Source: Paulownia fortunei (Eukaryota > Streptophyta > Magnoliopsida > Lamiales > Paulowniaceae). From it: a DNA stretch of 64,000 bases. The stretch is taken from positions 8,735,278 through 8,799,277 of the forward strand of contig CM033110.1 of the NCBI GenBank assembly GCA_019321725.1. Direction: 5' to 3'. Every line of letters begins with the position of its first letter. Within the stretch, counting starts at the first letter, position 1. Positions 1-64,000 of the stretch are shown here, one piece after another. A program made the translations under genes and the position numbers. The notes under the pieces were generated by a model, which saw nothing but the letters and a program-made list of their open reading frames with translations, was not told the DNA's origin and did no database searches.

Positions 1-1077
1 AATTTAATGATTAAATTAAATTATTCAATTAAGTAATTAGATTATTTAATTGGACTTAATTTGATTAGGAAGGCCAATTAGAGTAAATTAAATTAATCAA
101 TTGGATTGATTAAATTAGGATTAAATCAATTGAATTGATATGGGGATTTTTGAGTCCAAGTCTAAAATTAATGTGGATCACTTAAGAAGCCCACTAAAAT
201 ATGAAGAGAATAAATTAAATAAATATGATTTATTTAATTAATATATTTATAGATAAATAAATATAGTGACCGAATTTATGGGATAAAATTAGCCATTAAG
301 ATTTAATTTATATGTAAATATAATTTTAGTATATATATATTTGATATATATCAATCTTGATATTATTTAAAGAATTCAAATTAATATCAAGAATATATAT
401 AGACAATTTTGATGAATACTGTACTCTCAAATAAGTCTACATACATAGGAGAGAGAAAAAAGAAGAGTTTTTGAAAGATTTGGAACCCTTCCAATATAAG
501 GTTTTGAAGTAGTTCAAAATTAAAAAAATTTCCAAGAATTGAAAAGGGATTAAAATTTTCAGCCATATATATATGAGGGATGAAAATTACATAATCAATT
601 CAAAAATTTGAGCAAAAATTATTTTGTTTAAAGTCTTCTATTTTTACTCTCCAAGAAAAGAAAAGAAAGAAAAAGAAAATCAGTTTCTTATTATTCTTTT
701 CATATTATTGTTTCAACAACTTAAAGAATCAATCTTTATTGTTTTTGAAAACTAACTCCGATTCTAGATTAGTAAACAATTAAAAAGATACTAGCGAATT
801 CTTTTAATTGGTGTTACTTTTCCGTATTGTAGACCTGATAGAGGGGAGACACTTGAATCCCTGTGAGTTCTGATAGTCCAGAATAAGTAATTGATTGCTT
901 CATTCCCTACAATAATTGGAGTGCACGAAAGGTACAATCCGATTTTATATTTATTTATATATTCACTTGAATAAGTGCGATCGTTAAAATCGCTTTTGAA
1001 TTAAAGGGGTTAAATTTATGTTTGATAAAAAAATTTATTTTTTTGCTGCATACCCCTGTAATTATAGCGAACCCAAC
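1..1077 (+). mobile_element. Probable 3' part of an LTR (left edge cut by window)
   Basis: AT-rich, non-coding sequence running in from the window edge. Its last part (about 900-1077) has the look of an LTR 3' end: a short terminal block ending in CCAACA, directly followed by sequence homologous to the intron upstream of the VPS13-like exon at 1159 (the same pyrimidine-rich stretch recurs near 2960). No reading frame is credible. No start, primer-binding site or target duplication can be seen, so the assignment rests on position and general appearance only. Confidence 0.3.
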
Positions 1078-1158
1078 ATTCCCCCCAACCCTCTCTATAT
1101 ATTCATTGTTCTGAACTTGTCACATACTTATCTTTCTCTATATTTTCTTTATCGCCAG

Positions 1159-2240
1159 TATAAAATTGTTGTCGGAGTAAGTCTTGTGATATGCAAGATT
1201 ACTTAACAAATTCATCTCTCTCTATATTGCACTATAGTTGATGACAATGAAGACATAGAGGAGCTTTATTGGGAACTTGATATTGAAGTCATTCTTCTGT
1301 TGAGGTATGTAACTTTGACTAGGTTACATGGTGAGTTGGTGCTCAGTAAATGCTTGATATGGCATTTTTATGGAACTTGGTGAGAGGGTTTACTTTGTTT
1401 ATGCAATGTAGTAATCATGTGTGTGTGTGTTCTTCTTTTTCTTCTAGTTAATTGACAAACTACATGTGGCAATTAACATTTATGATGATGGAGTTTCATT
1501 AGTTTGCACTGCCTGGGAGCTTTTAAAGATATCATGTGATTTGCTTCCTCACATATCATCGGAGTATCTAGTTTCTTTCTGCAGAGGTCCTCCATCCTTT
1601 GTTCTTTGTCTTATTTTTCATAAAATTTTCTTTAAAGACAAGAATGTCATTTTGGGAGTGGTGGTAGCACATTGTTTTTTGTCTATAGTTAACTTCTAAA
1701 ATTTGGTTATACATGTTTTAATTGTATGTCTTGTAGTTAATAAATTAAATTTGCTGCTAGCAATATTTTACTCTGTAATTGATTTACTTTCTGATTCGAC
1801 CTCTACCTTTATAGTTACTACATCAATTCTTTCAAACAAAATGTTGGCCCATAAGTTTGTGGAGCTATCAACAGGTTCAAAATTGTACCAAAAAAAAAGC
1901 AAAAAGCAAATAAGGGGTCGTCATTTGGATGGTAAAAAGTCTATCTTGTAGTCATGTATCTACTCTTCCAACTTCTTCACAAGCTCAACATATTTTCTTA
2001 TACATATGTGATTGCCATACCATTTCAGGGCCAGACAACCTGTCAAAGATGAAAATTGATCGAGGACTCTTATTGAGGAAGACTGGAATAGATTGAATGA
2101 AATTACTGGATACAAGAAAGAGGAACAATGTTGACCCATGACAAGGGGAACTTGCCATATGTTCGGTTGAAGCTTCACATGAAACATATAATTCATTAAA
2201 GCTATTTGACTCTCAAGAATGCCTTGCTGCTTATCCTGTG
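1159..2240 (+). pseudogene. VPS13-like gene fragment V1 (three exon remnants)
   Basis: Three exon-like blocks with intron-like DNA between them match the N-terminal third of plant VPS13, a bridge-like lipid-transfer protein of membrane contact sites. Block 1 (1159-1304) starts after a CAG acceptor, encodes the VDDNEDIEEL stretch and ends at a GTATGT donor. Block 2 (about 1840-1931) encodes MLAHKFVELSTGS; its acceptor is AA instead of AG. Block 3 (2029-2240) encodes the VKDEN and DKGNLPYV segments. In-frame stops and frameshifts occur in blocks 1 and 3. Because introns are kept, it arose by DNA duplication and not by reverse transcription. V2, V3 and V4 are sister copies. Dead as a gene; family assignment is from recalled motifs. 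Confidence 0.75.
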
Positions 2241-2792
2241 ATAATCTTGAGTGTTGTATAAAACATTATTCAGAGGCAAAATTGTTAACATAAAAGAGGT
2301 AGGGTGCCTCCTCCCTTCCCCTCTCTCTCTTCCTATTTCTAATGTGTCCATGCTAGGCCTTTCACAAACTTAAAAATATTACAGATTACTAGATTGTATA
2401 TCATTTGCAGCTCAGTTTCTTGAACTTATTTAATATGCAGTTACTTTCCCGCATACTATTCTTAGTATTTAGAAGGTCTTGTGTGGTTTGAATGGTATGA
2501 GAAGTAGAAACATGTTAGTATATCCTCATAAATATGAGAAAATGAGTAGCTATGGCAGTATTGGGAGATTTAATAGCTCCTGGTGCATGCATGGTGCTTT
2601 CACCAGAATAAGCTTTTTGAGCCCATAAAACTGTCAAGTAGATATATAGATATATTATAGTTGCTAAAAAGACTAAATAACACATTTGAGAAAGAGTTCT
2701 CTCCTGAATTATGGCTTTGAGGTGTTTTAGGAATGTTCAAATGCTAGTTGTCTTTCCAAAGCAGCTTTAAAAGAGTGGGAGACTAATTTCTC

Positions 2793-2844
<52 letters not shown>

Positions 2845-2960
2845 TGAGAGTTTTAAGCTTTAGATCTCAATGTCCTTTTTTAAAGCTTAACAAACCTTGT
2901 CATTTTAGTTGTGCCTGATAGCCATCGGGTGTTCATGAGTTGTATTCCTCCTATTCCCAC
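2241..2960. other. Spacer between VPS13-like copies
   Basis: Non-coding. Most of it is matched in reverse complement by 52346-53104, including a stretch near 2580-2630 that contains a TGCATGCATGG motif and reads in reverse at about 52700-52760. It is therefore intron or flank of the same duplicated unit. It contains the CT microsatellite described separately. No other gene seen. Confidence 0.6.
2789..2842 (+). repeat. (CT)n microsatellite
   Basis: About 27 CT units with one CCC interruption near 2802, in the spacer between VPS13-like copies V1 and V2. Confidence 0.95.
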
Positions 2961-3039
2961 CCCCCACCACTCTCTATATATTCGTGGTTCCGAACTTGTC
3001 ACATACTTATCCCCCTCTATATTGTCTTTTTATCGCCAG

Positions 3040-4352
3040 TGGAAATTTATCATGGGAGCAAGTCTTGCGATATGCAAGATTATATAAGAAATACATCTAT
3101 GTCTATATTGGACTGCTCCAATCAGATTTTGGCTGCGCTATAGTTGATGACAAAAAAAAACATAGAGGAACTTGATCGAAAACTTGATATTGAAGTCATT
3201 CTTCAGTTGAGGTATATAACTTGACTCGGTTACTTGATTAGTTGGCGTAAAATATATGCTTAATATGCCATTTTTATGGTACTTGGTGGAAGGGTGTGGT
3301 TTTATTATGCAATGTAGCTATCGTGTGTGTGTGTGTGTGTGTGTGTGTTTTTTCTTTTTTCTTGTTTTTTTGGGTTAATGGACAAATTATATTTGGCAAT
3401 CAACATTTATGATGATGATGTTTCTTTAGTTTCCACCACCTTGGAGCTTTTAAATTTACCGATAACAATATCTTTTTGGGAGTGCTGGTAGCAGGTTGTT
3501 TTTATCTTCAATTAACTTCTAATAATCGGTTATACATGATTCAATTGTATGTTTGATAGTTAATAAATTTACTTTCCCATTTACTTTGTAATTGATTTAC
3601 TACTTTCTGATTCGACCTCTATTTTTGTAGTCGCTAGATTCATGTGTGTGTGTGTGTGTTTTTCTTTTTAGTTAATGAACAAATATCGTTTGGCAATCAA
3701 CATTTATGATAATGAAGTTTCTTTAGTTTCCACCAGTTGGGAGCTTTTAAGAAACCAAGGTTACTGTCGTGTGGTTTCTGATTTGCTTCCTCATGTATCA
3801 TGAGAGTATGTAGTTTCTTTCTAGAGAGGTGCCCCACCCTTTGTTCATATTACTTTTCATAAAATTTTCTTTGCCGACAAAGATGCCTTTATGGGAGTTG
3901 GCAGCAAGTTGTTTTCCATCTTTAGTTAACTTCTAATATTTAGTTATACATGATTCAATTGTATGTTGATTGTTAACGAATTGGTATTGCTGCTAGCAAG
4001 ATTTTACTTTGTAACTGATTTACTTTCTAATTCGACCTCTATATTTGTACTCACTACATTTATTCCTTCAAGTAGAATGTTGGCCAATTAGTTTGTGGAG
4101 CAATAGGCGGGATCATAATTCTACCATGAAAACCAAAAGCAAAGAAATCATGGTGGTCATTTGGATGGTGAGTAAGTCCATCTTGTAGTCATGTTTCTAC
4201 TCTCCCAACTTCTTCATGAGCTCAACATATTTTCTTGTACACATGTGATTGTCATACCGTTACAAGACTAGTTAACATATCAAAGATTGATATGAACGAG
4301 AGACTCTGACTAAGGAAGATTGGAAGAAATTGAATTATTATTGGATACAAGG
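3040..4352 (+). pseudogene. VPS13-like gene fragment V2, cut by a Tat retrotransposon
   Basis: Second copy of the VPS13-like unit. Block 1 (about 3040-3214) reads SGNLSWEQVLRYARLYKKY, the clearest VPS13 match of the four copies, then frameshifts at a run of A residues after VDD. Block 2 (about 4078-4168) is the MLA..FVEQ exon with a stop in place of a Lys codon. Block 3 (about 4268-4352) is cut in the middle of the GYK-EGDD region by the start of an LTR at 4353. The intron (3215-4077) is internally duplicated: 3395-3500 and 3688-3900 are versions of the same sequence. A GT microsatellite lies at 3323-3348. Non-functional. Confidence 0.75.
3323..3348 (+). repeat. (GT)n microsatellite
   Basis: Thirteen GT units inside the intron of VPS13-like fragment V2. 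A shorter TG run lies near 3641-3658 in the duplicated half of the same intron. Confidence 0.9.
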
Positions 4353-5095
4353 TGATGTGGAGTAAGTCAAGACTGACCTATATGGCTCGAACTAGTGATT
4401 AGGAAAAGAGTGAAATTGGGTTAATGACATCTCATCTTGAATAAGCACGAGTAACGAGCCGGCCGCTAGCTCGATATATAAGCTGGGAATACGCATGAAC
4501 TGTCATGTGTGTGGTATGAGTGTGCATGACCTACTACAGTGCATAACCTATTACATGTGTTGCACAAGCTATATTGCATGACCTACTACATGTGTTACAT
4601 GAGCTACATATTACATGACCTACTATATGTGTTGCATGAGCTATATTTTGCATGACCCACCATCGTGATAGGGCAGATCATACATGCTGGAGGGACTCAC
4701 GCCTTCTAGGTCAAGCCAGATCACGCGGAAGGATGGAATGAAATGATTATTATGGAAAAGTGATAGGTAATTTAATTTAGGGTAAATCAAGGGAGATTAT
4801 GACATGTATAAGAGGCAATTATAATAAATTAAGGTCTAAAATCTCTATTCTACCCCTTCTTTGACATTTATAAGTAAGAGGATTTACTTTAGAAAACAGG
4901 TTACACTCTTCATATCTAATACACATATTCTCTGCATGCTTTCACTTTCTTCTCCAAGTGCCCAATTGACTTGAGCATTAGAGATCTTATGCCAGGCCAA
5001 CCCGGTGTCTATTTTAAAGGTTCCCCGACCGATGGAGGAGCGAGGAAAAGCTATAGATCATCATTTGGGGTGCACTACTACATTTGCTGTGCTAT
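4353..5095 (+). mobile_element. 5' LTR of Tat-type Ty3/gypsy element T
   Basis: Starts TGATGTGGAGTAAGTCA, matched at 36758, and is followed by a primer-binding-site-like sequence at 5099. Near its 3' end (about 4970) it carries the TTGACTTGAGCAT motif, which also occurs in reverse in the LTR of element U at 41297-41320. It interrupts VPS13-like fragment V2. The exact 3' end is uncertain by a few bases. Confidence 0.75.
4523..4668 (+). repeat. Imperfect ~35-bp tandem repeats inside the LTR
   Basis: About four imperfect units built on GCATGACCTACTA followed by TGTGTTGCATGAGCTA. The same array, with a different unit arrangement, is found in the partial 3' LTR at 36826-36975. Confidence 0.85.
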
Positions 5096-5098
5096 AAA

Positions 5099-5117
5099 TT
5101 GGTGTCGTCTGTGGGAA
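5099..5117 (+). other. Primer-binding site of element T
   Basis: TTGGTGTCGTCTGTGGGAA directly follows the LTR. It resembles the TGGCGCCGTCTGTGGGAA-type site common in Tat/Ogre-lineage elements, with a C to T change. Element U has a diverged counterpart on the other strand at 41133-41155. Confidence 0.65.
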
Positions 5118-5161
5118 AGTTTGTGAGCTAAGGTATGAGATGATCGGAAAAGAAGTCTAAG

Positions 5162-6448
5162 GTGAAGATGAGTCTGATGAAGCCCCATGTGTGTAGTTAT
5201 GCCCTAGAAGTGCAAGATATGGGTGGAAATGATAGTCCACCTCTAGAAATACCCAGAGTACCTCCGTTTCGGGTGGCGGAAGCTCCACGAGTGAATTTGT
5301 CTCCAGAATTTGGAGTTGGGGGTATTAGCCAACTCACCATGGAGTAGTTGACTTGTTTAATCACCACTACCATGGACCAAACTTTGTAGAGAAGGGGGCC
5401 AATCTATTGCCACGGGAGGTACCTGAAAGACACCTCCACCATAAAAAACCTGAGGAGAGTCATACTGGGGAATGCTGAAGCAAGACGTCGGCGATCCTTC
5501 CCAATATGTCTGAGAAATTATGTCCTAAGGAGGGGAATTTTTTTCACTAAAGAAGTAATGATGGATGACTTACCTGCTAATTTTGGGTTATTGAATTATG
5601 AATATGATGACACTCCGGATCCGTGGGAGCATAAGTCGGTTCAAAAATTCAACTCTGTTTCATAGGTATTCCGATGGGGTACAGTGCAGGTGTTCCTGAC
5701 TACCTTGTCCAAATCAACTTAGCAATAGTTCAGTCAATTACCTCCAAATTCAATCCATTCCTTTGAAGGATGCTACTTTGGAGGTACATTTAGCTCTCTA
5801 ATACGTTGGCTCAGGGCTTGCATGATGGAGAATTCTTTAGGTCGCTGGCTAAGAAATCAGCCAAGAGTTTTGATGACCTATCAGATCAGGCTGAGAAGTA
5901 CATCAACATGGAGGAAGCTTAGAGGATGAAGAAAGAGAAAACTGGTGACAAGAGAAAAGATAAGAGGGAACCAACCAAGGAAGTATGGGGATTTGTTAAA
6001 GAACCAAGACCTGATAAATGACCTGAGCTCGTGTCTATGTTAAGAGAGCCTAGAAAATTCACTCATCTTGTAGCGCCCAGGGCGCAGATCTTGATGCCGA
6101 TCGCAAGGCATAAAGATTGAAATGGCCTAATAATTACTCATCGACCCCAGTAAAACCTAATTCTAATATTTTCTGTGTAATCCACTATAAATATGACATT
6201 CTGTAGAAGATTGTCGTTATTTGAGATCTGAGATAGAAAGAATGGTGAGGAAAGGAAGGCTTGATGATTGGGATAGGGAAGAATATAAGAAAGAGTTGAC
6301 TGAGCAAAAGAGTGCTCGACCTACATGGATAAAAAATGATACTGAAGAAAAGAGAGTAGCAGCAACACTAGGGAAAAACTCCCCTCAACCTCTGAGAGGG
6401 CTGATACAGATAATAGTAGATGGGCCTGCGGATGGAGATTCTCACTGA
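5162..6448 (+). pseudogene. gag remnant of element T
   Basis: Broken gag region of a Tat-type element. A 61-codon frame starts at 5162 and contains a run of short Pro-rich motifs. The middle (5400-6060) is frameshifted and stopped several times but keeps the Lys/Glu-rich helix (KKEKTGDKRKDKREP near 5935). A 75-codon frame at 6221-6448 begins MRSEIERMVRKGRL, the conserved segment that follows the His/Cys region at the end of Tat gag. No complete protein can be made. Confidence 0.65.
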
Positions 6449-6534
6449 GTTAGAAAAATATATGCTCGACCTATCCTCAAGAATTCAATAGGAGAGGTCA
6501 ATAGGATTAATGATGGCTCTATAGTTTAGTTCGG

Positions 6535-8500
6535 GCCCCAGGATATGAGAGGCCTGCACCTTATAATGATGCTTTGGTCATCACTGCAACCGTCGCTAAT
6601 TTTGATGTAGCCAGGGTAATGGTTGACACAGGAAGTTCTGTTGATGTCCTATTCTATGAAGCGTATAAAAGATGAATTTAGACATGGAAATGGAACCTGT
6701 AGAGACAAATCTGTTTATCTTTGGATGAGGGATGGTTGACCTAGTGGGGCAAGTTATTTTAGTTGAGAGATAATATAGATGTTTTTATCTGGTCTACACA
6801 TGATTTAGATAGGATTAATTCTAGGGTAGTAGTTCATCACGTCAATGTTAACCTAGCTGCAAACCAGTAATACAGAAAAAGAGATATTTTGGCTTGGAAA
6901 AAGACAAGATCATCTAGAAAGATATGGAAAAATTTATGGAAGCTGGTCATATCAAGGAAAGTCAATTCCCTAAATGGTTGTCGAATGCAGTCTTGGTACT
7001 AAAAATAGAAGAAAAATGGATGATGTGTACTGACTTCTGAGATCTAAACAAGGCTTGTCCTAAGGATCACTACCCTTTACCTCGAATAGACTAACTAGTT
7101 GATTCCACTTTAGGGTGTGAGCTACTAAGTATGATGGATGCATCACAAGGATACCACCAGATCATGTTGGCTCAAGAGGACCAAAGGAAAGTAAGTTTCA
7201 TCACTTCCACAGGCACTTATTGTTATGTAGTTATGCCTTTCAGACTAGAAAATGCAGGAGCAATGCACCAAAGGTTAGTAGATCGAATGTTTTGAGGTCT
7301 GCTCGGGTGAAATATGGAAATGTATGTAGATGACATGCTGGTGAAAAGACAGGAGGGTTGAATCTCATATGGCAGATCTAGCAGAGGCCTTTAGGGTACT
7401 TAAGAGGTACGGTATGAAATTGAATCCTTTTAAATGCTTATTTAGGGTCAGATTATGAGAGTTTCTTGGTTATATGGTCACAGAAAGAGGTATAGAGGTA
7501 AACCCAGAAAAAGTAAAGGCCGTACAAAATATGGCTCCTCTAAACAACATTAATAAAGTTCAACAACTTACAAGCAAGATAGCAGCCCTAAGTCGCTTTA
7601 TCTCTAGGTCCGCAGAGAGGAGCTTGCCCTTCTTCAAGGAATTAAAAAAGGCTAACAAGTTTGAATGGACTACAAAGTGCCAAAAAGCATTTGATGAATT
7701 GAAAGCCTTTTAGCAGAGCTACCTTTGCTTACTAAGCCCCTGCAGGGTGAAATATTGTATATTTATCTATCCATAAGTGAACTAGCTATTAACTCGGTTC
7801 TATTAAGGAATCTAGCAGAAACTTATATATTATGTGAGTAAATTGTTACAAGGAGCTAAAAATAAATATTCAGAATAGAGAAAGCAGTGCTGGCACTTAT
7901 AACAACAGTTAGACGGCTCAGACCATACTTCTTATCACATAAGATAGTGGTTCAAACTAACCTACCATTAAGATAGATACTGAACGAACTTGAAGCATCA
8001 GGTCAGATGGTAAAGTGGGCAGTAAAGATAGGTGAATATGATATAGAGTATCAGCCCAGAGTAGCTATAAAAGCTCAGGCTTTGGCAATTTTTTTGCAAG
8101 AAATGGTACAAAGTGATGAGAGCCCTAAAACATGGTTATTGCATATGGATGACTCTGCTACCATATCTGGTTATGGTGTAGGTATTATATTGGCTAGTCC
8201 TAAAGGGGAGGAGTTGGAATTGGTAATAATATTTGAGTTTAAAATATTAAACAGTGAGGCGGAATATGAGGCGCTCATAAGGGGGCTGAAGATGGCGCTT
8301 GAGCAAGGGGTAAAATATTTAATTATTTATTCTGACTCAAGATTGGTCATGCAGTAGGTAGGAGAAAAGTTCATGGCCAAAGAGGAGATGATGAAAAATT
8401 ACGTCGAGTAGGTAGCTCAATTGCAACAACAATTCAAAAAGATTAAATTAAACCATATATCGCTGGCTGAAAATGTCAAGGCTGATTATCTTCCTAAAAT
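6535..8500 (+). pseudogene. pol remnant of element T (protease, RT, RNase H)
   Basis: Decayed Tat-type pol in the order protease, reverse transcriptase, RNase H. Protease: about 6560-6680, with catalytic motif VDTGSSVD. RT: about 6860-7450, including LNKACPKDHYPLP, SMMDASQGYHQI and catalytic YVDD (7327-7340). The RT connection (7474-7713) reads RGIEVNPEKVKAV and FISRSAERSLPFFK. RNase H: 8007-8357, with HMDDSA and the EAEYEALIRGL helix. Several in-frame stops (for example near 7040, 7090 and 7295) and frameshifts disable it. The aspartates of protease and RT are still readable, which fixes family and orientation. Confidence 0.8.
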
Positions 8501-8559
8501 TACAAGTTCTACTACTGATTGCAAAACCAAAATACACTATTGACAGCCCATCAACATAG

Positions 8560-8817
8560 CATAAGGGAGGAAGTGGCATCGGTGAAAGAAAAAAGGGATT
8601 GGAGGTCAAGTATATTGGAATATTTGCAAGAGAGGAAACTACCTCAGAATAAAAGGGAGACGACTCGGCTTCAGGTTTAAGCTACTAGATATTACATTAT
8701 TGATGGCTTACTATATAAATAAGCTTTTTCTACACCATATTTGAGGTGTTTATCACAAGAAGAGGAAGCCTATATACTGTGAGAGGTACATGAGAGAGGA
8801 TGTGGAAGCCATGGTGA
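8560..8817 (+). pseudogene. Integrase N-terminal remnant of element T
   Basis: About 8700-8817 encodes the start of the integrase zinc-binding region (LSQEEEAY, REVHERGCGSHGE). The His pair of the HHCC finger is partly kept. The match stops abruptly at about 8817 where sequence of element D begins. The remainder of integrase is not found after the nest (34529 onward), so it was lost, except perhaps for an unexplained 100 bases at 34529-34630. Confidence 0.6.
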
Positions 8818-9717
8818 AGGTTGCGCATTGGCTAGTCTTATGACATGAGTCTAGAGGAAAGAAAGATTGCTAGTCTTATGACATGGTGATTCATGTGTGT
8901 ATTTGATCCTTGTCATGAATGATGAATTTTTATTGAGCACATCATGTCAAAATCTTGTGAATTATATGCTACTTGGTGTTGGATTTTGTTTCCAATGAGT
9001 TGTATTGGTCATTTTGTGGTGTTCTAGAACTTGCTTGATTACTTTTTGAGGCGAAATTCTAGATAACTACAAACTTGGAAATGATTTAGGCCATCTTTGA
9101 CTCTTTTGTGCCATTCAAGCCTACCATGATCACACTTCTATTCGCTAGTTTACCCTTTGAGTTGCTTTCCAAAGAATGGTATGTGCAAGGCATATGAATG
9201 ACCACCATTCGACTTTATTTCTTGAAGCTCACTATACCAACCCTTTATAGCCTGAAAAACCAATGATTGTCCCTAAGAGAGCTTAAAGTATGACATTTTG
9301 TGCACAATCTTATCAAGGAATCATATGGAGACATGTTAAGGGCGTGGTGAATATATTTAGGAGTATGAGCAAGGAAAATTAAAATAAAATAAAATAAACC
9401 ACAACTCATGTTGATGAAAATAAATAAGTTTGGGTTGTGAAAGCAAAAGAATAAGAAAATGAAGCCTTGGGATTTAGGAAAAAAAACAAGAAAAAAAAAA
9501 GATTATGAAAAAGAAAAGCATGAATCCTAAAGAAAAAAAATATTGGAAAAGAGAAAAAAAATGAGGAGAGTGAGATTCTATGTGCAATGCTTTATGCTCT
9601 CTTATTTTTTATCCTTATCTTTTTTTGTAGGCCAATACATAGGCCTTACGTTACAAGCTTATTGAAGTCCTTTTGATCCAAGTTTGCAACTGTCTATTAG
9701 TAGAGAATTTGTATGAA
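8818..9717 (+). mobile_element. Internal, non-coding part of element D (Athila-like)
   Basis: Non-coding sequence without a usable frame, purine-rich toward 9360-9580. It lies between the broken Tat integrase and the LTR remnant of element C. By position it is the 5' side of the internal region whose 3' side, with polypurine tract and 3' LTR, resumes at 32852. That it belongs to D is inferred from the nesting order. No 5' LTR of D is visible. Confidence 0.4.
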
Positions 9718-9756
9718 AATGGTACTCAACTAATGGGTATAAAATCCACTCATCAA
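9718..9756 (-). mobile_element. Remnant of the 3' LTR of element C
   Basis: On the minus strand this begins TGATGAGTGGATTTTATACC, the same start as the complete LTR of C at 31367-32851. Similarity stops after about 40 bases, so nearly all of this LTR is missing. Confidence 0.65.
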
Positions 9757-10284
9757 ATACTCCTAAACTTAATATTTTGCTAGTCCTCGAGCAAAAGAAA
9801 GAAATAAAACAAGTAAAATAACAAGTGATAATTAAACTTACTAGCCAAATGAGTTTCAAAAAATGTTGTGAGTTTATAACTCAAGGAAATATTAAAATAT
9901 CATCAAAATGCATAATTTCAACTCCAATGCCAAATTCACCCATCTTTAAATCCTTTGAGTGTGTGTGTATAGCCTCTTACACTTAACTTTTTACAACTTG
10001 GATAGGTTTATGCAAACTCACAACAAAATTATTGATCTCTTATTTATTATATTTATAATTTCATAAGCTTGTTTTTTATGTCACTCTCTACTAATGTAGA
10101 CTAACACAACACTACGGATCATTAGGACTTTGAAAGCTTGTAATGTGTGGCTAAGGTAATGGTAGGATAAAAAATAATATAGTAGCTCAAATTACTCATA
10201 ACACACAACTATTCTAGAACCTTGTTAATGAGCATCACTATATTTTCGTCTCATATCTTCATAAACCTTTCTTTTTTTTTATTT
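9757..10284 (-). mobile_element. 3' internal region and polypurine tract of element C
   Basis: Read on the minus strand, 9757-9800 is the usual Athila-group lead-in to a 3' LTR: CTCGAGGACTAGCAA, then a purine-rich tract, then the LTR start. The rest is AT-rich and non-coding. It continues on the far side of element A at 28967. Confidence 0.6.
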
Positions 10285-10289
10285 GTTAC
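10285..10289. repeat. Target site duplication of element A, left copy (GTTAC)
   Basis: GTTAC directly precedes the 5' LTR of A and is repeated exactly after the 3' LTR at 28962-28966. Five bases is the normal length for Ty3/gypsy integration. Confidence 0.85.
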
Positions 10290-11897
10290 TAATAAGTGCA
10301 TATTTTGACATATTTTTATATCAAATCCTTTATACTTTTCTTGCTTTATTCTTGTTAATATTCTTGTTTTATTAATGTTTTTGTTAGGGAATAAATGGAA
10401 GCATGTTTTCAGACTTGTGCAATTTTTGTAATTTGAGCATAACTTCATGATCAAAAGCTCTATGGACCTGAAGCTTGTTTCATTTGAAAGCCAAGAGATA
10501 GAGGTACAACTTTTATGTTGGAAGCTCAGCCCAATTCAGTCTTGATGATAGCATAAAATTCGTCCAAGTAATTACACAAAATGGATCACCAAAATTCAGA
10601 TCAGAATTCAGCCCAGTATTGACTTATTTTACCAATTCGGTTATATATCTTGAGCCCAAATTTATTTTGGTCTGAAATTCGGATATGTTATACCCAAGAG
10701 GTAAATAAACAAGTCTTATGAAGACAAGATGGTGTGAAAATGTGTCGAAATGGTAAAACCATAGGCTGCAAGTTGCTGCTGATGTTACAGGGCGGCTCTT
10801 GGACATGACTCGGTAATTTGACCATATCTCCTTCATCCGATCGCCACATTTGACAAAAGATATATGAAAATATATCAGCGTTGAAAGATCTACAATTTTT
10901 ATTCTTTACGTATCTTCAAACTCTGGCTGTATCTAATCTAAAAATGTAATTCAATTCAGTGGTTGAGAAATTTGTGTAACAACTTACCAACTCTTGGCAA
11001 CTAGCATACCACTTGATTAACCCTTCCATTATTTGTTTGCCTCTAGCTTACTCCAAGTACTATAAATAGGCCATATATTCAGCTTGTAAGAGGGGGGTAG
11101 AGGGTTTCTTTAGGCTAAGTTATCTTGTTTGTATGTTTTCTAGTATTGTAAGTTTTCTAGTAGTAATAGAAATGCATTCTCTAGTTTCTCTTATATTTTT
11201 AGTCTTTGTTACTTTTATTATGTCTTTCTAAATTTCATTTTGCTGAGGAAAAAGGGTGAATCTCTTGATGGAGGAAGAGAAATGGTTATAAGGGTAGAAA
11301 TTGTTTAAGTATGTTGTATTATTATTATTATTTTTGATCTAAACCCTACTTATTTTGTGGTGATTCTTGATTTATGTATCTCCAATGGCACAACAAATAC
11401 TTGGTTCATTTAGTTTATTGTACGGTTTTACCCCACCGACTGCTAATGTGAAACCTTGATTTGTTGTTGACGAAGGAGTATATAAATGCTTGATTCCATA
11501 AATAAGTGTTGGCGTTAAGAGATAATTTGCAATAGTAAGACAATATCATGATTACCTTATTGCATGAGTTACTTGATAATATCTTCCCATTGGAACCTTC
11601 ATTATGTATGGATTCCAATTGTGGCAATTAATAGAGCTAAAAAGAATAAATAATCATTTATCTATCCAAAAACTCAAGAGTGGATCCCTAATCCTCAGTA
11701 CTTTTATTACTTTTGTTTTTTTCTTTAGCTACATCATACATTAATTGTTCATATATTTTTATTCACATAAACTCCATCTTTTATAAATATAAACTTGAAT
11801 TCTTCAAACAACTTTCCTGTAGATCGACCTCGGACTCACGAGAAATTTATTACTTACTACAACCTGCACTTGGGTTTGCAACCTTAAAGTTGTAGCA
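10290..11897 (+). mobile_element. 5' LTR of element A
   Basis: Starts TAATAAGTGCATATT (the 3' LTR has TGATAAGTGC, so the canonical TG has become TA) and ends TTGTAGCA just before the PBS. Closely similar over its full length to 27352-28961 and, in reverse, to 21670-23284, which suggests recent insertion. It is non-coding. A 70-codon antisense frame at 10624-10836, repeated in the other two LTRs, has no recognised domain and is not called as a gene. Confidence 0.85.
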
Positions 11898-11902
11898 AGT
11901 TT

Positions 11903-11920
11903 TGGCGCCGTTGCCGGGGA
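11903..11920 (+). other. Primer-binding site of element A
   Basis: TGGCGCCGTTGCCGGGGA lies five bases after the LTR. This is the complement of a plant tRNA-Asp 3' end, the usual primer of Athila elements. Confidence 0.9.
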
Positions 11921-11993
11921 AGGCAAGGTAAGTATTCAGGTTTGTTAATATTTTTCCTTGTAAATATAGTTTGTTTATTTTCTTTATGGATAT

Positions 11994-13947
11994 ATGGTTA
12001 TATGGTATCGTAGTCATAATTCTCGACGTTTAGTAAGAAATAATTCCGAAATTTTGTTTGGAAATTTGTTTGAATCATCTCCACACACTTCCACCATGGC
12101 TGAAAATGAAAGTGTCCAGGATGAAAATGAGAATCAACAGGTGCGTACCATGCATTATTACTTGCAACCTCCTCGAAATTCTTCTCCTTCTTGTTTCATT
12201 TTTTCTCTAAATGCAAATAATTTTCGATTCAAGTCAGGTATGATCCCTTTACTTCCTAATTTCCATGGTTTAGACTCTGAAAGTCCTTACTTGCATTTAA
12301 AAGAATTTGATGAAGTATGTGCCACTTTTGATGATCAAACTTGCACAAATGAGATTGTTAAGCTCAAATTATTTCCTTTCTCTTTAAAAGATAAAGCAAA
12401 AAATTAGCTTAATTCTTTAAAACCTAGGTCAATTGGTACTTGGCAAGAAATGCAAGCTGAATTCTTGAAAAAATTCTTTCCAACTCATAAAACTAATGCT
12501 TTGAAAAGACAAATTCAAAATTTTTCTCAAAATTCGAATGAAGTTTTCTTTCAATGTTGGGAAAGATTTAAAGATTTGTTGAATTCATACCCACATCATG
12601 GTTTTGAAAAATGGCGCTTAATTAGTTTCTTTTATGAAGGTTTAACTCCTGAAACAAAACAATTTGTTAAAACAATGTGTAATGGTGAGTTTCTTGATAA
12701 GGAACCTGATGAAGCCCTAGAATACCTATCATTTGGCAGAAAACTCTCAATCATGGCATAGTGTTAATTCTTCTGAAGGTTCTATTAGATCTAATCTTGC
12801 TAATAGTAATAAAGGAAAATATTACCTTAGTCAAGAAGATGATCTAAATGCTAGACTTGCTAGTTTAACAAGAAAAGTTGAAGCCATGGAACTTAAGAAA
12901 GTAAAGGAAATCAAATCTATGCAAGAGGAAGAAGTTTGTAGCAATTGTGAACTTTCGGGGCACTCCACCAATGAATGTCCAAACCTTCCAGTACAAGCAA
13001 ATTTTATGAACACATTCAAAAAGCCTTTCCATTCTCCATATTCTGAAACTTACAATCCACAATGGAGAAATCATCCCAATTTCAGTTGGCGAGATGATAA
13101 CCGTGCCCAACCACCGCATTCACAAAAACCACAAAACTTTCATTCTTATCCACCTCCACATACAAAATCTATTGAGGAGACTTTGCAAGCATTTATGCAT
13201 GAACAAACAAACATCAATAATCAGACTTCACAAGCTATCAATGAGATCAGAAGCACACTTTCAACACTGACAACTTCTTTGCGTACTCATGAAAAAGGTA
13301 AATTTCCTACTCAACCTCAACCTAATCCTTCTACTCAGTGTCATGTTTCTTCTTCAGGTGAAAATGCAGTCAAGGAGGCTAATTCAGTTACAACTCTTCG
13401 GAATGGAAAAGTTGTTGACAAGACTATTCATCCCAAGGAGAAAGTTTCTAATCCACCTCCAGAAATAAAAAATGGAAATAGTCTTGACGATAAAGGTAAG
13501 TTTGAAGAAGGTAAGCGTGAAAATGAAGAAAAAGAAAAGTATTTACCTCCAGCACCCTTTCCTCAAAGATTGCAAGCAACTCAGAAATTGAACTCAAATG
13601 CTGAAATTTTTGAAATTTTTAAACAAGTAAATATTAATATTCCATTATTGGATGCAATCAAACAAGTTCCACCTTATGCCAAATTTTTGAAAGATTTGTG
13701 TACAATCAAAAGAAAACATCATGTACAAAAGAAGGCATTTTTAACTGAAAGTGTTAGTTCAATCATTCAACAATTCACTCCACCCAAGTACAAAGATCCA
13801 GGTTGTCCAACCATTTCATGTATCATAGGAAACACTAGAATAGAGCGTGCTTTGCTTGATCTTGGTGCTAGTGTAAATCTTATACCTTTCTCAGTTTATG
13901 AACAGTTAGGTTTGGGAGAACTTAAAACAACTTCTGTTGTACTCTAA
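11994..13947 (+). pseudogene. gag and protease region of element A, direct copy
   Basis: Athila-type gag. The N-terminal part is at 11994-12407 (capsid-like segment with PHLHLKEF-type motif), with a stop at 12405-12407 where the family normally has Trp. It continues at 12450-12761, overlapped from 12733 by a 404-codon frame that carries a zinc knuckle CSNCELSGHSTNEC (CX2CX4HX4C, residues about 72-85), a long basic linker, and the protease start with LLDLGASVNLIPF (active-site DLGA in place of the usual DTG/DSG). A second stop at 13945-13947 (Gln codon changed to TAA) cuts the protease. Both stops are also present in the inverted copy at 19621-21600, so they predate the duplication. No Gag-Pro polyprotein can be made without readthrough. 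Confidence 0.8.
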
Positions 13948-14039
13948 TTAGCTGACCGTTCGATTAAAGTTCCAAAGGGAATAGTAGAAGATGTGTTGAT
14001 ACAAATTGATAAGTTTTATTTTCCAGTTGATTTCATTTT

Positions 14040-16500
14040 TTGGACACAGAGCCTGTTGCACAAACACATACACAAATTTCTATCATTTTGGGTCGTCCTT
14101 TTCTTGCAACTTCAAATACTTTGATCAATTGTAGAAATGGTATTTTGAAGTTATCATTTGGAAATATGACTTTGGAACTAAATGTGTTTAATGTTTGTAT
14201 GCAACCTGCAGAAGATGTCGAAGTACATGAAGTGGATTCAATTGAGGAACTTGTTCATGAATACTTTACTACTACTAACTCTTCAGATTCTTTGGAGACT
14301 TGTTTTGAAAGTGAAAGTATTTATAAAAAGGAACACACTAATACTATCTCTGAATTTTTGCAGGTACAAGAAAAATATTTTTGGAAGCCAAGGTTCGAAG
14401 AACTTTCATCATCAACAGTAAAATCTATTCCATCAAGTATTAAAGCTCCCGTGGTTGAATTGAAACCTTTGCCAGTTAATTTGAAATACTCTTTCTTGGG
14501 TGAGAATGAAACTTTTCCAGTAATAATTTCTTCCAAACTCGATGCATATCAAGAACGTAAGTTGATCGAAACTCTGAAAATGCATAAGAATGCTTTAGGA
14601 TGGACCATTGCTGATATTAAAGGTATTAATCCTTTCATTTGTACACATAACATCTATCTAGAGAAAAATGCTAAACCATCTAGAGAAATACAACGAAGGT
14701 TAAATCCTAATATGAAAGAAGTAGTAAGAAATGAAGTCATTAAACTCTTAGATAATGGAATCATTTATTCTATTTCTGATAGCAAATGGATAAGTCCGAC
14801 TCAAGTTGTACCTAAGAAATCTGGAGTTATTGTAGTCAAGAATGAGAATGATGAATTAATTCCAACTAGGACTGTTACTGGTTGGCGAATGTGCATTGAC
14901 TATAGAAAACTCAACTCAGCCACTAGAAAAGATCATTTTCCATTACCTTTCATGGATCAAATTTTAGAAAGAGTTGCAGGACACGAATTTTATTGCTTTT
15001 TAGATGGAAATTCTGGATATAACCAAATTGCAATTGCACTTGAAGATCAAGAGAAAACAACTTTTACATGTTCTTTTGGTACTTTTGCATATCGAAGGAT
15101 GCCTTTTGGATTATGTAATGCACCAGCTACATTCCTACGATGCATGCTTAGTATTTTTAGTGACATGGTTGAATGTTTTCTTGAAGTCTTCATGGATGAT
15201 TTTTCTGTTTTTGGTAATTCATTTGATGATTGCTTATCTAATTTAGAAAAGGTTTTGATCTGGTGTGAAGAAAAGAATCTTGTGCTCAATTGGGAGAAAT
15301 GTCACTTCATGGTAACAACTGGAAAGATGCTATCACATTGGAACTCTCAAGATAAAAAGAAGTTTTTGACTGAGGTTAAAAAATTTTATTGGATGATCCA
15401 TACCTATTCAAATATTGTCCGGATCAATCTTTCGAAGATGTGTGCCTGACAATGAGATAGGTAATATTGTCAAATTTGTCATTCAGAAGCATGTGGTGGT
15501 CATTTTTCTGTAAAGAAAACTACTGCAAAAATCTTGCAATGTGGATTTTATTGGCCAACTCTTTTCAAAGATACTTACACTTTCTGCAAAAGTTGTTAAA
15601 ATTGTCAAAAGTTAGGGTCCCTTTCAAAGAGAAATATGATGCCCCTACACCCTATCCTAGTGATTGAAATCTTTGACTGTTGGGGTATTGATTTTATGGG
15701 GCCATTTCCATTATCATTTGGTTTCTTTACATATTGGTTGCCATAGATTATGTTTCAAAATGGATCGAGGCAATTCCTTGTCGAAACAATGATCACAAAA
15801 TAGTGATAAAATTTTTGAAAGAAAATATTTTAAGTCGATTTGGAATTCCTAGATCTATTATCAGTGATGGGGGAAAACATTTTTGTAACAAAATTTTCGG
15901 AACTTTAATGAAGAAATATGGAATCATACATAAAGTTGCAACCCCTTATCATCCTCAGACAAATGGACAAGTTGAACTTGCAAATAGGGAGATAAAACAA
16001 ATTTTGGAGAAAACAGTTAACCCAAACCGTAAAGATTGGTCTCTTAGACTTACCGATACACTTTGGGCATATAGAACTGCTTTCAAAACATCATTAGGCA
16101 TGTCTCTTATAGGATAGTTTATGGAAAACCTTGTCATTTACCTGTTGAACTTGAACATAAAGCTTATTGGGCAATCAAAATGTTTAACTTCAACCTTGAT
16201 GAAGTTTTAAAATTACGCAAATTGCAAATCAATGAACTTGAAGAACTGAGAAATGATGCATATGAGAATTCTAAAATTTATAAAGCAAGAATCAAAGATT
16301 TTCATGATAATAAAATTTCAAGAAAAATATTTGAGTTGGTCAAAAGGTTTTGCTTTATAATTTTCGATTGCATTTGTTTCCTGGAAAATTGAGATCAAGG
16401 TGGAGTGGTCTTTTTTTTGTAAAAAAAGTATATCCTTATGGGCGATTGACATTGAGAATCCTAGAAATGATAACATATTCAAAGTAAATGGACAAAGAGT
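14040..16500 (+). pseudogene. pol of element A: RT and integrase, RNase H missing
   Basis: The 469-codon frame 14040-15449 holds the end of protease (IILGRPFLAT) and a reverse transcriptase with WRMCIDYRKLN, FLDGNSGYNQI, MPFGLCNAPATF and catalytic FMDDFSVFG (about 15190-15210). After EKCHFMV (about 15310) the sequence jumps to the pre-integrase segment QDKKKFL; the RT thumb/connection and the whole RNase H domain are absent. Integrase follows in broken frames: [22 protein letters not shown] (15675-15705), then 15734-16117 with the catalytic DDE core ([18 protein letters not shown]; the [12 protein letters not shown] helix with E) and 16180-16392. A frameshift at 14038 is private to this copy. 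Not functional on its own. Confidence 0.8.
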
Positions 16501-16691
16501 TAAACCATTTCTAGAAAATCAATTTTCACAAGAGGAAATTCTTTTTCTTTCTAACCCTTGTTATGATTAGTGTTGTATATATTTTTTTATCTGACATTAT
16601 TTTTTTCTCTCTTCTTCTTCTTTTATTTTTTATTTTTTCTTTTCCCGGTTAAATGGCGGATAACGGTACTCCGTGGCTATAAAAGTCGGAC
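16501..16691 (+). other. Post-pol spacer with a possible promoter-like stretch
   Basis: Non-coding, T-rich. At about 16640-16690 a sequence with CTATAAAAG precedes the next reading frame by a few tens of bases. A subgenomic promoter here is possible but only inferred from this TATA-like string. Confidence 0.3.
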
Positions 16692-17327
16692 TTGTCAGTT
16701 TCTCAAATAACTGAAATCTTTGTACAAATTTTCTTGTTTTTCTCATTCTCTTTTCTTGTTATTTTCAAAATGGGTGACATATTTCTAACTCTCAAGAAGC
16801 GATTTCCTTTTCTTCCTAAAAATGCAATTTTGAAAATTTATAAAATCAGGATTGAAAGATTGAGGATGCTTATGCACAAGGGCATTCCGGAGGACATACG
16901 ATGGTTAATTGAAGCAAAGGTAAGGGCAGGTGAGTTTTCACATGAGTTTCCAGATTTGCTTACTAGATACATGTCTGGTTTTGGTAAAAGCACATATTCA
17001 AAAAAACGAAGGGCGAAAAAAATGAAAGTTTGTCATATTTGTGCTAGATGGACTTGCAATACAAAGTGTCGTTCTTTAGGAATGGTCTCTAAAAATCGAG
17101 AAGATAAACTTAAATTTATTATGAATGGACTGAGTAAGGAGTCTTTAGATCACATTATATTGACTCTTGAGACGCATTCCTGTGGATTGGTACAACGTGC
17201 AATTCTTGATTTATGGGATCGTTTTCGAAATAAATATGAGCTTTATAGTCTTGGGAATCTGACATTAAAAGACCCTGTTTGCCAGTTTATAAGAAAACTA
17301 GATGGGAAGCATATCCTCGACCCATAG
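16692..17327 (+). CDS. Unrecognised 211-aa ORF with Cys cluster, downstream of pol
   Basis: Uninterrupted frame in the place where Athila elements often carry an extra (env-like) ORF. The in-frame ATG at 16770 (MGDIFLTLKKRF, 185 aa) has better context than 16692, whose first 26 residues are a Phe-rich hydrophobic stretch (VQIFLFFSFSFLVIF) that could be a signal anchor if translated. The rest is basic and helical-looking, with RIERLRMLMHKGIPEDIRWL, a SKKRRAKKMK basic patch that could be a nuclear signal, and a CHICARWTCNTKC cluster (CX2CX4CX3C) next to it. No transmembrane segment lies in the C-terminal half, so a typical Env is unlikely. Intact while the neighbouring gag and pol are broken. 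Function unknown. Confidence 0.55.
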   Translation: MSVSQITEIFVQIFLFFSFSFLVIFKMGDIFLTLKKRFPFLPKNAILKIYKIRIERLRMLMHKGIPEDIRWLIEAKVRAGEFSHEFPDLLTRYMSGFGKSTYSKKRRAKKMKVCHICARWTCNTKCRSLGMVSKNREDKLKFIMNGLSKESLDHIILTLETHSCGLVQRAILDLWDRFRNKYELYSLGNLTLKDPVCQFIRKLDGKHILDP

Positions 17328-17480
17328 AGGGCGTTTAAGCCATTACTGGACGTAAAACCAGAGGAAGATGTGAGCCACAATCACAACTACATGTACATAC
17401 ACGTGGTAGTAGGTAATTTTTAAATTTCGTATGTGTCCTTATTTTCAACCTTTTTGACAAAAGAAAAAGATATGCAATAC

Positions 17481-18401
17481 ATGTATTCCCTGTTCACACC
17501 TCAATAAATATCACCGTACTCACTCTATTTTTGCACAACTTATTTTCAAAAAAAAAAATAAATAAATAAAGAAAAAAAATGGAAGTTTCTTCAACTCGCA
17601 AATTTAATTCCATTTGTGTTTTTTGTGGATCCAATCTAGGAAAAAATGGTGAGTTTATAGGGGCAGCCAATAATCTTGGTAGAACTTTAGTAGAAAGAAA
17701 AATTCATTTAGTGTATGGGGGAGGCAGTTTGGGTTAATGGGAGTTGCCATTTCTGCTTATGTAGGAGGTGTCAAAGTTTTGGGAGTTATCCCAAAATGTT
17801 TAACAGTACAGAATATCACAGGTATGACCATTGGAGATGAGCTGAAAGTGTCACACATTCAGGACAGAATGCCTAATATGTTAAACAATGCGGATGCATT
17901 CATCATTCTACCTGGCGGTTTTGTACACTGGAAGAATTATTCCAAATTGTCTTTTGGGCATAACTCAACATTCACCAAAAACCTATAGGTATTCTTAATG
18001 TTAATGGTTTTTATAATGGTTTGCTATCTTTTGTAGATCATGCTGCGAAAAAAAGGGTTTATTTCAACTTCTGCGAGAAGAATCATCATTTCTGCTCCAA
18101 CACCTGACCAGCTGATTGATCAACTTCTAGCATATGTGCCAAAACCTGATCCAGTCTTGGCCAATGTGGATTGGTCCAATAGGAACAATGGTCGAAAACG
18201 CAAATTGAATTTGACTCTCAGTCTGTGATACTTATTGTTAATGATTTTATCTAATAATATGTGTGTTTTTTTTGTTGTTTCAGCTTTTTTAGCCGCATTT
18301 CAGGTGATATCTTTCAAACTTTACTTTCATATTTATTTTTGACATTGGGGACAATGTCTCGATTAGGTTGGGGTGAGGGATAATTGATATCATGACTTGT
18401 A
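17481..18401 (+). repeat. LOG segment, copy 1 (direct repeat X1)
   Basis: This block recurs at 24860-25782 in the same orientation. It spans the LOG leader, the coding frame and an Athila-typical 3' stretch (GACATTGGGGACAATGTC near 18340). The two copies flank the inverted block 18402-24855. Base 18402 begins sequence that is the reverse complement of pol ending at 15167. Confidence 0.85.
17579..18228 (+). pseudogene. LOG-like cytokinin-activating enzyme, decayed copy
   Basis: Near-identical to the intact frame at 24956-25609 but broken by indels. A G is lost in GGGG after the GGGSLG motif and bases are missing just after it (about 17735-17750). A G is lost inside the PGGFGT motif (about 17922). 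An A is gained in the A-run of AAKKGF (about 18050). All are at or next to homopolymers, so consensus error cannot be excluded for some, but the missing bases near 17745 are not a simple homopolymer change. Intronless like its partner. It lies in the order pol, unknown ORF, LOG expected of the unrearranged element. Confidence 0.85.
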
Positions 18402-19620
18402 CATGTCACTAAAAATACTAAGCATGCATCGTAGGAATGTAGCTGGTGCATTACATAATCCAAAAGGCATCCTTCGATATGCAAAAGTACCAAAAGGACA
18501 TGTAAAAGTTGTTTTCTCTTGATCTTCAAGTGCAATTGCAATTTGGTTATATCCAGAATTTCCATCTAAAAAGCAATAAAATTCGTGTCCTGCAACTCTT
18601 TCTAAAATTTGATCCATGAAAGGTAATGGAAAATGATCTTTTCTAGTGGCTGAGTTGAGTTTTCTATAGTCAATGCACATTCGCCAACCAGTAACAGTCC
18701 TAGTTGGAATTAATTCATCATTCTCATTCTTGACTACAGTAACTCCAGATTTCTTAGGTACAACTTGAGTCGGACTTACCCATTTGCTATCAGAAATAGA
18801 ATAAATGATTCCATTATCTAAGAGTTTAATGACTTCATTTCTTACTACTTCTTTCATATTAGGATTTAACCTTCGTTGTATTTCTCTAGATGGTTTAGCA
18901 TTTTCTCTAGATAGATGTTATGTGTACAAATGAAAGGATTAATACCTTTAATATCAGCAATGGTCCATCCTAAAGCATTCTTATGCATTTTCAGAGTTTC
19001 GATCAACTTACGTTCTTGATATGCATCGAGTTTGGAAGAAATTATTACTGGAAAAGTTTCATTCTCACCCAAGAAAGAGTATTTCAAATTAACTGGCAAA
19101 GTTTCAATTCAACCACGGGAGCTTTAATACTTGATGGAATAGATTTTACTGTTGATGATGAAAGTTCTTCGAACCTTGGCTTCCAAAAATATTTTTCTTG
19201 TACCTGCAAAAATTCAGAGATAGTATTAGTGTGTTCCTTTTTATAAATACTTTCACTTTCAAAACAAGTCTCCAAAGAATCTGAAGAGTTAGTAGTAGTA
19301 AAGTATTCATGAACAAGTTCCTCAATTGAATCCACTTCATGTACTTCGACATCTTCTGCAGGTTGCATACAAACATTAAACACATTTAGTTCCAAAGTCA
19401 TATTTCCAAATGATAACTTCAAAATACCATTTCTACAATTGATCAAAGTATTTGAAGTTGCAAGAAAAGGACGACCCAAAATGATAGAAATTTGTGTATG
19501 TGTTTGTGCAACAGGCTCTGTGTCCAAAACAATGAAATCAACTGGAAAATAAAACTTATCAATTTGTACCAACACATCTTCTACTATTCCCTTTGGAACT
19601 TTAATCGAACGGTCAGCTAA
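18402..19620 (-). pseudogene. Inverted copy of pol of element A (protease end and RT, truncated)
   Basis: Reverse complement of about 13948-15167. On the minus strand it runs through IILGRPFLAT and the RT motifs WRMCIDYRKLN and MPFGLCNAPATF, then stops at SIFSDM, just before the catalytic FMDD, where it meets LOG segment X1. It keeps an intact reading across the point where the direct copy is frameshifted (14038), but has its own frameshift near 18905 after IYLEK. Truncated and without catalytic aspartates. Confidence 0.85.
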
Positions 19621-21600
19621 TTAGAGTACAACAGAAGTTGTTTTAAGTTCTCCCAAACCTAACTGTTCATAAACTGAGAAAGGTATAAGATTTACACTAG
19701 CACCAAGATCAAGCAAAGCACGCTCTATTCTAGTGTTTCCTATGATACATGAAATGGTTGGACAACCTGGATCTTTGTACTTGGGTGGAGTGAATTGTTG
19801 AATGATTGAACTAACACTTTCAGTTAAAAATGCCTTCTTTTGTACATGATGTTTTCTTTTGATTGTACACAAATCTTTCAAAAATTTGGCATAAGGTGGA
19901 ACTTGTTTGATTGCATCCAATAATGGAATATTAATATTTACTTGTTTAAAAATTTCAAAAATTTCAGCATTTGAGTTCAATTTCTGAGTTGCTTGCAATC
20001 TTTGAGGAAAGGGTGCTGGAGGTAAATACTTTTCTTTTTCTTCATTTTCACGCTTACCTTCTTCAAACTTACCTTTATCGTCAAGACTATTTCCATTTTT
20101 CATTTCTGGAGGTGGATTAGAAACTTTCTCCTTGGGATGAATAGTCTTGTCAACAACTTTTCCATTCCGAAGAGTTGTAACTGAATTAGCCTCCTTGACT
20201 GCATTTTCACCTGAAGAAGAAACATGACACTGAGTAGAAGGATTAGGTTGAGGTTGAGTAGGAAATTTACCTTTTTCATGAGTACGCAAAGAAGTTGTCA
20301 GTGTTGAAAGTGTGCTTCTGATCTCATTGATAGCTTGTGAAGTCTGATTATTGATGTTTGTTTGTTCATGCATAAATGCTTGCAAAGTCTCCTCAATAGA
20401 TTTTGTATGTGGAGGTGGATAAGAATGAAAGTTTTGTGGTTTTTGTGAATGCGGTGGTTGGCACGGTTATCATCTCGCCAACTGAAATTGGGATGATTTC
20501 TCCATTGTGGATTGTAAGTTTCAGAATATGGAGAATGGAAAGGCTTTTTGAATGTGTTCATAAAATTTGCTTGTACTGGAAGGTTGGACATTCATTGGTG
20601 GAGTGCCCCGAAAGTTCACAATTGCTACAAACTTCTTCCTCTTGCATAGATTTGATTTCCTTTACTTTCTTAAGTTCCATGGCTTCAACTTTTCTTGTTA
20701 AACTAGCAAGTCTAGCATTTAGATCATCTTCTTGACTAAGGTAATATTTTCCTTTATTACTATTAGCAAGAGAATCTAATAGAACCTTCAGAAGAATTAA
20801 CACTATGCCATGATTGAGAGTTTTCTGCCAAATGATCTAGGTATTCTAGGGCTTCATCAGGTTCCTTATCAAGAAACTCACCATTACACATTGTTTTAAC
20901 AAATTGTTTTGTTTCAGGAGTTTAAACCTTCATAAAAGAAACTAATTAAGCGCCATTTTTCAAAACCATGATGTGGGTATGAATTCAACAAATCTTTAAA
21001 TCTTTCCCAACATTGAAAGAAAACTTCATTCGAATTTTGAGAAAAATTTTGAATTTGTCTTTTCAAAGCATTAGTTTTATGAGTTGGAAAGAATTTTTTC
21101 AAGAATTCAGCTTGCATTTCTTGCCAAGTACCAATTGACCTAGGTTTTAAAGAATTAAGCTAATTTTTTGCTTTATCTTTTAAAGAGAAAGGAAATAATT
21201 GAGCTTAACAATCTCATTTGTGCAAGTTTGATCATCAAAAGTGGCACATACTTCATCAAATTCTTTTAAATGCAAGTAAGGACTTTCAGAGTCTAAACCA
21301 TGGAAATTAGGAAGTAAAGGATCATACCTGACTTGAATCGAAAATTATTTGCATTTAGAGAAAAAATGAAACAAGAAGGAGAAGAATTTCGAGGAGGTTG
21401 CAAGTAATAATGCATGGTACGCACCTGTTGATTCTCATTTTCATCCTGGACACTTTCATTTTCAGCCATGGTGGAAGTGTGTGGAGATGATTCAAACAAA
21501 TTTCCAAACAAAATTTCGGAATTATTTCTTACTAAACGTCGAGAATTATGACTACGATACCATATAACCATATATCCATAAAGAAAATAAACAAACTATA
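19621..21600 (-). pseudogene. Inverted copy of gag-protease of element A
   Basis: Reverse complement of about 11994-13947, with the zinc knuckle at about 20590-20640 and the 254-codon C-terminal frame 19621-20385 ending in LLDLGASVNLIPF. It shares the two premature stops with the direct copy (Trp to stop in the capsid region near 21165; Gln to stop at 19621-19623). It has additional private frameshifts, for example at 20385-20440, 20780, 20915 and 21300. Not functional. Confidence 0.85.
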
Positions 21601-21645
21601 TTTACAAAGGAAAAATATTAACAAACCTGAATACTTACCTTGCCT

Positions 21646-21663
21646 TCCCCGGCAACGGCGCCA
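21646..21663 (-). other. Primer-binding site of the inverted block
   Basis: Reverse complement of TGGCGCCGTTGCCGGGGA, identical to the PBS at 11903-11920 and placed six bases from the inverted LTR. Confidence 0.9.
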
Positions 21664-21669
21664 AAAACT

Positions 21670-23284
21670 TGCTACAACTTTAAGGTTGCAAACCCAAGTG
21701 CAGGTTGTAGTAAGTAATAAATTTCTCATGAGTCCGAGGTCGATCTACAGGGAAGTTGTTTGAAGAATTCAAGTTTATATTTATAAAAAGATGGAGTTTA
21801 TGTGAATAAAAAATATATGAACAATTAATGTATGATGTAGCTAAAGAAAAAAACCAAAGTAATAAAAGTACTGAGGATTAAGGATCCACTCTTGAGTTTT
21901 TGGATAGATAAATGATTATTTATTCTTTTTACCTCTATTAATTGCCACAATTGGAATCCATACATAATGAAGGTTCCAATGGGAAGATATTATCAAGTAA
22001 CTCATGCAATAAGGTAATCATGATATTGTCTTACTATTGCAAATTATCTCTTAACGCCAACACTTATTTATGGAATCAAGCATTTATATACTCCTTCGTC
22101 AACAACAAATCAAGGTTTCACATTAGCAGTCGGTGGGGTAAAAACCGTACAATAAACTAAATGAACCCAAGTATTTGTTGTGCCATTGGAGATACATAAA
22201 TCAAGAATCACCACAAAAATAAGTAGGGTTTAGATCAAAATAATAATAATAATACAACATACTTAAACAATTTCTACCCTTATAACCATTTCTCTTCCTC
22301 CATCAAGAAATTCACCCTTTTTCCTCAGCAAATTGAAATTTAGAAAGACATAATAAAAGTAACAAAGACTAAAAATATAAGAGAAACTAGAGAATGCATT
22401 TCTATTACTACTAGAAAACTTACAATACTAGAAAACATACAAACAAGATAACTTAGCCTAAAGAAACCCTCTACCCCCCCTCTTACAAGCTGAATATATG
22501 GCCTATTTATAGTACTTGGAGTAAGCTAGAGGCCAAACAAATAATGAAGGGGTTAATCAAGTGGTATGCTAGTTGCCAAGAGTTGGTAAGTTGTTACACA
22601 AATTTCTCAACCACTGAATTGAATTACATTTTTAGATTAGATACAGCCAGAGTTTGAAGATACGTAAAGAATAAAAATTGTAGATCTTTCAACGCTGATA
22701 TATTTTCATATATCTTTTGTCAAATGTGGCGATCGGATGAAGGAGATATGGTCAAATTACCGAATCATGTCCAAGAGCCGCCCTGTAACATCAGCAGCAA
22801 CTTGCATCCTATGGTTTTACCATTTCGACACATTTTCACACCATCTTGTCTTCATAAAACTTGTTTATTTACCTCTTGGGTATAACATATCTGAATTTCA
22901 GACGAAAATAAATTTAGGCTCAAGATATATAACCGAATTGGTAAAATAAGTCAATGCTGGGCTGAACTCTGATCTGAATTTTGGTGATCCATTTTGTGTA
23001 ATTACTTGGACGAATTTTATGCTATCATCAAGACTGAATTGGGCTGAGCCTCCAACATAAAAGTTGTACCTCTATCTCTTGGCTTTCAAATGAAATAAGC
23101 TTCAGGTCCATAGAGCTTTTGATCATGAAGTTATGCTCAAATTACAAAAATTGCACAAGTCTGAAAACATGCTTCCATTTATTCCCTAACACAAAACATT
23201 AATAAAACAAGAATATTAACAAGAATAAAGCAAGAAAAGTATAAAGGATTTGATATAAAAATATGTTAAAATATGCACTTATCA
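21670..23284 (-). mobile_element. Third, inverted LTR inside element A
   Basis: About 1615 bp, starting TGATAAGTGC on the minus strand at 23284 and ending TTGTAGCA at 21670. It has a PBS and gag on one side and a polypurine tract on the other. That is the arrangement of a one-LTR circle opened in its interior, or of two tandem elements sharing an LTR. It has no flanking target duplication of its own. Confidence 0.85.
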
Positions 23285-24855
23285 AATTCCCCCACACTTA
23301 ACCCTTGCTTGTCCTCGAGCAAGTTTAAAACAAACATAAACTAATCCACTTTCGTAGGAAAACACGATTGCATTTAGCATATGCAACAAGCCTTTAAACC
23401 CCTAGGTGGCCCATAGAGGATGAGTTATAGTCTCGTGAAGGTTTCCAGCAGTGATACCTACAAACACCTATAATAACTATCTTCCAACTTTTATTCTCAT
23501 GAAGCAACAAAGTAATATGGAAATAAAATCAAACAAGTGTTGAGTTTAACTCTTAGTCATTCAAAAATCAATACATTTCCACAATAATCATACTCAAGTG
23601 TATGTGTGGACAGTTAATGTCAATAGTGATGAAACTATGCATGTTTCTAATAAGTGAATTCTCATAAAACCTTACAAAACCATCACCCAATCTCTAACAG
23701 AAAAGTTAAACATCATAGGCTCTTCCTTTGTGTAAATCTCCACTACACTGAAGGCACCACACGAAATCAAAAAGTCTTTAACAAAGGTTGTAATGGGGCC
23801 AAAGGGTGGTGATGTAGCTAAGAAATAAAAGGATAGGATGCAACAAAGGTTCTAAAAACTTCATGGAATCGGAGACATAAAATTTATCGATGAAGAATTC
23901 TCCAACTCCACAAATTTCACACTGGAGTCTATTGTTATTGAATTGGACCCCTCTTATTCATCTTACAACATCTCATTTTTAGTTGCAACTTGTAGCACTT
24001 TGCAACTTTTTTTTTTATATTGTTTTTTTCTTTTTTCTTTTTTTTTTTTTATAGAGAAACTCCCCCACACTTATCTTCTATCCCAACCTAAATTTCTGTT
24101 GTAAGTTCAAGCTTTCAATTGAATGTCTCTTAAACTCCAATCATTTTTAGAACAAGGGTTGGATAATAGTGTATTTAGGCTAGGTAAAAAGATATGGTTA
24201 CAAAAAAAAATATATTTATTTATTGTAAGGCTCAAAGTGGTTTACTAGGGGGATGTTTTCTTTAAATATCATATAGGGAACAAGCTGATTTGACAATGGT
24301 GCTAGAAAGCCTAATGCCTTAATCATTTTTCTAGTGGTGCACTATCAGTCGTTCGCCTCGACAGACCAAAAGTAAAAGTTCTAATACTCAACCCCTACAT
24401 ATTGAAGATTCAAGTGATGACTAGAGTAAGGGCATAAGAACTATATATTTTGACATGATTGTCTTCACACTAAATAACATAACTATTTGTGCAAAATAAA
24501 ATTTGAGTATAATTATCGCAAAAATATATTAACCAAATAACAACATCAAAGTCCAAAACAACACCCATCATCAATTAAACCATATTATTCATGCTTAATT
24601 TTAATCATTGAAGTTGGAAGAACCTATACGACTCAAAAAAATATTGGTAATTCACAAATACTTGTTAAAAACTTTACAAACCTGCCATATTATGCAAAAA
24701 ATAGGGATGCGTCTCAAGAGTATTACAATTACCCTTTACTCAGTCACCTTTTTTCATGCTTTCAACGGACCCAGCAAAAAAACACGCTTGATTTATATTT
24801 ATTTATTTATTTATTTATTATTTATTTATTTATTATTTTTTTTTATATACTAAAA
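23285..24855 (-). mobile_element. Inverted 3' internal region with polypurine tract (left palindrome arm)
   Basis: Reverse complement of 25799-27351. The polypurine tract TTAAGTGTGGGGGAATT lies at 23285-23301 on the minus strand, preceded by the CTCGAGGACAAGCAAG stretch. A second GTGTGGGGGAG tract lies at about 24059-24072. No coding frame is recognised; an 81-codon plus-strand frame at 24608 is mirrored at 25786-26034 and is a by-product of the palindrome. Confidence 0.8.
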
Positions 24856-24859
24856 ATAA

Positions 24860-25782
24860 ATGTATTCCCTGTTCACACCTCAATAAATATCACCGTACTC
24901 ACTCTATTTTTGCACAACTTATTTTCAAAAAAAATAAATAAATAAAGAAAAAAAAATGGAAGTTTCTTCAACTCGCAAATTTAATTCCATTTGTGTTTTT
25001 TGTGGATCCAATCTAGGAAAAAATGGTGAGTTTATAGGGGCAGCCAATAATCTTGGTAGAACTTTAATAGAAAGAAAAATTCATTTAGTGTATGGGGGAG
25101 GCAGTTTGGGGTTAATGGGGAGTGTTGCCATTTCTGCTTATGTAGGAGGTGTCAAAGTTTTGGGAGTTATCCCAAAATGTTTAACAGTACAGAATATCAC
25201 AGGTATGACCATTGGAGATGAGCTGAAAGTGTCACACATTCAGGACAGAATGCCTAATATGTTAAACAATGCGGATGCATTCATCATTCTACCTGGCGGT
25301 TTTGGTACACTGGAAGAATTATTCCAAATTGTCTTTTGGGCACAACTCAACATTCACCAAAAACCTATAGGTATTCTTAATGTTAATGGTTTTTATAATG
25401 GTTTGCTATCTTTTGTAGATCATGCTGCGAAAAAAGGGTTTATTTCAACTTCTGCGAGAAGAATCATCATTTCTGCTCCAACACCTGACCAGCTGATTGA
25501 TCAACTTCTAGCATATGTGCCAAAACCTGATCCAGTCTTGGCCAATGTGGATTGGTCCAATAGGAACAATGGTCGAAAACGCAAATTGAATTTGACTCTC
25601 AGTCTGTGATACTTATTGTTAATGATTTTATCTAATAATATGTGTGTTTTTTTTGTTGTTTCAGCTTTTTTAGCCGCATTTCAGGTGATATCTTTCAAAC
25701 TTTACTTTCATATCTATTTTTGACATTGGGGACAATGTCTCGATTAGGTTGGGGTGAGGGATAATTGATATCATGACTTGTA
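24860..25782 (+). repeat. LOG segment, copy 2 (direct repeat X2)
   Basis: Second copy of 17481-18401. It sits between the two arms of the palindrome (left 21670-24855, right 25799-28961) and forms its central spacer. Confidence 0.85.
24956..25609 (+). CDS. LOG-like cytokinin riboside 5'-monophosphate phosphoribohydrolase, intronless, inside retrotransposon
   Basis: A complete 217-aa frame with the LOG family architecture. Enzymes of this family split cytokinin riboside monophosphates into active free-base cytokinin and ribose 5-phosphate, usually in cytosol and nucleus. Visible motifs: ICVFCGSNLG (residues 12-21), GGGSLGLMG (47-55), Arg98 before the helix ending in ADAFI, and the signature PGGFGTLEE (113-121) with Glu121. 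Length is normal for the family. The tail NGRKRKLNLTLSL (205-217) ends in an LxLxL pattern that resembles an EAR motif. The first ATG follows an A-rich leader in good context. Plant LOG genes normally contain several introns and this has none, so it is a cDNA-derived copy. It lies in sense between element 5' and 3' sequences. Expression is unproven. Confidence 0.85.
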   Translation: MEVSSTRKFNSICVFCGSNLGKNGEFIGAANNLGRTLIERKIHLVYGGGSLGLMGSVAISAYVGGVKVLGVIPKCLTVQNITGMTIGDELKVSHIQDRMPNMLNNADAFIILPGGFGTLEELFQIVFWAQLNIHQKPIGILNVNGFYNGLLSFVDHAAKKGFISTSARRIIISAPTPDQLIDQLLAYVPKPDPVLANVDWSNRNNGRKRKLNLTLSL

Positions 25783-27351
25783 TATTCAATGTGTGTTTTT
25801 TTTTAGTATATAAAAAAAAATAATAAATAAATAAATAAATAAATATAAATCAAGCGTGTTTTTTTTGCTGGGTCCGTTGAAAGCATGAAAAAAGGTGACT
25901 GAGTAAAGGGTAATTGTAATACTCTTGAGACGCATCCCTATTTTTTGCATAATATGGCAGGTTTGTAAAGTTTTTAACAAGTATTTGTGAATTACCAATA
26001 TTTTTTTGAGTCGTATAGGTTCTTCCAACTTCAATGATTAAAATTAAGCATGAATAATATGGTTTAATTGATGATGGGTGTTGTTTTGGACTTTGATGTT
26101 GTTATTTGGTTAATATATTTTTGCGATAATTATACTCAAATTTTATTTTGCACAAATAGTTATGTTATTTAGTGTGAAGACAATCATGTCAAAATATATA
26201 GTTCTTATGCCCTTACTCTAGTCATCACTTGAATCTTCAATATGTAGGGGTTGAGTATTAGAACTTTTACTTTTGGTCTGTCGAGGCGAACGACTGATAG
26301 TGCACCACTAGAAAAATGATTAAGGCATTAGGCTTTCTAGCACCATTGTCAAATCAGCTTGTTCCCTATATGATATTAAAGAAAACATCCCCTAGTAAAC
26401 CACTTTGAGCCTTACAATAAATAAATATATTTTTTTTTTGTAACCATATCTTTTTACCTAGCCTAAATACACTATTATCCAACCCTTGTTCTAAAAATGA
26501 TTGGAGTTTAAGAGACATTCAATTGAAAGCTTGAACTTACAACAGAAATTTAGGTTGGGATAGAAGATAAGTGTGGGGGAGTTTCTCTATAAAAAAAAAG
26601 AAAAAAGAAAAAAACAATATAAAAAAAAAAGTTGCAAAGTGCTACAAGTTGCAACTAAAAATGAGATGTTGTAAGATGAATAAGAGGGGTCCAATTCAAT
26701 AACAATAGACTCCAGTGTGAAATTGTGGAGTTGGAGAATTTTTCATCGATAAATTGTATGTCTCCGATTCCATGAAGTTTTTAGAACCTTGTTGCATCCT
26801 ATCCTTTTATTTCTTAGCTACATCACCACCCTTTGGCCCCATTACAACCTTTGTTAAAGATCTTTTGATTTCGTGTGGTGCCTTCAGTGTAGTGGAGATT
26901 TACACCAAAGGAAGAGCTTATGATGTTTAACTTTTCTGTTAGAGATTGGGTGATGGTTTTGTAAGGTTTTATGAGAATTCACTTATTAGAAACATGCATA
27001 GTTTCATCACTATTGACATTAACTGTCCACACACACACTTGAGTATGATTATTGTGGAAATGTATTGATTTTTGAATGACTAAGAGTTAAACTCAACACT
27101 TGTTTGATTTTATTTCCATATTACTTTGTTGCTTCATGAGAATAAAAGTTGGAAGATAGTTATTATAGGTGTTTGTAGGTATCACTGCTGGAAACCTTCA
27201 CGAGACTATAACTCATCCTCTATGGGCCACCTAGGGGTTTAAAGGCTTGTTGCATATGCTAAATGCAATCGTGTTTTCCTACGAAAGTGGATTAGTTTAT
27301 GTTTGTTTTAAACTTGCTCGAGGACAAGCAAGGGTTAAGTGTGGGGGAATT
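25783..27351 (+). mobile_element. 3' internal region and polypurine tract of element A (right palindrome arm)
   Basis: Non-coding Athila-type sequence leading to the 3' LTR. The polypurine tract TTAAGTGTGGGGGAATT ends at 27351, preceded by CTCGAGGACAAGCAAG. A second GTGTGGGGGAG tract is at about 26570-26582. Reverse complement of 23285-24855. Confidence 0.8.
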
Positions 27352-28961
27352 TGATAAGTGCATATTTTAACATATTTTTATATCAAATCCTTTATACTTT
27401 TCTTGCTTTATTCTTGTTAATATTCTTGTTTTATTAATTTTGTGTTAGGAATAAATGGAAGCATGTTTTCAGACTTGTGCAATTTTGTAATTTGAGCATA
27501 ACTTCATGATCAAAAGCTCTATGGACCTGAAGCTTGTTTCATTTGAAAGCCAAGAGATAGAGGTACAACTTTTATGTTGGAGGCTCAGCCCAATTCAGTC
27601 TTGATGATAGCATAAAATTCGTCCAAGTAATTACACAAAATGGATCACCAAAATTCAGATCAGAGTTCAGCCCAGCATTGACTTATTTTACCAATTCGGT
27701 TATATATCTTGAGCCCAAATTTATTTTGGTCTGAAATTCGGATATGTTATACCCAAGAGGTAAATAAACAAGTCTTATGAAGACAAGATGGTGTGAAAAT
27801 GTGTCGAAATGGTAAAACCATAGGCTGCAAGTTGCTGCTGATGTTACAGGGCGGCTCTTGGACATGACTCGGTAATTTGACCATATCTCCTTCATCCGAT
27901 CGCCACATTTGACAAAAGATATATGAAAATATATCAGCGTTGAAAGATCTACAATTTTTATTCTTTACGTATCTTCAAACTCTGGCTGTATCTGTATCTA
28001 AAAATGTAATTCAATTCAGTGGTTGAGAAATTTGTGTAACAACTTACCAACTCTTGGCAACTAGCATACCACTTGATTAACCCTTCCATTATTTGTTTGG
28101 CCTCTAGCTTACTCCAAGTACTATAAATAAGCCATATATTCAGCTTGTAAGAGGGGGGGTAGAGGGTTTCTTTAGGCTAAGTTATCTTGTTTGTATGTTT
28201 TCTAGTATTGTAAGTTTTCTAGTAGTAATAGAAATGCATTCTCTAGTTTCTCTTATATTTTTAGTCTTTGTTACTTTTATTATGTCTTTCTAAATTTCAT
28301 TTTGCTGAGGAAAAAGGGTGAATCTCTTGATGGAGGAAGAGAAATGGTTATAAGGGTAGAAATTGTTTAAGTATGTTGTATTATTATTATTATTTTTGAT
28401 CTAAACCCTACTTATTTTTGTGGTGATTCTTGATTTATGTATCTCCAATGGCACAACAAATACTTGGGTTCATTTAGTTTATTGTACGGTTTTACCCCAC
28501 CGACTGCTAATGTGAAACCTTGATTTGTTGTTGACGAAGGAGTATATAAATGCTTGATTCCATAAATAAGTGTTGGCGTTAAGAGATAATTTGCAATAGT
28601 AAGACAATATCATGATTACCTTATTGCATGAGTTACTTGATAATATCTTCCCATTGGAACCTTCATTATGTATGGATTCCAATTGTGGCAATTAATAGAG
28701 GTAAAAAGAATAAATAATCATTTATCTATCCAAAAACTCAAGAGTGGATCCCTAATCCTCAGTACTTTTATTACTTTGGTTTTTTCTTTAGCTACATCAT
28801 ACATTAATTGTTCATATATTTTTATTCACATAAACTCCATCTTTTTATAAATATAAACTTGAATTCTTCAAACAACTTCCTGTGGATCGACCTCGGACTC
28901 ACGAGAAATTTATTACTTACTACAACCTGCACTTGGGTTTGCAACCTTAAAGTGTGTAGCA
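27352..28961 (+). mobile_element. 3' LTR of element A
   Basis: TGATAAGTGCATATT to GTGTAGCA, 1610 bp, followed by GTTAC. Closely similar to the 5' LTR; the differences I see are scattered point changes and homopolymer length changes. Confidence 0.88.
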
Positions 28962-28966
28962 GTTAC
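28962..28966. repeat. Target site duplication of element A, right copy (GTTAC)
   Basis: Exact repeat of 10285-10289. Confidence 0.85.
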
Positions 28967-29950
28967 ACCACTTTATTCGTTAAACTCCCTTTTTTTTCAC
29001 ATTTTTTTTCAAGTGCTACACCCCAAACTTATTTATTTTTATAAACAACGGGTGCTGCATTCTTTTCTCATATTCTTGGCCTTTTTTTATTTTTTTATTT
29101 TTTATTTTTTTGGGAGTTTTGTACAAATCGCCACCTCTCTTTTGCCATTTTTTTTTCAAATCACTTTCAATGCTCAAAATGATGTTACTAGAATAGCAAT
29201 GAGTTGAGTGTGGGGTAAGATTTGTAGTTGAGGTTGATTTGTAGGGTGACAAAGAAAACAACTCATTAGACTCAATGGGGGGACACTAGGGATTATGCAT
29301 CATAAACAAGGTGGCTTGAAAGGTTCAAACGATCAAAACTAGCCTAAATCACTTCCCTAATGTTATGTAGCCTAGGATTTCACTTCGAGTGACAATCAAA
29401 TAAGTTCTAGAATTATATGAGATCCCACAAAACATATCGAGTTCACATAAACTTTTTCTAAGTAAACAGAAAATCCAAATATTCAAGGCTATGTGCTCAA
29501 TATGTCAAAGGATTACAAGAAAGATAAAAATTACCATAAGAGTTAAGCACAACATTCATCAATTTTCAAAAGTTATAAACAAACAAATTTAAATAAAACA
29601 CATACACATCCACCCCCAAACTTAGAACTAATATTGTCCTCAATGTTAAATAAAGCAAGATAAGGCATAGAAGACTTCCCTAAATGGTGTTAGTTCTCAT
29701 CAACTTAATCATCATCCTCTTCTAGAATAGTGATGGATGTGCATTCATTAGTTGGTGGTACATCACTCCTTATTTTACAGATCCTTCCCCAAACTTAAGT
29801 CGGATCCTGAAATAAAAATAAATAAAAATCAAATAAAATAATAAAATTAACATTAAAAAACTAAATAATAAAAATAAAAGACAATTTAAAACACTTGGGT
29901 TGCCTCCCAAGAAGCGATTGATTTATAGTCTTCAGCCGGACTTCTTCCTT
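28967..29950 (-). mobile_element. Internal non-coding region of element C
   Basis: Continuation of C to the right of element A. AT-rich with A/T homopolymers, no credible gene. At 29890-29950 the minus strand carries the complement of a stretch (CTTGGGTTGCCTCCCAAGAAGC on plus) that I recall as common in plant gypsy-type non-autonomous elements. Confidence 0.5.
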
Positions 29951-29952
29951 GC

Positions 29953-31021
29953 TCAACCAGGATCCAAAAATAAGTGTTTATCATGCCATACCTTTGTATG
30001 CTCTAGAAGTGTAGGTGATCCCCAAAGATAAGCATAGTGAGCATAATCTGGAATGGGATCAAATGCCTCTTTCATATTGTTGAGTGCATGCCCGATGACC
30101 AAAAATATTTCTCCTTGTGTAAAAGATATGTTTTTGTCCTTTTCAATTTCGAGGATGATGAAATTTGTATGGATAATAGATTTGTCAACATCCTCAAGTA
30201 GACCTTCATTTCCCACCATATAATGGTTTAATGAGCAATCTCCCAATTCATAATCCTCCACTTCATACTTGTGTAATGAGATCCCCGTATCATCCTCCAC
30301 AACATTTGACATAGGCCTGTTATTTTGTAAAAGATGAGGATAAGAAACTTTTTGTGATGGCTCTTGAGAAGGGTTTAGTTAAACATTTTCATGGTCTTCT
30401 CTATTCTCCACTAGAGGCGTTTGTGTTGATACCTTTTGTTCATCCTTCATCAGTTGTTTTATCCACAAGACAGTTTCTCTCTCTTCATCACTTAGCAAAT
30501 TAACATCCCAATATTCTTCTCTTTTCTCGGTTAGAGGCATTTGTGTTGATACATCTTGTTTATCCTTCATCAATTTTTCAATCCATAAGATGGTTTTAAT
30601 CTCTTCCTCACTTAGTAAATTATCATCACAATGTTCTTCGCCTTCTTCATTTTCCTCAGTTGTGTAATGCAAAATCTGTTGTGATGGATTACTAGATTGA
30701 GTTTGCAACAAGATTTGGTCGGTAGTATGTTCGAATTGAGCTAGAGCTTCCTCAAGGCTTCGCTTCTTCTCTAATGGTGGGTAACTAGGTGCATGCCACA
30801 TCATATTCTCATTATTTCTCCATGAAGCATTAGAATGATTTGGCCATCCTTGGTAAGTATTGGAGAAAGGATAATTTTGCAGCTGGTTGTAATTCCACCA
30901 AATTGAACATGCTCGACATATGGTGGTGCAAATTGATTGCTCCCTTGGAATTGTGTTCTTGCATGAAAACCGCCATTTGACTCACGTACCTTGAATGATG
31001 AATGATTAGCATTTGCTGCAA
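29953..31021 (-). pseudogene. Remnant reading frames of element C
   Basis: Three short minus-strand frames: 30830-31021, 30379-30804 (141 codons) and 29953-30312 (119 codons). The 141-codon frame is acidic and contains an internal duplication: the NLLSEEEIKTILWIEKLMKD segment recurs as NLLSDEERETVLWIKQLMKD about 40 residues on. The third contains AHYAYLWGSPTLLEHTKVWHDKH. I do not recognise a gag, protease or RT domain, so the element looks non-autonomous. The upstream part (30830-31021) has weak likeness to the linker of Athila gag. Confidence 0.45.
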
Positions 31022-31339
31022 AATTTCTCCATCTCTTTTAAAAGTATTTGTACTTGAGCACCCAATACATTAATGGCATCTACTCGATTCATTCTAGAGG
31101 CCTGAGTTGAAGCTTGATTTGTCATGTTATATTCAGTTGGCCAATAGTATGAATTATATGACATCTCGTCTTCTATTTTTTGATCATATCACACACAAAA
31201 GAAAATACCTACAATTATAAACAAGGGCACACTCAAACAATGAAAGAAAAATAAAAATAAGAGAAAAGATAAATATATATAAACAAGAAAATTTCAAATT
31301 AAAATCAGAGTTGGTATCGATATTAACAAAATAAAACAA

Positions 31340-31357
31340 TCCCCAGCAACGGCGCCA
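31340..31357 (-). other. Primer-binding site of element C
   Basis: On the minus strand TGGCGCCGTTGCTGGGGA, a tRNA-Asp-type site with one change from that of element A, next to the 5' LTR. Confidence 0.85.
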
Positions 31358-31366
31358 AAAACTTGT

Positions 31367-32851
31367 TGCAAAAATTGTGAACGCAAGTGCACCTTATCGT
31401 ATACAAGTAATAAAGTGATGAATCAATTATTATTCCCATGAGGATTGTTGAATTATTAAATACTGAAATTATGTTAACTCCAATTTTATTTAAAAAAATG
31501 AAAGTGAGTGTTTATTTTTCAAGTGATAGTCGAGAATCTCTAAATTATCCACTAACCTCTTCCAAGGTCTAATAAAAATATCATCAATGCTAACCCACTA
31601 TATTCCTATGTGAATTACAACAATCAACAATTCATTAGGTTCTATGGAGTCTCAAACATGACTACACAAACCATGTAAGTATATTCCTATCTCACATGCA
31701 ATTTATGATTTTTAACACATATAACTAGACACATATATCACCTCCCGGGTCAATATGATTAGCAAATCATTCAATTAGTAACCAAATAATTGAAAGCATT
31801 AAGAACAATGTAGAAAACTCAACTTGAACATAAATTGAGAATTGAATTGATACAAATATTCAAAACATCATAATTAGATTACATCACAACCTTATAAAAA
31901 AAATTAATTCATGATGAAAATGAAAAATAACTTAACAATATCCATGAACATAATTAATGAGAAAAAACAAAAAAATGAAATCAAACTTGGAAGATGGTGA
32001 GTTTCTTCCCTTCTAGATGTCTTCTTCACAATCCACGGAAGAATTCTCTCATCATCTTCTTCTTCTTCTTCTTCTTCTTCTTCTTCTTTTTTGGCTTGTT
32101 TTCTCTTCCCTCCCTCTCTCCCTCTCTCCCTCTCTAAAAATCTGATATAGAGACTTTTGGAATACTTAAACTTGATGAGAGAAGCCCTAAAAGGGGTATA
32201 AAATACCAATTTACCCTTACTTGCCCGGTTGGCAGTGCCTAGGCGCTGCATCACTTTGCAGTTCAGTGAGGGCAGCACCTAGGCGCTGCTCTTGCTGTCC
32301 AAGTTCGATCTCTATTGCGCTTATATCCTCTTCTAAATAATTTTTTACCTATTTATAGGCTAAATTAGCTTTTGGTATCTCATATGAATTGTACCTCTAT
32401 GTCTTGGCTTTCGATAGGGACTTCTATCAACTCAATATGAAATTGGTGAAAAGATTTATGCCTGAAATACCAAGATATGTCATACTAGAAATTTTCAGTC
32501 AAGTGCAGACTATTTAACCCAATTTTTCTCATTCAAATAGAAAGAAATGGATTTCATGGTAAACATAAACATTATAGATATATCTCTTGACTTTCTAATT
32601 ATTTAAGAAAAAAGTCAAAATGATATTGGAGAAAAAAGTTATGATTGAAATACGAACACTGCCCCAATAGCACCAAAAAGTGGATTATTGAAATTTTAAA
32701 CCAAATTTTATGTTTATTTCCATTTTCTCCTCATTATGCTATTAACTACAATATTTCAAATTAAATGCATAAAATGTAACAAAACACTCAAAAACTAAAT
32801 AACAAGTTAAGCAAATGATACTCAATTAATGGGTATAAAATCCACTCATCA
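31367..32851 (-). mobile_element. 5' LTR of element C
   Basis: Minus-strand LTR starting TGATGAGTGGATTTTATACC at 32851 and ending near 31367, about 1.49 kb. It contains a (TCT)n run at about 32059-32090 and a CCCTCTCT run after it. A 124-codon frame across them (31904-32278) is Glu-rich because of the repeat and is not considered real. The matching 3' LTR survives only as 9718-9756. Confidence 0.75.
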
Positions 32852-32987
32852 ATGTGTAATAAAAAAAATGATGAGGTATTTGAATTGGTTCATCAAGTTT
32901 AGTCATTCATGACCAAAGTATGATCCTATGATTGTTTGATTTTGAGTTTTTCTCGAGGATGAGTAAAAGATAAAGTTTGGGGGTATT
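32852..32987 (+). mobile_element. 3' internal end and polypurine tract of element D
   Basis: CTCGAGGATGAGTAAAAG followed by AAAGTTTGGGGGTATT, then the LTR start at 32988. This is the plus-strand element into which C was inserted; its ATGTG at 32852-32856 may be the right copy of C's target site. Confidence 0.65.
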
Positions 32988-34528
32988 TGATAAGTTGGTT
33001 TTATACCAATAATTCATATGTCTTTTTATTAACATTTGGTTTGTTTTCAAGTATTTTTGTTACTTTTTATGTATTTTATTTGAAATATTGTAGGTAATGA
33101 CAAAAAGGAAAGAAAATGGAAAGAAACCAAAAACTTGGTTGAAATGTTGAAAAATCTGAATTGTGGTGCAACTGATGATAGTTTTTGTATTTTAATCATA
33201 ACTCTTTACTCAAATATAATTTTGACTTGATTATTGAACCAATAAAAACAAAATAGATATATCTATAACTTCTATGTTTATCACAAAATCCAATTCTATC
33301 AATCTCAATAAGAAACATCGAGTTCAAGAGTCAGTACTGGGCTACAATTTTTTACTATGACACATCTTGGTTTTTCAACCATAACTATCTTCACAAATGT
33401 CATAATTAGTTGATTCAAGTGCTTATGGAAATCTAATACATAGAGCCACAATTCGTATGAAGACACTAAAATCCGATTTGGTCTAAAATGCAGTCCACAA
33501 TAGGTTTAAAAAATGCTGAAGATGTTGAAGACAGTGCCTAGCTTTGCCAAGCTGTCCAGTCAGCGCCTACACATTGCCACATGGATAAAAGGGGCAAAAT
33601 GGGCCTCCAAAAGAAGGAGGGGATGTGACGAGTTGTTCTTGGACAAAAGAAGGTTGTTGGACAGTGAGCGCTTGCTACTGGTCAAAGAGCTATTCTTAGA
33701 GAGAAAAGTAAGTCATTCTTGGAGACAATGAGAGCTTCAACCATTTCTTCCATTTCACAAATTGGTGAACAATTTCCATGCTCTTTATTATGTATTTCTT
33801 GATATTATTTTCATACATGATGAACTAAACATTTCTTTCTAGAGGATGATGTAACCTTATTTGATCCTATATTTTGAATTTCAAATATTATTAGTTCAAG
33901 TTATTCATTTTGTTTGTGTTATCTTGTTTAGTATTGCATCTTGATTATTTGGCCATTAATTGAGAGTGTTTGATGTATGAGATTTGATACTCGAGAGAAG
34001 GAATATTATACATGATCATAAAGATAACACAACCTATGAATCATAGAGTTGAAAAGCTTATGAAACCTTTGAAGTTTTGAAGAAGAATTCATTGAACCTT
34101 TATAGAGTTTTATTCTTGAGTTTTTATAGAGATATTGAAATTCATATTATAACTCATAATCAATTCGGCACTCAAGAGAGGGAATTGATGAGTTTAGAAA
34201 TTCTTGACTTATATGTATTGTTGACTTAAATTAGTATATTTTGGAAGGAAGAACATAGGTGATAATTAGGTGAGTCATTCTTCTAGAATTTCTTGTTCAT
34301 AAAGTGTTTGTTGTACAACTTCTAAAAACTCTAGTCTTGTCTTTTGTAATTTTATTTTTTTTCTACTTTATTAATCATCACTTGATTCTCTAAATAAAAT
34401 TGAGATTATTTGAACTACAATACTTGCTGTATTTTTTTATTATAATCCTTGTGGATACGATACTCAACTCACCGTTGTATTAAAACTTGACACCATGCAC
34501 TTACAGTATATAATATATTTCACGAACA
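32988..34528 (+). mobile_element. 3' LTR of element D
   Basis: Starts TGATAAGTTGGTTTTATACC and ends ATTTCACGAACA. The start is repeated at 35752 and the last 290 bases occur in reverse at 34631-34888. Non-coding: a 72-codon frame at 33513-33731 has no recognised domain. Confidence 0.7.
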
Positions 34529-34630
34529 GTCTCCTATCTCCCCACTAGAGCTATCATCTTCGATATTGATGGTCAACTTGATTGGATGATCTTGAAGAAC
34601 TAGGTCATCGGTAAGTTAAGAGAGGATAGG
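34529..34630. other. Short unexplained segment between two opposed LTR ends
   Basis: About 100 bases between the plus-strand LTR end of D and an inverted LTR end. It may be a scrap of element T. No motif recognised. Confidence 0.3.
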
Positions 34631-34888
34631 TGTCGTGATATATTTTGCAAACCGCAAGTGCACGATATCAAGTTTTATTACAATGGTGAGTTGAGTATCG
34701 TATCCACAAGGATTGTAATAAAAAATTAAAACAAGTATTGTAGTTCAGATAGTCTTAATTTTATCTAGAATATCAAGTGATGATTGGTAAACAAAGTAGA
34801 ATAGGATAAAAATTGTAAAGATAAAACTAGAGTTCTTAGAAGTAACATAACAAACATCTTATGAACAAGAAATTCTAGAGGAAGAGCT
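34631..34888 (-). mobile_element. Inverted 3' fragment of a D-family LTR
   Basis: Reverse complement of about 34240-34528, starting at plus 34631 with TGTCGTGATATATT. Similarity ends at about 34888, where the antisense ORF of element T begins. Confidence 0.7.
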
Positions 34889-36306
34889 ACCACCCCAACG
34901 GTGCTGGGCATTTCCCTCGGCTCCATGAGCTAGGAGATGTAGCAGGCTGAGAAGGAAGAGAATGATCAGATGGTCGAGGCTAAGAAACTGTTGCCAGGGC
35001 ATGGGCTGCAATAGGAGCGGGCTGAGCTAGGAGAGTACTGATTAAAAGAACTCTTGCTTGACCTTCAGGATGGCTAGACCCACCAGCAGCTTTTCGGGCA
35101 TGATAAGCAGCAAGCATGCGAGACTATATCAGTTGACCTGAAATAGAAAAAGATAGTTAACATATTTATTAGGTGTTAAAATATGAGATCTATCCGAGAA
35201 AGTTAGTACCTATAGGTTGAGAAAGTGGAACAACTTTGGGATTTAGTCCTTAAATGCTAGAGGAGAGGCCAAGAATCAACTAGTAAACCTACGTGGTAAG
35301 GGGTTGTGGTTTAATCAATGAGCTAGGGATTGTGTGGCAAAGTCGAGCTCAAGAACACGACCTTGATGAGGTAAATCAGTAATCCAAGTGGTGGGGAAGT
35401 TTAAGGATCAATAGGAGAAATGAAAAAATACTTTTTTCTTCCAACCACAGTGAGAACTTTAAATCCCCTCTAAAAATTTTACCAAGCCATGAGATGTAAA
35501 ATAAAGAAGCCTTGGGCTAGAGGTCTTAGCATAGAAGAAAGCTCACCATAATTAATGATTGGGTTCATAACTGAAATGGTTAACTACCATCCAAAAATCG
35601 ACCATTAGTTGATAAGAGTTAGGAACAAGCTGCATCAAGGGAATTCCAAAGCTCTTAGAAATATGGCAAATAGATTGGCACATAAAACCTAAGCCCCACT
35701 TCTAACTGATCTACAAAAAAAGTGACATAGCCAAGAGGAGGGTTGTGAGGTTGATAAGTTGGTTTTATACCAATAATTCATACATCTTTTAATTATCAAT
35801 TAGTTTGTTTTTAAGTGTTTTTGTTACTTTTTATGCATTTAGTTTGAAATCTTGTCGATAATGACAATAAGAGAAGAAAATGAAAAGAAATTAAAAATTT
35901 GGTTGAAATGTTGAAGAATTCGAGTTGTGGTGCTACTGATGGCAATTTTTATATTTAAATCATAACTCTTGGACCTAATTTCATATCACATTTATTCTTG
36001 ATCAATTCAAAAGCCAAGAGATAGGTATAAAAATTCTATATTTACCAGAGGTCTGTCACTTGGACCCAGAAGAGCTATATCAAATTCCTCAGGAATTCCC
36101 GCATTTTCCCTAAGATTGGCTAAACTAGCTTCAAAAAGGGTGGAAGTATGAGTCATATAAGTAGGGTGATTCTTTGGTTTAGCCATCCTAATCTCAGGAG
36201 CATGATGACTGGATAACTCACGCACTAACTTGGTGGCAAAAATACTAAGGAAAAGGTCAGGAGGAATGAATGAAATAGGTTTTGGGGATTCAGGGGAAGT
36301 GGACAT
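34889..36306 (-). pseudogene. Antisense additional ORF (aORF) of Tat element T, interrupted
   Basis: Tat-lineage elements often carry an ORF downstream of pol on the opposite strand, related to the family called 'putative gypsy-type transposase'. Here it starts at 36306 (MSTSPESPKPISF, 88 clear residues to GPSDRPL), is broken by an LTR fragment at 35752-36047, and continues at 35751-34889 with GYVTFFVDQLEVGLRFYVP, the most conserved segment of that family. Further stops are present. It supports the plus orientation of element T, since this ORF lies antisense to pol and 5' of the 3' LTR. Function of the family is not known. Confidence 0.6.
35752..36047 (+). mobile_element. Truncated D-family LTR fragment inside the aORF
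   Basis: Matches the first 295 or so bases of the LTR at 32988. It splits the aORF at PSDRPL / HNPPLGY. Flanks GTGAGG and AGAGG give a possible 4-base duplication (GAGG). Confidence 0.65.
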
Positions 36307-36757
36307 CTAAGAACAGATTAAGCCTAAAAAGGAGAATTTAAAGGAGAAAATAAAAGATGAGAAGAAGAAGGAAATAACAAAAGTAAGTGCACTTACTTGG
36401 ACTATAGAAGAAAAGAGGGGGAAAGATCGTTGGAGAAGTAGGATGCTTGTCGGACAAAAGGGTAAGGTGCAAGGAGAGAAAAAGTGGGATAGTGAAAAGG
36501 TTGGACCCTATTTATAGAGAGAAGAAAGTAAGCCAAGAAGACAGAATTCTGGCCATAGATTATAGTGTGTGGATGGATGAAGGAAGCCAAATAAAAGGAC
36601 AAAGCATTTAAATTGAGCAATTAAGGGCGTAAAATCCTAAGAGTCCAGAATTTGAAAAAAAGGAAGCGTACGTCAACCCTAACCTCCAAACTCAAGGTGA
36701 TTTAGTACTCTGCTTAACCTTCAAGACTTCAGGTCATAAAGAGTAGGGGGGACTAGT
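36307..36757 (+). mobile_element. 3' untranslated region and polypurine tract of element T
   Basis: Purine-rich spacer ending in GAGTAGGGGGGACTAGT immediately before the LTR start. The antisense 72-codon frame at 36402-36620 has no recognised domain. Confidence 0.6.
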
Positions 36758-36987
36758 TGATGTGGAGTAAGTCAGGACTGACCTATATGGCTCGAACTAG
36801 TAACTAGGAAAAAAGTGTCCTACTATATTGCATGACCTACTATATGTGTTGCACGAGCTATATTGCATGACCTACTATATGTATTGCACGAGCTATATTG
36901 CATGACCTACTATATGTATTGCATGACCTACTACATATATTGCATGAGCTACATTTTGCATGACCTACCATCATGACAGGGCAGATC
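36758..36987 (+). mobile_element. 3' LTR of element T, truncated
   Basis: Same start (TGATGTGGAGTAAGTCA) and the same tandem sub-repeats as the 5' LTR, but similarity ends abruptly after GGGCAGATC; the last two thirds are missing. The remaining part also lacks a segment corresponding to about 4400-4530 of the 5' LTR. Confidence 0.75.
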
Positions 36988-37744
36988 CAAAAGTAGCTGG
37001 CTGAGAGTTAAGAGTCCCTTCAGAAGTGGTAGTGTTCTTTATATATTAAGAAAGAGAGTAGCCCTTTCCCTTATTTCAGTAGGGGAGTCTTTGAACTTTA
37101 TGTTCAGAGTCATGAGTTCTAGAGATAAGTACTTCTCTCAAAACTTTAGTTTTAAACTTCTTTCTTTTTTTCTCTTCTCTGTGATAGAGTCATGTTCGGG
37201 AGAGTATGCCCAGCTTCACATTAAGGTAAAGATAGGAGCACGACGAGGGGTAAGGAAGACCCACGCAATTGAGAAAGGGATACCCTGGCCACCATGCCCA
37301 ATCAAGGCGAGGGTACCTCAGCTATTTTCTTTTTTGATTGAGGCACCTATGCCTAGACCAAGCCGAGCTGAGGCACTTTCTACTTATGGTAAGTTTGGAG
37401 ACAAATCCCATCCCAAGAAGAGTTTAGGCTCCAGCATATTCTCTCTTGGCGTTAATCACCAGAAGGGGATTCAGTCGCTATAGGATATTTCAGACATATC
37501 TTTGGCTAGAGCAAGACTAAGAGTGTCATTTGAGAGGACGATCTCTGCAAGCTCAATCAGTTATCTTCCTCCAGCCTGGACGCCTTATTGACAGGGGGCT
37601 TCGCTAGGGTAAGCTTCTGGTCTTAACTTTCCCTTTTTCTTTGTTTATATTTTTCCTTTTGGGTTGATATTTTATGCCTTTGTGTTTCTTCTCTCCTTGT
37701 TAGGCCTTGACGATTTTCATGATTATGAGTCATCATGTTTCTAG
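36988..37744 (+). other. Unassigned sequence with a 130-codon frame
   Basis: Contains an uninterrupted frame 37091-37483 with no recognised domain, basic and Pro/Ser-rich (SRAEALSTYGKFGDKSHPK). Given its place next to the aORF piece at 37745 it may be the untranslated 3' region of element U read in antisense. Not a supported gene. Confidence 0.3.
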
Positions 37745-38215
37745 CCTAGAGAAGGCAGTGGGGCATTCTGAGGCCCGATAAATAAGAGTACTAAGGAGGT
37801 TGCTCATTATGAGAGAAAGATAGCCGAAATGGCCAAGAGCCTTGAGGAGCTAAAGTCCTCGTATGACCACAAGGTGAGGACTGGGGAGGGATTCCTACAG
37901 TCTAAGGATAGGTCTAGCTTGCTTTCCAACAGGGAGGCTGCTGTTGTCTACGCCTTCAAGGCCTCTGATGCTTTTGATGAGGCGATGCTTGACTAGGCCT
38001 CTATGATTTATGTTTGAATGATACATGACTGCAAACACATCATGAGAGAGTCTGGACACTTTCTTGAGGATAATGTACTGCTTCTTGATCCCAAGGTATT
38101 AGATGATGAGGGAGTTGAGATTGCAGCTCTTCACGATATCCCAAAGGCTCCAATTGCGACAGAGGATCCTCAGGGTGAGCTGAAGGTTGGGCCCCCCTAA
38201 GATGATGTCGCTTAA
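37745..38215 (+). pseudogene. aORF C-terminal remnant of Tat element U
   Basis: Encodes a charged coiled-coil stretch (YERKIAEMAKSLEELKSSYD), then YAFKASDAFDEAMLD, two stops, and a 60-codon frame 38018-38200. This is the usual ending of the Tat antisense ORF. It lies on plus while gag-protease of U is on minus, as expected for an antisense ORF. Decayed. Confidence 0.5.
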
Positions 38216-38983
38216 GGCTTTCAGCATTTTTTTCTTCTCCTATATGTTTAAGGGTTTTGCTTTAGTTTTTGTAGACACCTGTTAGATGCTTTTATTTACT
38301 TTTTGCACATGTGGGGCTCTTTTTCTTCCACCTGAGTATAGCACGTACATTATACTTCTACTATTTCTATTTTTTGCTATATGATATAAATAATTGAGAC
38401 TTTCTGTCCCTTGTGTTTAATCTTGCTTCCTCGCATATGTTATGATTTTTGTGAGACTATATCACCTCATCGGGGGTAGAGGTTAACTCATAGAAATGTT
38501 ACATCTTCTCAGGCACCTGACATGTCGGGCACCTCTACCAAATGTTCAATTATTGCTCTCACTTAGGGAACTGTCAGGTGCCCGGGATGTGCGTGGCCAT
38601 CGCTTAGGGGACTGTCAAGTTCCTGAGATGTGTACATGGCCATCGCTTACGGGTCTATTCATATTGTTGTCTGCATGCTAGTTCATTGATTTCCTAGGCC
38701 CTGAGGGGCACCAAGTTTTCCAGACATATAATGTAAACACTTAATAAGTTAAAGCAATAATGTAGAGAGCAATAAACCTAGAGAAATAATTTCATAGTCA
38801 ATGCAAAATATAAATCTCCTGAACATTGGGAGTCCTAGGAAAACAAGTATAAATAATAGGGATAAATTATTTAAATAACGTGTGGGCTAAAAATTCTTTA
38901 AGCAGCACAAAGGCTGGGAAAGCAATAAAAGAGTTAAGTAGAATCTCATGGTAATTAAATGGTGGAATGGGGTCCAGGCATCT
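38216..38983. mobile_element. Non-coding part of element U
   Basis: No credible gene. It contains a short imperfect tandem repeat at about 38550-38650 (two copies of a stretch around CATCGCTTAGGGGACTGTCA). It spans the point where RT, RNase H and integrase of U should be but are missing. Confidence 0.4.
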
Positions 38984-39535
38984 TCAGGGCTTGCTACTGC
39001 TCTCTTGGGGAACCTTTGTTTTCTTTAGTGTGGTAACATAGCATTCCTTAGCAGCACATACATCCCCATCCATTTTTCCCACTTCAGTGGTTGTTGGGAA
39101 TTTGACCTTCATATGAATAGTGGAAGCTATCGCTCTGAATTGGTTCATGTTGGGTCTTAACAAATTGTATGCTGAAGGGATTTTCACTACTAGAAACCTC
39201 ACAAGCTTAGTAGCTCTGTATATCCCGTGTAATCCCAGCATCAGTGGCAGTGTCACCTCTCCTAATGCATTCACCACCTCTATAATGAATCTGACTAGGG
39301 AAGCATTGACTGGGACCACTTGGGATTGGTCTACTCTAAGCTTCCTGAAAGCATCATAAAAGATGATACCTACTGTGCTTTCGCCTTCTATCAAATCTCT
39401 CTTCACTAAGAAATTTGACACCATCACATAGATAATAATGGCGTCAGCTTGTTGTGTGGTAGCAAGATTAAGGTTATGTGACCCAAAATTTATCGTCATG
39501 TTCTTCTCATAAATTATGTTGAGCGCCCTAAGCAT
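38984..39535 (-). pseudogene. Protease region of Tat element U
   Basis: An uninterrupted 183-codon frame matching the gag-pro junction and protease of Tat elements: INFGSHNLNLATTQQADAI, IIFYDAFRKL, PLMLGLHGIYRATKLVRFLV and IPSAYNLLRPNMNQFRAIAS. The catalytic DSG/DTG expected before IIFYDAF is replaced by EGE (LIEGESTVGIIF), so the protease is dead although the frame is open. RT does not follow. Confidence 0.65.
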
Positions 39536-41130
39536 CGAAGAGATTTGAGAACTTTTTTGTCAATTCCTTATAATAAGCCCTTAATGCACTTCTTGCGTCC
39601 CTGACATTAGGCCCTCCTGATATGACATTTATCACCCTAGTAATAGAAGGGTCCTATCGTTCATCCTGCCTTTGATTTTCGCATAGCTGTCCAAAGTATA
39701 AATCTCTGGTAGAAGATAGGTCCTGAGTGGGGCAATCTAGTTGTGGATGCTGGTTGACAAAACTCTTTCAGATATCCTCGCTTAATTAAATTTTCAATTT
39801 CTTTCTTCCAGTGGAAGCACTCTTCCATAGTATAGCCCCTATCGCGATGAAAGCAACAATAATTATTGGAGTTTTCTCATCAAGGATTTTCCTATAGCTT
39901 CTCGAGAGGCTCTACAATGCCTTGTTTCTATGCAGTCAACAGCACTTCAGTGAAGTGGAGTGTTTAGGAAGGTGTACCGACAATAGTCAGAAGTAAGTTG
40001 ACATCACTCTGCTTTCTTAAAGTTGGACTTCTTCTCCTCTCTCTACTTTCTCTTAGACCCCACTTATAGGAGTGTTGTTTTCTTAATATATATATATGCA
40101 TCTCCGCACAATATAAAGTTTTTCCAACAACGTTGGTGGCTTACCAATAATTGACTCCTTAAGTCTTCCCTGATGGAGTTTCTATTGCAATATGCTTATT
40201 GGGAGCTCACGGCGCCTCATTGACTACTTTGATGAAATGTTGCATGTATTCCGCAAAGTTTCACCCTCTTTCTGCTTGATTATGAAAATATGAGCAATGG
40301 TCCTAAGGCATTTTTTATTTACAGAAAATTAATGTAGGAAGCTTTTAGTGAGTTGTTCCATCTTGGAGATAGACCCTGCTAGTAGTTGATTGAACCAAGT
40401 CAATGCTCTCTTCGTAAATGTTGTGCGAAAGACCTTGTAATATACTGCATCGATCATATCATATAAGATTACCTTGGCGTACAATTTGTCCAAGTGCTCT
40501 CGTAGGTCGCCTATTTAATAATATTTCTAGAGGTTTGAAGTCTTTATCCCTGAGGTAGGGGTTTAGCCAAAATGTTAGTAGCGAATGGGCTCCTTCTATG
40601 TTGTAACACTGCCAGAGATTGGGTGCTGCCTTGAAGGAGGATGGAGTGATGAGCAGTATGTGATTATTCTATCCTCATTGGCCTAGAAGTTGGCTGCTAG
40701 CTCTAAGGAACATTCCCGTTAGTCACCTCTTCAGGCACTTCTTCTCTCTTTCTTCCTACTTGCTCTCTATGCGACTCTTTTGCCTCTATTGGGCATGAGC
40801 CTTCTCCTTATTGTGAGGGCTGGGGGTGAGGATCAGCCTGATGTTCAGCGAGGTAATGGACTATCGCCTTGGCGACTACTCTTGGTTAGGCTATCTCCTT
40901 GGATGCTATTCTTACGGCCATGTCCTCCAGCAGATCTTGTAGCTCCTCCTGCATAAGTCGAACCTCTGTGTCCTTATGCAAGCTCCCTACTGGGAGCTAC
41001 TGCTCCGATCCTACTACTGCTTTCTGATGTTGTTGATTTGCTCCATCGTTGTTGGCTCCATGCTCTGGTGGGCTCCTTGTGTGCTGAATTCTTTAGCTCT
41101 TGTGCAGGTTTGCATTCTCAATGTTGTGGC
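39536..41130 (-). pseudogene. gag remnant of Tat element U
   Basis: Minus-strand gag homology in broken frames. Pieces are recognisable in the order capsid-like region (about 40540-40150) and His/Cys region (about 39850-39780). There is no long open frame on the coding strand. The plus-strand frames at 40976-41280 are by-products. Confidence 0.5.
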
Positions 41131-41132
41131 AA

Positions 41133-41155
41133 GGTATCCCATAGAGGACGCCAAT
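41133..41155 (-). other. Primer-binding site of element U
   Basis: On the minus strand ATTGGCGTCCTCTATGGGA, a diverged version of the Tat-type site seen in element T. Confidence 0.6.
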
Positions 41156-41156
41156 A

Positions 41157-41596
41157 TGATACTGCTATTTTTCGTAAGCTGAGGTGTGTTCACGAATCTT
41201 TGACACGTGTCTGCGAACTTGCAATTCGTGAAGATGGGTTCCCTCCCTGTAGCACGAACAGACAGTTAGAATGGCTCTAGGGTTATCCTAGGGATGCCCC
41301 TCCGATGCTTAAGTCAATATATATCCGAGAGAATAAAATAACTCAAAACATGGAATAAAATTTGCGTACTTTGTAAATATGGAGATTGAGGCTATTTAGA
41401 CCTACTCATAAGCCTTTAATATAATGTAAGCATCATAGACGTGATTGCCTTATAGGACAGATGCTTTGTATCTCAGGCCGATTGGGCCTCTTATTAGACT
41501 TGGATTATCAACTTGTCCTTGAATTTGAGTTAATTATCTGTTTGACTAAAATAAAATAAATAAATAAATAAATAAATATAACTTTCATACACATCA
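41157..41596 (-). mobile_element. 5' LTR of element U
   Basis: Starts on minus with TGATGTGTATG at 41596 and ends near the PBS. It contains TTGACTTAAGCATCGGAGG (41297-41316), a motif shared with the LTR of T, and an (AAAT)n run at 41547-41578. No 3' partner is found in the window. Confidence 0.55.
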
Positions 41597-43499
41597 ACGG
41601 GCAAGAGAAATAATTATGTTTTATGCACTCTCAATGTGTGTTTTTTTCTATATCTTGTTTTGTTGGCTAAGTATATTAGCGGTTTGTTTGCTTTGTCTTC
41701 GCAGTGTCTTTTTTCTTTTTCTGGTAGAAATCAGTCAATGAGATTAATGGTGGCTAACTAGTCTTTTAGTAGATTGCGACCATTTCCTTTAGTTGTTTAC
41801 TTGCATCTGATATTGTCATAAGAATTTTTTATTTTCATCATGTAAGTATGTTGATTTAATTGAATTAAAGTAACATGTTTGAACTACTATTTCTTGGTGG
41901 ATATATATTTTAAAATTCTTAAAGAAGTTATTCGCGCTAGCGGAGGAGGATTATCATGATGTGGAAACGTCTTTAATTTTTCATTGTTTCTTCTGATATA
42001 ATTCTCTTATTTTTTGTGCCACCAGCTTATAATTTGTCTTAGGCAATTGGATATCATGCCTTCTTATGCTTGCAAACCTTTCAACTTGTCCTTTATCTTC
42101 CATTTTTGCCATGCGAGCAATACATGGGTCGAATTTTTTTGTCAGTGTTCTCATCTCTCTTATTTTTCAGAATATCATTATTATGCGATTGCTTGGGGCT
42201 TTTTTTTTTTTGTATCGTTTGTAGTGTTGAAATTATGGATGGCGAAGAAAAGTTCTTGCAAACCTTTCAATTTTTCCTTTATCTTCCATTTTTGCCATGC
42301 GAGCAATGTATGAAGTCAAAAAAAATTGTCATTTTTTTCTGTGTTCTCATATTTCTTATTTTTTCAGTATATCATTATTATGTCATTGCTTGGGGCTTTT
42401 TGATCTTTTTGTATCGTTTGTAGTGTTGAAATTATGGGATGGCGAAGAGGAGTTATCGTACACGATTGATTTGGGGCTTATTCCTTTCTAATAGGAAAGT
42501 TTTTTTGCTTCGTTGCGTTGCTGTCAAATTATAAATTAAATTAATGTTGTTTCTGTCCTTTTCCTTTGGAATCATATGAACAGGGAAATTTTCTTTTTCT
42601 TATTTTGATACGAATATTGAATTCCATTGTTTCTGTTAGCAGTGGAGTTCTTGTCATTGAAAGTTTATTAATACTTACGTTGCATGCTCTGCTTTTTGTT
42701 AAGTTTTAACAATTGTTAAATATTGAGTGACTAGTTGCTTGAGTTTTTTAATTTATGTTGGTTCTGTTTCAGCCGACACTCTCAGCCGATAAAAAATTTA
42801 ATTACATCCCATTTCATAATCATTTATTGTTGTGCACAATTATTTATCGTTGTGTTAAATCAAGAAATAAATAGTAATTAAAGGGACACAAAATGTGGGT
42901 TCATAAAGGTTTTAGATTTACAACACTGCTTCTTGCTTTGAGAAACTAAAATGTGCTCAGAACTTCTCTCGCTATATACTTTGTATATTGGTCATTGGCT
43001 TCTTGCAGGCATTTTTTTTTGCTCTTTTGGTTATATGTTAACTCCTCAGTGTTGGTGATTTGTTTCTCTTGCTCTTTTGTTTAAATGTGAAGTCCCCCCG
43101 TGCTGGTGGTTTGATTTGGGGCACCTATTTGAAGAAACCAAAATGTTCTCTAAACTTCTCTTGCTACTTTATATATTGGTGATTAGACTCTTGAAGCAAG
43201 CATTCTTTTTTTGTTAGCTTGGAGGATCAAAGACTTGCTCAGTATTGTTCCACGAATATTTTTTTCTTGATCATCTGTTGTTGAAGTCCAATTTTGTGAT
43301 GGGTTGCATAGATGTTCATAGGAAATAATCTTTTTCGGTTAAGTTGGACATGTCTTTGCTGACTTTTTAAGTCTTAAGTCTTATGTTTTAGAGCTTTCTT
43401 TAATTTGTGGTGAAATTTCTCGCATGATGTTTTTGTGATGTAGGTTGATCTTTTTCGATTTGGTTGGATGTCTTTGAGAAATTTTTGGGTTTGGCATGG
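41597..43499. other. Anonymous T-rich intergenic DNA
   Basis: No gene recognised. The frames at 42014-42491 arise from a duplicated T-rich stretch. Besides the tandem duplication listed separately, 42943-43021 and 43134-43211 are diverged copies of one sequence (AACTTCTCT..GCTA..TTTATATATTGGT). Confidence 0.6.
42068..42448 (+). repeat. Tandem duplication, two ~190-bp units
   Basis: The unit begins TTGCAAACCTTTCAA and ends GAAATTATGG.ATGGCGAAGA. Copies are at about 42068-42254 and 42255-42448, with point changes and small indels between them. Confidence 0.9.
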
Positions 43500-46400
43500 T
43501 TAGTCTTACTATTTTTTATTTCTATATTGAAATATAAATATGGCGTACTTGTTTCTTTATTTAATTTTTGGAAATTATTTTTATTGTAAAATATAAAATT
43601 TCAAAAAATAAATATAACTGTTTACAATAAATTGTTCTTATTATGATCCATTGTCTCCGACAAATAAAAATTGAAATTATAAGTACTTTAAAATTATTCT
43701 TATATCAATATCAAATCTTAAATTTTTATCTTTAGTTATTCTAATATAAAATTATTTTATCCCCTTTAATATTTATACTTTTAAATTTAAAAAAATATTT
43801 TTAATTGTTGTTAGATGAATATCTTATAGTTAAATTAATTGTATATTTCAACTAAATATTATCTAAGAAATTAAAATATATTTACTTTTAAAATATTCGA
43901 TACATATTTTTATTTGTGTATTTAATTTACTTTACGTTTTTATTAAAAAAATTAATTTTTTAAATATTTATATTTTTGAGTTATTGTGATAGTATATACT
44001 TTTAAATTAAATATCATAAAATATAAAAAAATCTTCAATAATTATACTTTTAAACTTAAAATATTTTAAAATATTGTTTTAATTATTCTAAGACTAATAA
44101 TCTAAAGGTAAGTTATTTGTATATTTCAGTAAAATACTATTTAAGGTATTAAAGTATATATACATTTAATATATTCTATACATAATTATTATTTATGTAT
44201 TTAATTTACATTGCACTTTTGTTAGATTTTGAAAGTTTTAAATATTTATATATTCTTCAGTTATTCAAAATAAAAATTATTTAATCCTCATTTTTAAATA
44301 TTTATATATTCTTTAGTTATTCTACCTAAAAATAATTTATTATGATTGTAAAATTTAGTTTGTACTTTTAAACTAAATTTCATAAAATATAGAAAAACCT
44401 TTAATAGTTATACTTATAAAATATTTTGAAATTTTGTTAATTATTCTAAGATCGATATTTGTCTAAGAAGTTAAAATATATCTACTTTAAAATTATTCAA
44501 AACACATTATTCATTTATGTATTAAATTTACATTGCATTTTTATTAGAATTTAAATTTTTTATATATTTATTTATAGTTTAGTTTTTCTACGTAAAAATT
44601 ATTTATATTTCTCAGTTATTTTGCTAGTCAAATTTAGTATATACTTTTAAATTTAATTTTATAAAATACAGAAAAACCTTTAGTGATTTTTTTAAAAATA
44701 TTTTTAATTATTCTAAAATTAATATTTTTAACTTAAATTAATTGTACATTTCAACTAAATACTATCTAAGGAATTAATATATATATATATATATATATTT
44801 AAATATTTAATACATATTATTTATTTTTTATTTACATTGCTTTTTTACAAGATTTTAAAATTTTAAAATATTTATATATTCTTTAATTATTCTAAATAAA
44901 AGCTATTTAATCCTCATTTTAAATGCTTACATATTCTTTAATTAGTCTAAATAAAAATTATTTTATCCTCTTTAATAGTTTTACTTTTAAATTTAAAAAA
45001 GTTTTCCAATTATTTTTAGACTTTCCTAAAGTTAAATGTATTATATATTTCAATTAAATACTATGTAAGGAATTAAAACATATATAGCTTTAAATTATTG
45101 TATTTATATTATTTAGTTCATTAAATTGCATTTTTGTTAGATTTTGAATTTTTACTTATATATTCATTAGTTATTTTAAATAAAAATTATTTATCCTTAT
45201 TTTTAAATATTTAAATATTAGTTATTCTAAATAAAAATTAATTTACCCTCTTTAATATTTATGCTTTTCAAAATCTATTTTTAATTATTCTTAGACCGAT
45301 ATCCCAAAGTCAAATTAGTCATATATTTCAAGTAAATACTATATAAGGAATAAATTATATTTACTTTTAAAATATTTAATTTGTATTATTTATTTCTCTA
45401 TATAATTTATATTACATTTTTATTTGATTTTTAACTTTCTAAATATTTATAGTTTTGAATTTTTGTGCTAGTAAAATTTAGTATATACTTTTAAATTAAA
45501 TTAAATAAAATATAAAAAGTTTTTAGTAATTATACTTTTAAAATTAAAATATTTTAACTTTTTTTAATTATTCTAAGACCCATATTCTAAAGTTAAATTA
45601 ATTGTATATTTCAACTACATACTATATAAGGAATTAAAATATATTTACTTTTAAAATGTTCAATACATATTATTTATTTCTGTATTTAATTTACGTTGCC
45701 TTTTTATTAGATTTTAAAATTTTAAAATATTTATATATTATTTAGTTATTATAAATAAAAACTATTTAGTTGTCATTTTTAAATATTTATATATTCTTAT
45801 TCTGAAAATCTTTTTATACTTTTTAATTATTGTGCTAGTAAAATTAACATTATACTTTTAAATTAAATCTCATAAAATCCAAAAAATCTTTAGTAATTAT
45901 ACATTTAAAATATTTTAAAATAATTTTAATTATTCTAAAACCACTACTCTAAAGTTAAATTAATTATATATTCCAACTAAATATTGTCTAAGGAATTAAA
46001 ATATATTTACTTTTAAAATATTTAATATTATTAATCTTTGTATTTAATTTACATTATATTTTTATGAGATTTTAAATTTTTTAAATACTTATATTCTTTA
46101 GTCATTCTAAATGAAAACTATGTAATCCTCATTATAAAATATTAATGTATTTTTTGGTTATTCTAAATCAAAATTATTTAATCCTCTTTAAAATCTATTA
46201 AAAATGCAATGTAAATCTAAAACTGAAATATTTAACATCTATTGAATATTTTAAAAGTATTTTTAATTCCTTATATACTATTTAGTTGAAATATATGATT
46301 AATTTAACTTTAGGACATGGTCTAAAAATAATTAAAATAGTGTTTTTAAATTAAAAAGTATAATTATTAAAGAGGATAGATTAATTTATAAATAAAATAA

Positions 46401-48830
46401 ACTAAAGAATGTATAAATAGTTAAAAATGAGGATTAAATAATTTTTATTGAGAATAACTAAAGAATATATAAGTATTTACAAATTTAAAATCTAATAAAA
46501 ATGAACCATATATTTGATACATAAATAATTAATATGGTTTGAATATTTCAAAAGTAAATATATGTTACTCCTTTTATAGTATTTAGTTGAAATATACAGT
46601 TAATTTAACTTTAGGATATTGGTCTAAGAATAATTAAAAATAATTTTTTAAATTAAAAAGTGTAATTATTAAAGAGGATAAATTAATTTTTTTTTAGAAT
46701 AACTAAAAAATATATAAATGATTAAACTGAGGATTAAAGTTTTTTATATAGGATAATAATAATATATAAGTATTAAAACTATAAATTTTAATAAAAATGC
46801 AATGTAAATTAGATGCAAAAATAAAATAATTTGTATTGAATATTTTAAAATTAAATATATTTTATTTCCTACATAGTATTTAGTTGAATATACAATTAAT
46901 TTAACTTTAGGATATATACCTAAAAATAATTTAAAAATAATTTTAAATTTACAAATGTAATTATTAAAGAAGATAAAATTAATTTCATTTAGAATAACTA
47001 AAGAATATACAAATATTTAAAAATGAGGATTAAACAGTTTTAATTTAAAATAACTAAAAAATGTACATGTATTTAGAAAATTAAAAATCTCACAAAAATG
47101 CAATGTAAATTGATGGAAAAATAAATAATATATTCAATATTTTAAAGTAAATATATTTTAATTCCTTACAAAGCATTTAGTTGAAATATATAGTTAATTT
47201 AACTGTAGAATATTGGTCTAACAAAATAAAAATACATTTCTAATTTTAAAAGTATAATTATTAAAGAGGATGAAATAATTTTTATTTAAAATAACCAAAG
47301 CAATATATAAATATTGAAAAATGAGGATTAAATAATTTTTTTAGAATAAAGAATACATACATATTTAAAAATGAGGATTAAATAGCTTTCATTTAGAATA
47401 ACTAAGGAATATATAGGTATTTAAAAATTTTAAAATCTCAAAAAAATGCAATGTAAATTAAATACAAAAATAAATAATATGTATTGAAGATTGTAAAAGT
47501 AAATATATTTTAGTAAGTATACTATTAGTTTTACTTTAGAATATTGGTTTAGAATAATTAAGAATATTTTAAAATACTTATAAAGTATAATTACTTAATA
47601 AAAATTAATTTAAAATAGTAAATTTTACTACAATAACTCAAGAATATAAATAATTTTGAGTAGAATAACTAAAAAATATATAAATATTTAAAAACTTTAG
47701 AATATTGATCTCAGAATAATAAAAAATATTTTAAAATATTCTAATTTCAATCGTATAATACTAAAGATTTTTCTATATTTTATAAAATTTAATTTAAAAC
47801 TATATATAAATATTTAAAAAGTTCAAATCTAAAAACAAATGCAATGCAAAATCAATATAAAATAAATAATATGTTTGAATATTTTGAAAGTAAATATAAT
47901 TTAATTCCTTACATAATATTGTTAAAAAATGATTAAATAAAAATAATAATTAAAATTTAAAAGTATAATTACTAACGATTTTTTGCGCAATAAAATGACT
48001 TTTAAATATAAATACAAAATTAAAACATAACTTTTAAATTGAGAGGAAGGGTAAGAGGAATACTTTGTCTCTTATTGTCTTCATATTTATATTTTTATAT
48101 TTTAATTTCTTAAATAGTATTAAATAATTTATATGTAGAATAGCTGAAGTATTTATTTTAAATTTAAAGATATTATTAGATTTTTTTATATTTTATGATA
48201 TTTAAATTAAAAGTATATACTAAATTTTGATAGCACAATAACTCAAAAATAAAATAATTAAAAAATTTAATAAAATTACAATGTAAATTAATTACAAAAA
48301 TAAATAATATGTATTGAGTATTTTAAAGTAAATATATTTTAATTAGCTAATATTTAGTTGAATATACAATTTATTTAATTTAGAATATTGGTCTTAGAAT
48401 AATAAAAAATATTTTAAACTATTAAAATTTAATTACTAATATTATTTTATATTTTATAAGACTTAATCTAAAAATATATACTAAATTTCACTTGTACAAT
48501 AACCCAAAAATATAAATATTTTTTAAAAAGTCAAAAATCTAATAAAAATTCACTATAAAATAAATACAAAAATAAATAATATGTATTAAATATTTTAAAA
48601 GAATAAAATTTAGTTCCTTACATAGTATTTAGTTGAATATACAATTTAACTTTAGAATATTGACCTAAGAATAACTAAAAATATTTTTTAAAATAAAAAG
48701 TACGATTAAATGAGATTAATAGAATAACTAAACACAAACAAAATTAAAAATAAAATAAATAATATGTATTCAATATTTTAAAAAATAAATCTAGATAAAA
48801 TAACTAATGTATATGTTTTAATTTTATATG
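43500..48830. repeat. AT-rich foldback array of ~290-bp units in head-to-head halves
   Basis: The left half (43500 to about 46190) contains about eight degenerate units. A marker, TTTACATTGCATTTTTATTAGATTTT, recurs near 43928, 44208, 44525, 44830, 45115, 45405, 45690 and 46050. The right half (about 46195-48830) holds the same unit in reverse complement, with AAAAATGCAATGTAAATT near 46200, 46500, 46795, 47095, 47445, 47840, 48270 and 48545. Together they form a palindrome of about 5.3 kb. No coding capacity. It resembles a foldback transposon with sub-repeated arms or an inverted AT-rich satellite. Confidence 0.75.
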
Positions 48831-49564
48831 AAAATAACATATCAAATATGAATTGGTTACATATTCATAATATGGAATAGATATCAATCTTTATTAATAT
48901 AATAATATAAAGTGTATATTGTATATATAAATAACTTATATAGTATACGGTAGTGTATATTGTATTTACAAATAATTTAGTATTTTGTATAATAAAATAA
49001 AATATGTTACTATCTTACTATTTGAAATTCTATAACTTTAATAGAATACATATTCTATTAAAATAATATATTTAATGTTTTTTTTATATTTAAATATTCA
49101 ATACATACATAATACATGTTTGAATACATTTTGGACATATATACATTAATAATATATTTAATACATATCTATTATATTATATTATATTTATATATGAAAG
49201 TACTTCAATATCTACTATAATAATATAATATATATTAAATCAAAATTATATTTAATAGTTTAATGTCACGTATATTTAATACATATAAATTATCTTATGT
49301 TCAATTACATATAATCGTATATTTGTATGTCTATGGGTGTGCCTACATAACTATATTTTTTACATATTTCACGTAAATATTAATGACACTACAAATAAAA
49401 TAAAATAGTAGATATATAATTAAAACACACGCACTCGCGCATACACAGGCACAGGCACACGCGCACACGCGTATTCCTCGATTCATTTCATCATATGTTT
49501 ACCATGTTTGGTATGAATAATAAATGATACGAATGAAAACAAATTAAACAAATGATACAAATAT
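48831..49564. other. AT-rich DNA with a CA-rich microsatellite
   Basis: Simple AT-rich sequence with many TATA repeats and no gene. A CA/CG-rich block lies at about 49428-49472 (ACACACGCACTCGCGCATAC and related). Confidence 0.8.
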
Positions 49565-51429
49565 TTAAGGAAAAAAGCTTGATTCTCTCGTCATTGAGTC
49601 ACAGCTGGGATCATCATGCTTTGTATGTGTTCGAATCTCAACATCGAGCCAACACCCCCCCCCCCCCCCCCCCAAAGCTGATATGTGGTGTGCATGATTG
49701 GACGAACACCTTCCATTAATGACACTCCCGCTCTTAGCAGTCTTAAATGAACCTCCATATTTTGTCACGTTTTTTTTACCAAGTGTTATAGCCAAATGAA
49801 AAATTCATAAGAACTACAGCAATATTAAGAATTAAATATCGATATTATTTACCCCAACCACACCTCCAACATTTTCATTGCCTTGTGCACATAATATCTA
49901 TTGGCATTGACATGAGACCTGAAAAACATGCAAAACATGAACAAGAAAGCTTTGGTCAAGCATTATATCTAAATTTATATAAAAAGGTACTACATACCCA
50001 TTTATTTTATCTTATTTCTTGATATCATACGGGATATAAAGTCAAAGGAAAAATACAGAACTTAAAAGAACAAAATACATAACAATTTATTGGTTAAATA
50101 TGTAAAGCTAAGAGGTCATAAAGAGACATTAGACAGCACAGTCAGTACTTACTAGGAAGAGTGTACTGAATTACTAACTTCACGGCAACCATAACAATTA
50201 TTGATTAAATTGTCACATTGAGGATGGGCTGAAATTCCTGAGGAATATAGTATATGAAGAAATCTAGAAGTCACAGGTATAGACTTCAGGCGTGATCTGC
50301 CAGTAATAGTAGTATAAAATTGTCTGTGGGATCTTTCAAGAGTAAAGTGATATCTCTGAGAAGAATCTCAGCATCATTCTGAGAGAACACGTCACTAGAA
50401 ACATGCAGTAATGGCACTGTACTGTGCTATTATGATTTGGTCAGTAACTTCACTTGTTTGTTTCCTTAAAAGAGCAAAACAAAATACCTGCCTCAGAATA
50501 AGTAGCTTTTTTCTTTTATGTGGCTACCTCACCAGAAGAAGAGTATTGTTACAGACCAAAAACAGCAAGCTCAATCAGAGGGAAGCAAGAAGACTACGAG
50601 ACCGGGCAACAAGAAAGAAGGGAAAGAAACGTAAAAACACAAAAATACACTGTTAGGAAGAAGGATGACAACTACATGCCAGCAGAAGAAATGTCAGATA
50701 GAAAGAGCATAGAAGTAGCAATTTTATAAGTGAATTCCGAGAAAGCAACTTATAGAAATTACAGCCACAACAGAAAGGTTATATTATTTGACTGGACATG
50801 TACATAATTGGATTTCAAAAACTAAAATAGAAGGCTATATAATAAGACAGTGAGTTCCCTACATTTAATGGCAAAAATGTGACTCCAGCAGCTTTTCTTC
50901 TTGCCCAGGAAACTGTACCATAACCTCCTGTGCGGGTTGATAAGAGCATAACTTAGATCAGGGGCGCATGAAAAACAACTTTCTTAGAATATATAAATCT
51001 CTAATAGTCACAACATGATACCTGAGCCCTCTTCTTCTACAATACTCAAAGTCAAGAAAAGGTTGTTGCTCAATGTGATTCTACTAAACAAGCATGCATC
51101 ATATTACTTTTGAAGTATATATTTATTGAAGCAAACATACCTATATATATAGTCAGACAAGAAATCTGAGATGCGAGCTTACGTTGGATATGGGAGGAAA
51201 CCCTTTTCCAATTCTCCATAAATGTTTCCCTCTTTTCTTTAGTATCCATGCTCCGGCCACAATTGAAAATCAGTAGTAAAAGAGGCCAAAAGGGAATAAG
51301 AGGCATGTCGCATAATTTTTACAGTATAGCAAAGACACATTAAATTTTAAAGAAGCATGTCACATAAATTTATATTACTACTATCTTATAACATTGAATA
51401 ATACAAAGTATACACATCAATTCCAAAAA
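49565..51429. other. Intergenic DNA with one possible exon
   Basis: No recognised gene. A 19-base C run lies at 49655-49673. On the minus strand about 51176-51260 encodes SMDTKEKRETFMENWKRVSS and ends at a GTAAGC donor-like site, so it may be a gene-derived exon, but I cannot name it. A 5' acceptor is not clear. Confidence 0.4.
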
Positions 51430-52337
51430 AAATTCATTATCACCTTCTCATTCAATCTCTTCCAACCTTCCTCAGTCAGAGCTGAGCCCCTGGTTCATTT
51501 TCATCTTTGACAAGTTGACTGGTCCTGCAAACCATCCAATTGACCACCATGACTTCTTTGTGTTTTGCAATTTTTGTTGGAATTCTGATCCTGTCGATTG
51601 CTCCACAAATTTATGGACCAACATCCTGTTTGAAGGCATGAATCTAGCGCCTACAAAAATAGAGGTCGAATCAGAAAGTAGTAAATCAATTACAGAGTAA
51701 ACGGGAAAGTAAATTTATTAACTATCAAACATACAATTGAATCATGTATAACCGATTATTAGAAGTTAATTGAAGACAAAAACAACCTGCTGCCAGCACT
51801 CCCAAAAAGATATTCTTGTCGGTAAAGAAAATTTTAAGAAAAAGAATATAAAGAACAAAGCGTGTTAGAAAGAAACTAGATACTCTCATGAAGCAAATTA
51901 GAAACCACACTACCTTGGTGTGTTAAAAGCTCCAAGGTGGTGGAAACTAAAGAAACATCATCATCATAAATGTTGATTGCCAAATTTAATTTGTCCATTA
52001 ACCCAAAAAAAAAAAGAGAAAAGAAAAGAAAACACACACACATGATAGCTACATTGCATAAGAAAAGTACACCCTCCCACCAAGTTCCACAAAAATGGCA
52101 TATCAAGCATATAGTTAACACCAACTCATCAAGTAACCGAGTCAAGTTATACCTCAACTGAAGAATGACTTCAATATCAAATTCCCGATCAAGTTCCTCT
52201 ATGTCTTCATTGTCATCAACAACAGCGCATCAACTACAGCACTGTCAAGATCTGATTGGAGCAGTGCCGCATAGACAGAGATGTATTTCTTACAAAATCT
52301 TGCACATCACAAGACTTGCTCCCACGACAATTTCCCA
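51430..52337 (-). pseudogene. VPS13-like gene fragment V4
   Basis: Inverted relative to V1 and V2. Block 1 starts at 52337 after a CCAG acceptor: GKLSWEQVL, stop, CARFCKKYISVYAALLQSD, then a short insertion of duplicated VVD codons that shifts the frame. Block 2 (about 51650-51540), after an intact CAG acceptor, reads MLVHKFVEQSTGSEFQQK and KKSWWSIGW, and runs directly into block 3 (GPVNLSKMKMN), ending in a stop near 51484. The intron between blocks 1 and 2 contains the same sequence as the introns of V1 and V2. Dead copy. Confidence 0.75.
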
Positions 52338-52345
52338 CTGGCAAT

Positions 52346-53104
52346 AAAGACAATATAAAAGGAGATAAGTATGTGACAGTTCAGAACAGTGAATATATAG
52401 AGAGGGGGGATAAGGAGAGAATACAACTCACGAACACCTGACGGCTGTGAGGGAAAGTTTCACAGCTAAAATGACAAGGTTTACATCAACTTTGAAAAAA
52501 GACATTCAAATCTAAAGCTAAAAACTCTAAAGAAAAGAGAGAGGAGAGAAAGAAGTCTTCCACCCTTTTAAAGGTGCTTTGGAAGGACAACCAACATTAG
52601 AACAAACCAAAAAACACATCCAATCCATAATTCAGGTGAGAACTCTTCCTCCTATTTTTAACTATAGGCTTTTGGCAACTATAATATATCTACTTTAATA
52701 ATTTTGTGGGCTCAAAAAGCTTATTCTGGTGAAAGCACCATGCATGCACCAGGGGGCTGTTAAATTTCCCAAATACTGCCATATCTACACACTTTTTCTC
52801 ATATCATTCAAACCACACCAAGACCTTTTAAAAACTACGAATAGTATACAGGAAAGTAATTATATAATAAACAAGTTCAAGAAACTGAGCTGCAAATGAT
52901 ATGCCAGAATGATCTTAGAGCTATAGCCATATTTAACTGTTCTTACTAGTATAAACCACTCCATTGATTTTAATCTAGTAGTTATGTAATATTTTTAGGT
53001 TAGTGAAAGGCCTAACATGGACACATCAGAAAATAGGAAGAGATAGAGGGGATGGGAGGAGTAACCCTACCTCTTTTATGTCAACAATTTTGCCTCTGAA
53101 TAAA
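52346..53104. other. Spacer between VPS13-like fragments V3 and V4
   Basis: Reverse complement of the V1-V2 spacer (2241-2960) for most of its length, without the long CT run. No other gene. Confidence 0.6.
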
Positions 53105-54225
53105 GTTTTACGCAACACTCATGATTATCACAAGATAAGCAGCAAGGCATTCTTGAGAGTCAATTAACTTTGATGCATTAAGTTTCATGTGAAGCTTCAA
53201 CGGAACATATGGCAAGTTCCCCTTGTCATTGGTCAACAATTGTTCATCGTCACCTTCCTTGTATCTAATAATATCATTCAATCTCTTCCAACCTTCCTCA
53301 GTCAGAGTCCCTGGTTCATTTTCATCTTTGCTAGGTTAACTGGTCCTGCAACAGTATGGCAATCACATATGTATGAGAAAATATGTTGAGCTCATTAAGA
53401 AGTTGGGAGAGTAGAAACTTCACTGCAACATAGACTTATTTACCATCCAATTGACAACCATGAATTCTTTGCTTTTTGCTTTTTTTGGGTAGAATTTTGA
53501 TCCCGCTGATTGCTCCACAAACTTATGGGCAACGAATTAATGTAGTGACTACAAATATAGAGGTCGAAAAGAAAGTAAACCAATTACAGAGTAAAATATT
53601 GCTAGTCACAAATTTAATTTATTAACTTCAGACATACAACTGAATCATGTATAACCAAATATTAGAAGTTAATTGAAGACAGAAAACAACCTGCTGCCAC
53701 CACTCCCAAAATGACTTCTTGTCGATAAAGAAAATTTTACGAAAAAGAAGACAAAAAACAAAGGGTGGAGGACCTCTGTAGAGAGAAACTAGATACTCTC
53801 TTGATAAGTGAAGAAGAAAATAGGTGTCTTTAAAAGCTCCCAGGTAGAGCAAACTAAAGAAACTCCATCATCATAAATGTTGATTCTCCAATGTAATTTG
53901 TCCATTCACCAAAAAAAAAAAAAAAAAAAAAAGAAAAAGAAAACACACACATAATTGCTACATTGCATAAAAAAAGTACATCCTCCCACCAAGTTCCACA
54001 AAAATGCCATATCAAGCATATACTTCACATCGGCTCATCAAGTAACGGAGTAAAGTTATACACCTCAACTGAAGAATGACTTCAATATCAAGTTCCAAGT
54101 TCCTCTATGTCTTCATTGTCATCAACTACAGCGCAGTCAAGATCTGATATGAGCAGTGCAGCATAGAGAGAGATGTATTTCTTAATCTTACATATCGCAA
54201 GACTTGCTCTCACAACACTTTTCCA
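53105..54225 (-). pseudogene. VPS13-like gene fragment V3
   Basis: Block 1 (54064-54225) begins after a TTTCAG acceptor and encodes KKYISLYAALLISDLDCAVV and DDNEDIEEL in one frame, with an upstream frameshift, and ends at a GTG donor position. Block 2 lies near 53455-53550. Block 3 (53105-53350) is the best preserved of the four copies: KDENEPGTLTEEGWKRLN, then RYKEGDDEQLLTNDKGNLP and VPLKLHMKLNASKLIDSQE. A poly-A run lies at 53910-53932. Introns retained, frames broken between blocks. Confidence 0.75.
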
Positions 54226-54599
54226 CTGAAATAAAGATAATATAGAGGAAGACAAGCACGTGACAAGTTCACAACAATATATCAGGGAAAGTTTCACCAC
54301 TCAAATGACAAGGTCTACTCCAACTTTAAGAAAAAAATAAAAAATTCTGAATTAAAGCTTAAACTCTGAAGAAAATAAAGAGAGAAAAGAAGTCAAAATC
54401 ATTAACTTCCACTTATGCATTCAATCGTTAAATAGAACTTAACACGGGAAGGGGTCAACAATGGTGTTCCACATATTTAAAGGTGCTTTAGAAGGACAAC
54501 TAGCATTAGACCAGTCCGAAAAATCACCTCGACGTCATGATTCAATAAGTAAATATCTATTAGACATATAAGCAGTCTTAAACCAGATATCACCAAAAC

Positions 54600-55065
54600 T
54601 TTTATCAATCTTTGTGAATGTTGTCGAACCTGAGGACATGAGAATCTGTCTTTCTCAATTCTCAAACACCTTCATGTGTTCATAATCCACCCATAAGAAA
54701 GCAACTGAAGTGCACTCTTTTGTTTGCTCATTTTGCATTCCAAACTTCATCTTTTGTATTGCTCAAATCCTCTTGAGTCATTCTTATCTCGGGCAGTATA
54801 CGAACTTCATAACCGCACCTACAACACAATCAGTAGTTTATCATTATTCACATTACAAATCTCAGACATGAGGACAGCCATACAACAATCTTATTTAAAA
54901 AGCAAAATCCAGAAAAAAGAACACAGAAAAAGAGCAAAGTGACCCGTACATGCTGAAGAACAAGTTTGGATTGTCGTTGCTGTAGTCAGACACAAAGTTG
55001 TTCTCCCATTTGAGTGTGGTAATATTTCTTGGAAGACGGTTCTTCATTGTTGGGATGTGGATGGT
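54600..55065 (-). pseudogene. PRP8 gene fragment (two exon remnants)
   Basis: PRP8 is the central protein of U5 snRNP in the spliceosome. Block 1 (54950-55065) starts after a TTACAG acceptor and encodes [20 protein letters not shown] and DNPNLFFSM. It ends at a GT donor, and block 2 (from 54818 after a TGTAG acceptor) continues in register with CGYEVRILPEIRMTQEDLSN. A frameshift then precedes NEQTKE and VAFLWVDYEHMKVFEN, followed by a stop and RQILMSSGSTTFTKI. Homology stops near 54600. PRP8 is over 2000 residues long, so this is a small internal fragment. The intron with intact splice sites shows DNA-level capture or duplication. Confidence 0.8.
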
Positions 55066-55071
55066 CTGTAA

Positions 55072-55822
55072 GATAGAGCTTAATAAATATATAAATATAT
55101 ATACTTCCGAGATTTGTGCCATTTTCTTCTATTTTTTTATTTTTTATTTTTGTTTTTCCTCCTGTCTTCTTTCTCTTTTTCTTTATTCTCTTTCCCCTTT
55201 TTTTTTTCCTTCTCCTTTTGTTCTCTTTTCTTTCTCCTCCCTCCCGAACCAATTCTTCTCTTCTTACCTTTAATTTATTCTTTTCTTTTCTGCTAACACC
55301 ATTTTCCAGCAAATATCACTTTCTTTCATTTTTATACCTATTACCATCAATTTCCACTACACACCTATTTGGTATTTTAACCAAATTAGGACCCAAATTA
55401 TTTGATGTTTCACTATTTTTAAAATACTTAAAATCCATTAACTAAGTAAATAATAGTTTCTCTTTCTACAATAGGACCAACAATTAAATAGTAATGTCCC
55501 TGACCAATATAATTCGATTGCTGAAACATAAAGAAAATAATAAGCCATCAATTATTCTTACACTATATATTATTTTAACTCCACTAAGTCTAATGTTTTA
55601 AAATATTATATCCAAACGCATTACCATTTTAACACAAAAATCAATGCAAAAATGAAGCAACACCTGAAAATATTGAAAATGAGAAAAGAAAATGAAAATG
55701 AAACCAAACGAGCCCTAAACAATACAGTAGGGATTTGCCAAGCACGGGAAGGGAGACTTTTCACCCATTAGGAATTAACCTCAGAAGTAACACCTCCTCA
55801 AATCTGTTGCAGAGTCCAAAAT
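55072..55822. other. Pyrimidine-rich spacer between PRP8 fragment and SWITCH2-like gene
   Basis: Includes a T/C-rich stretch (55125-55330) that generates spurious frames on both strands, and AT-rich sequence likely to contain the 3' UTR of the SWITCH2-like gene on minus. No gene seen. Confidence 0.6.
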
Positions 55823-58593
55823 CTATTGACGCTCTGCAGGAGGTTCTCCAAGTAATAACTTGTTTAATTCAAACTCCTCTATGCCCATGAACAGTGCAAG
55901 AAGGCTACACTGGTCACTTTTCCTTCTCTTGGATGAATCAGAAACTTCAGAATTCTCCTTCAGTCCAACTGCATCTGCATCTGATTTTTCTGTTTCTTCA
56001 GCAGGGGGAAGGGGACATGGCTGCTTCACATCTTCCTTCAAAGGCATGCTCGGTTTCCCCTCTACGAGGACCCCAGATCCAAAGTTAACAATGTCTTCAT
56101 TGCGATGAGCATAAACAACACCTGAAAGAAAAAAAAGAAGTTAATTTAGTTGAATAAACAGAAAAATAACCACACAGTTATATTTCTATACACTATTGAA
56201 ATTAAAGTATTCGCAGCATGCCTTATTAGATGACTCTATTTCAACCAAAACAATGAACTTACTCAGTGAGTCTGATTGCTGACCCAGCTATAGAAGGTAT
56301 GCCTAACTCATAAAATGTATCTTGTGAAAGAACAATAGCTCAACTAGCGAAACTACTCAAAAAAATTGGGAAGTAAGCAAACTCACCAAGATCTTCAAGC
56401 ATTGGATTCACTCTTGTCTTTCTCTTATCTTCAGGCTCATTACTTTCAGATTCTACATAATGCTTGGCAGCTATTTCTTTTTGGGCAAGATCAAAATAGA
56501 TTCCAAGTTCAGACGAGTCAAGCTTCGCACTATGATTGTGATTGTATTCTTTTCCTTGCTTTTCATGGAATTCTACGATCTCACTAGTGAAAAGCTCATT
56601 GGAAAGATCACGGAACAAATTGCAGATACCAAACAGCTCACCCTGAAACTCCTTGCAATCCTTTAAAAATCATTTGAAATGAGTGGAGATGATGAAATAC
56701 AAGTAGACAGAATTTTAAAACAAAGACAAACAGCTTCTTTACCTGTACACCTTCAAAATATCGCTTTTCCATTTTACCAGCAACAGCAATATTTGACAAC
56801 TGTTGCTTATATACCTGCCTCGTGTAGACAAGTTCCTCAAGAGAACCGGCTGCAAGAAGACGGAAAACAGTTACATGCCGCTTCTGACCAAAACGAAATG
56901 ACCGATCTTGCGCCTGCAAATCCTGAGCAGGATTCCAGTTTGGGTCAAATATTACTACCCGGTTTGCACTAACAAGATTTAGACCAAGCCCACCAGCTCG
57001 AGTAGAAATGAGGAACACCTGCAGTCAGAACTTCAGCGTTTCAATTTTATATAGCAAAAAGAATTATAACGCAAACTCCAGTTATGTTACCACAAATTGA
57101 CCTGTTTACTTGGACTTGAGTTAAAGTCATCCACGAGAGACTGACGCAGACTAGTTGGAGTGGAACCATCTAGTCTTGAGAAGCTATAACCTTTACGTAT
57201 AATAAACTTTTCAAGTATATCCAGCATCCTGCTAGAAAAGACATTCTTTAACAAGATATGCATATATGATACAAACCAACACCCTTCAACATACAAGTGC
57301 TTAGTGTACCCAAAAAAAAAGCAAAAAAAAAAAAAAGGAACAAATAATGCAGAGGGCAAATAAGAGAGCTATGAACCTCTGCCTTAAAATAGGCCAAAAA
57401 CAAACAAAAGAAAAGACAATGAGACAGCATTGCCTTTTCAGAGAGGAAGCAAGCCTCCATGATATGGGAGGCACTTTGCAGTGTGCTATATGACTTGTGG
57501 AGTTATGTCACAAGGACATTTTGAAACAAGAGAAGACAATGTGTTGGGAAGTCTGCATACCTCTGAGTTTTTACGACTCAAGAGATGACAACAAATTCGA
57601 GTATAAAAAAGAAGATCATATGAACAGGACAACGGTGATGTTTCCAGTCACAACATGTTAAAACAAATATGAGAGCGAGTTTAGTAACATCAAATCCTAT
57701 CAGGAAACCAAAACCATGGCCTCAAGCACAAAAGCTTAAATATTGGCAGTTATTCCATATTCCAGAATTCATGACTCAGACCCTGTATTCCCAAGTGAAT
57801 GCAATCAAACAGCATTCAAAGAGGAACAGCCAATATTACCCAACAATGAAGATAATCCTATCAACTACTACTGTAATTCAAGATTTCAAACTAAAAGTTT
57901 TCTTAAAGTTAGTTTTCCATTGACAGGTAGTGCAGTCTTGACAACTCTCCTTGATTTATCTTCCCTTTTTTCCAATACCTTTGGGACTGTGAAAAGAAAT
58001 AAAACCCTATTCAACGAACATGTAGAAGAAAAATAAAATTTGAGATTCAAGTCCTAATTAGATTATATAAAGTTAGCTTTAAACGGAACTCATTGAGTTC
58101 ACTCGTAGAGTGTGTCAGATACAAAAAATTTCTGCAAGATCAAATAATCCATGGTAGCTTTTTTTTTTTTTTTTTTTTTTCAATCTGTTTTTCCCCCTTT
58201 GACATTAACTTTGTCATCTACATTTGCATCCTGTTTATTGCAATTACAATAACCACACAAAATATACTAGACAGCAGAGAAACCTGAGTTCAACAAGTAG
58301 AATACACAGCTAAAGACAGACAAGTGTAGTATTCCGACATATTACCTCACTGAATAACTGAAGAGAAGAATCTTGTCACCCGTGGAAATCCAGGAGTGCA
58401 TCAATCTCTTCAAAGCTCTCATTTTTCCACAATGTCTAACATCACTAATGCCCATGAAACTGTCATTCTGGGCGCTACCTCCCACTATATCAATATCAGT
58501 ACCAAATACAGCAGAAGCAAATTCTGCATCCTTTCTTTGCTTATCTTTATCATCCTTCAAGTTAGGCTTGATAAGCTCCAGGTGATTGCTTAA
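55823..58593 (-). CDS. SWI2: SWITCH2-like SNF2 helicase, last five exons (5' part missing)
   Basis: C-terminal half of a plant SNF2-family ATPase of the SWITCH2/CHR9 group (ERCC6L2-like), expected to act in the nucleus in chromatin or DNA repair. Exons in transcription order: 58593-58346, 57228-57102, 57018-56743, 56660-56387, 56121-55823; 1224 nt in total, 407 aa plus TAG. All junctions have GT/AG and keep frame. Helicase C-terminal domain: DKILLFSYSVRMLDILEKF, SRLDGST, FLISTRAGGLGLNLVSANR (motif V) and QAQDRSFRFGQKRH (motif VI, arginine finger). After it come VYKQQLSNIAVAGKMEKRYF and a divergent acidic tail ending EPPAERQ. No stops or frameshifts. The N-terminal ATPase lobe should lie upstream (above 58593), but only intron-like DNA, an N gap and LTR-like sequence are seen, so the gene has a long intron, or it is truncated. 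Confidence 0.85.
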
Positions 58594-59430
58594 CTGTAAG
58601 ATAGAACAATGAAACGAAAGATGATAAATGTTGGAGGATAACAATCTAGAGAAGTGTGTTCTTCGACATTATTCTCCAACAAAAATAGTCACAGTAATTC
58701 TTCGATGTCAACACTAATGCTGGTGTACTATTAAAGATAATTTCACATTTATCCTTAAAATAAAACCCTACATGAGAGATTTGAGAAGTGAACTAATTTA
58801 AGCAAACTTCAAATGACTACTGATGTTGAAACTTGATCCATTTGCAGACCTCAATATCAATTGGTTACGAAAGGAACACAGCAATCTCCAAATATTTGGT
58901 ATCATCTATGTTAGGTAAATGCCACAAGTAAGATTATCCATTCACAACTAAGATTCAAGATCCTTGCTCTGCTTTCATTTATAATAAGTCATTGATTGAT
59001 AAATGTCTTCATTTATTTAGCTTATCTTGGATTTGTCATAGACAGTAAATGAGAAATATAGCTTTAGAGAATTATAGCTTCATATTCGTCAGTATGCTCC
59101 ACCCAACCCACAGGCAGCATCTCATTTTCCAGTTTGAACAGTGGAAATACTTCTTTTAACTCCAGTTATAAAAATCATTTCTCCCTTTCAATTTGTATTT
59201 GGATTGAATTCCTATAATGTGACTGGAAACTGGAAATACGGACAGTTTCTATCAATGTAAAATAAGATTTGGGCAACTAAAAAGACAAATAGAGTTGCTG
59301 CAGAAAAATAATCAACAATGTTGCTTTTAAAATACCAGACCATTCATGTCATAAATACTCAAGCTGTTGTATGCATTTCTAATATTTAGTGCAAGAGTCA
59401 AATAGCAGCATCTAAGTTATCCTTTCCACT
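58594..59430 (-). other. Intron-like DNA upstream of the first visible SWITCH2-like exon
   Basis: No exon matching the expected preceding part of the helicase (the zinc-binding Cys-rich segment) was found on minus. AT-rich, non-coding. Confidence 0.5.
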
Positions 59431-59530
59431 NNNNNNNNNNNNNNNNNNNNNNNNNNNNNNNNNNNNNNNNNNNNNNNNNNNNNNNNNNNNNNNNNNNNNN
59501 NNNNNNNNNNNNNNNNNNNNNNNNNNNNNN
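59431..59530. other. Assembly gap (100 N)
   Basis: Exactly 100 N residues, the conventional placeholder for a gap of unknown size. Confidence 1.
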
Positions 59531-61023
59531 ACCTCAACCTTTGCCACCTCAAGCTTTGTAATCTCAAGCTACCACCTCGACCTTTTTTCATTTCTATCAT
59601 TAAACCATGATAAAAAAAGAAATCATTCCTAAGCTATTTCACCTTTCAAAACTCCATATTGAATTTTAGAAGTTGCTCTAAAGTGCTTCCAAGTAAAGAA
59701 AAGAGTGAAGGAAGTAAAGAAAAGCAAGGGAGGAGCAAGTTAAAACTTATAATTATGCATAGGTGAGCTTAACTCATGTTTTGTTTTCAATTCTTGAATT
59801 ATTTGTGGGTTTATGATTTATAAAGCTTCTATTATTGTTTATAATCATGTTAGGATGTTATTTATGGTCTTATAATTCATAAAAGAAGGTTTTTTAGTTG
59901 CAAAATCAAAATAGAAATCACTAGGGACAAAAATTATTTACTTGTTGATTTTTGAATTTAAAGCTATACATATGTATATTAACTTGATTAAAACCTATAT
60001 ATTTCCCCATTTATGTGTTTATATATGAGTTTAGGGGATGTAGGTAAGTAAAGATTTATTTGCAACTACAATGCATACACATAGTAAATGTGTGATTTAT
60101 ATGTAATATCATAGATAATATATGCATAGCAGAGGGCACATATTACTGTCATTCATGTCCATTGAGCATACATACGTGGGCATTGGCACATGCATGCATC
60201 ATATACGAGCATTATGATAAATCTTGCATTGCACAACATGATTCTGAGAAAGAAAAATATTTTGCTGACCTCTACTAGTGCACCAAAGCATGCTTGGATT
60301 TGTATGGTTGTATGCATAGATTTGTAGGTCCGCGTGCATGGATTTGCATCCTTATGAGTATGCATGGATTTGTATGCTTATATTGTTGGCTATTAGATTA
60401 TGGCAGTGTGCAGAACTCTTTTTCGGTGCATGGGATAGTAGCATTGGTCCGAGGCCCAAGAAAGAAATAATTTTGAGAGAAATGTTTTGATGCATGGAAT
60501 TACATTGTGGGCATAGCATTTTGAGATGCATGACTTGATATTGTGGATTATTCTTTGACATGCATAATCTTTACTTGTTGAGTATTAGCTCATATAGTTT
60601 ATGTATTGTAGGTGAGCACGACGATGCTTGAAGCATCTTTTGTTGATTGGGCGGCTGTTGGAGCTCCTGCAGGTGTCTGAGGGAGTGTGTATATGGAGGA
60701 TGACATGTTGGGCTACTTTGTTGGCTTGTTATATTCCGAGTCTATTGTATTATATTTTGAGACTGATACTATAATTTGCTTTTAAAATTTTACTATAACA
60801 AGTATGCAAATATTGTGGTCGTTGTGGGTGTTGTGCTATATAAATATTGATCCTGTTATATACAGGACATATGTGAAGAAGTATTTTAAACAGGGTTGTG
60901 CGTGTAAAAAGTGATTTATCTTTTCTTAAAGTGTTACAAAAAAAATATATATCGCACGTACACACAAGTTCTACCATGTCAAATTATACTTTATATATAG
61001 TTGTTGAGTAGTGGGTGTTATAA
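59531..61023 (+). mobile_element. Probable LTR of a Ty3/gypsy element
   Basis: Non-coding sequence with the look of a plant gypsy LTR: a GTGAGCTTAACTC block near 59762, a GAGTATTAGCTCA block near 60579, then AGGTGAGCACGACGATGC, and an end near TGGGTGTTATAAAA. The ATGGATTTG unit is repeated around 60290-60370. The left end is lost in the gap and no PBS follows. Lineage not determined. Confidence 0.4.
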
Positions 61024-62249
61024 AACATCATCAAAAATAACAAAATAAAACATGATGTAACCTTGGTCCTAACTTAAATTAATTCTAACCATCAATTAAG
61101 CAAACTAATTGCTATTGTTCCCAATAATTTATAGGCACTTCCAAACATAATATAGGCATTACAAAATTAATAAAAACCAAATTATTCATATTTTATATGG
61201 ATATTAATTTTGCTAGAAACTAGCTTAACTAGTTTTGTTTTGGCTTCAAGTCTATCCTACTTGAGTTTTCAATCATACAAAAAGATACTAAAATCTGTAA
61301 CCATACAAGATACCATAAATTCATCATAAGAAATATTGAAAAAGAATATACCTTGATTAGATTGGAATTAAATTCAAAATCAATAGTTTTCAAACTTAAA
61401 AGGGTAGAAACTTGCCCTAGTTTGTGTTCTATGGATTCCTATGGATTGGATTCAACCTTTTTTAATATGAAAGTGTAGAAATTCAGGAGAAACTTTGGAG
61501 AAGAAGAGCTGGTCATTTTTTAGGAGCTTCCACAAGAAAATATGGATAAAAATGATTTCTTTGACTTTTCAAAGAGATGTAAGAGAAGGGTGATGATTGG
61601 TTGCCTCATGTTTGGTGTCCTCTCATGCCAAAATCCACGTTTATGGGCTAGGGAGATAACAAGAATTGATGCTTTGGTATTATAATCAAGTACAGTGCAG
61701 TTTAGAATAATTTCATGCAACGTAGTCAACCTATCAATCAAATTGTATCATTTTACATACTTTTAGTTTTAGCCAAATGTGGCATATTTCAAGCAAAACA
61801 ATCACTTTAATAATTCATTTCATGGCCATTCAACACATCAATTTTTCTTAACTAAGATATTGAGATTTTCACTGCAAAAAGGCACTGGAAGAATATGTTA
61901 AATTAGGAAATAAAAGTTTGATTTCATATTTCATGTACTAATGCATGTTAAAGCATAACGAGAGTATAAATAACAATTATTCATGTTTGTGCAATCATGT
62001 TATTTGTATGCCATAATACGATAATGTATACGGTTAGATGTATATTCATGTAAGATTCTTATTATTGATTATGTAAGAGATAATTGGGTATTATAGATCC
62101 GATGGGTTTAAGTGTTGGGTATGCAAAATTGATTGATATCATGCACAATGAAAATTTTAAAAAATTCCAACTATTAAAATAAAACAGATAGATCATATGT
62201 CAAAAGTGCATATCCCGAATTCAATGCAATTTTCTATTTGCATTTCTGA
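61024..62249. other. AT-rich intergenic DNA
   Basis: No gene, repeat array or RNA recognised. The 73-codon minus frame at 61520-61741 has no recognised domain. Confidence 0.6.
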
Positions 62250-63878
62250 TTGTTTGCTTAAATAAATTAATGACTAAGTTTTTGCAAAATATAGCTTTTA
62301 AGAAATCTGGTTGTAGTAGGGTGTGAAGGAATTCAAATTCTTCAAGCTCCACACGAACACCTTTATTGGATCTCCCAAAAAGATTCACCAAGAACTTCAA
62401 GTGTAGCTCCTCCAATGGTATCCACCGAGCAAACCCACAAGCACTAAATCCTTGCTAGTGAATTTAGTCTCTTTGTTTCTAATCTAATGTGGGGATGAGA
62501 ATAATTCTTAAATCAACGAGTGATTAGAAGAATTGTACTTTTATCAAAAAGGGATAGAAAAGTCTTTCTTGTAGAAGAAAGAAGAAGAAAAATAAAAGAT
62601 GGAGAAGAGATGGGGTGGCCGAAAATTTGAGTCCCAATTAGCTTGGAATTTTTGAGCTCTTATGTATTTATATAAACAAGATGGTCTTGACCTAATCCGT
62701 TTAAGTCTCCAACTTTTTCCTTCCTTATCCACATCCCTTTCCTAATCTAATTAGGAAACCTTCTTCTTTCTTATCTCTTGCTTCTTTCTTTCTCTCCAAA
62801 ACAAAGACTTTTCCATATTTTATTTGCAGTCTTTAATTTTTGTAATTAGAACTCCTAATGGGCCTCTAACCTCATGGACTTGGACTCTAATTAATTTTTA
62901 AAGTCCAATTAATTGATCTCAATCAGTTAATATAACCCAATTTAATTAATTAATTAAATTATTTAATTAATTGGTTCCAAAAAAGGGCACTTAATTAAAT
63001 TAGGCCGAATTAAAAAAAAAATCATTAAATTAACTCCTTAAATTAATTTAAGCCTAGCTAATTAATTGATTCAATCAATTAATTAACTCACTTCATGAGC
63101 TCTAATCTTTATTAGGTCTAATTAAATAATCATATCATTTAAATGGATGAATTAAGCTAATTCCTTAAATTAAATCTAGCTAAAGTTAATTAATCATCAT
63201 TAATTAACTTAATTCAACACTTTGGATCATATTAGATTAGAAGTGGATGATCTCGAATTGTGTGTGACCCATTAGGTTCACAACTAAGCTAGCAGTGGGC
63301 TTACAACTTTTACAACTTATGAATAAATTAATATTCTAATTAATTAATCTAATTTATTAATCCGCTTGGAATTAACTCCTTAATTCTAGAAAACCTCACA
63401 AGTCAAGGGATGTATCTAGCTGTACATCTTGACTACATAGACTTAGGTTAATAGCATGTGAACTTTATAGTCGAAATCAACTTAATAACTATGATCCCAT
63501 TTCAAGTAATATTATTCATTTGATGAATCACTACAAAACCCCATGTCTAGTATTCATCGTGTCTTAGCCAAGATCTTCAGGATCAAGGATTATGAAAATA
63601 TAGGAGATTCACCTATTCATCCAGATAGGTGACAAATCATTTGTTAGCCACTCATTGACCTCCATACACAAAGATCATACACCCAACATAAACCCCTTAT
63701 GATTGTCACACAATTAGGAAACACATCAAAGTATAAGATGTCATGCATAAGATCACCATGGTGCCTCAAGTCTAAGGACTAGTTAATGCACTATCATAAC
63801 TAGGAAATTCTCATTCGATAAATAATGTTTCCAATTGAGAATATCCCATGGATCATTCGGTGTACATGTTCCCTAACA
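62250..63878 (-). mobile_element. Probable LTR, minus orientation
   Basis: On minus it would start TGTTAGGGAACATGTACACC at 63878. It is non-coding, very AT-rich with stacked AATTAATT motifs (62880-63210), and has a leader-like region with GGTGGCC (62610) after a TATATAAATACATAAGAG TATA-like stretch (62650-62675). General composition resembles the sequence at 1-1077, but I cannot align them by eye with confidence. The 3' end is uncertain. Confidence 0.35.
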
Positions 63879-64000
63879 AGCACTCACACACTTGCACTAG
63901 CGTCCCTACGCTAATGTCTATGGAATAAGATATTCTTCTTTCAAGCATGCATCGTGTGTACGAGTCGACCAGGCTTATCGATGTCCCATCTCAATGAACA
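63879..64000. other. Flank at window edge
   Basis: Non-coding sequence; nothing recognised. Confidence 0.5.

What the first reader, a model, noticed from the sequence alone, without database searches (positions are those of the whole stretch)
24956..25609. Intact, intronless LOG (cytokinin-activating) gene carried inside an Athila-type retrotransposon
The sequence shows a complete 217-aa LOG-like frame with GGGSLGLMG, Arg98 and PGGFGTLEE, lying in sense between pol and the polypurine tract of an LTR element with a clean 5-bp target duplication. Plant LOG genes are normally split by several introns and this copy has none, so it passed through RNA. The LOG segment is followed by Athila-typical 3' sequence, so it is part of the element body. 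If the family is mobile, it would spread a hormone-activation gene under LTR control. I know of no described Athila element carrying LOG, but I could not search.
Basis: partly seen in the sequence, partly recalled or inferred. Interest (0 to 1): 0.88.

Follow-up and report, generated by a model that had tools for sequence, protein, structure and literature searches.

The report
Retrotransposon carrying LOG-like and virus-like genes
A common jumping gene in this plant genome carries two extra genes, one related to a cytokinin-activating enzyme and one resembling a plant-virus zinc-finger protein, which suggests it may manipulate its host much as a virus does.

Summary
The LOG-like frame (24956-25609) is real (217 aa, PF03641 E 6.9e-37) and belongs to the body of a mobile, high-copy Ty3/gypsy, probably Athila, family: 4,368 first-look candidates, 150 scored, those at 85-100% identity. 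In 20 copies read over about 10 kb the element's 3' region follows LOG in 20; 7 of 11 copies with both ends readable have exact, differing target duplications. Purifying selection is weakly supported (LOG omega 0.50, p 0.03; CRP 0.41, p 0.04). I found no report of the CRP+LOG pair in the library searched.

The parts
10285..10289 (.). target-site duplication, left copy (GTTAC)
   Evidence: read directly
10290..11897 (+). 5' LTR (begins TA where the other LTR starts printed mostly begin TG)
   Evidence: self-BLAST; K2P to the 3' LTR 0.0063
11903..11920 (+). primer-binding site TGGCGCCGTTGCCGGGGA (tRNA-Asp type; the assignment is recalled)
   Evidence: read directly
12408..12758 (+). gag capsid region
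   Evidence: PF03732 E 5.2e-18
14040..15449 (+). pol frame with reverse transcriptase; RT-to-INT spacing shorter than in other copies (RNase H part missing, inferred from L011)
   Evidence: PF00078 E 3.4e-28; spacing; RNase H place in L011
15734..16117 (+). integrase core
   Evidence: PF00665 E 2.1e-12
16770..17327 (+). extra ORF 1: 185-aa virus-like cysteine-rich (nucleic-acid-binding) protein; basic stretch followed by a cysteine cluster
   Evidence: PF01623 Carla_C4 E 1.3e-5, above the gathering score; PF05515 Viral_NABP E 0.0018, below it; the same two families in 7 of 7 other intact copies, in 0 of 3 shuffles
17579..18228 (+). LOG copy 1, frame broken by small indels
   Evidence: 98.3% to copy 2 over 17476-18404 / 24855-25785
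18402..21669 (-). inverted RT-gag block (second element)
   Evidence: 98.98% to 10292-15167 including the LTR; gag-RT K2P 0.0022
21670..23284 (-). inner LTR, inverted, flanked by element sequence on both sides
23285..24833 (-). inverted 3' non-coding region
   Evidence: 98.5% to 25808-28961 together with the LTR
24956..25609 (+). extra ORF 2: LOG copy 2, 217 aa, the frame given
   Evidence: PF03641 E 6.9e-37
25808..27334 (+). 3' non-coding region of the element
   Evidence: present after LOG in 20 of 20 stretches
27335..27351 (+). polypurine tract (TTAAGTGTGGGGGAATT)
   Evidence: read directly; a like tract precedes the LTR in 14 of the 15 rows whose LTR match starts at base 1 (exception: the upstream LTR of L009)
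27352..28961 (+). 3' LTR (TGATAAGTGC...GTAGCA)
28962..28966 (.). target-site duplication, right copy (GTTAC)

Best explanation
The window holds one rearranged member of a high-copy, Athila-like Ty3/gypsy retrotransposon family whose order is LTR, gag, pol, CRP, LOG, 3' region, LTR. In the place where Athila elements can carry an env-like frame, this family carries two candidate host-manipulation genes. The first is a cysteine-rich nucleic-acid-binding protein of the carlavirus type. The second is an intronless, divergent LOG-fold nucleotide phosphoribohydrolase. Shown: anatomy, many copies, independent insertions, presence of both genes in copies of different age, and a changed base pocket in all LOG copies examined. 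Inferred: both are made from element transcripts. The CRP acts in the nucleus or on RNA to blunt silencing or reprogram transcription, as viral CRPs do. The LOG-like enzyme still breaks the bond between base and ribose phosphate of some nucleotide, with altered base preference. Together they make the cell more permissive (less silenced, more dividing) for transposition. The window copy itself probably arose as a two-element tandem sharing one inner LTR, followed by inversion of the stretch from the first 3' region to the second RT and loss of the second integrase-CRP part.
For: Genome search: 4,368 LOG and 4,056 CRP first-look candidates; 150 scored in each, at 85-100% and 86-100% identity. 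CRP, LOG and 3' region in 7 of 7 loci beyond the window; in 20 stretches of about 10 kb, LOG then 3' region 20/20, CRP upstream 19/20 (one partial), RT and/or INT upstream 17/20, long forward LTR after it 18/20 (L009 and L010 are the loci L002 and L007). Target duplications exact and different in 7 of 11. LTR K2P 0.0047-0.0964 in 11 pairs, so LOG is found in insertions of very different age. pol of L011: RT, one RNase H, integrase. Carla_C4 above the gathering score in 8 of 8 CRP copies scanned (intact ones chosen), in 0 of 3 shuffles. Variants shared by 3 or more copies: omega RT 0.25 (p 0.005), CRP 0.41 (p 0.042), LOG 0.50 (p 0.032). LOG keeps E120/E121 in 45/45 and R98 in 44/45 copies at 98 of 199 identities to an Arabidopsis LOG. 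Viral CRPs are reported as silencing suppressors, and one as a transcription factor inducing hyperplasia (PMC12172455, passages).
Against: No expression, protein or activity data. Selection on LOG and CRP is weakly significant: Fisher tests of shared (3 or more copies) against single variants are 0.32 and 0.30, against 0.017 for RT; variants in exactly two copies give CRP omega 1.29 and LOG 0.81; 3 shared CRP codon classes are stops. The integrase control is uninformative and points the other way (shared by 3 or more: 4 nonsynonymous, 1 synonymous, 1 stop; by two: 9 to 0). In copies chosen by a non-coding piece, CRP singletons give omega 1.29. Of 18 usable copies there (20 fetched), 7 LOG and 5 CRP frames have no gap, insertion or stop; ten of the other LOG frames carry only 1- or 2-base deletions and no stop, and one (L060) is cut by the stretch end, so some breaks may be assembly errors. 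The pocket changes could mean loss of enzyme activity. The Carla_C4 match covers only 34 residues.
Confidence: 0.55

Rival explanations
1. The LOG still makes active cytokinin from cytokinin ribotides. The element raises local cytokinin and so the number of dividing cells.
For: Catalytic Arg and Glu, most of the phosphate loop and the Trp of the prenyl pocket are kept; nearest solved relatives are plant LOGs. Pocket residues are described as somewhat variable between LOG types (PMC5379747, passages).
Against: Met, His, Lys and Glu of the base/prenyl pocket are Ile, Gln, Met and Gln in 45 of 45 copies. Alanine at the matching Lys gave complete loss of AMP hydrolysis in CgLOGII (PMC5379747, passages); in CgLOG alanine at the AMP-binding residues, Lys100 listed among them, gave almost complete loss (PMC4979012 section 6; figure not seen). 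Host exons found by pattern keep MH(Q/E)RK (17 of 18 hits).
Confidence: 0.22
2. LOG and CRP are passengers: captured once, carried by a successful lineage, without present benefit.
For: Singletons look nearly neutral (omega LOG 0.77, CRP 0.72), CRP variants in two copies give 1.29, Fisher tests are not significant, and many frames are broken.
Against: A 217-codon frame about half identical to plant LOGs keeps its family signature and catalytic residues across copies whose LTR K2P spans 0.005-0.096; variants shared by 3 or more copies lean to synonymous, as RT does. LOG-type domains in Gypsy elements are reported from Citrus and Populus as well.
Confidence: 0.15
3. The changed LOG pairs with host LOG subunits and spoils or shifts their activity; Glu125 and Trp129 of the proposed prenyl pocket come from the neighbouring subunit in CgLOG.
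For: Catalytic residues and Trp kept, pocket changed; the cross-subunit pocket is described in PMC4979012 section 6.
Against: No test of dimer formation; at about 49% identity hetero-dimers may not form.
Confidence: 0.08
4. The CRP likeness is convergence of a short basic-plus-zinc-finger stretch, so ORF 1 is an ordinary element-born frame, not virus-related.
For: Only 34 residues match Carla_C4; Viral_NABP is below its cut-off. No relative confirmed in one scan of viral contigs and none among solved structures.
Against: Two viral models both pick it, the second over 87 residues (37-123), beyond the cysteine cluster; three shuffles of equal composition match neither.
Confidence: 0.35
5. Artefact: a host LOG next to unrelated LTRs, or a misassembly.
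For: The window copy has inverted blocks and two LOGs, as chimeric assemblies can.
Against: LOG followed by the element's 3' region in all 27 fetched stretches, which are 25 separate places, with different flanks in the rows printed and target duplications.
Confidence: 0.01

Closest known systems
Athila clade of Ty3/gypsy (OTA) LTR retrotransposons
   Same: LTR TG...CA, tRNA-Asp-type primer site (recalled), long 3' non-coding region, extra sense frames between pol and 3' LTR, a single RNase H in L011
   Different: The extra frames are CRP-like and LOG-like. No PF03078 (Athila ORF-1) match was listed for the frames scanned; that domain is reported in only 16% of Athila elements (PMC6317226, passages)
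Gypsy elements with a YgdH (LOG-type) domain in Citrus sinensis, C. clementina and Populus trichocarpa
   Same: LOG-type domain in plant Gypsy consensus sequences (PMC9289625, section 12 read; it cites Steinbauerova et al. 2011, which is not held)
   Different: In the section read there are two sentences on it, without residues, copy structure or partner gene; no CRP-like gene is mentioned. Whether those elements are the same lineage as this one is not known
Plant LONELY GUY (LOG) phosphoribohydrolases
   Same: PF03641, PGGxGTxxE, catalytic Arg98 and Glu121, Trp128
   Different: Intronless; Ile95, Gln96, Met99, Gln124 in place of Met, His, Lys, Glu; 98 of 199 identities to an Arabidopsis LOG while two Arabidopsis LOGs share 134 of 196
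Carlavirus and related CRP / nucleic-acid-binding proteins (PF01623, PF05515)
   Same: Basic stretch followed by a zinc-finger-like cysteine cluster; above the gathering score for PF01623
   Different: 185 aa with parts outside the match; carried by an LTR retrotransposon, not an RNA virus
Phalaenopsis Gypsy elements with an AlkB/2-ODD RNA demethylase
   Same: An extra enzyme gene fixed in a plant Gypsy family, proposed to bear on host control (PMC9289625 abstract, passages and section 12)
   Different: Different enzyme; Tat/Ogre-related element

Membership tests
Ty3/gypsy LTR retrotransposon | LTRs TG..CA, 5-bp target duplication, primer site, polypurine tract | tested here: met
   exact duplications in 7 of 11 copies with both ends readable, 4 of 5 bases in 2, none in 2
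Ty3/gypsy LTR retrotransposon | gag and pol in the order protease-RT-RNase H-integrase | tested here: met
   gag in the window; L011: protease (just below its cut-off), RT, RNase H, H2C2, rve in that order, the integrase over two frames
Athila clade | RT/INT tree placement with Athila | not tested
   no reference element proteins at hand
Athila clade | no additional RNase H (aRH marks the Tat clade; PMC6317226, passages) | tested here: met
   one RNase H region in the L011 pol frame (one copy examined); a weak second domain cannot be excluded
LOG enzyme family | PF03641 domain and PGGxGTxxE motif | tested here: met
   for the window frame; in 26 copies the motif's P, G or T is changed in some older ones (P 19, G 24 and 20, G 26, T 23 of 26)
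LOG enzyme family | catalytic Arg and Glu | tested here: met
   R98 in 44 of 45, E121 in 45 of 45 copies
Cytokinin-activating LOG (dimeric, plant type) | adenine/prenyl pocket Met-His-Lys-Glu-Trp | tested here: not met
   Ile-Gln-Met-Gln-Trp; the first four in 45 of 45, Trp in 43 of 45, against PMC4979012 section 6
Cytokinin-activating LOG (dimeric, plant type) | releases free cytokinin from ribotides | not testable with these tools
   needs an enzyme assay
Carlavirus-type CRP / NABP | profile match above the curated cut-off | tested here: met
   PF01623 25.3-25.5 bits against 20.9 in 8 of 8 copies scanned; PF05515 below its cut-off in all 8
Carlavirus-type CRP / NABP | same fold over the full length | tested here: inconclusive
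   single-sequence model, mean pLDDT 41, not usable
Carlavirus-type CRP / NABP | nucleic-acid binding, silencing suppression or nuclear action | not testable with these tools
   needs bench work

The most novel reading that the evidence does not exclude
A plant retrotransposon lineage has armed itself with a two-gene virulence-like cassette: a nuclear/RNA-binding protein related to RNA-virus silencing suppressors, and a LOG-fold enzyme with a re-cut base pocket that acts on a nucleotide other than the classical cytokinin precursors. The pair stands in the env position and helps the element spread in its host genome.
Probability: 0.35. Interest if true: 0.9.

Novelty: new variant of a known kind. 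Interest (0 to 1): 0.72.

Why it matters
It would be a concrete case of a plant retrotransposon carrying accessory host-manipulation genes in the env position: one seemingly shared with RNA viruses and one from plant hormone metabolism. It makes the question of what plant env-position extra frames do directly testable, with two short proteins whose relatives have standard assays. Thousands of candidate LOG copies also mean that annotation of this genome could count retrotransposon LOGs as host LOG genes.

Tried and rejected
Plain single element in the window: rejected, because self-comparison shows an inner inverted LTR and two LOG copies. Separate LTR insertions around a host LOG: rejected by the same order in other copies and by target duplications. 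Scans of viral contigs with LOG, CRP and RT: no relative confirmed. CRP against solved structures: none. Structure models of CRP and LOG without an alignment: mean pLDDT 41 and 34.6, not used. A first pN/pS on copies ranked by LOG protein score (27 LOG, 24 CRP, 17 INT: 0.526, 0.527, 1.18) was set aside as biased. A second on 20 LOG and 19 CRP copies chosen by non-coding DNA (0.875, 1.255) was set aside because poorly covered copies (L058, L061) were forced into it. One search drops stretches under 85% coverage (listed there) and uses 45 LOG, 42 CRP, 17 INT and 13 RT copies; most of these (27 of 45 LOG) still come from the LOG-ranked set or the window. The 20 copies are 20 of the 38 non-window rows, in rank order, leaving out two already held and one likely duplicate. 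A fragment of an Arabidopsis LOG as query brought up only retrotransposon-like full-length rows among the 150 scored; a codon pattern then found host exons. Papers: searches on LOG with retrotransposons, on Athila env-like frames and on carlavirus with retrotransposons gave the Citrus/Populus precedent and, in the rows listed, nothing on a CRP in an LTR element; only the top rows of each search were seen. One search's top row is the one listed paper that holds all three words (a review of viral proteases, seen in the listing only).

Full report
What is in the window. The frame at 24956-25609 is open for 217 codons and is a LOG-type protein: PF03641 at E 6.9e-37, nearest solved chains two Arabidopsis proteins of the LOG family (2.2e-63 and 5.1e-58). 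There are three LTR copies of about 1.6 kb (10290-11897 forward, 21670-23284 inverted, 27352-28961 forward) and two LOG copies (17476-18404 and 24855-25785, 98.3% identical), of which the first is broken by small indels. The stretch 18402-24833 is inverted and reads, on the minus strand, 3' region, LTR, gag, RT. One 5-bp duplication, GTTAC, flanks the whole composite.

How the composite may have formed. Substitution divergence between duplicated parts is low: 5' and 3' LTR 0.0063, outer against inner LTR 0.0126 and 0.0100, LOG copies 0.0065, 3' regions 0.0059, gag-RT 0.0022 (K2P). The order fits a two-element tandem that shares an inner LTR, then inversion of the stretch from the first 3' region to the second RT, with loss of the second integrase and CRP. 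Template switching during reverse transcription would also fit. This part is inference, and a misassembly of this one copy is not excluded.

The family. The window lies in a 509-Mb genome. The LOG protein gave 4,368 first-look candidates, of which 150 were scored, those at 85-100% identity; the CRP gave 4,056, of which 150 were scored, at 86-100%; a 641-base non-coding piece gave 2,398, of which 40 were scored. Unscored candidates are not confirmed. Seven of 7 loci beyond the window carried CRP (broken in two), LOG and the 3' region. Twenty stretches of about 10 kb, spread down the list (two of them repeat loci), showed LOG then 3' region in 20 of 20, CRP upstream in 19 of 20 (one partial), RT and/or integrase upstream in 17 of 20, and a long forward LTR after it in 18 of 20; L021 and L024 are rearranged there. 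Flanks after the LTR differ between the copies printed. For 15 copies the left end was sought; both ends could be read in 11, with exact 5-bp duplications in 7, four of five bases in 2, and no duplication in 2. LTR pairs of 11 copies span K2P 0.0047-0.0964. LOG is thus found in insertions of very different age.

What kind of element. gag (PF03732), and in L011 a protease just below cut-off, RT, one RNase H region, and integrase with its H2C2 part, the integrase over two frames. With a single RNase H, a long 3' non-coding region and a tRNA-Asp-type primer site (recalled), it fits Athila rather than Tat in the terms of PMC6317226 (passages). An RT tree was not made.

The second extra gene. A 185-aa frame at 16770-17327, just upstream of the first LOG copy, matches PF01623 (Carlavirus putative nucleic acid binding protein) at 25.5 bits against a cut-off of 20.9, and PF05515 (viral nucleic acid binding) at E 0.0018, below its cut-off. 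Seven further copies, chosen because intact, give the same; three shuffles do not. The PF01623 match covers 34 residues, so common descent with viral CRPs is likely but not proven. Viral CRPs are described as silencing suppressors, and one as a transcription factor that induces hyperplasia (PMC12172455, passages). The combination with a LOG-type enzyme is therefore suggestive.

The LOG is not an ordinary LOG. Identity to the Arabidopsis chain 2a33 is 98 of 199, while two Arabidopsis LOGs share 134 of 196. The catalytic Arg98 is kept in 44 of 45 copies and Glu121 in 45 of 45; the phosphate loop is kept in the window copy and in most of 26 copies, with changes in older ones. But Ile95, Gln96, Met99 and Gln124 replace Met, His, Lys and Glu in 45 of 45 copies. 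In Corynebacterium LOG the corresponding Met96, His97, Lys100, Glu125 and Trp129 are proposed to form the prenyl pocket and are said to be identical in Arabidopsis LOG3, rice and Claviceps LOGs; alanine in place of the AMP-binding and catalytic residues almost abolished activity, with one exception at a serine (PMC4979012 section 6; the figure was not seen). In a second LOG of the same bacterium the matching Lys-to-Ala change abolished activity on AMP (PMC5379747 passages). Host LOG exons in this same genome keep the canonical residues: 18 pattern hits, 17 of them coding MH(Q/E)RKAEM (the pattern itself asks for Met, His and Lys, so it cannot find others). One host locus read over 250 bases has an apparent splice donor right after LPG, inside the PGGxGT motif, where the element's LOG runs on. 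So the element's LOG lacks that intron, and its base preference has probably changed or its activity is lost.

Selection. Variants seen in three or more copies, which mostly arose before insertion, were compared with an expectation from the mutation spectrum of the non-coding region. RT, as control, gave omega 0.25 (p 0.005); CRP 0.41 (p 0.042, with 3 stop classes); LOG 0.50 (p 0.032); integrase had 4 nonsynonymous, 1 synonymous and 1 stop. Variants in exactly two copies gave RT 0.41 (p 0.022), LOG 0.81, CRP 1.29, and integrase 9 to 0. Singletons were near neutral for RT (0.93) and integrase (0.92), and 0.77 and 0.72 for LOG and CRP. Shared against single did not differ significantly for LOG or CRP (Fisher p 0.32 and 0.30), but did for RT (0.017). 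In the 18 usable copies chosen by non-coding DNA, singletons were 29 nonsynonymous to 26 synonymous for LOG (omega 0.40, p 0.00065) but 23 to 6 for CRP (1.29). The verdict is weak to moderate purifying selection on LOG and weaker evidence for CRP. In that sample 7 of 18 LOG and 5 of 18 CRP frames have no gap, insertion or stop; no LOG of the 18 has an in-frame stop, ten carry only 1- or 2-base deletions and one is cut by the stretch end. Such deletions could be decay or assembly errors.

Prior work. A LOG-type (YgdH) domain in Gypsy consensus sequences of two Citrus species, and of Populus trichocarpa under a laxer filter, is reported in PMC9289625 (section 12 read), which cites an earlier report of 2011 (not held). 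That section has two sentences on it and no CRP. Searches for carlavirus together with LTR or Athila elements showed, in the rows listed, no report of a CRP in such an element (listings only). So LOG-type domains in Gypsy elements are known; the CRP+LOG pair, the pocket change and the family anatomy were not found in this library.

Verdict. The 'cytokinin-activating' claim is open. The larger surprise is the virus-like partner gene.

Noticed in passing
L021:6463-9514: A piece of about 100 bp of the LTR start recurs four times at about 983-bp spacing after the element's 3' region, like a young satellite grown from the element.
   Followed up: no
L024:5345-8478: Another internally inverted copy: 3' region, inverted LTR and inverted 3' region, then LTR. 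Inverted rearrangements may recur in this family.
   Followed up: partly
window 43700-48800: Stretch of very low G+C (0.14-0.21 in the 2-kb bins from 44 to 50 kb), dense with imperfect direct and inverted repeats.
   Followed up: no
window 1081-4352 and 51531-54282: Repeats of mostly 75-81% identity in opposite orientation near the two sides of the window.
   Followed up: no
C1, C2, C3, C4, C7, C11, C15, C18 and six small contigs: Seventeen canonical LOG exons in the host genome, eleven of them on the large contigs; some hits share the same 24 bases and may be duplicates.
   Followed up: partly
window 25586-25606: The LOG frame ends in LNLTLSL (LKLTLSL in part of the copies), which looks like a plant EAR-type repressor motif (recalled); not tested.
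   Followed up: no
L044-L063, LOG frames: Single-base deletions recur at the same places in several young copies (for example columns 172, 202, 306, 480) without stops or insertions: shared decay or homopolymer assembly errors.
   Followed up: partly
window 56638-57018 (-): Frame with a helicase C-terminal domain (PF00271), SNF2-like by eye; probably a host gene.
   Followed up: no
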